Translations under genes and position numbers: made by a program | Notes under the pieces: generated by a model | Database searches by the model: none | The model's input: only the letters and a program-made list of their open reading frames with translations | What the model was told of the DNA's origin: nothing | Part shown: piece by piece, positions 1 to 36,609 of the stretch | Numbering within the stretch: the first letter of the stretch is position 1 | How the letters are laid out: each line of letters opens with the position of its first letter | Source of the DNA: an uncultured Alistipes sp. | GTDB lineage: Bacteria; Bacteroidota; Bacteroidia; Bacteroidales; Rikenellaceae | Reading direction: 5' to 3' | Assembly: GCA_949296295.1 (NCBI GenBank) | Contig: CASFOM010000061.1 | Location: 1 to 36,609 of the forward strand | DNA length: 36,609 bases

Positions 1-2
1 AC

Positions 3-371
3 AGTGATTCTTTGTTTAAAATACAAAGTGACGTAATTCGCCAGTTAGCCCAAGAACAATCCTGCATATTCGTTGGACGATGTGCGGATTACATCTTACG
101 TGATTACCCCAGACGCATAGACATTTTTATATCAGCCAATAAAGAAGATAGAATCAATCGTCTTTGCGAGTTACACAATATTAATGAGAAACAAGCAGAA
201 GAAATGATAGAAAAAGGGGATAAAAAAAGGGCTGCCTATTATAACTATTATAGTTCCAAAACATGGGGATATGCTGATACTTATCACCTCTGCATTAATT
301 CTTCTATATTAGGTATTGAAGAAACTATAAAATTCATTCAAGAATTCATTACACGAGAATTTCAACTATAA
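3..371 (+). CDS. Cytidylate kinase-like family protein, 3' part only
   Basis: The reading frame is open from the window edge (the codons before the first possible TTG start continue in frame as Ser-Asp-Ser), so this is the C-terminal part of a gene that begins outside the window. About 120 residues are visible. The segment FVGRCADYILRDYPR and the later GDKKRAAYYNYYS-KTWG and YHLCINSSILGIEET are characteristic of the Bacteroidetes cytidylate-kinase-like P-loop family (AAA_26 type). The Walker A motif would lie in the missing N-terminal part. Relatives are thought to phosphorylate nucleoside monophosphates, but this subfamily is distinct from the canonical Cmk of pyrimidine metabolism, so the substrate is not certain. 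A terminator-like hairpin follows 30 bases after the TAA stop, which suggests the transcript ends here. Confidence 0.8.
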   Translation, partial: SDSLFKIQSDVIRQLAQEQSCIFVGRCADYILRDYPRRIDIFISANKEDRINRLCELHNINEKQAEEMIEKGDKKRAAYYNYYSSKTWGYADTYHLCINSSILGIEETIKFIQEFITREFQL

Positions 372-401
372 AATATCGTTAGAAAGATTTATTATTTACA
401 T

Positions 402-436
402 AAAGGAGGTACACCTAATTTAGGCATACCTCCTTT
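402..436 (+). terminator. Terminator-like hairpin, copy 1 of a four-member family
   Basis: AAAGGAGGT (402-410) pairs with ACCTCCTTT (428-436); a second short pairing, CCTA with its complement TAGG, closes the loop. It starts 30 bases after the stop of the kinase-like gene. No long T run follows, only TTTGTAAT. The arm sequence is nearly the same as in three other hairpins of this window. The rest of 372-587 shows nothing else I can interpret. Confidence 0.6.
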
Positions 437-587
437 GTAATATTACGCGAATTAATAGAATACGAAATTCAGAAAATGGAAATGGCAGAAAATTCCCCAA
501 AAAATGACTAACCCTATATTTCAACCATTATTAAGCATAATAATACAATGGATTTGTTTTTATTATTACGTACTTTTCTACGAAAAT

Positions 588-2039
588 TTAATTTCTTTTT
601 GTCTTTTCCAGTATCTTATACCGAGTAACACAATCCGGAATTTCATCTTTATAGTGAGTAACATAAATCAGCGTTTTATCTGGCTGATTACAAAATGCCT
701 CAATAACTGCTTTTACCCTCTTCTTCTTTCCTGCGTCCAAACCATGTAAAGGTTCATCCAATATCAATAATGGAGGATTTTTTACCAAAGCCCGAGCTAA
801 AAGAATCAATCGTTGTTCTCCAAAAGATAATTTAACAAATGATTTATCAGCCAAATGATCTATATGTAGCAACTTCATCCATTCATACGCTTTTTCCCTT
901 TGTCCCTCAGAACTATTTTCAAACAAACCTACTGAATCGTAAAAACCAGAAACAACTACGCGTAAAGCTGGAATATCCTTTAAATAATAAGTATGCAAAT
1001 CCGGTGAAAGATAACCTATCTTTCGTTTTATATCCCAGATACTTTCGCCTGTTCCCCGAAGACGATCAAATAATGTAATTTTATTGGCATAAGCCTGAGG
1101 ATTATCTCCGCAAACCAAACTCAATAAAGTTGACTTTCCACTACCATTCTCTCCCAATAAAGCCCATTTTTCTCCTCGTTTCACTTCCCAATTCAAATGG
1201 TCCAATATAATCGTTGTTCCATAACGCACACAAACCGACTCCATCCGTAAAGCCACTTCAAAATGAGTATCAAACAATATTTCTGAAAAAGGCAAACAAA
1301 TAGATTGTATCTCTTCTGTTTCAGGGAAAAGATATTCTTGCAATGCTCGATTTTTCATAAACATTTCTCGAGACATAGGTGTTCCACAGGATTTATCACA
1401 TACAGGCAACACTTGATTTATCCATTCAGGAATATCCTTTATGTCTGACAATACCAAAATGGTCTGCAACCCTTTAACTTTAGATAATTGACAAAGCATT
1501 TTGCTTAAAGATTCCCGCGATAAAGCATCCAGACCAATAAAAGGATTATCCAAAATCAACACTTTAGGTTCATCTATCAAACTTCTTATAATTAACAGTT
1601 TACGAAGCTCGCCACTAGATAAGGAGACAATCCTTTTAGACAAAGAATCAGATACTCCAAATAAATCGATATATTGAGCTACTTTATCAACGGGCAAAGC
1701 AGAAAAGAAATCTCCGGCCAACGGAACATTATCTATTTCTGATGCATTCCATCGTTGTTGATAATATACATTACGACAATCCATTAAAGAATAAATATCT
1801 CTAAATTCCATGGATTTTACCATTCCATATACATCTCCGCTTTCACCAACAACTTCTATTGTCCCTTCTTTACGAGCAATACGCCCCTGAAAAATATCTG
1901 TCATTAGAGTTTTTCCTGCTCCATTAGGACCAATAATAGCCCAATTTTCCCCATCTCGAACAATCCAATTCAACGGATGATGAAATTGGAACTCTTCAAA
2001 TAATGGGATCACATTTTTCATTTGAATCTGAAACGTCAT
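588..2039 (-). CDS. modF: Two-domain ABC transporter ATPase, ModF/PhrA type
   Basis: This 483-residue protein contains two tandem ABC nucleotide-binding domains and no membrane segment. Domain 1 has Walker A GPNGAGKT (37-44), signature LSSGE (140-144) and Walker B LILDNP (161-166). Domain 2 has Walker A GENGSGKS (296-303), signature LSFGEQR (404-410) and Walker B LLILDEP (424-430). This layout is that of the ModF/PhrA family, which is named for molybdate transport and photorepair but whose real role is unclear. In domain 1 the residue after the Walker B Asp is Asn165 instead of the catalytic Glu, so this site may bind ATP but hydrolyse it poorly; domain 2 keeps the Glu. No permease or substrate-binding gene lies nearby, so a transport role is not shown. 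It is downstream of tkt on the same strand, separated by a 232-base gap with a hairpin, so it is probably transcribed separately. The gene symbol is by family only. Confidence 0.8.
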   Translation of the reverse strand: MTFQIQMKNVIPLFEEFQFHHPLNWIVRDGENWAIIGPNGAGKTLMTDIFQGRIARKEGTIEVVGESGDVYGMVKSMEFRDIYSLMDCRNVYYQQRWNASEIDNVPLAGDFFSALPVDKVAQYIDLFGVSDSLSKRIVSLSSGELRKLLIIRSLIDEPKVLILDNPFIGLDALSRESLSKMLCQLSKVKGLQTILVLSDIKDIPEWINQVLPVCDKSCGTPMSREMFMKNRALQEYLFPETEEIQSICLPFSEILFDTHFEVALRMESVCVRYGTTIILDHLNWEVKRGEKWALLGENGSGKSTLLSLVCGDNPQAYANKITLFDRLRGTGESIWDIKRKIGYLSPDLHTYYLKDIPALRVVVSGFYDSVGLFENSSEGQREKAYEWMKLLHIDHLADKSFVKLSFGEQRLILLARALVKNPPLLILDEPLHGLDAGKKKRVKAVIEAFCNQPDKTLIYVTHYKDEIPDCVTRYKILEKTKRN

Positions 2040-2203
2040 ATCTTCTCTCTTTTCTAAAAAACCTATTTTCTACGAAAACATTTTATTTTCTCTCTATAAT
2101 AAGAATATCTACTCCATTATTAATCCCGTATTTTGTATATAAATCAGTATTTGCTGTTATTCTCTTTCTTAATGCCTCGTATTTTCTAACTCTCACACAT
2201 CGT

Positions 2204-2244
2204 AAAGGAGGTGTGCCAAATTTCATGATTGGACACACCTCCTT
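2204..2244 (-). terminator. Terminator-like hairpin, copy 2, downstream of tkt
   Basis: AAGGAGGTGTG (2205-2215) pairs with CACACCTCCTT (2234-2244), 11 base pairs, with further CC/GG and AA/TT pairing inside the loop. On the minus strand it lies about 27 bases after the transketolase stop codon, and A-rich sequence follows. The plus-strand loop contains AAATTTCATGA, very like the loops of copies 3 and 4. The gap 2040-2271 holds nothing else I recognise. Confidence 0.65.
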
Positions 2245-2271
2245 GATTTTTTCGTATTTATTTAAACAGGC

Positions 2272-4314
2272 TTATTTATGTAACATTTCACAAACCTCTT
2301 CAAACACACATTCTCCCGTAAAACCTAATTTTTGATCCAAAACAGAAGCAGGTGCTGAATAACCAAAATGATTGACTCCATGAATTCGTCCGTTACCACC
2401 TACCAATCCTTCCAGAGTAACAGATAATCCTGCCGTTAATCCATAGCGAGGCTTATTTGCAGGAATTACTGATTCTTGATAGGATGCATCCTGTTGACGG
2501 AACAATCCTTCAGAAGGAACAGAAACTACCTGTGAAGTAATCCCTTTTCGATCCAATAACAACACAGCTCCATCTATCAAAGTAGATACTTCAGAACCTG
2601 ATGCCAACAAAATAACATCCGGATCTTCAGCATTTTTACATACCACATAAGCGCCTCTCTCTGCTTGTAAAGCTTCCTGATACCTATTTTTCCCTGGTAA
2701 ATTTTTAATATTCTGACGAGAAAGGATCAATGCCGTAGGGGTTTGAGTATTTTCCATTGCCATTTTCCATGCAACAGAAGTTTCTTCTGCATCAGCTGGA
2801 CGAAGTGCCAATAAACTCATCCGACCTGAATGATTCTTCATCTTCTCCATCAAACGCAATTGAGCTTCATGTTCTACAGGTTGATGGGTAGGTCCATCTT
2901 CCCCTACTCTAAACGCATCATGAGTCCAAATATATTTAACAGGCACTTCCATCAAAGCAGATAAACGGAAAGCCGGTTTCATATAATCAGAGAAAACAAA
3001 AAATGTTCCGCAGGCAACAAAAATACCTCCATGCAAAGCGATTCCATTACAAATACAAGCCATTGCCAATTCCGCTACTCCTGCTTGTAAAAAAGCTCCA
3101 CTAAAATCCCCTTTTCTAAGGGTTTTAGCGCCTCCTTTCAGAAAACCATCCGTTTTATCGGAATTGGATAAATCTGCAGAAGCAACAATCATATTCTCAA
3201 TTTGTTGAGCAAAAACATGCAACACAATTGCAGAAGCATTACGAGTGGCACTATTGGCTGCATGTTGAATAGCTTCATAATCTATTTCAGGCACTTGACC
3301 TGACAAAAATTTATGATATTTGACAGCTAATTCAGGATTGGCTTTTTCCCATTCAGCCTGTTCCGCTTTACGAGCTTTCGCATATGCCCGTTTCTTGTCC
3401 AAAACCTGACGGTAATGTTCTGCTACATCCGGGAAAATAGTAAAAGGATGTTCGGGATCACCTCCTAAATTAATAATTGTCTTTTCTAATGATGCTCCTG
3501 CTGCCCCTAATGGCTGACCATGAGTAGATACTTTATTCGAAAAATCCTCATTATTGGGACCAACAGCCCCTTTACCCATCAAGGTTTTCCCTATAATCAA
3601 TGTTGGACGTTCTTTTTCTTCATGAGCCACTTTCAATGCAGCTGTAATTTCTGCAGCACTATTCCCATCAATAGTCAATACATTCCAACCCCATGCTTCA
3701 TATTTAGCCGCTGTATTTTCAGCAGTCACCTCTTCTACCTTGGTGGATAGCTGTATATTGTTGGAATCATAAAACATAATTAAATTGGAAAGTCCTAATG
3801 TTCCCGCAATACGACCTGCTCCTTGAGAAATCTCTTCTTGAATACCTCCATCAGAAATAAAAGCATAGGTCTTATGAGACATCCACTCTCCAAAGCGGGC
3901 AACCAAAAAACGCTCCGCTATTGCTGCTCCTACTGCCATCGTATGACCTTGTCCCAACGGGCCAGAAGTATTTTCGACACCCCGTTGAACATCAACTTCT
4001 GGATGACCGGGAGTGACACTTCCCCACTGACGGAAATTCTGAAGATCATCCATGCTGTATTTCCCGATTAAGCTCAATACGGCATACAACATTGGTGACA
4101 TATGCCCCGGATCAAGGAAGAAACGATCTCGATTAGGCCAACTCATGTCATCCGGATCAAAATTCAAAAAGTCAGAATAAAGGATATTGATAAAATCAGC
4201 TCCTCCCATAGCACCTCCTGGATGCCCGGATTTAGCTTTTTCAACCATAGAAGCCGCCAAAATACGAATATTATCCGCAGCTCGGTTAGTAGTAGTGATA
4301 GTAATAGGATTCAT
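2272..4314 (-). CDS. tkt: Transketolase
   Basis: At 680 residues this is full length for a transketolase. It moves two-carbon ketol units between sugar phosphates in the non-oxidative pentose phosphate pathway, using thiamine diphosphate and a divalent metal, in the cytoplasm. The N-terminal part has KAKSGHPGGAMG and GPLGQGHTMAVGAA, both typical of the diphosphate-binding domain. The metal and diphosphate motif reads SDGGIQEEIS ... YDSNN; the first position is Ser where many transketolases have Gly, a form I believe is usual in Bacteroidetes. The pyrimidine domain shows ACGTFFVFSDYMKPAFRLSA and the TPP-binding segment HDAFRVGEDGPTHQPVE. The C-terminal domain has ILLASGSEVSTLIDGA. The ATG is at 4312-4314; a promoter-like TATCTTTG lies 36 bases upstream. 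The gene stands alone between the glycosidase operon and the ABC ATPase. Confidence 0.97.
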   Translation of the reverse strand: MNPITITTTNRAADNIRILAASMVEKAKSGHPGGAMGGADFINILYSDFLNFDPDDMSWPNRDRFFLDPGHMSPMLYAVLSLIGKYSMDDLQNFRQWGSVTPGHPEVDVQRGVENTSGPLGQGHTMAVGAAIAERFLVARFGEWMSHKTYAFISDGGIQEEISQGAGRIAGTLGLSNLIMFYDSNNIQLSTKVEEVTAENTAAKYEAWGWNVLTIDGNSAAEITAALKVAHEEKERPTLIIGKTLMGKGAVGPNNEDFSNKVSTHGQPLGAAGASLEKTIINLGGDPEHPFTIFPDVAEHYRQVLDKKRAYAKARKAEQAEWEKANPELAVKYHKFLSGQVPEIDYEAIQHAANSATRNASAIVLHVFAQQIENMIVASADLSNSDKTDGFLKGGAKTLRKGDFSGAFLQAGVAELAMACICNGIALHGGIFVACGTFFVFSDYMKPAFRLSALMEVPVKYIWTHDAFRVGEDGPTHQPVEHEAQLRLMEKMKNHSGRMSLLALRPADAEETSVAWKMAMENTQTPTALILSRQNIKNLPGKNRYQEALQAERGAYVVCKNAEDPDVILLASGSEVSTLIDGAVLLLDRKGITSQVVSVPSEGLFRQQDASYQESVIPANKPRYGLTAGLSVTLEGLVGGNGRIHGVNHFGYSAPASVLDQKLGFTGECVFEEVCEMLHK

Positions 4315-4349
4315 TATTCGTCTCGATTAAAAAATAATATTAGTCTATG

Positions 4350-4357
4350 CAAAGATA
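4350..4357 (-). promoter_or_regulatory. Candidate -7 box for tkt
   Basis: On the minus strand this reads TATCTTTG, an exact match to the Bacteroidetes -7 consensus TAnnTTTG. It sits 36 bases before the tkt start codon. No good -33 TTTG is found at the usual 19-21 base spacing, so the call rests on the -7 box and position only. Confidence 0.5.
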
Positions 4358-4490
4358 TAAAACTGTCTGTAAACTAAAGATAATTTTTAAGAAACTCCGA
4401 ACTTCCTGTTTATATCCGTTTTTTCATCTATATAAAAACTTCTCAAAACAAGATTTATTTTTTCTTCATCTTTCCAAAAAGACTATTCAA

Positions 4491-4531
4491 ATTCAACAAT
4501 TCATACTACTATTACCTACAATTCAACAATT
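4491..4531. repeat. Short direct repeat in the tkt / glycosidase gap
   Basis: ATTCAACAATT occurs at 4491-4501 and again at 4521-4531, exactly 30 bases apart, in the AT-rich gap between the end of the glycosidase operon and the start of tkt. Two copies of 11 bases in AT-rich DNA may be chance; an operator for tkt or a slippage product are alternatives. Confidence 0.3.
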
Positions 4532-4551
4532 TCATTTTCATAAATAAATAT

Positions 4552-6897
4552 TTAAATATGAATCGACACTTTAGACTTTTTCAACCTCACCAATAAATAT
4601 TCCTCATCAAAATTTTGCATTTTTGATAAAATATCCATTTCAACCACATCATTATTTTCAATTACTCCATTTTTATAAAGAACTGACTTTCCATTTAACG
4701 AAATAAAAGATTTTATCCGTTTTTTAGGCAAGGCAACAATACACTCTTTCCCTGTATCATTTTCAACGAATAAACTCCACGAATCATCCGAAACAGACAC
4801 ATTGACATCCAACTCTTTACCAAAAACAGGAACCGTACACTTAACCCATTCCAAACTACCTAATTGGGGTTTAATCAATATTTTTTCCCAACCGGCTTTC
4901 AAGGGAGAAACGCCTGCAACATATCGTGATAAAAGAGCCAATGGGCTACCTGCCCACCCATGATTGATACTTCCTCCTCCATAACCACCAACAACCCAAT
5001 CTTCCCATAAGGTCGTCAAAGGACTATAAACCATAGAACCATATCGTTTCTTCATTCTTGACAATCCCTGACTTACATATCCATTAGCAAACAAAGATTC
5101 CAAAATATATCGTTCCATATAGGGACTTGCCTTTTCATAAGACATAAGATATTCAACTACTTTCTCTTTTTGTTCTTCAGTAGCAAAATCTGCCAATAAA
5201 GCTAACCCATTAGCCCTATCATCCGTTTTCCCTTGAAATTGGGGACTTTGAAAAACATCTCCTTTCCAAAAAATTTTCGAAGAAATCTGCCTAACTAAAT
5301 TCTGACGTGCTTTATAATCATTTACAGACTCCTCATCGCCCAACAATTCTCCCATTTTGATAGCACTTTCGAGAGCCAAACAATACCAGGCATTCTCGAT
5401 AACAGGTACATCTATTTCATCCCCCCAGTCAGCCCAATCCCAACCTCCGGCACGATGTTTAAGCAAACCTGTTTCATCAATCTCCCATAAAGACAAATAA
5501 CGTTTCACTTTAGGATATACATACTCAATACAGGCTCGATCCCCTGAATACCAATAATAACTCCAAAATCCATATTTACCAATAGAAGCTAACATCTGTA
5601 AAGGTAATTCCAAATTCCATGAGCCTGCAGGAACGGGTGAAAATAAAGTTCCGTCAGGAAGTTGCCAATCGACAAGATTCAGTATCGCTTTTTTTACTGC
5701 TGCATAACCATTCGTATCACAAGAGTAAAAAATCTCATGCAATATAATAGCTGCATCTCCCCACCATTGAGAACGCTCTCTATCCGGATCCTGAATAGCA
5801 TCACGCATATTCAGATTCATGGTATTCAAAGATTTTTCCCACAGTTGATCATAAAAAGAGTCACTACATTGAAATTTTCCTATATGGCGAGTATTAAAAC
5901 GGGTTTCTCGATAACCTACATCCAAACATTTCACGCCTTCGGGTAAAGTATAAATAACGTTATGTCCATTTACATAATTAGGCATCTCAAAAGTTTGTAC
6001 CCCTTCTTTCGTCATGTATTCCGCACGAACATTGTATTCGCTTCCTCCTTTATAATTATCTGTACGAATATCTATCAATGCTCCTGCTTCTGCCTTCAAT
6101 TTAATATAAGGAGTAACGGAAATATTTTTAGGTAACTTACCCGTAACTACATTTTGTTTCCCTGTTTTTTCAGAAGTAACTTTCTCATAAGATATGATAC
6201 CCATATCTTTCCAATTCGGGAAAGGTCTTTTATATAATTTGTTCCATGGAGCACATGGATAAGTTCCTAAAACAACGGCACTACTCCATAACGAATCATC
6301 AAATCCTGATGCCTGCCAAGAACCAAAATCTTTTCGCGCATCAAAACAAACATTTGATTCTGGAAGACGAAAATTCGGTTTAGGGTCTCCTGTCTCTCCA
6401 TACGAAGGATGAATAACAGCTTTCCAACTCCCATCCGTAACTATTTCTTGATCTCCTGTCTTTATTTTGACCAGTAGTCCACTTTTCCCACTGTCTTTAT
6501 GACAAAATCCGTCTTTCCCCCAGTACCACAACAAAACTGCTATGGTATTATTTCCTTTCTTCAAATAATCAGCAATATCTATCTCATCATAATAAGTATC
6601 ATTGGGATTGGGACCTCGTTTTAATGCTCCTTCGAAAACTACCAGTTTACCATTAATCCACAACCAATATTTTGAATCGGCGGCAATAATCATCGGGACA
6701 TAATCCTGACGGTTCTCTACTTGTATCTCTTTCCGAAAACAAATCCACTGATTCTCTTTCTGCAAGATAGAATCTATTGAAATCCACTGTAAATTATCCT
6801 GTTCCGGTAATATGACATGGTTAGTAGTCGATATCTGAGAATAAACATCCGGGAAAAAAAGGAAGGACAATATCCAACACAATACAAATTTCTTCAT
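4552..6897 (-). CDS. Secreted GH78-family alpha-L-rhamnosidase
   Basis: This protein belongs to the GH78 / Bac_rhamnosid family, whose inverting enzymes remove terminal alpha-L-rhamnose. I chose the ATG at 6897 because it opens a clean signal peptide (MKKFVLCWILSFLFF...YSQ); a start at 6936 would add 13 residues in front of it and overlap the previous gene. Numbered from 6897 (781 residues), the N-terminal half holds beta-sandwich carbohydrate-binding regions (WLWINGK near 80, FDDSLW near 200). The catalytic (alpha/alpha)6 barrel carries DPDRERSQWWGD at about 370-381, with the family's acidic pair, and TTLWEDW at about 628-634, which supplies the catalytic base Glu, followed by SINHGWAGSPLALLSRYVAG. 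Both catalytic motifs look intact. It is the last gene of the five-gene operon. The exact substrate cannot be read from the sequence. Confidence 0.85.
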   Translation of the reverse strand: MKKFVLCWILSFLFFPDVYSQISTTNHVILPEQDNLQWISIDSILQKENQWICFRKEIQVENRQDYVPMIIAADSKYWLWINGKLVVFEGALKRGPNPNDTYYDEIDIADYLKKGNNTIAVLLWYWGKDGFCHKDSGKSGLLVKIKTGDQEIVTDGSWKAVIHPSYGETGDPKPNFRLPESNVCFDARKDFGSWQASGFDDSLWSSAVVLGTYPCAPWNKLYKRPFPNWKDMGIISYEKVTSEKTGKQNVVTGKLPKNISVTPYIKLKAEAGALIDIRTDNYKGGSEYNVRAEYMTKEGVQTFEMPNYVNGHNVIYTLPEGVKCLDVGYRETRFNTRHIGKFQCSDSFYDQLWEKSLNTMNLNMRDAIQDPDRERSQWWGDAAIILHEIFYSCDTNGYAAVKKAILNLVDWQLPDGTLFSPVPAGSWNLELPLQMLASIGKYGFWSYYWYSGDRACIEYVYPKVKRYLSLWEIDETGLLKHRAGGWDWADWGDEIDVPVIENAWYCLALESAIKMGELLGDEESVNDYKARQNLVRQISSKIFWKGDVFQSPQFQGKTDDRANGLALLADFATEEQKEKVVEYLMSYEKASPYMERYILESLFANGYVSQGLSRMKKRYGSMVYSPLTTLWEDWVVGGYGGGSINHGWAGSPLALLSRYVAGVSPLKAGWEKILIKPQLGSLEWVKCTVPVFGKELDVNVSVSDDSWSLFVENDTGKECIVALPKKRIKSFISLNGKSVLYKNGVIENNDVVEMDILSKMQNFDEEYLLVRLKKSKVSIHI

Positions 6898-6929
6898 AAG
6901 CAAAAACAGCAATTTACATTTCAATACCT

Positions 6930-9431
6930 TTACCATGAGCTACCCCACTCCTCAGAGAAACCAGATTTTGAAATTGTCTCATAAATATCCTCTTGCAACA
7001 AGGCGTTCTCATAAAGCAATGGTTCCTGATTAGAAACCTTTACAGAAATAATCTCTCTTTCATTTCTATCTCTGTTTTCCAATACCAATACATACAGATT
7101 TTCACTTTTTTTGAACAACTGTACTTTGGAATTTGTAGAATGAACTTCATTTAAAGGCTTTTTGGAATACAGATAAATCCGTCCACTACGAGCTCCTGCT
7201 TCAGGGAACAATTCTATGGTTATTCCCATCTTGTCGGATACTATATTTTTTATTTCAGCAGTTCCCATACTGATATGGAGATTAGACCCAATAACTGTCG
7301 GGACATCCGTTACCGGAGTCAATCGCAACAATTCATGTTCATACGGCAAGACTTGTGATGCTGTATAATTGATATCGGAGATTCCTTTATAACTTTCATC
7401 CCAAAAAGACCACACATGAAATTTGGTTCCCAACTCTTTAACAGGAATGTGTTTAATCCCCAAATCCTTTTTATGTTTACTGTCCGGATTCCAAACAATA
7501 ACATTTATTGCATTTCCCCAACTCCTTTTAACCGTATAACCGAATTCTTGTCCATAAATATCCCATCCTCCTGTATATGAAACGCCTTTTTCCTTGGTTA
7601 TGGGATAAAGAATCTCCATCATGCGTATATGATCATCACTTCGATATTCATTCTGGTATAATTTATCGGAAGTTAGAGCCAAACCTGCATAAATACCGAC
7701 AAAACTGTGAAAGGTTTGTAACTGTTTGGGACGAGTAGCCCCTGTAAATCCCGTATAGGTAACATCAGGATCTCCATGACATAAAATACCATTTTCATAA
7801 CATTTATTACTCATGGACAATATGGGATACAATAATCCATGAATATCCTTAGGTAAATTATCTGAAGCCATACTTCGAGCAAAACCTTTTCCCGGAGTAC
7901 AATCCGTTCCTATACGATCTGCATCAATATAAGGGAGCATGGAACGTTGATCACTGATACCACAAGCCAACAAATAACTATCTTCCCCTATCCCTTCTCT
8001 ATAAAGACGGAAAAGTTCGCGTTGAGCTTGAAACCGTGTCTTTTTAGAATCATAAAAACGTTTTGCTCCAAAAGGTATTTGAGAAAAATCCAGTTTAAAA
8101 TACCGATACCCATTATCCCTATGCTGTCTAAGAGATTTTAATATGAACTCACTGACTTGAGGATGAATAGGATCTAATCGATCCTCCGACGGATGGTTTA
8201 CTTTATAATTCACGTAACAACTCATAGGAAAAGGTCGTTCTTTTTCACCACAAACTCCTGTAATCATATCACATCTGCCGGGAGAAAGCCAAATACCGGG
8301 CATCATTCCGTATTCTTTAATGGTTTGAGCCAAATGACTTAATTGTCCTGTAAATTTTTTATTTTCATTCCAATTTCCTCGAAAAACCTGCCAACCATCA
8401 TCTATCTGGACAACATCGAAAGGAAGGCGATCTCTTTGTTGATAAACATAATCCGATATATTCCGAATATCATCGGGGGTGACTCGTAATCCTGCCCGAT
8501 ACCAACTACACCAACCATAAACAGGAGTAGTATTTAATGAAACATTACATATCTGAGCAATCCACTTATTTCTGATTTGTTGAGCCTCTCCCCAAGGTTT
8601 CGCTATAAAAAGCACCTCGTCACTTATTCTACTTTCCCCCGGTTCCAATAATACCTCACTCATATCTGATTCCACCTCCATTTGAATCCTGACATCGTCT
8701 ATTTTCATCTCAAAATATACATCAGATATAGTATCTACAGCTGCAAGAGTAATTCCCTGTTGAGAACCTTCCTGATACAAGGAAGCATCATTCAAATAAC
8801 AACGAGAAAAAGGGTCTTCCGCCTGTTTTTGAAGACCTCGTCGAATGAAATAACTTCTGGAATAGGCTTTTTCCGACGCTAATTCCAATTCTGAGGGAAG
8901 CCGTCTATCCAATGTACCCGTCCGCCGAGCTTCAATATCCGTAGTAGAAAGCATCCATTCGTCAGCTTTTCCGGAAACTTCGAATAATCCATCCAACAAA
9001 ACAATTTTCTGTAAATAAATACTATCTGTTGACTGGTTTACCAAACACCCTCTCAAAGAAAAAACCTCATCATTAACTTGAGTAAAGTAACATATCAACT
9101 CATAAGGTCTTCCAATACCCCAATGATACTTTTCTCTTGTCGCTTCCCCTAAAGGAGTTACAACGGATTCCTTCGTAATAACAGGCTTTCCTTCCGGGAC
9201 AATCCGCATACACTCCCCTTTGTGGTCTATAACTGCATAAAATTTCCCTTGAGTAATGGCTATTTTGGGAACGGAGAAAGAACTGTTATTCAATGTCAGT
9301 TCATGGGACCATTTAGCAGCATAAGATGAAAACAAGTAAAAAGATAAAATGATGGTAAGAAATACCCTTTTCTGTTTTTCAAATCGAGTTATACTATACA
9401 TTCCTTTTGTGTTGCTAACGTTATTTTTCAT
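6930..9431 (-). CDS. Exported GH36-like alpha-galactosidase (clan GH-D)
   Basis: This 833-residue protein has an N-terminal hydrophobic stretch (VFLTIILSFYLFSSYAA, about 23-39) that fits a signal peptide. It may really start at the internal Met11. An N-terminal beta domain is followed by a TIM barrel with clan GH-D hallmarks: YGWCSWYR (305-312), VQIDDGWQ (341-348), GIWLSPGR (379-386) and YFKLDFSQ (444-451), in which Asp448 is the expected nucleophile. RIGTDCTPG (506-514) offers Asp510 as the likely acid/base. GH36 members hydrolyse alpha-galactosides or alpha-N-acetylgalactosaminides with retention; which of these applies here is not clear. A C-terminal beta domain completes the protein. The following GH78 gene starts about 32 bases after this stop codon, or overlaps it if the longer start is used. 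It is a distant paralogue of the gene at 14876. Confidence 0.8.
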   Translation of the reverse strand: MKNNVSNTKGMYSITRFEKQKRVFLTIILSFYLFSSYAAKWSHELTLNNSSFSVPKIAITQGKFYAVIDHKGECMRIVPEGKPVITKESVVTPLGEATREKYHWGIGRPYELICYFTQVNDEVFSLRGCLVNQSTDSIYLQKIVLLDGLFEVSGKADEWMLSTTDIEARRTGTLDRRLPSELELASEKAYSRSYFIRRGLQKQAEDPFSRCYLNDASLYQEGSQQGITLAAVDTISDVYFEMKIDDVRIQMEVESDMSEVLLEPGESRISDEVLFIAKPWGEAQQIRNKWIAQICNVSLNTTPVYGWCSWYRAGLRVTPDDIRNISDYVYQQRDRLPFDVVQIDDGWQVFRGNWNENKKFTGQLSHLAQTIKEYGMMPGIWLSPGRCDMITGVCGEKERPFPMSCYVNYKVNHPSEDRLDPIHPQVSEFILKSLRQHRDNGYRYFKLDFSQIPFGAKRFYDSKKTRFQAQRELFRLYREGIGEDSYLLACGISDQRSMLPYIDADRIGTDCTPGKGFARSMASDNLPKDIHGLLYPILSMSNKCYENGILCHGDPDVTYTGFTGATRPKQLQTFHSFVGIYAGLALTSDKLYQNEYRSDDHIRMMEILYPITKEKGVSYTGGWDIYGQEFGYTVKRSWGNAINVIVWNPDSKHKKDLGIKHIPVKELGTKFHVWSFWDESYKGISDINYTASQVLPYEHELLRLTPVTDVPTVIGSNLHISMGTAEIKNIVSDKMGITIELFPEAGARSGRIYLYSKKPLNEVHSTNSKVQLFKKSENLYVLVLENRDRNEREIISVKVSNQEPLLYENALLQEDIYETISKSGFSEEWGSSW

Positions 9432-9503
9432 TATTCACAAAATATATTGATTTCGAAACAGATTTATAGATTCAAACAATCTTTATAAATTTTCTCTGGT
9501 TTC

Positions 9504-12254
9504 TTAATGACCTTTGGAATTAATTTCCACGCCATTAATCTGAAACTCATAGTGTCCTGAGGGTACCAAACATACCGTCTCCTTATCATGATTGTCAATC
9601 ACTACAAAATCCTTTATTGCATCAAGAGGTGTTCCTTTTTCTAAAATCATATTCTTATTCCCTGTCGGAAACCATATTTCAGCACTACTATTAGCAGGAA
9701 TAGTTACATTCAATATTATCCTATCACCATCTTTTTCCCATGAGCTCTGAATTTCTCCATACATATTTCGAATGGAAGCTCGAGCATTTTGAATAGGCAA
9801 AGCATAAGCAGGTTTGATTTTAAATCGCTTCATTCCTCCATATTCAGGAATTACACGAATTCCTGCTATTCCCTGATAAAACCAACTGTCCAAAGAGGTA
9901 AAACAAGAGTGCATGTGAGAAAAAAATCCATTCCATTGTTCCCACCAAACAGTAGCATCCTGCGACAACATATATCCCCAACCCGGATATCGTTCATGAG
10001 CTACTAATCGATACAACAAATCACTTCTTTCTGACTCTTGTAGATATTGTATCAAAAAATAGGTACCAAACATTCCTGTTTCAAGAACTCCTTTCTCTTC
10101 AATGTTCGCTTCCAATTTTTCCCATAATTGATTTTTCAATGAATCCGGAACAACGCCAGTCATTAATGGCATAATTAGATAAGTCTGTTCTTCACTGACA
10201 TAACATCCGGTTTGTTCATTATAAAAGGCGTTATGAATCAATGGTCTTATTTCTCCCAATTTATTAGTACACAAAACGATATCTTCTGTTTTTCCCAAAA
10301 CTTGAGCTGCTTGCCGTTGTATATCCCACAAATAAACCCGATAGCAATTATTAAAAAATTCTGCCATTTCTTTCGACGGCCAATTATTGGTATCCATACC
10401 TCTTCCTGGCGGAACCCAATCACCTATGGATTGCCACGGCTCATTTCCAGACCGGAAAATTCCATCCACACATCTCGATTCAAAATTTTTCAAATAGAGC
10501 ATCATGGAAGGATAAATCTCTTTCAAAAAAGCAGAATCTTCATAATATAAATAATTTCTCCAGGTAATAGCCGCAACAAGCCCTGCCCATCCGGGACCGC
10601 CGCCTCCCTGATAATTCGGAGCAACATTAGGCATTGCACCCGTTGTCTTATCCTGACGCAACACCCAATCCTTCACAAATTTTCGGTAAAACAACGGCAT
10701 ATAATAATTCATAATAGAACTTTCCACCGATACTTGACCATCTCCATAACCTAAACGTTCCCGCGTTGGACAATCCACATATACAGCCCCTTGATTCAAA
10801 CAACGCATTGTCCAATCATTTATCTTATGCATTCTCATTAATAACGTATCGGAACAATCAAAAGAACCTGCCAGTTTCAAATCGGTCTCTACAAGAAATG
10901 CGACTGCATCCAAGGGTTTTTCTTTGAGACCACGCACAATGATATATCTGAATCCCAACGGATTGAATTTCGATTCGAAAACCTCTTCCCCTTCTCCTGC
11001 AGCAATGTACATACTGTGTTGATTATATGTGGTATAACGAACCGTATCTTTCCCAAAACGGAACAGTGATTCTCCTCCACATTCCCGAACGACTCCAGCT
11101 GGTGTATTCACTGCTCGAGGGGAATTCCAACGGACATCAGAGAAATACAACATCACCGTATCACCCCGTTGTAATGAGGGAAAAGTTATTTTATATCGTC
11201 CGGTCAATGCTGTCCCAAAATCAATTTCATAACAATCATCTTCCAATGCTGTTATTGACTTATATCTTATTGAAGAATTCTCCCGATTCAACTCACAAGG
11301 CTGAGCTTCCAATACAGGAGACGGCTGTGGTAACACCTGAGCATTAGACCAAGCAGAATCATCAAATTTCAAAAGATTCCACTCCGAATTAGCATATCGG
11401 GCATCATAACATTCTCCTCCGAATTGAGACCAATCCCAACTTCCTAAAGTCGAATAACAACTGGCTGAAACCTTCCACGAGTTATCTCCGTCTATAATAA
11501 TATTCCCTTCCTTTTGTGGTATTTCACAATGAAAAGCAACCGGGATAGGACCCATACCATACCATCCCTTGCCTAACCAAATGGCAAATATATTCTCTCC
11601 CTTTCGAAGATATTTTTTTATATCATAAGTCACATAAAAAGAACGTTTGTCCTTACCAGCCACCGATGGACTTAATACATCATTCCCTACTTTCTTCCCA
11701 TTAATATACAATTCATAATACCCGGGAGTACTTATATCTGCATAAACATTTTCAGTAGGAATATTCTCCAAAAAACACTTTTTACGAAACCAAATAGACC
11801 CTACACAATCTACCCTATCGTTAGGATTGGTATATCCCATCCATTTCATTTCAGGATTTTTCAACACTTGACGCCATTGCGCCGTTTGACTCCATGCTGT
11901 TTCCCTACCCTGATTATCCCATATTTTTACTTTCCAATAATAAGATTTATACGGTTTTAATGTTTCTCCGGAATAAGCAACTTGTACAGAACGATCCGAC
12001 ATAACTTTTTCCGAATCCCATATGTTCCCTATATTTTTATCCAATAATCGTTCATCATCAGCAACAAGGATACGGTATGCCTGTTGCGATACATTTCTTT
12101 CACCACTCACGATTTGCCATCCCAAGAAAGGAGTTTCATTTTCAATAGCAATGGGATTTGTACGATAATCACATGTAAGATTATTCACTTCTATATTCTG
12201 TCTGCATCCTACAAACAGCAAAACTCCGAGAAAATTCCACCATAAACATTTCAT
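9504..12254 (-). CDS. GH78 alpha-L-rhamnosidase, probable lipoprotein
   Basis: This 916-residue protein has the full classical Bac_rhamnosid layout. The start MKCLWWNFLGVLLFVGC ends in a lipobox-like LFVGC, so Cys17 is the probable lipid-anchored residue. An N-terminal fibronectin-like domain (DYRTNPIAIENETPFLGW, 29-46; YYWKVKIWD, 105-113) is followed by beta-sandwich domains (YELYINGKKVGNDVLSP, 180-196). The catalytic barrel shows DCPTRERLGYGD (494-505), with Glu499 the expected general acid, and TVWWEQW (768-774), with Glu772 the expected base. A C-terminal beta domain (GIRVIPEYGGMKRFKIKP) follows. The enzyme should release alpha-L-rhamnose at the cell surface or in the periplasm. It lies third in the operon, 68 bases after the unrecognised gene and 72 before the GH36-like gene. 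It is only distantly similar to the other GH78 protein of the cluster, so the two may act on different linkages. Confidence 0.9.
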   Translation of the reverse strand: MKCLWWNFLGVLLFVGCRQNIEVNNLTCDYRTNPIAIENETPFLGWQIVSGERNVSQQAYRILVADDERLLDKNIGNIWDSEKVMSDRSVQVAYSGETLKPYKSYYWKVKIWDNQGRETAWSQTAQWRQVLKNPEMKWMGYTNPNDRVDCVGSIWFRKKCFLENIPTENVYADISTPGYYELYINGKKVGNDVLSPSVAGKDKRSFYVTYDIKKYLRKGENIFAIWLGKGWYGMGPIPVAFHCEIPQKEGNIIIDGDNSWKVSASCYSTLGSWDWSQFGGECYDARYANSEWNLLKFDDSAWSNAQVLPQPSPVLEAQPCELNRENSSIRYKSITALEDDCYEIDFGTALTGRYKITFPSLQRGDTVMLYFSDVRWNSPRAVNTPAGVVRECGGESLFRFGKDTVRYTTYNQHSMYIAAGEGEEVFESKFNPLGFRYIIVRGLKEKPLDAVAFLVETDLKLAGSFDCSDTLLMRMHKINDWTMRCLNQGAVYVDCPTRERLGYGDGQVSVESSIMNYYMPLFYRKFVKDWVLRQDKTTGAMPNVAPNYQGGGGPGWAGLVAAITWRNYLYYEDSAFLKEIYPSMMLYLKNFESRCVDGIFRSGNEPWQSIGDWVPPGRGMDTNNWPSKEMAEFFNNCYRVYLWDIQRQAAQVLGKTEDIVLCTNKLGEIRPLIHNAFYNEQTGCYVSEEQTYLIMPLMTGVVPDSLKNQLWEKLEANIEEKGVLETGMFGTYFLIQYLQESERSDLLYRLVAHERYPGWGYMLSQDATVWWEQWNGFFSHMHSCFTSLDSWFYQGIAGIRVIPEYGGMKRFKIKPAYALPIQNARASIRNMYGEIQSSWEKDGDRIILNVTIPANSSAEIWFPTGNKNMILEKGTPLDAIKDFVVIDNHDKETVCLVPSGHYEFQINGVEINSKGH

Positions 12255-12322
12255 AATCTTCTTCTTTTATTCAAGTATGTTTATCTTATTCCTTATTTTT
12301 CAACAGACCTTTTTTATACAAC

Positions 12323-14824
12323 TTATTCTGTCAAGATAAATTTAAAATACCGACGTTTCATCGATTTATCTCCTGACTTTATATTATATGTAATCTGATA
12401 AGTTGAATCTATATTTGTATCAACTTGCCAATAATCATTTCCATAACTTTCTTGAACAATCGGTTTCCAATCTCCTCCTGTCTTCTCTAATAAGACCGGT
12501 CGTTTATAATGTGATAATCCGGTAATAGTCAGCGGAAGATAACCTATTCCTCCCTTCACCGAAAAAACGGCTGTATCACATTCTGATTTTATAACTATTG
12601 GATACGAATGCAAAACATCTCCCTTAATTCCATTTATTTCAAGATCGTTATTAACTGATTCCCGCCATACTAACTCCCACGGTTCCCTATTTTCTAAATA
12701 TTGAGCAAATTGAAAATCCGTACCATAATAATCTTTTCTTTCTACAGGAAAGACTAATAACTCTATTTCTGCTTCTATAAAATCCCCTTGTTGTAAGGAA
12801 TGACAGTCTTCTGAAAGGGTAATTGAAATAATAGAACTTTTAGGGCCATGTGTTCCGGTTACTGAAGGTAATTCCTGCCAATAAGGGGGCATATTTTCTT
12901 GTCCATTAATTTTAGCATTCCATTTTCGGAGAATCATCCCTCTGTTTCCTCCTTTAAAATGACCTTGTTGCTCGGGAGACAGTTGAGAGTCACTAAAAGA
13001 AAACCACGGCATTTGACCTGAACAAGCAGTTAATTTTCCAAAATAATCCATTTCCTTATCCGGAGCGTTCAATGCTTCCCATTCTTGAAGCAATCCTTTT
13101 TTATTTCCAGTAGCCAAATGTCTCGAAAAAGAATAGTGATAAGTAGCCGCAGCCATTTGTATTAAATCCAATCGATTAAATACCACCTTCTCATTTACAT
13201 CCATACGAAGTTTGTAAATACCCCGAAGATAATCGTCAGACCTGAAAATCGTCGTTACATACGAAAAATCTATTTTATGATTAAGCATATGACCGGAATA
13301 AACCACCTCTGTCAAATTTGGACAATTACGTTTATATTCCGTCTTTACCGAAGTATGCCAAGCTCTTCGACCATCTTCTTTTGTCAAATTAAAGAAATCA
13401 GCACCTCCGACATTGCCTGTCCATTTCCCCTTATCTCCTTGAGGAGAAACGACATAAAGAGGTCTAATATCCAAAACAGGAGCCCCGGATTGATCCAAAT
13501 CCGGCTCATAACAAACACTTTCCCCCCAGGCACCCATTGCTGATTGATCCCATTGTTGGTTTTGGCCCCAACCAACCAAACACAACTGAGCATGGGAAAC
13601 AGCAGGAATATTTCCCCAAAAGGCATTCACAGAGACATACTCATACTTAACTGTACTTTTAGGAGGAATTACCAATTCGGTTATACCATGATACCAAGGT
13701 CCCCGATAACGGTGAGCATCATATTGATTAAAATCGACGGTATGCCAATTTTTTGACAATTGGACGGGAATACCTGTCGGGAATCCTTCCATATCTCTTA
13801 TGATTGCAGAAATCCCGGTAATCCCAAACACCTCCTTTTCTTTGGAAAAATTCAATCGAACACGTTTTTCAATATCATCTGTATTTTCAACAGAAAAAAC
13901 TACTTGCTCCATCCGTTGGTTATCTTTCTGGAAATTCTCTCCCACGGCATCATTACGTAATTCGATTCGATACCACCCCATGTCCGGTTCGTATTGTACT
14001 TTAAGGGTTGTATCCAACGGCAGCAATTGGTGTGCCTTAACAACGACAGGACTACTTTCCTGCACAACAACTTCATCTTGCTTCCTATCAATCTGCTGAA
14101 TTGGATATATAATCAAACCCAATTTTACTTTTTCTCCTGCTTTTAATTTTTCAGAAGAAACATATTTGGCGGTAACTTGTTGACCATTTATATCCAACAT
14201 CGTCGATTCCGGAGTTTTCATAATAACAAAACCATTCCCGGTTCGGGAATTTTTATAGAGAGCAGAGGTTGTACTTTTTTTACTTAACTTATATTCTGAA
14301 GGGACAATAAAATTTACCACTGCAGTATTAGCTCGTAAATTTACTGAAGGTAATAATTGAAGCATTAATAATAATCGGTCTCCATAAACGGCAATATCTA
14401 ATCCACTGTGATGAGGGTCACAACCTGTTAATCCAGGAATCCAATTGATATAACGATGTTGCAAGAATCTCCCGCTATGGATTAACTGACAATCTTCTGT
14501 CCTTCCTGACGATTGGGTACAAGGGAAAAGAACGCCAGCTGTCTCTATTCCAAATGACAACTGAGGGACGAGTTCATCTTCCAATTTTTCATTTGTAAAA
14601 GAAAATGAAGTAAAATTCAATCGATCATAATCAAACACAAACTTGAACTGTGAGGTTTCTACGGCAAACAAATGGGGTTCAGACTCCTTTACCGAATTTA
14701 CCCACCACATATAAGTATGATTATAGGACTGCCCATTAGTAATATGACATGAAAATACAGCTGAAAAAAGGAAGAACAAACCTCTTTTTAGCAATCTCAA
14801 AATATTTTGTCCCATTGAAAACAT
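12323..14824 (-). CDS. Large exported protein of unknown family in the glycosidase operon
   Basis: I do not recognise the family of this 833-residue protein. The first 30 or so residues (LLKRGLFFLFSAVFSCHITNGQ) look like a signal peptide; Met4 is an alternative start. The rest has no membrane segment, is rich in aromatic residues and short hydrophobic strands, and reads like a multi-domain beta protein. Notable stretches are a central GWGQNQQWDQSAMGAWGE followed by CYEPDLDQSG (roughly 420-450), with several acidic and Trp residues close together, and CSGQMPWFSFSD further on. This density of Trp, Asp and Glu would suit carbohydrate binding or catalysis. It sits between a GH36-like and a GH78 gene with 51- and 68-base gaps, so it is very likely co-transcribed and acts on the same glycan. 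It could be an uncharacterised glycoside hydrolase, a polysaccharide lyase or a binding protein. Confidence 0.6.
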   Translation of the reverse strand: MFSMGQNILRLLKRGLFFLFSAVFSCHITNGQSYNHTYMWWVNSVKESEPHLFAVETSQFKFVFDYDRLNFTSFSFTNEKLEDELVPQLSFGIETAGVLFPCTQSSGRTEDCQLIHSGRFLQHRYINWIPGLTGCDPHHSGLDIAVYGDRLLLMLQLLPSVNLRANTAVVNFIVPSEYKLSKKSTTSALYKNSRTGNGFVIMKTPESTMLDINGQQVTAKYVSSEKLKAGEKVKLGLIIYPIQQIDRKQDEVVVQESSPVVVKAHQLLPLDTTLKVQYEPDMGWYRIELRNDAVGENFQKDNQRMEQVVFSVENTDDIEKRVRLNFSKEKEVFGITGISAIIRDMEGFPTGIPVQLSKNWHTVDFNQYDAHRYRGPWYHGITELVIPPKSTVKYEYVSVNAFWGNIPAVSHAQLCLVGWGQNQQWDQSAMGAWGESVCYEPDLDQSGAPVLDIRPLYVVSPQGDKGKWTGNVGGADFFNLTKEDGRRAWHTSVKTEYKRNCPNLTEVVYSGHMLNHKIDFSYVTTIFRSDDYLRGIYKLRMDVNEKVVFNRLDLIQMAAATYHYSFSRHLATGNKKGLLQEWEALNAPDKEMDYFGKLTACSGQMPWFSFSDSQLSPEQQGHFKGGNRGMILRKWNAKINGQENMPPYWQELPSVTGTHGPKSSIISITLSEDCHSLQQGDFIEAEIELLVFPVERKDYYGTDFQFAQYLENREPWELVWRESVNNDLEINGIKGDVLHSYPIVIKSECDTAVFSVKGGIGYLPLTITGLSHYKRPVLLEKTGGDWKPIVQESYGNDYWQVDTNIDSTYQITYNIKSGDKSMKRRYFKFILTE

Positions 14825-14875
14825 AATTTTACTACTTTCAACCCCGAAATTAGAATATACTTTTAACCGATAGAA

Positions 14876-17140
14876 CTATCTTATTCGTAACAATACGGCC
14901 ACTTTATCCTGCATATTTGACAAATTAAGATCCCATAAACCATCCGTTCTTTTTGTTAAATTGGCAGAAGCTCCCTGTACTGCTGCTATACGGATACCAT
15001 CTTCTGCATAAAGAATAATCTTCCCATTGCGTAATGATACAGGAGTAAGTTCAATCCACATTTCTTCTTTTGCCATATTGAAAGGAGACGTATTCATTCT
15101 CCATACGTTACCAATCTCCTTCTCTCCCTGTAATAAATGTAAGTTCGTAGAAATAATCTGTATTTTTTCATTTGTTACAGGTCTTACTGCCATATGTAAG
15201 CAAGTGTGAGGTTTCTGATTCAAAACAGATATATTTCCTTCCATGATTCCCATATAACTATCTGTCCAAAAATTATAAACATGACACCTATTTTCTGTTC
15301 TTAAACCAACCTCTTCAAATTCAATGGTTCGTGTTTGAAGTGAATCAGACCAATTAAATAAGGTAACCAAAGAAGAACGACGGTCAAACCTATCTATTGG
15401 ATAATAAAACAATGAAGGAATACCTATTTCAGGAGCTGTCATATAATCAGCTATTTCTGCCGCCTTACCCGCAGTAGGAAGGGCTTTTGCCAACATATTG
15501 TAACGACTCGGAGTAAGAGATTGTAAAGAATCGGAAAACATAACATAACCTCCTCCCAAGAAATTGGCTGTCACATGCATCTGCAACTCCTCTTCCGACA
15601 AACTACTTTGTTTTTCCCGTAAATTAAGACAATCCGGATCATTTACCCACCAACGACGATGAAATGGCAAATGCAAAATACTCGACCTACAACCATTTAA
15701 AACAGACTCCCAGTTAGGATTGACATCTGGGCCTGTTCTCCCCGCCCTGACACAACCTATAACAAGAGGAAAAACGCCTTTATCTCCCTGACAATTAGCT
15801 ATAAACACACTATCTCCAACAGCATTAGCAATAACTTTATAAAAATTTCTCATTGCCTGAAAAGAAGTAATACTACGGTCCGAACGGTTACTTCCCGGTT
15901 CTGTATTAAAATCCAATTTAAAATATTTAAAGCCCCAATCCTTTACAATATAACGAAACAAAGTATCGATATGGGCAAGAAAATCTTTATTCGTCAAGTC
16001 AAATGTATGTGTTTTCTCTCCCCAATTATACATGGTTTTATAGTAAGAGCCGTCCTCATTCTTATCTACCCATTCCGGGACTTTTTTCATAATATCAGAA
16101 TTTTCATGAACCAGTGCAGCTGCAATCCACAATCCCGGTATCAATCCATTATTTTTGCATACATCGGTTATATATCTCATACCATGAGGAAAAAACGGAC
16201 GCAATGTTGTCCAATCTCCCGGTAAAGTAAAATATCCGTCATCCAACAACATCAACTGAAAAGGTAAATCTTTAATCTCTCCTGCCTGACGAGCAAAGTC
16301 CACAACAACATCTTCCGTAATGTCATTATCTATAAACGGATTAAAACCATACCAACTACACCAACCGGCAAAAGATTCTCCATCCACCACAGCTCCAACT
16401 TCTTTCCCCGTAGCTGAAATCAATTCTTGTAAATCCCCCCATACTTTCCCCTTCTTTATATGTAACGCTTCTGCATAACGAGTTTCACCAGGTTTCAAAT
16501 CTACATCCATATATACAGAAGCCGTAAAATGAGGTTTATCCTGCGAAAAATCATAAACATAAGTTCCCCAAGCCTGTTTTATTGAATATCCTAACGTATA
16601 TTCTTCCCGAGAATCTTTATTATGCAAACACAGAAAAGATTGTGCCGACAATTGTTTATTTTCTTTTTTTGCCGCTATTCCCAACCACTCCAACTTATCT
16701 ATATTTCCACACAAAGCTCTTGTATTCTCCCATTCACCTTTAAATTGAGGGCCTAAAGGGAGACTCAATAAAGCTACATTATTAAATGTAATTATTTTAG
16801 GAGATTTATTTTTTACCCATCCATTTACTGTTGTCCAATTACAAGAATCATAAGTAATCACCTCAACACCAAACTCCAATTTATCTTCTGACTGAAATTG
16901 ATAACTTCGGCACTGACCACTTCCAAATGTAGAAGTAATGGGTTTTACCGACTCCCGGAAACAAGACATATTTATCGTCGAATACTCTTTTCCATTACAT
17001 ACGAATATGGTTTCCGCATCCTTGATTATTTCTTCTCCAGACACAGGGTCCTCAATTGAAATAGTCGATCTCTCCTGAGCCAATCCCAATAGAGTTAATA
17101 ATACAAAAGAACAAACGCAAACAGATACTTTTTTCAGCAT
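14876..17140 (-). CDS. Secreted GH36-like alpha-galactosidase (clan GH-D), first gene of the operon
   Basis: This 754-residue protein starts with a clear signal peptide (VCVCSFVLLTLLGLAQ). The TIM barrel shows clan GH-D features: AGWCSWYGFNPF (258-269), LMLLDDGYF (296-304), LIPGLWIAA (333-341) and KYFKLDFNTEPG (405-416), with Asp410 the expected nucleophile. AGRTGPDVNPNW (466-477) contributes Asp472 as the probable acid/base, and WWVNDPDCL is another conserved-looking site. These match GH36/melibiase-like proteins, so alpha-galactosidase or a related alpha-glycosidase is the best call; the exact sugar is uncertain. A C-terminal beta domain completes it. It is the promoter-proximal gene of the five-gene cluster: a 411-base intergenic region with direct repeats lies upstream, and the unrecognised gene follows after 51 bases. 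Confidence 0.8.
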   Translation of the reverse strand: MLKKVSVCVCSFVLLTLLGLAQERSTISIEDPVSGEEIIKDAETIFVCNGKEYSTINMSCFRESVKPITSTFGSGQCRSYQFQSEDKLEFGVEVITYDSCNWTTVNGWVKNKSPKIITFNNVALLSLPLGPQFKGEWENTRALCGNIDKLEWLGIAAKKENKQLSAQSFLCLHNKDSREEYTLGYSIKQAWGTYVYDFSQDKPHFTASVYMDVDLKPGETRYAEALHIKKGKVWGDLQELISATGKEVGAVVDGESFAGWCSWYGFNPFIDNDITEDVVVDFARQAGEIKDLPFQLMLLDDGYFTLPGDWTTLRPFFPHGMRYITDVCKNNGLIPGLWIAAALVHENSDIMKKVPEWVDKNEDGSYYKTMYNWGEKTHTFDLTNKDFLAHIDTLFRYIVKDWGFKYFKLDFNTEPGSNRSDRSITSFQAMRNFYKVIANAVGDSVFIANCQGDKGVFPLVIGCVRAGRTGPDVNPNWESVLNGCRSSILHLPFHRRWWVNDPDCLNLREKQSSLSEEELQMHVTANFLGGGYVMFSDSLQSLTPSRYNMLAKALPTAGKAAEIADYMTAPEIGIPSLFYYPIDRFDRRSSLVTLFNWSDSLQTRTIEFEEVGLRTENRCHVYNFWTDSYMGIMEGNISVLNQKPHTCLHMAVRPVTNEKIQIISTNLHLLQGEKEIGNVWRMNTSPFNMAKEEMWIELTPVSLRNGKIILYAEDGIRIAAVQGASANLTKRTDGLWDLNLSNMQDKVAVLLRIR

Positions 17141-17551
17141 AATTCAATATTGATTATTTAGATATTATTCTAAAATCCTACCAAAAACTATCTATTCAAG
17201 CCTTTTAAGCAATGAGTTTTACCATAACTGCATGATACTTAAAAGACAGAAAAATCTAATCTGCCCAAATTGAAAATTCAATAAAGGCTATCAAGGATCT
17301 TTTTAATGATACAAAATTGACAATATGAATTTTATTTATGCTTAAAAAATTGACACAACACTATACAAAATTGACACAATAGGGGCAAAAAATATTTTCA
17401 ATTACAGAAAAAAACTTCAATCTTATTAAAATTTATCCTATATATCCCTATTGCAAAAAAGAATGTTATTTTTTCTTTCTTAAAAACAAGTGAGCCTCAG
17501 AAAAAATCAAAAACAACGCTCCTTCAAAAAATACACAGCCGGCCTGAAGAA
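17141..17551. other. Intergenic region upstream of the glycosidase operon
   Basis: This 411-base, very AT-rich gap lies between the LpxH-like gene and the first glycosidase gene, both on the minus strand. It holds three AAAATTGACA repeats (17313-17376), which are listed separately. I found no convincing TAnnTTTG promoter box on the minus strand and no clear terminator for the LpxH-like gene; only weak stems are present near 17495 and 17540. I see no open frame with coding character. Confidence 0.6.
17313..17376 (-). promoter_or_regulatory. Three direct repeats, probable operator of the glycosidase operon
   Basis: AAAATTGACA occurs at 17313-17322, 17346-17355 and 17367-17376. The last two copies extend to AAAATTGACACAA. 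The start-to-start distances are 33 and 21 bases, close to three and two helical turns, so the sites would face the same side of the DNA. Read on the minus strand (TTGTGTCAATTTT), they lie about 170-240 bases before the first glycosidase gene. Direct repeats about 21 bases apart are the kind of site bound by AraC-type domains, including those of hybrid two-component sensors that control Bacteroidetes glycan operons. No such regulator gene is in the window. Confidence 0.5.
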
Positions 17552-18280
17552 TCACACTTTTATACGAGAAACATTCCAATTCCCTTCAAAATCTTCCGTA
17601 ACAACACTTAAACTTTCAATCCAGTCTCCTGAATTAATGTACAAAATATCCTTAATGTATTTTTTTTCAGGTTGATGTATGTGTCCGCATATAACCCCGT
17701 TACATTGGTGTTTTCGAGCTATTTCCACAATATTCCTATCAAAACTACTCATTTTGGAAACATACTGTTTCACTTTATCTTTCAACATCTTAGAAATAGA
17801 GAAATACTCTTTCCCATGTCTTCGGCGATAATCATTATAATGCCGATTAATTTGTAACAACAAAGAATACAGTTTATCTCCCAACTTGGACATCCATCGA
17901 ATGTGTGAAGTAACACTATCAAACATATCTCCATGAAAAACAAAGAATTTCATTCCCATACTCTCATGAATATAATTACGTAAAATGGAAAAATTTCCAT
18001 ACGAAAAAGGAGCTACATTATCCAGAAAATCATCATGATTTCCCCGTATATATATAATTTCCGTATCTCGTTGAATATCCAACATCAGAGTAATAAAAGA
18101 ATTATACGTATGTTTCCAACGTTTTCTATTTCGAACCAAATGCCAACCATCTATAATATCTCCATTAAGAATTAGTTTTTCACAACTGTTTTCTTTTAAA
18201 AAATTCATAGCTTCTATGGTGTGGGAAAATTTTGAACCGATATGGATGTCCGATAAGACGATGGTTTTGTATTTCTTCAT
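17552..18280 (-). CDS. LpxH-like metallophosphoesterase (UDP-2,3-diacylglucosamine diphosphatase family)
   Basis: All metal-binding motifs of the calcineurin-like phosphoesterase fold are present: SDIHIG, GDIIDGW, RGNHDD, FHGDMFD and GHIHQP. The length (242 residues from the chosen start) and motif spacing fit the LpxH-like family that converts UDP-2,3-diacylglucosamine to 2,3-diacylglucosamine 1-phosphate plus UMP in lipid A synthesis. Many Bacteroidetes carry more than one relative, and some have other substrates. I chose the ATG at 18280 (MKKYKTIVLSDIHIG). The frame extends to an ATG at 18310, but a promoter-like TACCTTTG at 18308-18315 would place the transcript start downstream of that codon. 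ATG 18286 is also possible. The gene is divergent from nfeD and co-directional with the glycosidase operon, from which it is separated by 411 bases. Confidence 0.8.
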   Translation of the reverse strand: MKKYKTIVLSDIHIGSKFSHTIEAMNFLKENSCEKLILNGDIIDGWHLVRNRKRWKHTYNSFITLMLDIQRDTEIIYIRGNHDDFLDNVAPFSYGNFSILRNYIHESMGMKFFVFHGDMFDSVTSHIRWMSKLGDKLYSLLLQINRHYNDYRRRHGKEYFSISKMLKDKVKQYVSKMSSFDRNIVEIARKHQCNGVICGHIHQPEKKYIKDILYINSGDWIESLSVVTEDFEGNWNVSRIKV

Positions 18281-18307
18281 ACTCATTTTATCAGAAAAGT
18301 CATGGAA

Positions 18308-18315
18308 CAAAGGTA
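18308..18315 (-). promoter_or_regulatory. Candidate -7 box for the LpxH-like gene
   Basis: On the minus strand this reads TACCTTTG, an exact TAnnTTTG match, 27 bases before the ATG at 18280. If it is used, transcription starts near 18300, which excludes the upstream ATG at 18310 as the start codon. The -33 position has no good TTTG. Confidence 0.5.
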
Positions 18316-18418
18316 ACGTTTTATTTCGAATAAACAGGATTATATTCCTCCTGGGAAAGAAGGATTTTTTCTGAATTTCGAAGATTCTGTTTTAACAACG
18401 ATTTTTTTTCAAGAGAAT

Positions 18419-18450
18419 TATGTACTGTTAGCGAAAAAACATTATCTTTA
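18419..18450 (+). promoter_or_regulatory. Candidate promoter of nfeD-floA
   Basis: TATG (18419-18422, one mismatch to the -33 box TTTG), then 20 bases, then TATCTTTA (18443-18450, the -7 box TAnnTTTG with a final A). The nfeD ATG follows 23 bases later. Confidence 0.5.
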
Positions 18451-18473
18451 CACTATTCATAAAAAAAATTAAA

Positions 18474-18941
18474 ATGGAACTGTTTGTTGTTATTTTTCTT
18501 GTAGTGTTGGGATTATGTTTGTTGGTAGCGGAAATTTTATTCATTCCTGGTATTACGGTAGCGTTGGCAGGAGCAATAATTTCTTTTATAGTTGCCATAG
18601 TTCTGACTTACTACAACTTTGGGCTCTCCTGTTCATTATGGGTGATGGGGATAAGTGTCGTATTAAGCATTATTACCGTCCTTTTATGTATGCGTCAGAA
18701 AATGTTAAAAAAAATATCTCTGAATGAATCTATTACGTCTTCTGTTTCTCAAAAAGCGGAAGATATTGTTCCTCTTGGGGCAGAAGGAATCTGCCAAACC
18801 AGATTAGCTCCGATGGGAACAGTAATGGTAAATGGGAAAATATTGGAATCAAAAACCTATGATGGCTATCTGGATGCCAAGACTCAAATTAAAGTAGTAG
18901 GTTTTGAAGATTCAGTAGTTATTGTATCACCCTTGAAATAA
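18474..18941 (+). CDS. nfeD: NfeD-like membrane protein
   Basis: This 155-residue protein has three hydrophobic helices (about 4-25, 27-46 and 52-73) and then a soluble C-terminal domain of about 70 residues ([28 protein letters not shown]...[11 protein letters not shown]), which matches the OB-fold of short NfeD proteins. NfeD proteins partner with SPFH or flotillin-type proteins in membrane microdomains, and here the flotillin-like gene floA follows only 19 bases after the stop on the same strand. There is no N-terminal ClpP-like protease domain, so this is the short form. A promoter-like element lies just upstream. Function beyond membrane organisation is unknown. Confidence 0.85.
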
Positions 18942-18960
18942 CTTAAATAATTTTAAATAT

Positions 18961-19953
18961 ATGGATTTGACTTTTATTGTGGTCATCGCTGTTTTGATCA
19001 TTGTTTTTTTAGCAATTATTCTTTATTTCATTCCTATTGGACTATGGTTTTCCGCCACTGTATCCGGAGTACGCATCAGTTTGCTGCAACTGGTACTGAT
19101 GCGGTGGAGAAAAGTTCCACCTTCTACCATTGTTTCTTCCATGATTGAAGGAACAAAAGCCGGATTGGAACTCAACGCGTCTCAATTGGAAGCCCATTAT
19201 TTGGCAGGAGGAAATGTTCCCAATGTGGTTCATGCCTTGGTTTCAGCACAAAAAGCAAATATCAGTCTCGATTTCAAAATGGCAACAGCCATCGATATTG
19301 CAGGACGTAATGTTTTTGAAGCAGTACAGATGTCTGTGAATCCTAAAGTAATTAATACCCCTCCTGTATCTGCCGTCGCAAAAGATGGTATTCAGTTAGT
19401 AGCAAAAGCTCGCGTTACTGTTCGGGCAAACATTAAACAATTAGTAGGAGGTGCGGGAGAAGAAACGGTTTTAGCTCGTGTAGGTGAAGGTATTGTTTCT
19501 TCTATTGGTTCTTCTGAAAGTCATAAGACGGTATTGGAAAATCCTGATTTTATATCTAAAGTAGTATTAAGTAAAGGTTTGGATGCTGGAACCGCATTTG
19601 AAATTCTATCTATTGATATTGCAGATATTGATGTAGGACGAAATATTGGAGCTGTATTACAAATGGATCAAGCCAATGCCGATAAAAATATCGCACAAGC
19701 CAAAGCAGAGGAAAAACGGGCTATGGCTGTCGCTTTAGAACAAGAAATGATTGCTAAAGCTCAAGAAGCTCGGGCCAAAGTAATTTTGGCAGAAACAGAA
19801 ATTCCATTGGCTATTGCAGAAGCATTTCGTAATGGGAACTTAGGCATTATGGATTATTATAAATTAAAAAACATACAGGCAGATACCTCCATGCGAGAAT
19901 CTATTGCAGCTCCTGTACAAACGACAGGAACCGATAATAAGATGGAAAAATAA
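18961..19953 (+). CDS. floA: Flotillin-like protein FloA
   Basis: This 330-residue protein has one N-terminal hydrophobic hairpin (about 4-30) followed by a long SPFH/prohibitin-type domain. Family features include [64 protein letters not shown] and [20 protein letters not shown]. An Ala/Glu/Lys-rich helical segment (about 240-280, [29 protein letters not shown]) probably forms a coiled coil for oligomerisation. FloA forms large assemblies on the inner face of the cytoplasmic membrane and organises membrane domains. It is co-transcribed with nfeD, and the 20-base-arm hairpin at 19971 closes the unit. Confidence 0.95.
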
Positions 19954-19970
19954 TAGATTATTTATCTGAT

Positions 19971-20021
19971 ATATAACAAAGGAGGTGTGTTAAATTTTAT
20001 GACACACCTCCTTTGTTATAT
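19971..20021. terminator. Perfect bidirectional hairpin between floA and bioC, copy 3
   Basis: A perfect 20-base-pair stem: ATATAACAAAGGAGGTGTGT (19971-19990) and its exact reverse complement (20002-20021), with an 11-base loop TAAATTTTATG. It lies 18 bases after the floA stop and about 84 bases beyond the bioC stop on the other strand, so it can end transcription from both sides. The loop and arms match those of the hairpins at 2204 and 28095. Confidence 0.85.
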
Positions 20022-20104
20022 ACCGGATATAAGAAATTACTAAATAAACAACCGGAATTTATCTATTTAAACGACAGAAAAGATTAATAATCATACCATC
20101 ATTA

Positions 20105-20878
20105 TTATTGTTTTTGAGCAATAATAATGACAGGATTGTAAGTAAGAGGCACTTCTTCCGAAGGAAGTCCAAAACATTGAATATACTTTTGACAAAATTC
20201 TTCCACTGTTTTTTTATTCCAATTATAAGAAGCAATCCCATTTACGCCTGTTTGGCGGATATGTCGCAATACATCAAGTGGATGTTTGAAACGAAGTTCT
20301 TTATTATAGGTTTCCTGAAATAAGACATCATAACCCGCATCCGAAATAAAAGAAATCAACGTATCCAATAAGGTATATTCAAGACCTATTCCCGTAATTG
20401 ACCGTATCTCATGGAAATTATCAATTCCAAAAGAAGATATGGCCAAGATTCCGCCTCTTTTTTGTTGCAACTTTGAGAAGAATTTTTGCGGATTTTCAAA
20501 CCATTGTAACGCAGAAGCAGAAGCAATTAAATCAAACGGGCCTTGAAAATCCAATATTTCTGCATCTCCCCATTGATATTCCACGGAATAATTTTTCCCT
20601 TGTATAATACAATCAATGAATGGCTGGACATCCTCAACCAAATCATTGATAGTCCATCGAATTTGAGGGAATAAAGGAAGCAGTCTCGAAGTTAACAATC
20701 CCGTTCCTGCGCCAAATTCCAATGCTTCTTGTATTGAATGAGAAGAAGTATATTGTTTAATCAGAACAGCTAATTCAGCACATATTTCTTGTTGTATTAC
20801 AGCATATTTATTATAGGAATAGAGCCGTTTAGCAAAACGTTTTTGTATTAAATCTTTATTTATATGGATTTGATTCAT
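20105..20878 (-). CDS. bioC: Malonyl-[acyl-carrier protein] O-methyltransferase BioC
   Basis: BioC methylates malonyl-ACP with S-adenosylmethionine, disguising it so that fatty-acid synthesis can extend it to pimeloyl-ACP methyl ester, the biotin precursor. The protein (257 residues from 20878) begins INKDLIQKRFAKRLYSYNKYAVIQ, typical of BioC, and has the SAM motif ALEFGAGTGLLTSRL and the segment ASASALQWF. I chose ATG 20878 because it overlaps the bioG stop codon as ATGA, a sign of translational coupling; the frame could extend to 20947, but that would put 23 extra residues inside bioG. It is the last gene of the bioF-bioG-bioC unit and ends before the hairpin at 19971. Confidence 0.92.
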   Translation of the reverse strand: MNQIHINKDLIQKRFAKRLYSYNKYAVIQQEICAELAVLIKQYTSSHSIQEALEFGAGTGLLTSRLLPLFPQIRWTINDLVEDVQPFIDCIIQGKNYSVEYQWGDAEILDFQGPFDLIASASALQWFENPQKFFSKLQQKRGGILAISSFGIDNFHEIRSITGIGLEYTLLDTLISFISDAGYDVLFQETYNKELRFKHPLDVLRHIRQTGVNGIASYNWNKKTVEEFCQKYIQCFGLPSEEVPLTYNPVIIIAQKQ

Positions 20879-21537
20879 GAATTTAATAGTTGTTGAAGGA
20901 TTTTTATCCCATCCATAGAGAAAGGATAATGTTGCCCTGTTTTCCACGAAATAACAGGAACATTTTTTTCATTCCAATAATTCATCACATGAACAGGAGG
21001 GAAAATAGTATCTTGTTCACTGATTATTGCATGATTCCATTGTAACAAATCCGGTAATGAATTCTGAGATAAACGATTTAATGTTTGCAACTCATCTATT
21101 AACTCAGGTAACGTTCTATTGGGCAATTCTTCTTCAGTTACCGGCCATCCATACATATTTCTACAAAACTTTTCCATACCTCCTTTTTCTATTCCATTCA
21201 AAGTGACTTGAAAAATTCGTCTTGGAATACCATATTTATCATCTATGGGATGAGGTGTTCCATTAACAGCTATGATTGGATGACATAAAGACAGTTGAGG
21301 GGATAGATATGCTGCTGCCCATACTCCGAACGACCAAGCAATAACTGCTTTTTCCCGGTAGTTTTTCAATATTGCTGGAATTAAATCTGAATTAGTAAAA
21401 TTTCGATAATCGCATATGGTCAATACATCATATCCTTCCATCTTGAAATTACGAACAGTATGGGAACTGCAAGACCACCCTAAAAAAAGCAGAATGATTT
21501 TGGAATTTCCCTGATGAACAAGCCAATCTAATTGCAT
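20875..21537 (-). CDS. bioG: Pimeloyl-ACP methyl ester esterase BioG
   Basis: This 220-residue alpha/beta-hydrolase matches the BioG (DUF452) family, which replaces BioH in Bacteroidetes and some other bacteria. It removes the methyl ester from pimeloyl-ACP methyl ester to end chain extension. The oxyanion-type segment LFLGWSCSS, the nucleophile motif AWSFGVWAA (Ser69), a possible acid in ISEQDTIFPP and the C-terminal TGQHYPF with the catalytic His are visible. It overlaps bioF by 10 bases upstream and bioC by 4 bases downstream (ATGA), so all three are surely one operon. Confidence 0.92.
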   Translation of the reverse strand: MQLDWLVHQGNSKIILLFLGWSCSSHTVRNFKMEGYDVLTICDYRNFTNSDLIPAILKNYREKAVIAWSFGVWAAAYLSPQLSLCHPIIAVNGTPHPIDDKYGIPRRIFQVTLNGIEKGGMEKFCRNMYGWPVTEEELPNRTLPELIDELQTLNRLSQNSLPDLLQWNHAIISEQDTIFPPVHVMNYWNEKNVPVISWKTGQHYPFSMDGIKILQQLLNS

Positions 21538-22658
21538 GATTTTAAAATAGAAATAAAATTAAGTATATCATCTTCGTTTAGACCTGACGTCAAGGATACC
21601 CGTATCCTTTCCCTGTTTTTAGGAACGGTCGGACATCGAATAGCCGTCACCCAATAACCTCTTTCCCGTAATGCCTTAGCCCATTCCAACACTTGAAAAT
21701 TTCCCGGAACAATAACAGGTAAAATATGTGATTCGGAAGGACAATCGGAAAGGGCATTACGCAATAATTTTCGATTGTTTTCCAATACATTCCGTCGTTC
21801 TGTAAAAGAAGGTAGTTTATCTATTAAAAACTTACTCCACATTAAAGAAATAGGGGGTAAAGCCGTAGAAAAAATCAACGTTCTCATTTTATTGACCAAA
21901 ACCTGTTTGGCCTCTTCACTACAAATAACAAAAGCTCCCTGAGAACAAAGGGCTTTTCCTAAGGTCCCTACAATATAGTCAATCTGTTCCGTTACTTTCT
22001 GTTCTTCGCAGATACCACATCCCGATTCGCCCCGAACACCAAAAGCATGAGCTTCATCAACATATAAACAAAGGTCATACTGTTGTTTTAATTTTGACAA
22101 CTCCTTTAATGGAGCAATATCTCCGTCCATACTGAATATGGACTCTGTAACGACATAAACGCGATTATAATCATTCCTTTTTTTCTCCAACAGTTGTCTT
22201 AAATGGTCCATATCATTATGCCGGAAACGTTCCCAATGACAACGACACAAACGGAGTCCCTCGATAATACTGGCATGAACCAATTTATCTGCGAGAACCA
22301 AATCTCCCGACTCTGTAACGGCCGGTAATAAACCGCTATTTAATAAAAATCCGGAACCCAAAACCAATGCGGACTCTCTTTTGTACAATTGCGCTAAAGT
22401 AGTCTCCAACGCAGTATAATCAACACTGTTCCCTGTCATAAGACGAGAAGATGGATTACTTAAAATGAATCGTTCCTGAAGATTTATCTCATTGAAAAAC
22501 TCGACTTGAAACATCGTATCGCTCAACACCAAATAATCGTTTGAGGATAAATTTAAATATGGTTTGTTTCGATATATTATATATTTTTGCTGAGTATGGG
22601 TTTCTAATAATTGCCGTAAATTTCCTTCGTCTTTTAAGGTCTGGAGTATTTGTTTCAT
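21528..22658 (-). CDS. bioF: 8-amino-7-oxononanoate synthase BioF
   Basis: BioF joins pimeloyl-ACP and L-alanine, using pyridoxal phosphate, to give 8-amino-7-oxononanoate, the first step of biotin ring assembly. From ATG 22658 the protein is 376 residues, usual for the family. LNLSSNDYL, PSSRLMTGNSVDYTALE, GSGFLLNSGLLPA, YVVTESIFSMDGDIAPL, LYVDEAHAFGVRG and GTLGKALCSQGAFV (with the PLP-binding Lys) are all present. The frame extends upstream to 22790, but those 44 residues lie in the promoter region and in bioB and have no family character. Divergent bioB starts 100 bases away. The gene overlaps bioG by 10 bases. Confidence 0.93.
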   Translation of the reverse strand: MKQILQTLKDEGNLRQLLETHTQQKYIIYRNKPYLNLSSNDYLVLSDTMFQVEFFNEINLQERFILSNPSSRLMTGNSVDYTALETTLAQLYKRESALVLGSGFLLNSGLLPAVTESGDLVLADKLVHASIIEGLRLCRCHWERFRHNDMDHLRQLLEKKRNDYNRVYVVTESIFSMDGDIAPLKELSKLKQQYDLCLYVDEAHAFGVRGESGCGICEEQKVTEQIDYIVGTLGKALCSQGAFVICSEEAKQVLVNKMRTLIFSTALPPISLMWSKFLIDKLPSFTERRNVLENNRKLLRNALSDCPSESHILPVIVPGNFQVLEWAKALRERGYWVTAIRCPTVPKNRERIRVSLTSGLNEDDILNFISILKSCN

Positions 22659-22730
22659 CAATTTATTGTTCTTGTTCCGGCAGAGGGAAGGAATGGGTTG
22701 GGTCCCTTTCAAAAAAATCCCTGCCCGATG

Positions 22731-22745
22731 TTTACGGAGGGTAAA
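22731..22745. promoter_or_regulatory. Palindrome between bioF and bioB, candidate operator
   Basis: TTTAC, five bases, GTAAA forms a short palindrome in the 100-base divergent gap, 14 bases before the bioB ATG. It is reminiscent of the ends of biotin-repressor (BirA) operators, which have a longer spacer, so the assignment is only suggestive. Confidence 0.3.
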
Positions 22746-22749
22746 GATA
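22742..22749 (-). promoter_or_regulatory. Candidate -7 box for bioF-bioG-bioC
   Basis: The minus strand reads TATCTTTA, the same variant of TAnnTTTG seen before nfeD. TTTC lies 20 bases further upstream (22770-22773), a one-mismatch -33 box. It overlaps the palindrome at 22731-22745, so a regulator bound there would block it. Confidence 0.4.
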
Positions 22750-22758
22750 ATTTTAAAA

Positions 22759-23718
22759 ATGGAATTAACGAAACTGAAAGAAAAAATCAAAAACGGTTAT
22801 GCCATCTCTTTTGAAGAAGCGATAACATTATCTGAAATAGAAGATAAAGAAGCATTATATGCCTTAGCAGGAGAATTGAGACTTCACTTTTTAGGACGCA
22901 ATTTTGATACCTGTTCCATTATGAACGCACGATCCGGACGATGCAGCGAAGATTGTAAATGGTGTGCGCAATCTGCCTGCTACCATACAAAAGTAGAAGT
23001 TTATCCTTTAGTCTCTTTAAACGAGGTCATGGAACAAGCATGTTATCATGCGAAACAAGGGGCCCGACGTTTTTCCTTGGTCACCAGCGGTCGAGCAGTC
23101 AATTCAGCCGAGACACAACGTTTGGCCGAAATTTACCGCGCAGTAAAAAAAGAAGTTCCTGTCAAGTTGTGTGCTTCATTAGGTTTATTAAATAAGGAAC
23201 AACTACAACTTTTACGGGAAAGTGGCGTAGAACGATATCATTGTAATCTTGAAACAGCCCCTTCTTTCTTCTCTTCCTTATGTACCACACATACGGTAGA
23301 ACAAAAGATACAAACTTTACGTTGGGCACGTGAAGCGGGATTAAAAATTTGTTCAGGAGGAATTATTGGTATGGGGGAAAATATGAAGCAACGTATAGAA
23401 TTAGCTTTTGCCTTACGGGATTTGAAAGCAGATTCTATCCCTGTCAATATTTTAAATCCTATTCCAGGAACTCCTTTGGAAAATATGCCTCCATTAACCG
23501 ATGAAGAAATCTTAGTTACATTCGCTTTATTCCGTATCATCAATCCTACGGCTCATATTCGTTTTGCAGGAGGACGTTCCAAAATCTTACATATTCAAGA
23601 GAAAGCTATGCAAAGTGGTATCAGTGCTGCTTTAATAGGTAATTTATTAACAACTGTGGGACCTGACATGGAAAACGATCGCCAAACCATCGAACGTTTA
23701 GGCTTTGTTATCATGTAA
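22759..23718 (+). CDS. bioB: Biotin synthase BioB
   Basis: BioB is the radical SAM enzyme that inserts sulfur into dethiobiotin to make biotin. From ATG 22759 it is 319 residues. The radical SAM cluster motif is CSEDCKWC (Cys62, Cys66 and Cys69), preceded by CSIMNARSGR, with which BioB proteins align. YHCNLETAPSFF, CSGGIIGMGEN, PVNILNPIPGTPLE and FAGGRSKI follow, all typical. An upstream ATG at 22666 would add 31 residues reading through the promoter region, without family character. It is divergent from the bioF operon, so the two halves of the pathway can share control. No bioA or bioD is present in the window. Confidence 0.95.
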   Translation: MELTKLKEKIKNGYAISFEEAITLSEIEDKEALYALAGELRLHFLGRNFDTCSIMNARSGRCSEDCKWCAQSACYHTKVEVYPLVSLNEVMEQACYHAKQGARRFSLVTSGRAVNSAETQRLAEIYRAVKKEVPVKLCASLGLLNKEQLQLLRESGVERYHCNLETAPSFFSSLCTTHTVEQKIQTLRWAREAGLKICSGGIIGMGENMKQRIELAFALRDLKADSIPVNILNPIPGTPLENMPPLTDEEILVTFALFRIINPTAHIRFAGGRSKILHIQEKAMQSGISAALIGNLLTTVGPDMENDRQTIERLGFVIM

Positions 23719-23736
23719 GGTTTAGTTCTGAATCTA

Positions 23737-23768
23737 TTTGGATATCCGGCAGAATTATATTACCTTTA
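23737..23768 (+). promoter_or_regulatory. Candidate promoter of the bcp-recA-rel operon
   Basis: TTTG (23737-23740), 20 bases, TACCTTTA (23761-23768). Both elements and the spacing match the Bacteroidetes -33/-7 pattern, except for the final A. The bcp ATG is 77 bases downstream. A weak stem (TTTTTCCAA / TTGGGGAAAA, about 23779-23804) lies in the leader. Confidence 0.6.
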
Positions 23769-23845
23769 TAACATGATTTTTCCAATTTTGAAGTTGGGGA
23801 AAATATAGGTAGATAAAATTTACCCTAAACAAAACACAAGCAAGA

Positions 23846-24304
23846 ATGAACAAATTAAAGATAGGAGATGTTGCTCCCGATTTCACTACTTTGGATGAAA
23901 ATGGGAATACTGTTTCATTGTCTGATTATAAGGATAAAAAATTAATATTATATTTTTATCCCAAAGACAACACTCCCGGATGTACTGCCGAAGCATGTTC
24001 TTTACGTGATGGCTATGATACATTACAAGAAATGGGATTTCATTTGTTAGGAGTTAGTCCTGACAGTGCCGTTTCTCATATTCGGTTTAAAGAGAAACAC
24101 CGATTACCCTTCCAATTAATTGTAGATGAAGATCATCAAATAGCAACATCTTATGGAGTATGGGGAGAAAAGAAATTCATGGGGAAAACCTATATGGGGA
24201 TTTTACGAACCACTTTCGTAATAAATAATGGAATAATAGAGAAAGTATTTGATAAGGTAAATACCAAAGACCATTCATCTCAGATTATCGATTCATATAA
24301 ATAA
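23846..24304 (+). CDS. bcp: Thioredoxin-dependent thiol peroxidase (BCP/PrxQ)
   Basis: This 152-residue peroxiredoxin reduces hydrogen peroxide and organic peroxides with electrons from thioredoxin. KIGDVAPDF opens the thioredoxin fold. [16 protein letters not shown] contains the peroxidatic Cys46 and, five residues later, the resolving Cys51, the arrangement of the atypical two-Cys BCP group. GVSPDS and the [21 protein letters not shown] segment are also typical. The recA ATG lies only four bases after its stop, so the two are co-transcribed, and a promoter-like element precedes it. Confidence 0.95.
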
Positions 24305-24308
24305 AAAT

Positions 24309-25337
24309 ATGGCAGAAAAAGAAGTTAAGAAAAAAGCAGATATTTCGGCGGATAAATTAAAAGTTTTGGCCGCCGCCATGGATAAAATACAAAAAGATTT
24401 TGGGAAAGGCTCTATCATGCGTATGGGCGACCAGTCTGTAGAAAACGTACCTGTTATTCCTTCTGGTTCCATTGCATTAGATGCTGCTTTGGGGATAGGT
24501 GGATATCCTCGAGGACGAATTATCGAAATTTTTGGTCCTGAATCTTCCGGTAAGACCACTTTGGCTATTCATGCCATTGCTGAAGCCCAAAAACAGGGAG
24601 GGATTGCAGCTTTTATAGACGCGGAACACGCTTTTGACCGTTTTTATGCCGAAAAACTGGGCGTAGATATGGATAATTTGTTGATTTCTCAGCCTGATAA
24701 TGGAGAACAAGCTTTGGAAATAGCGGAACAATTAATCCGTTCAAGCGCCGTAGATATCATCGTAATAGATTCCGTAGCTGCATTAACTCCCAAGGCCGAG
24801 ATAGAAGGCGATATGGGGGAAGCGAAAATGGCATTACAAGCCCGATTAATGTCTCAAGCTTTGAGAAAATTAACCGGGACGATTTCCAAAACAAATACCA
24901 TGTGTATCTTCATTAATCAATTACGAGAAAAGATAGGTATTTCCTATGGAAACCCCGAAACAACGACAGGAGGTAATGCCTTAAAATTTTATGCTACGGT
25001 ACGTATCGACATTCGAAAAGGGACAGCCATTAAAGACGGAGAAGATCAGTTGGGGTCTCGGGTAAAAGTAAAAATAGTCAAGAACAAGATGGCACCTCCT
25101 TTCCGACGTGCCGAATTTGATATTATTTATGGCGAAGGAATCTCTCGGCTTGGAGAAATTATGGATATTGCTATTGATGAAAATATCATAAAGAAAAGCG
25201 GTTCCTGGTTTTCCTATGGAGATTTAAAATTAGGACAAGGCAGGGAGAATGTGAAAATAGCTCTTCAAGCAAATCCTGAAATGCTGGCTGAAATTGAACA
25301 AAAAGCCATTGAAGCCTATGCTAAACGAGATAAATAA
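24309..25337 (+). CDS. recA: Recombinase RecA
   Basis: At 342 residues this is a normal-length RecA, the ATP-dependent strand-exchange protein for homologous recombination. Walker A is GPESSGKT (76-83); [32 protein letters not shown] and [12 protein letters not shown] all match the family core. No intein or insertion is seen. It follows bcp by four bases and precedes rel by 46 bases. I do not see an SOS-type palindrome in front of bcp or recA. Confidence 0.98.
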
Positions 25338-25383
25338 AAGTATCTCAAAGTGATGCGAAAAGAGTGAACTTAAAAACAAGTTT

Positions 25384-27600
25384 ATGTTTTCGGAAAAGGA
25401 CGATATCATTATCAGGGAACGTTTTGACGATTTGTTGAATGCTTGTGCATCGATTTGTAAGAAACCTCAGGATCGGGATTTTATCATTTCAGCATTTGAA
25501 TTTGCCAATAAGGCTCACTGGGGAGTTCGAAGAAAATCGGGAGAACCGTATATTGTTCATCCTATTGCTGTAGCGAAAATTGTCGTATCAGAAATTGGAT
25601 TGGGCGTTAAATCCGTAGTTTCTGCTTTGTTGCATGATGTAGTAGAAGATACTGATTATACGGTAGAGGACATTGAACGAAAGTTTGGGAAAAAAATAGC
25701 TATGATGGTGGATGGCTTGACAAAAATGAAAAAAGCCGGAGACTTAGCGAATAATAGTTCCGAACAGGCAGAGAATTTTAAAAAAATGCTGCTTACACTG
25801 TCCGATGATGTACGAGTAATCATTATCAAATTGGCTGACCGGTTGCATAACATGAGGACATTGCAATCCATGCCGCAACATAAACAGGTTAAAATTGTCA
25901 GCGAAACAATTTATTTGTTTGCTCCCTTGGCACATCGACTTGGATTATACAAGATAAAAACAGAGTTAGAAGATTTAAGTTTAAAATACAGTTTTCCCAA
26001 TGATTATGCACAGATAGCGGCCAAACTATCTGAAACAGCTGCCTCTCGTGATCAATTCATAGAAAAATTCAACCGTCCCATCATAGAAAAATTAAAACAA
26101 AACGATATTGAATTTGAAATTACAGGACGGGTAAAATCCATCTATTCCATCTGGAAAAAGATGCAGCGAAAACAAGTTACGATTGATGAAATATACGATT
26201 TGTTTGCTATTCGAATAGTATTCAAACCTACCGCAGTCGTCCCGGAAAAATCACAATGTTGGCACATTTACTCTTTGATAACAGATATTTACAAACCTAA
26301 ACCGGATCGTATCCGCGACTGGGTGAATATTCCCAAAGCGAATGGCTATGAAGCCCTCCATTGTACGGTTATGGGTCCTGACGGTATCTGGGCTGAAGTG
26401 CAAATTCGTTCCCAACGAATGGATGAAATAGCAGAAAAAGGGTTTGCTGCTCATTGGAAATATAAAGATCGAGGAGCCGATCAAGAAGGAGAACTGGATA
26501 AATGGATTAAAGAGGTACGAGATGCGCTGAATGGTCCCACAGAAGATGCTGTGGAATTTTTGGATGAATTTAAATTAAACCTATACACTTCAGAGATTGT
26601 TGTCTTTACCCCTAAAGGAGATACCCGAACATTACCCAAAGGAGCCATTGTATTGGATTTTGCCTACGAAATCCATACCAATTTAGGAAATCGAGCGATT
26701 GGTGCTAAAGTGAATTACAAGATGGAGTCTCTTTATAAAGAGCTAACCAGTGGTGACCAAATAGAAATTATCACCTCCAATACCGCGAAACCTAAAGTAG
26801 AATGGTTGGATTATGTAGTTACGGCAAAAGCGAAACAAGCCATCAAATCATCGATTAAACGTGAAATGGACAACAACATCCAACGGGGAATTGCCATGTT
26901 TGATGAAGCTTTGAAAAAGCACAGGGTTCCGCCCAGTGCACGGGTTTTCAGAAAAATACTTCCTGTATATAAATGTGCCAACAAAGAAGAATTTTACAGT
27001 AAGGTAGGAGCCGGAATTATTCAGTTGGATAATTTGGGGAAAGTATTGCGGGAGAATGCAACAACCAAGTTAATTAAATATTGGAATTTACAATTTTCCA
27101 ATACAATCAAGTTCTTAGGAAATCTTTATCACTCTCCCTCATCAACAAGCAATGAGCAATCTTATAAAATAGCTGAATGCTGTAATCCCATTCCCGGAGA
27201 TGAAGTTGTCGGGTTTAAAGAGGATGATGGTACGATTGTCGTACATCGAAAAGATTGTGATATCGCAATAAAGCAAGCAGCCCAACAAGGGGACAGAATT
27301 GTTCAAACCAAATGGTCTTCCGAAAAAATCATTTCCTATCTATGTACCATAGAATTAAGAGGGACAGACCGTATGGGAATATTATTGGATGTTTCCCAAG
27401 TTATCACCTCCCAATTGAATGTAAATATTCGGAAATTGTATATTGAAAGTCACGATGGAATATTCGAAGGATATATCTCATTGTATGTAAAAAACCGGCA
27501 GGATTTACTGAACCTGATGAATAAAGTCTCTTCTGTCAAAGGAGTAGAAAGTGTAAATCGGGTGGATAATGCAATCGTAAATGAACGAACAGCTGGATAA
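25384..27600 (+). CDS. rel: Bifunctional (p)ppGpp synthetase/hydrolase (RelA/SpoT family)
   Basis: This 738-residue long RSH protein makes and degrades the alarmone (p)ppGpp. The N-terminal HD hydrolase domain keeps LLHDVVEDTD (His84, Asp85) and VHPIAVA, so hydrolase activity is expected. The synthetase domain has GRVKSIYSIWKKM, EIYDLFAIRIVF, EALHCTVMGP and EVQIRSQRMDEIAEKGFAAHWKYK. A TGS domain follows (VVFTPKGDTRTLPKGAIVLDFAYEIH, in part, about 405-465), then a Cys-containing domain (AECCNPIPGDEVVGF ... VVHRKDC) and a C-terminal ACT domain (GTDRMGILLDVSQVI). The start ATG lies 46 bases after recA; the next gene begins 15 bases after the stop. Confidence 0.95.
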   Translation: MFSEKDDIIIRERFDDLLNACASICKKPQDRDFIISAFEFANKAHWGVRRKSGEPYIVHPIAVAKIVVSEIGLGVKSVVSALLHDVVEDTDYTVEDIERKFGKKIAMMVDGLTKMKKAGDLANNSSEQAENFKKMLLTLSDDVRVIIIKLADRLHNMRTLQSMPQHKQVKIVSETIYLFAPLAHRLGLYKIKTELEDLSLKYSFPNDYAQIAAKLSETAASRDQFIEKFNRPIIEKLKQNDIEFEITGRVKSIYSIWKKMQRKQVTIDEIYDLFAIRIVFKPTAVVPEKSQCWHIYSLITDIYKPKPDRIRDWVNIPKANGYEALHCTVMGPDGIWAEVQIRSQRMDEIAEKGFAAHWKYKDRGADQEGELDKWIKEVRDALNGPTEDAVEFLDEFKLNLYTSEIVVFTPKGDTRTLPKGAIVLDFAYEIHTNLGNRAIGAKVNYKMESLYKELTSGDQIEIITSNTAKPKVEWLDYVVTAKAKQAIKSSIKREMDNNIQRGIAMFDEALKKHRVPPSARVFRKILPVYKCANKEEFYSKVGAGIIQLDNLGKVLRENATTKLIKYWNLQFSNTIKFLGNLYHSPSSTSNEQSYKIAECCNPIPGDEVVGFKEDDGTIVVHRKDCDIAIKQAAQQGDRIVQTKWSSEKIISYLCTIELRGTDRMGILLDVSQVITSQLNVNIRKLYIESHDGIFEGYISLYVKNRQDLLNLMNKVSSVKGVESVNRVDNAIVNERTAG

Positions 27601-27615
27601 TGAAAGGAGAATCTT

Positions 27616-28062
27616 ATGGGTAGCAGTACTATTTTTATTATTTTGGCATTGATTATTTGGGGAGCATCCCGATATATGAAAAAATCATGGGATATTGATG
27701 AAGAAGAAACGACCCCTTATGAACCGGAAATACCGGAAGATACAACCATTCCATCCTCCCCTACTCCTCCACCGTCTCCTACTTTCTCTTATGAAAAAGA
27801 GAATCCTGAAGAACAAATATATTCCGAACAGGTTGTTCCTATCCCCTCAATCAAGGAAGCAACATCCATGGAAAATTTAGAACTTCAAAAAAAATTGGCA
27901 GCCTATACCAATCAGGAAATACCCCATGTTCCTTTATCTGTTGCTCCCATTCGAAAGACAGAACCTATTGTTTCGTGGGGAACAGAAATTCGTCAAAATT
28001 TTGATTTAAGGAAAGCAGTGGTATATTCTGAAATACTAAATCCAAAGTATAAAGAATATTAA
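27616..28062 (+). CDS. Small single-pass membrane protein of unknown function
   Basis: This 148-residue protein begins with one hydrophobic helix (about 4-21, SSTIFIILALIIWGASRYM). A long acidic and proline-rich linker follows (about 30-70, including PTPPPSPTF). The C-terminal segment FDLRKAVVYSEILNPKY looks like a conserved end found in small Bacteroidetes proteins. I cannot assign a function. The ATG is 15 bases downstream of rel with AAAGGAGAA nearby, so it is almost certainly translated from the bcp-recA-rel transcript; the hairpin at 28095 ends the unit. Confidence 0.75.
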   Translation: MGSSTIFIILALIIWGASRYMKKSWDIDEEETTPYEPEIPEDTTIPSSPTPPPSPTFSYEKENPEEQIYSEQVVPIPSIKEATSMENLELQKKLAAYTNQEIPHVPLSVAPIRKTEPIVSWGTEIRQNFDLRKAVVYSEILNPKYKEY

Positions 28063-28094
28063 TATCTATTGATTATTTCAACAAATATTTTCAT

Positions 28095-28140
28095 ATAAAA
28101 GGAGTGTGTTAAATTTTATGATTTGACACACTCCTTTTAT
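28095..28140 (+). terminator. Terminator-like hairpin, copy 4, end of the recA-rel operon
   Basis: ATAAAAGGAGTGTGT (28095-28109) pairs perfectly with ACACACTCCTTTTAT (28126-28140), 15 base pairs, with extra A/T pairs inside. It lies 32 bases after the stop of the small membrane protein. It has one G/C pair fewer than the other copies (GGAG for GGAGG) on both arms, a compensated change. The loop begins with the same TAAATTTTATGA as copy 3. Confidence 0.8.
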
Positions 28141-28267
28141 AAAATCAAAACATTGTGAAAATAACAGAAGTTTACTAAATGCCCCAATCCAAACTACCCA
28201 AATAACGTAGTCGTTGAGAATGAAGACAGATCCCTATCTACAAAATATTGTATGTTCAGAAATATTA

Positions 28268-28283
28268 TATTACATTCGTAATA
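28268..28283. promoter_or_regulatory. Small palindrome before comM
   Basis: TATTAC, four bases, GTAATA: a perfect six-base inverted repeat 22 bases before the comM ATG, where a promoter or operator would be expected. It may be chance in AT-rich DNA. The rest of 28141-28305 shows nothing else I can support. Confidence 0.25.
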
Positions 28284-28305
28284 CAAATTTATATCTCTTT
28301 GGAAT

Positions 28306-29841
28306 ATGTTAGTAAAAAGTTTCGGAAGTGCGTTACAAGGCATTGATGCCCTTATGATTACAATTGAAGTCAACGTATCTCCGGGCGTACAGATGTTTAT
28401 TGTCGGATTACCGGACAATGCCGTTAAAGAATCTCAACAACGTATTTTCTCGGCTTTTGAAAATAATGGTTATCGTGTTCCAGGGAAGAAAGTAGTTGTC
28501 AACATGGCTCCGGCCAATATAAAAAAAGAAGGGTCTTATTTTGATCTTCCTATCGCATTGGCAATATTGGCTGCATCAGAGCAAATGAAGCAAGAAACAT
28601 TATCCCGATATGTAGTTATGGGAGAGTTATCTCTGGATGGCTCACTCAAACCAATTCGTGGAGCATTACCTATGGCATTAAAAGCGCGAGAAGAAGGATT
28701 CGAAGGATTTATCTTGCCAGAAGACAACGCTCGGGAAGCAGCCGTCGTAGAAGGATTAAAAGTATATGGAGTACGTAATCTCTGTCAGGTAGTAGCCTTT
28801 TTTAACGGTTCAGAATCATTATCTCCCTGTAAAATAGATTTACAACAAGAATTTTATTATAAAACCTCTGTTTTTGACTTTGATTTTGCAGATGTAAAAG
28901 GGCAACAAGGAATAAAACGGGCTCTTGAAGTAGCTGCAGCAGGAGGACACAATGTATTAATGATAGGTCCTCCCGGTTCAGGAAAAACCATGTTAGCCAA
29001 GCGTGTAGCTACAATTATGCCGGCCCTAACATTGGAAGAAGCTTTAGAAACAACTAAAATACATTCTGTAGCAGGGAAAATAGGCGCTCAGGAAGGATTA
29101 TTGACTAAGCGACCGTTTCGTTCCCCTCACCATACAGTATCCAATGTAGCGTTAGTAGGAGGAGGAACGAACCCTCAACCAGGAGAAATATCCTTAGCCC
29201 ATAACGGCATTTTATTCTTAGATGAATTACCTGAATATTCTCGTGCCGTATTGGAAGTGATGCGACAACCTTTGGAGGATCGGGAAGTAACTGTAGTGAG
29301 ATCCAAATACAGTGTTTGTTATCCTGCCAATTTTATGTTAATAGCATCTATGAACCCTTGTCCTTGCGGATATTTGACTCATCCGGGAAAAGAGTGTGTT
29401 TGTAAGATAGGTGACATAAAACGGTATATGAATAAAATTTCGGGACCATTATTGGACAGAATTGATATTCACATAGAAGTCATGCCCATCGGGTTTTCTC
29501 AATTGACCGCTGTTTCTCCCGGAGAAAGCAGTTCCATAATCAGAAAACGGGTTATGGCTGCCCGAGACATTCAGACAAAACGATTTGCTGGCACTGCTAT
29601 CCACACAAATTCTATGATGAACAGTCGGATGGTAGAAAAGTATTGTTCCGTTGATAAAGATAGTCAGTATTTATTGAAAACAGCTATTGAAAACATGGGG
29701 TTATCTGCACGGGCATATCACCGTATTTTGAAGGTAGCCCGTACAATAGCTGATTTGGAAGGAAGTCCGAAAATTACCAAAAACCATATAGCAGAAGCAG
29801 TACAATATCGTTCTTTTGATCGTTCCCAACATATGTTGTAA
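28306..29841 (+). CDS. comM: ComM/YifB family Mg-chelatase-like ATPase
   Basis: This 511-residue protein has the N-terminal ChlI/Lon-protease-like domain (FGSALQGIDALMITIEVNVS, in part, then GLPDNAVKESQQRI), the AAA+ core with Walker A GPPGSGKT (221-228) and Walker B ILFLDELPEY, and RSPHHTVSNVALVGGG. The segment NPCPCGY ... KECVC contains four closely placed Cys, a probable metal site. The C-terminal domain (GLSARAYHRILKVARTIADL) is typical. ComM homologues are branch-migration helicases that help integrate incoming DNA during transformation. The comEC start overlaps its stop codon (TAATG), so the two are translationally coupled. Confidence 0.93.
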   Translation: MLVKSFGSALQGIDALMITIEVNVSPGVQMFIVGLPDNAVKESQQRIFSAFENNGYRVPGKKVVVNMAPANIKKEGSYFDLPIALAILAASEQMKQETLSRYVVMGELSLDGSLKPIRGALPMALKAREEGFEGFILPEDNAREAAVVEGLKVYGVRNLCQVVAFFNGSESLSPCKIDLQQEFYYKTSVFDFDFADVKGQQGIKRALEVAAAGGHNVLMIGPPGSGKTMLAKRVATIMPALTLEEALETTKIHSVAGKIGAQEGLLTKRPFRSPHHTVSNVALVGGGTNPQPGEISLAHNGILFLDELPEYSRAVLEVMRQPLEDREVTVVRSKYSVCYPANFMLIASMNPCPCGYLTHPGKECVCKIGDIKRYMNKISGPLLDRIDIHIEVMPIGFSQLTAVSPGESSSIIRKRVMAARDIQTKRFAGTAIHTNSMMNSRMVEKYCSVDKDSQYLLKTAIENMGLSARAYHRILKVARTIADLEGSPKITKNHIAEAVQYRSFDRSQHML

Positions 29842-31358
29842 TGAAACCAGATATGCAACGCGAACTACCCCTTTCTTGGACAGAACAAATCAAATTAATG
29901 CCGTTTGTTCGAATCACTCTGTTTTTAATCATAGGTATTTGGGCTGAATGGTGGATACTACTGCTTGCTCCTTTATTTCTTTTCCCGAAGCTAAAATTTA
30001 TTCGAATTTATTTATGTATCTCTTTAACAGGAGCCATCTTAGTACAACTACACCGACAAGACCGAATACTGCCGGAAGAACAAACCATTGAAATAACTGT
30101 TGAAATGAGAGATACCATGAAACGAGATTATTTTGAAGCTCGTTTATTATCTTACTCAGATACCTTGTTTCAACATCGACTTCCCGGAAGAGGAAATCTT
30201 ATCGTTGTCTCAATGGATACCGCTTTAATGCATCATTTTCAATACGGAGACACATTGTCTTTCCGTGCTTATACAGAACCTTTGTTTAAAGATTTTCCTG
30301 ACATTCGCAGCTACCGTCGAGCGCTTTGGCGACAAGGATTTTCACAATTAGCTATTTGTACGGAAAAAGAAGTTGCTTATGTCCGTTCCCAACGCCGTTA
30401 TTTACTACGGGATATGGCAACATCAGCGCGTGATTTCGTCATGGCTCGTTATTCTACACTAACTGTTGCAAAGAAAAATATAGGAGTACTGACAGCCATG
30501 GTTTCAGGAGATCGTTCCGATTTATCAAAACCGCTCCGTACCCGTTATGCTCATGGAGGTATTGCTCATATTTTAGCAATTTCCGGATTACACGTAGGAG
30601 TAATTGCTTTGTTGTTAAATATACTGTTCGGATGGATGAATCGAATATATCAGTTAAGAATCTTCAAAACCGTATTGATTATTCTGCTGTTATGGGGATA
30701 TGCTTTTTTGACAGGATTAGCCCCTTCCGTCTGCCGGGCATCTCTTATGTTTTCACTATTCCAAATAGCAGCCTTTGGAGTACAAAGTGCTGTCGTTCGT
30801 TATAATATATTATTTGCAGCAGCTTTTCTAATGTTGATAATATCTCCTTCTTTAATTTATGATGTTGGTTTTCAACTCTCTTTCTTAGCTGTATATGCTC
30901 TATTCTTTTTCATTCCTAAAATAGAAACTTTGATACCTGTCAGCTTTCCTCCTACACTTCGTTTTATCTGTCTTACTGCAATGGCCACACTATCCATACA
31001 ATTGGTGACGCAACCATTGGTCTCTTTCCATTTCGGTACTTTTTCATGGGTATCACTACTAAATAATATATTAATCGCTTTATTAATACCCATACTGCTT
31101 TCAGGAGCTTTTCTGTATTTAATTCATCCGTTTGCATTTATAGACAAGCTGCTTGTCTTCTGTTTTCAATTGATAGATGACGTTTTGGACTTAACTCTAT
31201 CTTTTCCTGGTGCTGTCATTACGGACAACTATATCTCATTGTCAGGGTTAGTTCTATGGTTATGTTGTTTGGCAGGGTTATTAATGGTCATAGAATATGC
31301 GTATGTACACTACTTACAACGAACATTATTCTCTTCCAGATTTCAAAAGCGAAGATAA
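29841..31358 (+). CDS. comEC: ComEC/Rec2-family DNA uptake channel, without metallo-beta-lactamase domain
   Basis: This 505-residue polytopic membrane protein starts on the last base of the comM stop codon. Two or three N-terminal helices (about 20-65) are followed by a soluble segment (DUF4131-like, about 75-185) and a Competence domain with about eight helices. The hallmark HILAISGLHVGVIALLL and later GLAPSVCRASLMFSLF and VGFQLSFLAVYALFF are present. ComEC carries single-stranded DNA across the inner membrane. The C-terminal metallo-beta-lactamase domain found in many longer ComEC proteins is absent: the protein ends about 15 residues after the last helix in a basic tail (RFQKRR). That form is, I believe, common in Bacteroidetes. 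Coupling to comM supports a DNA uptake or processing role. Confidence 0.88.
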   Translation: MKPDMQRELPLSWTEQIKLMPFVRITLFLIIGIWAEWWILLLAPLFLFPKLKFIRIYLCISLTGAILVQLHRQDRILPEEQTIEITVEMRDTMKRDYFEARLLSYSDTLFQHRLPGRGNLIVVSMDTALMHHFQYGDTLSFRAYTEPLFKDFPDIRSYRRALWRQGFSQLAICTEKEVAYVRSQRRYLLRDMATSARDFVMARYSTLTVAKKNIGVLTAMVSGDRSDLSKPLRTRYAHGGIAHILAISGLHVGVIALLLNILFGWMNRIYQLRIFKTVLIILLLWGYAFLTGLAPSVCRASLMFSLFQIAAFGVQSAVVRYNILFAAAFLMLIISPSLIYDVGFQLSFLAVYALFFFIPKIETLIPVSFPPTLRFICLTAMATLSIQLVTQPLVSFHFGTFSWVSLLNNILIALLIPILLSGAFLYLIHPFAFIDKLLVFCFQLIDDVLDLTLSFPGAVITDNYISLSGLVLWLCCLAGLLMVIEYAYVHYLQRTLFSSRFQKRR

Positions 31359-31524
31359 ACAACCATTCCAATTTTATAAATACTCGTTGATTCTCCCAAA
31401 GGATATTTCCTTATTTTCTGTTCAATATCAAGACATTTGTTCAAAAAAATCTTTGATTTCTTGCTAAACTTTACACTATGTATCAAGATAATAGAAATTT
31501 AAATCGTGCCTAAACAGTTTGCGG

Positions 31525-31556
31525 TTTGTCTATCTCTAAAAAAAATATTACACTTG
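31525..31556 (+). promoter_or_regulatory. Candidate promoter of the DUF4293 gene
   Basis: TTTG (31525-31528), 20 bases, TACACTTG (31549-31556), one mismatch to TAnnTTTG. The ATG follows 16 bases after the -7 box, so the leader is very short. The rest of 31359-31524 shows nothing I can interpret. Confidence 0.5.
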
Positions 31557-31572
31557 CATAAAATTTAATTCT

Positions 31573-32070
31573 ATGATTCAAAGAGTACAAACGCTTTATT
31601 TTTTAGCTACGGTTATTTTATCAGTTTTAATGTTGTGTTTACCGTTTGCTACATTACAGATTGTTTCGGGAAATGATACGGAAACAATGAAATTGACCGC
31701 TTTTGGTGTCAAACAATATATGGAAAGTAATTCAACTATGGTCGCTCGAACCACTTATTTCGGTATTTTATTAACATTAATTCTCGCTGTTGCCGTATTG
31801 ATTACCTTTTCTTATAAAAAACGTTGGTTCCAAATCAGGATGTCATTAGCCCTTATGATTATGGAAGTGGGGGCTCAAATTTTTGTCATCTATTATTTGG
31901 TAAAACTAAACCAATCTGTAAACATGTTATCCTCTGATATGTCAGTTCAATTTCAATCCTATGCCGTAACTGACATCTTTCCTCTTATTTGTATCATTTT
32001 GACCTGGTTAGGATATCGTGGAGTTGTGAAAGATGAAGCATTGATTCAATCCTTAAATCGAATTCGATAA
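31573..32070 (+). CDS. DUF4293-family membrane protein
   Basis: This 165-residue protein has four hydrophobic helices (about 7-25, 57-76, 84-106 and 128-147). The opening MIQRVQTLYFLATVILSVLM is typical of the DUF4293 family, found almost only in Bacteroidetes, with no known function. The C-terminal LGYRGVVKDEALIQSLNRIR, with its short basic tail, is also characteristic. It has its own promoter-like element and faces the nuclease gene, with a strong hairpin in between. Confidence 0.85.
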   Translation: MIQRVQTLYFLATVILSVLMLCLPFATLQIVSGNDTETMKLTAFGVKQYMESNSTMVARTTYFGILLTLILAVAVLITFSYKKRWFQIRMSLALMIMEVGAQIFVIYYLVKLNQSVNMLSSDMSVQFQSYAVTDIFPLICIILTWLGYRGVVKDEALIQSLNRIR

Positions 32071-32076
32071 TATTTC

Positions 32077-32129
32077 CCATTAATTTTATTCCCATGATAC
32101 AAATATATTAGTGGGAATAAAATTAATGG
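32077..32129. terminator. Bidirectional 18-base-pair hairpin between the DUF4293 and nuclease genes
   Basis: CCATTAATTTTATTCCCA (32077-32094) pairs perfectly with its reverse complement at 32112-32129, with a 17-base loop. It begins six bases after the DUF4293 stop and includes the stop codon (32123-32125) and last codons of the nuclease gene on the other strand. Its sequence is unrelated to the GGAGG hairpin family. Confidence 0.8.
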
Positions 32130-34969
32130 CATAACTCTTTATAAGGACAATAATCACAACTTTGGTTGTTTCTGATAAAAGGAAGTTGAGGGTTAAAAAG
32201 CTCCTGCAAAACTTTCTGTAATTCTGCTTCATAACTTTCTGCAATGGAAGAAAAGCGGAGAATTTCCTCTTTCCCTATCAAAACAGTCCCATTATATCCT
32301 TCTTGGTTCATGTAACGAGTAAAATAAAGCATTGGAAGGACCTCCTTATTATATCTTCGGGAATAAAGCAATGCATATAACAATATTTGAAAAATAGCAA
32401 TGCCCGATGTTTGATTTTCAGAATGAAACAATGCAGATAAATGTTGTACTCTATTTTTTAAACTTCCACTTTTATAATCGATTAACCGAATAACACCAGA
32501 AGGTAATTCATCTGTTCGGTCTATAATTCCTTTAATCTTAACTTGTTCTGTTTTTCCATTCAACTCAAAAACAATATTTCCTTCTATCTTCTCTTCTGTT
32601 GAATTTAACAAGAAAGACAAAGAATTATGAATATCATATTGTAAAACATTTTGAATGTACCGTACTAAAAATCGACGGGATGAAACAATCGCTCCATTAT
32701 GCTTTACACTTGACTCAAACTGTTCTTGTATATTTTTATTAATTACTTCACATATTTCTGTTTCTGGAATATTTTTCAAGATTTCTATCCCATCAATTTT
32801 TCCTTGGATACGTTGATAAATTTCTTGTAATGAAGCATGTAAAATAGAACCGAAGTCAGATGCATCCGGCTCCTCCGTTATTTCAACAGGCTCCTGAATA
32901 CCTGCTATATAAGATAAATAGAAGGCATAAGGACATTGGATATATTTGTATAAGGCTGAAGGAGAAAGCGCACGTTCTCCTTGTAAATATCGCCTCAATA
33001 TATTTTGTATGGAATTATCTTTAAAAATGGGCTTATCATTTTGAGTTGTCATGTTTACATGAATATCCATACTCTTTTCTACTATTGTATGCCCTTTTTC
33101 CAATCGCAATTGCTGAATAAAACGACTTGGCTCTCCTGATATCAATCCATCATTTTTTGAACAGTAAACGATATCAATATTTTTAGCCCGTTGTAACAAT
33201 CGATAAAAATAATAGGCATACATGGCTTCATGATAATTCAGAGTAGGAAGCCCGTATCCGTTTCGAAGGTTGGAAGGAATATAAGAGGTGTCAGCAAGGT
33301 GTCCCGGGAAATTGTCTTCATTGACAGACAACAACAATACATTTTCAAAATCAAGGTTCCGAGTCTCCAATATTCCCATAATTTGTATTCCGGTTAAAGG
33401 ATCTCCTTCAAAAGCAATATTGATACGTTTCAAATGCTTCCGCAGAAATGAAAGGAAAGTAGCAATAGAAAGAGATATTCCACAATTTTCAATGGTATTT
33501 GTTATCTGTATAAGAGCTTTCTGGGTTTGATACAGATAATCCCGTTCCTGACGACTTTCCTCTTGTCTCTGAAATCCTATGGATACAGCATCCAAGATAT
33601 TTATCAAATAATCACTGATCTGTTTTGAGTTTAAACATACGGAAAACAAATCATGAAAAAAATCATTTTGCTGCAATGTCTCTACCTCAACATAAATCCT
33701 TTGTTTGAGTTGTATATCATCTATTATGTTGTTTATCCATTGTTTTTCCGTTTCAGTAAATATGGCTTGCAGATAAGGATGGTATAATAAACCTACAATA
33801 TCCTTGTGATAAAATCGTATGTGCCCAGAATCATCCGTAATTCGATTTTGCTGAAGTTGAACTAAATATTCTACTAAAGAATAGGCAGCTGTCAGCTGTA
33901 ACGGATAACCGGAAGTCACATTGAAATGTTGAATTTCTGGAGGAATGGAATGAAGTATGGGTAAAAGAAGTGACTCATTGGTTAAAACAATAGCTGTCTC
34001 TTTCCCCGGAACTTCTCCCTCAGCATTTTTTTGTTGTTCCACTTGTTTCAAAAAGGACCAAACATATTTACATTGTAAGGCATCGGAAGGGGAATTGATG
34101 ACAGTAATCGTTTTAGGTGCCAGGTAATGAGTCTGAGGTTCTCCCAAAGCACTCGGAAAAAGTTTTCTATTTTCTCGAATAAACAGCCCTGCCTCCTGTG
34201 TGGTATCATTAACATAATAAGAATCATCATCCCAGAAAAATAAAGCATTATACTTTTCCTGTAAATGATGAAAAAGTATTTTTTCCGTAGCAGAAAGAGC
34301 ATTAAAACCAATCACAGCGAATCCGGAGGATGTTTTTTTCAGAAGATCCGACACCTTCCTCTGTTGGATTTTTTCTGCAGCAAAACGATAAATCATCCCG
34401 GTATAACCATATCCTGCTTCTTGCAATCGTTTTCTAAAAGCAGAATAAATAGGAAACAATGTATTCCAAACAGATAAAAATGATTTTTGTTGGGCTGAAG
34501 AATTTTCCCTGTCCATTCTAAATGTCTTCCAAAAACGGCGTACCGCTTCCGCTTGTTCCGGTTCAAGATATGCAAAAGCACGATCTATATCTTTTAAATC
34601 ATTAAGATTGACAAAGAGTTGTTCTGCATTCACCAGATAATTATCTATCATATTGAAATCAGAAAGCAATACTTCTCCCCAATAATAGAATGAGTCAAAC
34701 GACTCTTTATGATATTGAGAATAAATCTTGTACAATTCTGCCAATAAACGTAATCGTTCCGTACTTCTCAAACCTGAAATTTGTTGCATCAATTTGTCAA
34801 TAGACAAATAATTGGGTTGCCAAATCGGATGATTCGTCAATCTCTTAGCCAACTCTTCATTAAAAAACAATTGAGCTCGTTTGCTGGGAAATAACAAATT
34901 CAGTTCAGAAATACGTTCTCCAAAAACAGCATATAGTTTATCTATGGTTTCGCTGATAAATGTTTTCAT
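32123..34969 (-). CDS. PD-(D/E)XK nuclease family protein, AddB-like
   Basis: From ATG 34969 (MKTFISETIDKLYAVFGERI) the protein is 948 residues. The frame extends to 35017, but those 16 residues lie in the purA terminator. The C-terminal domain is a RecB-type nuclease: YIQCPYAFYLSYI, SDFGSILHASLQEIY, GIIDRTDELPSGVIRLIDYKSG (with the Asp and DYK catalytic residues) and the ending CDYCPYKELCH. The Cys of QCPYAFY and the three Cys at the C-terminus fit the iron-sulfur staple of AddB-type nucleases. The N-terminal part looks like a degenerate helicase; the usual P-loop is missing, and only LNLLFPSKRAQLFF stands at its place. AddB works with AddA in double-strand break repair, but no addA is adjacent here. 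The relation to AddB is therefore by domain similarity. Confidence 0.82.
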   Translation of the reverse strand: MKTFISETIDKLYAVFGERISELNLLFPSKRAQLFFNEELAKRLTNHPIWQPNYLSIDKLMQQISGLRSTERLRLLAELYKIYSQYHKESFDSFYYWGEVLLSDFNMIDNYLVNAEQLFVNLNDLKDIDRAFAYLEPEQAEAVRRFWKTFRMDRENSSAQQKSFLSVWNTLFPIYSAFRKRLQEAGYGYTGMIYRFAAEKIQQRKVSDLLKKTSSGFAVIGFNALSATEKILFHHLQEKYNALFFWDDDSYYVNDTTQEAGLFIRENRKLFPSALGEPQTHYLAPKTITVINSPSDALQCKYVWSFLKQVEQQKNAEGEVPGKETAIVLTNESLLLPILHSIPPEIQHFNVTSGYPLQLTAAYSLVEYLVQLQQNRITDDSGHIRFYHKDIVGLLYHPYLQAIFTETEKQWINNIIDDIQLKQRIYVEVETLQQNDFFHDLFSVCLNSKQISDYLINILDAVSIGFQRQEESRQERDYLYQTQKALIQITNTIENCGISLSIATFLSFLRKHLKRINIAFEGDPLTGIQIMGILETRNLDFENVLLLSVNEDNFPGHLADTSYIPSNLRNGYGLPTLNYHEAMYAYYFYRLLQRAKNIDIVYCSKNDGLISGEPSRFIQQLRLEKGHTIVEKSMDIHVNMTTQNDKPIFKDNSIQNILRRYLQGERALSPSALYKYIQCPYAFYLSYIAGIQEPVEITEEPDASDFGSILHASLQEIYQRIQGKIDGIEILKNIPETEICEVINKNIQEQFESSVKHNGAIVSSRRFLVRYIQNVLQYDIHNSLSFLLNSTEEKIEGNIVFELNGKTEQVKIKGIIDRTDELPSGVIRLIDYKSGSLKNRVQHLSALFHSENQTSGIAIFQILLYALLYSRRYNKEVLPMLYFTRYMNQEGYNGTVLIGKEEILRFSSIAESYEAELQKVLQELFNPQLPFIRNNQSCDYCPYKELCH

Positions 34970-34993
34970 GGTAAATGCCGTTCTAAAATAAAA

Positions 34994-35036
34994 TGTCCCA
35001 AAATCTGATACCAACAAGGTTCAGAATTTCGGGACA
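34994..35036 (-). terminator. Terminator-like hairpin downstream of purA
   Basis: TGTCCC (34994-34999) pairs with GGGACA (35031-35036), and the stem continues with AAAT and a run of CTGA/TCAG and ACC/GGT pairs with two small bulges. It lies 22 bases beyond the purA stop on the minus strand, and in that direction TTTTATTTTAG follows, a good T-rich tail. Confidence 0.7.
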
Positions 35037-35058
35037 ATTCTGTTTGCTATTATTTCAA

Positions 35059-36318
35059 TTACCGTACAATTGTAGCTTCTCGATCAGGACCTACGGAAAT
35101 GATTTTTACCGGTACACCACATTCCTGTTCTATGAATTCAATATAATTTTTCAATTCATCAGGGAATTCTTCATAGGAACGAATATTATTGATATCACAC
35201 TTCCACCCTTTGAATTCCTTATATACAGGCTCTACTCCTGCTCCTATTTCATAAGGGAATTCATGTACCGTTTCCCCATTTATCTTATATGCTACTGCAA
35301 CTTTTATTGTATCAAAAGTATTCATAACATCCGCTTTCATCATAATCAGAGACGTAACCCCATTAATCATGACGGAATACTTTAAAGCAACCAAATCCAA
35401 CCAGCCACAACGTCTTCTTCTTCCTGTCACCGAACCAAACTCATGTCCCAAATCACACAACGTATCTCCCGTTGCATCAAACAACTCAGTAGGGAATGGA
35501 CCACTTCCTACACGAGTACAATAGGCCTTGAAAATACCGAAAACATTTCCAATTTTATTAGGAGCAATACCTAATCCCGTACAAGCACCTGCACATACAG
35601 TATTGGAAGAAGTTACAAAGGGATAAGAGCCAAAATCAATATCCAACATGGTTCCCTGAGCTCCTTCACATAAAACAGATTTTTGAGCTTTTAATAATCC
35701 ATTAATAAAGTTCTCACTATCAATAAGAGTAAACCGTTTCAAATACTCAACACCTTCCATCCACTCTTTTTCTGCATCAGCTAAAGAATATGAAAAGTCC
35801 AAACTTTTCAATATTTGTTCATGACGAGCTTTGGCCTGTGCATATTTCGTTTCAAAATCATTTAAAATATCCCCTACCCGTAATCCCGTACGACTGATTT
35901 TATCTGTATAGGCAGGACCAATACCTTTTCCCGTTGTTCCCACTTTTTTATCTCCTTTGGCTGCTTCATAGGCTGCGTCCAACAATCGATGTGTAGGAAG
36001 TATCAAATGGGCTTTCTTAGAGATATACAATCGTTTGGTGAGATCATGTCCCGACTTGGCCAACGCTTCTGCTTCTGCCTTAAAAAGGGCTGGATCTAAA
36101 ACTACTCCATTTCCTATTACATTTACTTTATCCCCTTGAAAAATTCCTGAGGGAATGGAACGAAGCACATATTTTTCATGATTGAATTCCAGTGTATGAC
36201 CGGCATTCGGTCCTCCCTGAAAACGAGCGACAACTTCATAACCGGGAGTAAGTACATCCACAACTTTCCCTTTTCCTTCATCGCCCCATTGGAGCCCCAA
36301 TACTACGTCAACCTTCAT
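35059..36318 (-). CDS. purA: Adenylosuccinate synthetase PurA
   Basis: PurA condenses IMP with aspartate using GTP, the first committed step from IMP to AMP. At 419 residues it is a normal length. The N-terminal P-loop GLQWGDEGKGK, GGPNAGHT, the IMP-binding GTTGKGIGPAY, CEGAQGTMLDIDFGSYPFVTSSN (in part), the TGRRRRCGWLD motif and the C-terminal ISVGPDREATI are all present. The start ATG at 36316-36318 (MKVDVVLGLQWG) is standard. The following hairpin separates it from the nuclease gene. No recognisable promoter box was found in the 291 bases upstream. Confidence 0.97.
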   Translation of the reverse strand: MKVDVVLGLQWGDEGKGKVVDVLTPGYEVVARFQGGPNAGHTLEFNHEKYVLRSIPSGIFQGDKVNVIGNGVVLDPALFKAEAEALAKSGHDLTKRLYISKKAHLILPTHRLLDAAYEAAKGDKKVGTTGKGIGPAYTDKISRTGLRVGDILNDFETKYAQAKARHEQILKSLDFSYSLADAEKEWMEGVEYLKRFTLIDSENFINGLLKAQKSVLCEGAQGTMLDIDFGSYPFVTSSNTVCAGACTGLGIAPNKIGNVFGIFKAYCTRVGSGPFPTELFDATGDTLCDLGHEFGSVTGRRRRCGWLDLVALKYSVMINGVTSLIMMKADVMNTFDTIKVAVAYKINGETVHEFPYEIGAGVEPVYKEFKGWKCDINNIRSYEEFPDELKNYIEFIEQECGVPVKIISVGPDREATIVR

Positions 36319-36609
36319 TTTTTAAGTATAAAATTTATAAAGTTAATAAATTCAACAACATTCATTCCGTTCCGTCAAAAGAGACTTAACGGACATTTCC
36401 GTTTTTATGTATAACGCAAACTGATAAACCGGAACTTGCTTGAAAAAGAATTTTCCGCGGTAAAATTAATAAAATATTATGAAATTTTATCTCGTTTTGT
36501 CTTATTTTACCCAATAATACAAAACTTGAATACAAGCCCTATGAATCAATACAAAATAATTTTTTAAGAAATTAAGGAGTTGTTCCTGTTTTATGGTTTC
36601 AACATACAG
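36319..36609. other. Region upstream of purA up to the window end
   Basis: This 291-base AT-rich stretch holds no reading frame with coding character. I found no TAnnTTTG box on the minus strand. A weak TCCGTT / AACGGA inverted repeat lies around 36366-36393. A gene may begin just beyond the window on the other side. Confidence 0.4.

Follow-up and report, generated by a model that had tools for sequence, protein, structure and literature searches.

An exported orphan protein among glycosidase genes of an uncultured Alistipes: a candidate for an undescribed carbohydrate-active enzyme

What does an exported protein of no recognised family do in the middle of a run of glycosidase genes? The question is raised by one gene on a contig of an uncultured Alistipes sp. 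(CASFOM010000061.1; the 36,609 nucleotides analysed here are called the window). We favour, with a probability of roughly 0.55, the view that its product is a secreted or lipid-anchored, undescribed carbohydrate-active enzyme, given its export-type N-terminus, its glycosidase neighbours, the genomic context of its distant relatives and a set of invariant acids and bases. The family to which it belongs probably consists of exported glycan-active proteins, either hydrolases or lyases.

The orphan gene and its neighbourhood

The gene (hereafter the orphan gene; its protein is P0001) and its probable export signal are located as follows.

12323..14824, minus strand: orphan gene, an intact open reading frame with its ATG at 14824, encoding an exported-type protein of 833 aa
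14729..14824, minus strand: residues 1-32, probable signal peptide with a basic and hydrophobic N-terminus and a hydropathy peak at residue 16

The coordinates of the gene agree exactly with those of a preliminary description made from the sequence, which had also proposed a signal peptide. The frame is not due to chance: when its bases were shuffled 200 times, no stop-free run exceeded 141 codons, against 833 codons here. The protein starts with a basic and then hydrophobic segment, MFSMGQNILRLLKRGLFFLFSAVFSC..., and the hydropathy maximum of the whole protein falls within it at residue 16. Such an N-terminus fits an export signal. Cleavage might occur near NGQ-SY, although this placement is a guess, and VFSC makes no more than a weak lipobox.

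The orphan gene lies between a GH36-like gene and a GH78 gene, as had been described, and the run comprises these and two further genes besides it.

14876..17140, minus strand: GH36-like protein (melibiase), upstream neighbour, with a Pfam match; its nearest solved relatives are TmGalA-type alpha-galactosidases
9504..12254, minus strand: GH78 alpha-L-rhamnosidase, downstream neighbour
6930..9431, minus strand: second GH36-like protein, without a Pfam hit, resembling solved alpha-galactosidases
4552..6936, minus strand: second GH78 alpha-L-rhamnosidase

The five genes thus follow each other on one strand in the order GH36-like, orphan, GH78, GH36-like and GH78. They are separated by 51 bases (GH36-like to orphan), 68 bases (orphan to GH78) and 72 bases to the next gene, and the last two overlap by 7 bases. 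From the single strand and the short gaps we infer that they form an operon. The run was not found in the relatives examined. Proteins 44-46% identical to the second GH36-like protein (6930-9431) occur in another genome (G944), from which the operon is absent.

Neither SusC nor SusD was found among the scanned open reading frames of the window of at least 150 aa, and no match to SusD (PF07980) was detected in the whole genome of the organism (G000, Bacteroidales, estimated 96.8% complete). A genome of the same family (G943) does carry SusC/SusD.

Two scenarios for the origin of the gene were considered. The orphan protein and the second GH36-like protein both measure 833 aa, which raised the idea of a duplication; this was rejected, because a search of the genome with the orphan protein returned only its own locus. 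A recent horizontal gain is not supported: the GC content (0.37) and GC3 (0.29) are the same as those of the neighbouring genes, and the protein branches outside all its closer relatives. Elsewhere in the window, positions 20105-23718 hold a biotin-type gene group comprising a BioC-like methyltransferase, BioG, a BioF-like class I/II aminotransferase and a BioB-like divergent radical SAM/BATS protein.

Closer and distant relatives

The preliminary description had recognised no family, and our searches concur. The orphan protein had no match in Pfam or NCBIfam up to E = 10 and none among PDB sequences; the catalytic domain of melibiases (GH36, clan GH-D) gave no Pfam hit in it, whereas it did in the upstream neighbour (14876-17140). 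A family profile of 17 rows found nothing relevant in the PDB, and all alignment rows searched against Pfam and NCBIfam returned only low-complexity, Cys-rich-linker or chance matches. Nor did the literature searched contain an account of it. By these sequence comparisons, the protein is a representative of a family absent from Pfam and NCBIfam, with no detectable solved relative.

Closer relatives (group A) are found in 18 other genomes. Two of them, from an uncultured Candidatus Hydrogenedens (L003) and from a Deltaproteobacteria MAG that is placed under Myxococcota in the tree taxonomy (L004), were detected by a pattern scan of genome contigs. A match was then present in 17 of 234 genomes related to that of L004, its own included, and these 17 together with L003 make up the set. 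Identity between the orphan protein and the members aligned with it is 23-28%, and in the tree its long branch is sister to the 18 rows taken together. Among 60 near genomes there was no relative except one weak C-terminal match. A further 394 genomes of the phylum yielded no relative, and none was detected by these searches in plasmids and viral contigs. Where their surroundings are readable, group A genes stand alone and not in glycosidase clusters; neighbours that were checked encode an FG-GAP/MopE protein, a sensor kinase, a thiolase and a YHYH protein. Several group A proteins have lipoprotein-like N-termini and long acidic or Cys-rich linkers.

More distant relatives (group B: L038, L039 and L051) are larger proteins from three Bacteroidales genomes that were first seen as weak matches. 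L051 comes from the same family as the window organism, and L038 and L039 from another family of the same order. Groups A and B are related with an hhalign probability of 99.3% over 491 columns, covering residues 272-826 of the orphan protein. The C-terminal part was the most readily detected in group B.

12425..12625, minus strand: residues 734-800, C-terminal stretch

By the hhalign comparison, the core of the protein (about residues 272-826) is common to group B, which occurs in carbohydrate clusters of Bacteroidales: the L051 gene adjoins SusC and SusD genes, and the L039 gene is clustered with two GH78 genes and one GH2 gene. The L039 protein carries, besides the group B domain, an additional fused region some 620 residues long. 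That region (L039:1342-6135, minus strand, residues about 976-1597) has no Pfam or PDB match, and a second gene of the same cluster (L039:6277-8412, minus strand) also contains a region with no Pfam match. Both may be additional undescribed carbohydrate enzymes.

Conserved residues, fold and candidate function

Conservation and modelling draw attention to the following parts of the protein.

13742..13795, minus strand: residues 344-361, DMEGFPTGIPVQLSKNWH, in the top rank of conservation with 425-442 and containing K358 and H361
13499..13594, minus strand: residues 411-442, central stretch with H411, W425, D426, E435, Y439 and D442
13463..13471, minus strand: residues 452-454, D-I-R, of which D452 and R454 are common to both groups
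12620..13627, minus strand: residues 400-735, all-beta supersandwich, modelled through the equivalent fragment of L004

The three most conserved 18-residue windows relative to group A are residues 344-361, 425-442 (WDQSAMGAWGESVCYEPD) and 411-428, with mean identities of 0.65, 0.65 and 0.62 respectively, against 0.24 overall. The latter two overlap the Trp/Asp/Glu-rich stretch singled out in the preliminary description, which we locate at residues 418-435 (GWGQNQQWDQSAMGAWGE), followed by CYEPDLD at residues 438-444. Conservation of the central acids had been put forward as a check, and these acids are indeed conserved, residues 425-442 being among the most conserved windows in comparison with group A. 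The residues common to groups A and B are Q355, S357, K358, N359, Y378, W403, G404, H411, W425, E435, Y439, P441, D452, R454, W468, N471, D531 and R534. The central stretch of group B differs in length by about ten residues; the placement of E435, Y439 and P441 is agreed by MAFFT and hhalign, while that of W425, S428 and G431 hinges on where the gap is put. Of the acids in the central stretch, E435 alone recurs in both groups at a position that both aligners support. The invariance of D442 is confined to group A, and in that group D426 is always acidic, with Glu in one member (L027) and Asp otherwise. Residues suited to catalysis (E435, Y439, D452, R454, K358 and H411) are conserved across both groups.

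A full-length model built from three sequences reached a mean pLDDT of 35.8. The L004 fragment equivalent to residues 400-735 gave an all-beta model with a mean pLDDT of 51.5 and a pTM of 0.62; its better core strands have a pLDDT of about 60-90. The central stretch was modelled at 25-30, too low to position its acids relative to any cleft. Compared with supersandwich domains (Foldseek, VIA-align), the fragment reached Z scores of up to 12.7 for PL26, 12.3 for OpgD/OpgG and 10.7 for GH174, which name a fold class and not a family because many unrelated enzymes score nearly equally. Further supersandwich matches of this low-confidence model were GH38, hyaluronate and xanthan lyases, GH2, GH36 and mutarotases, and the same fold class also occurs in non-catalytic domains (the GH36, GH38, PL8 and GH2 matches). 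The modelled part thus appears, within the confidence of the model, to be an all-beta supersandwich. A catalytic barrel or toroid had been expected instead, and no toroid-like region was recognised in the protein.

The proposal that this is an undescribed carbohydrate-active enzyme is thus supported in part. The missing family match, the conserved acids and the carbohydrate clusters of group B speak for it; the predicted barrel or toroid is not borne out by the part that was modelled. The lone group A genes, which lie outside glycosidase clusters where their surroundings are readable, and the failure to find the five-gene run in the relatives examined weigh against it.

As to how such an enzyme would work, we infer its catalysis, the roles of individual residues, its substrate and the order in which the enzymes act. 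Once exported, the protein would bind a rhamnose- and galactose-decorated glycan in a cleft lined by the invariant aromatic and polar residues K358, W403, H411, W425, Y439, D531 and R534. Acid/base catalysis by E435 and the D452/R454 pair would then break one linkage, through hydrolysis or, on a substrate containing a uronic acid, through beta-elimination. The GH78 and GH36-like neighbours would remove the rhamnose and galactose units. In its most specific form, the proposal is that the orphan protein, its lipoprotein-like relatives and group B make up a new glycoside hydrolase or lyase superfamily, with a site built on the supersandwich from E435, D452, R454, K358, H411 and Y439 and cutting a linkage in a rhamnose/galactose glycan; we advance this version tentatively, at somewhat less than an even chance.

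The protein could instead bind glycans at the cell surface or in the periplasm and catalyse nothing. Its beta domains would hold the polysaccharide, the conserved Trp, His, Asp, Glu and Arg residues would make up a site for the ligand or for a metal, and the protein would feed the GH78 and GH36-like enzymes. The all-beta character of the modelled part is compatible with this, supersandwich domains are often accessory, and the lipoprotein-like N-termini and acidic or Cys-rich linkers of several group A proteins recall surface-display proteins. However, the invariant K358, H411, E435, D452, R454, D531 and R534 exceed what a simple aromatic platform needs, and the L051 relative is the sole candidate enzyme beside SusC/SusD in the stretch that was read. 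A purely binding role is the main rival; we regard it as unlikely, while giving it real weight.

It is improbable, in our judgement, that the protein is a surface protein with no glycan role whose position among glycosidase genes is incidental. The diverse neighbours of group A genes and the long branch that places the orphan protein outside all of group A would suit such a role, but the gene is tightly packed in the glycosidase run and two group B members are found independently in a carbohydrate context. Very improbable is a member of PL26, GH186 or GH174 that has diverged beyond recognition by sequence: the fold scores given above for PL26, OpgD and GH174 favour it, but those of many unrelated families are close behind, profile probabilities against PL26 and GH186 are 0.1-0.3% and no Pfam match appears at E = 10.

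Returning to an undescribed enzyme as the preferred reading, what the sequences offer is a family that is well conserved, has no counterpart in the Pfam, NCBIfam and PDB sequence libraries and carries a plausible candidate active site. Should the protein prove to be an enzyme, it would found a family of carbohydrate-active enzymes that spans two or more distant bacterial lineages and has named candidate residues. Its activity would then also shed light on what is degraded by the GH78/GH36-like run of a Bacteroidales genome in which SusD was not detected.

Comparison with known systems

The PL26 exo-rhamnogalacturonan lyases (PcRGLX/YetA-like) gave the best fold score against the low-confidence model, a Z of 12.7 over 237 residues at an rmsd of 4.5 with many families nearly tied, and they act on a rhamnose-containing substrate, as proposed here. 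The PL26 proteins that we found differ in length (about 900 aa) and in their set of invariant residues, and membership was rejected at the sequence level (no PF21345 match at E = 10; hhalign probability of 0.1% against six PL26-type proteins). GH174 endo-1,3-fucanases share the fold class with the low-confidence model (Z of 10.7), and searching PDB sequences revealed no relation to them. The supersandwich class also takes in galactose mutarotase-like domains, among them the one at the N-terminus of GH36; these gave no Pfam hit, and catalytic and accessory domains both occur in the class.

The comparison with GH186, the beta-1,2-glucan hydrolases OpgD and OpgG of E. coli, extends beyond fold. 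Like the orphan protein, these were exported proteins formerly without assignment, and the supersandwich class of the low-confidence model is shared with OpgD (Z of 12.3 over 233 residues). In contrast to the 833 aa of the orphan protein, GH186 proteins measure about 500 aa, and OpgG is encoded beside opgH and not beside glycosidases. Neither sequence nor profile comparison matched: there was no Pfam hit and the hhalign probability was 0.16% against a six-member OpgG/OpgD alignment, and GH186 membership was likewise rejected at the sequence level. The PL26 and OpgG/OpgD profiles built here match neither group A nor group B (probabilities of 0.1-0.3%), a negative result that is compatible with a common fold since the PL26 and GH186 profiles do not match each other either. 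Among opgG-like genes, one on a plasmid of Sulfitobacter sp. W074 (L066, record 4020-5180) is annotated as four overlapping fragments and looks like a decayed copy.

Catalysis by OpgD requires Asp and Arg: Asp residues serve as the catalysts, and the enzyme has a D-R pair (PMC10514313). OpgG and OpgD were unassigned periplasmic proteins until they were shown to form a new glycoside hydrolase family (PMC10514313). Although this precedent proves nothing about the protein described here, it makes the idea of an orphan turned catalyst a realistic one by analogy.
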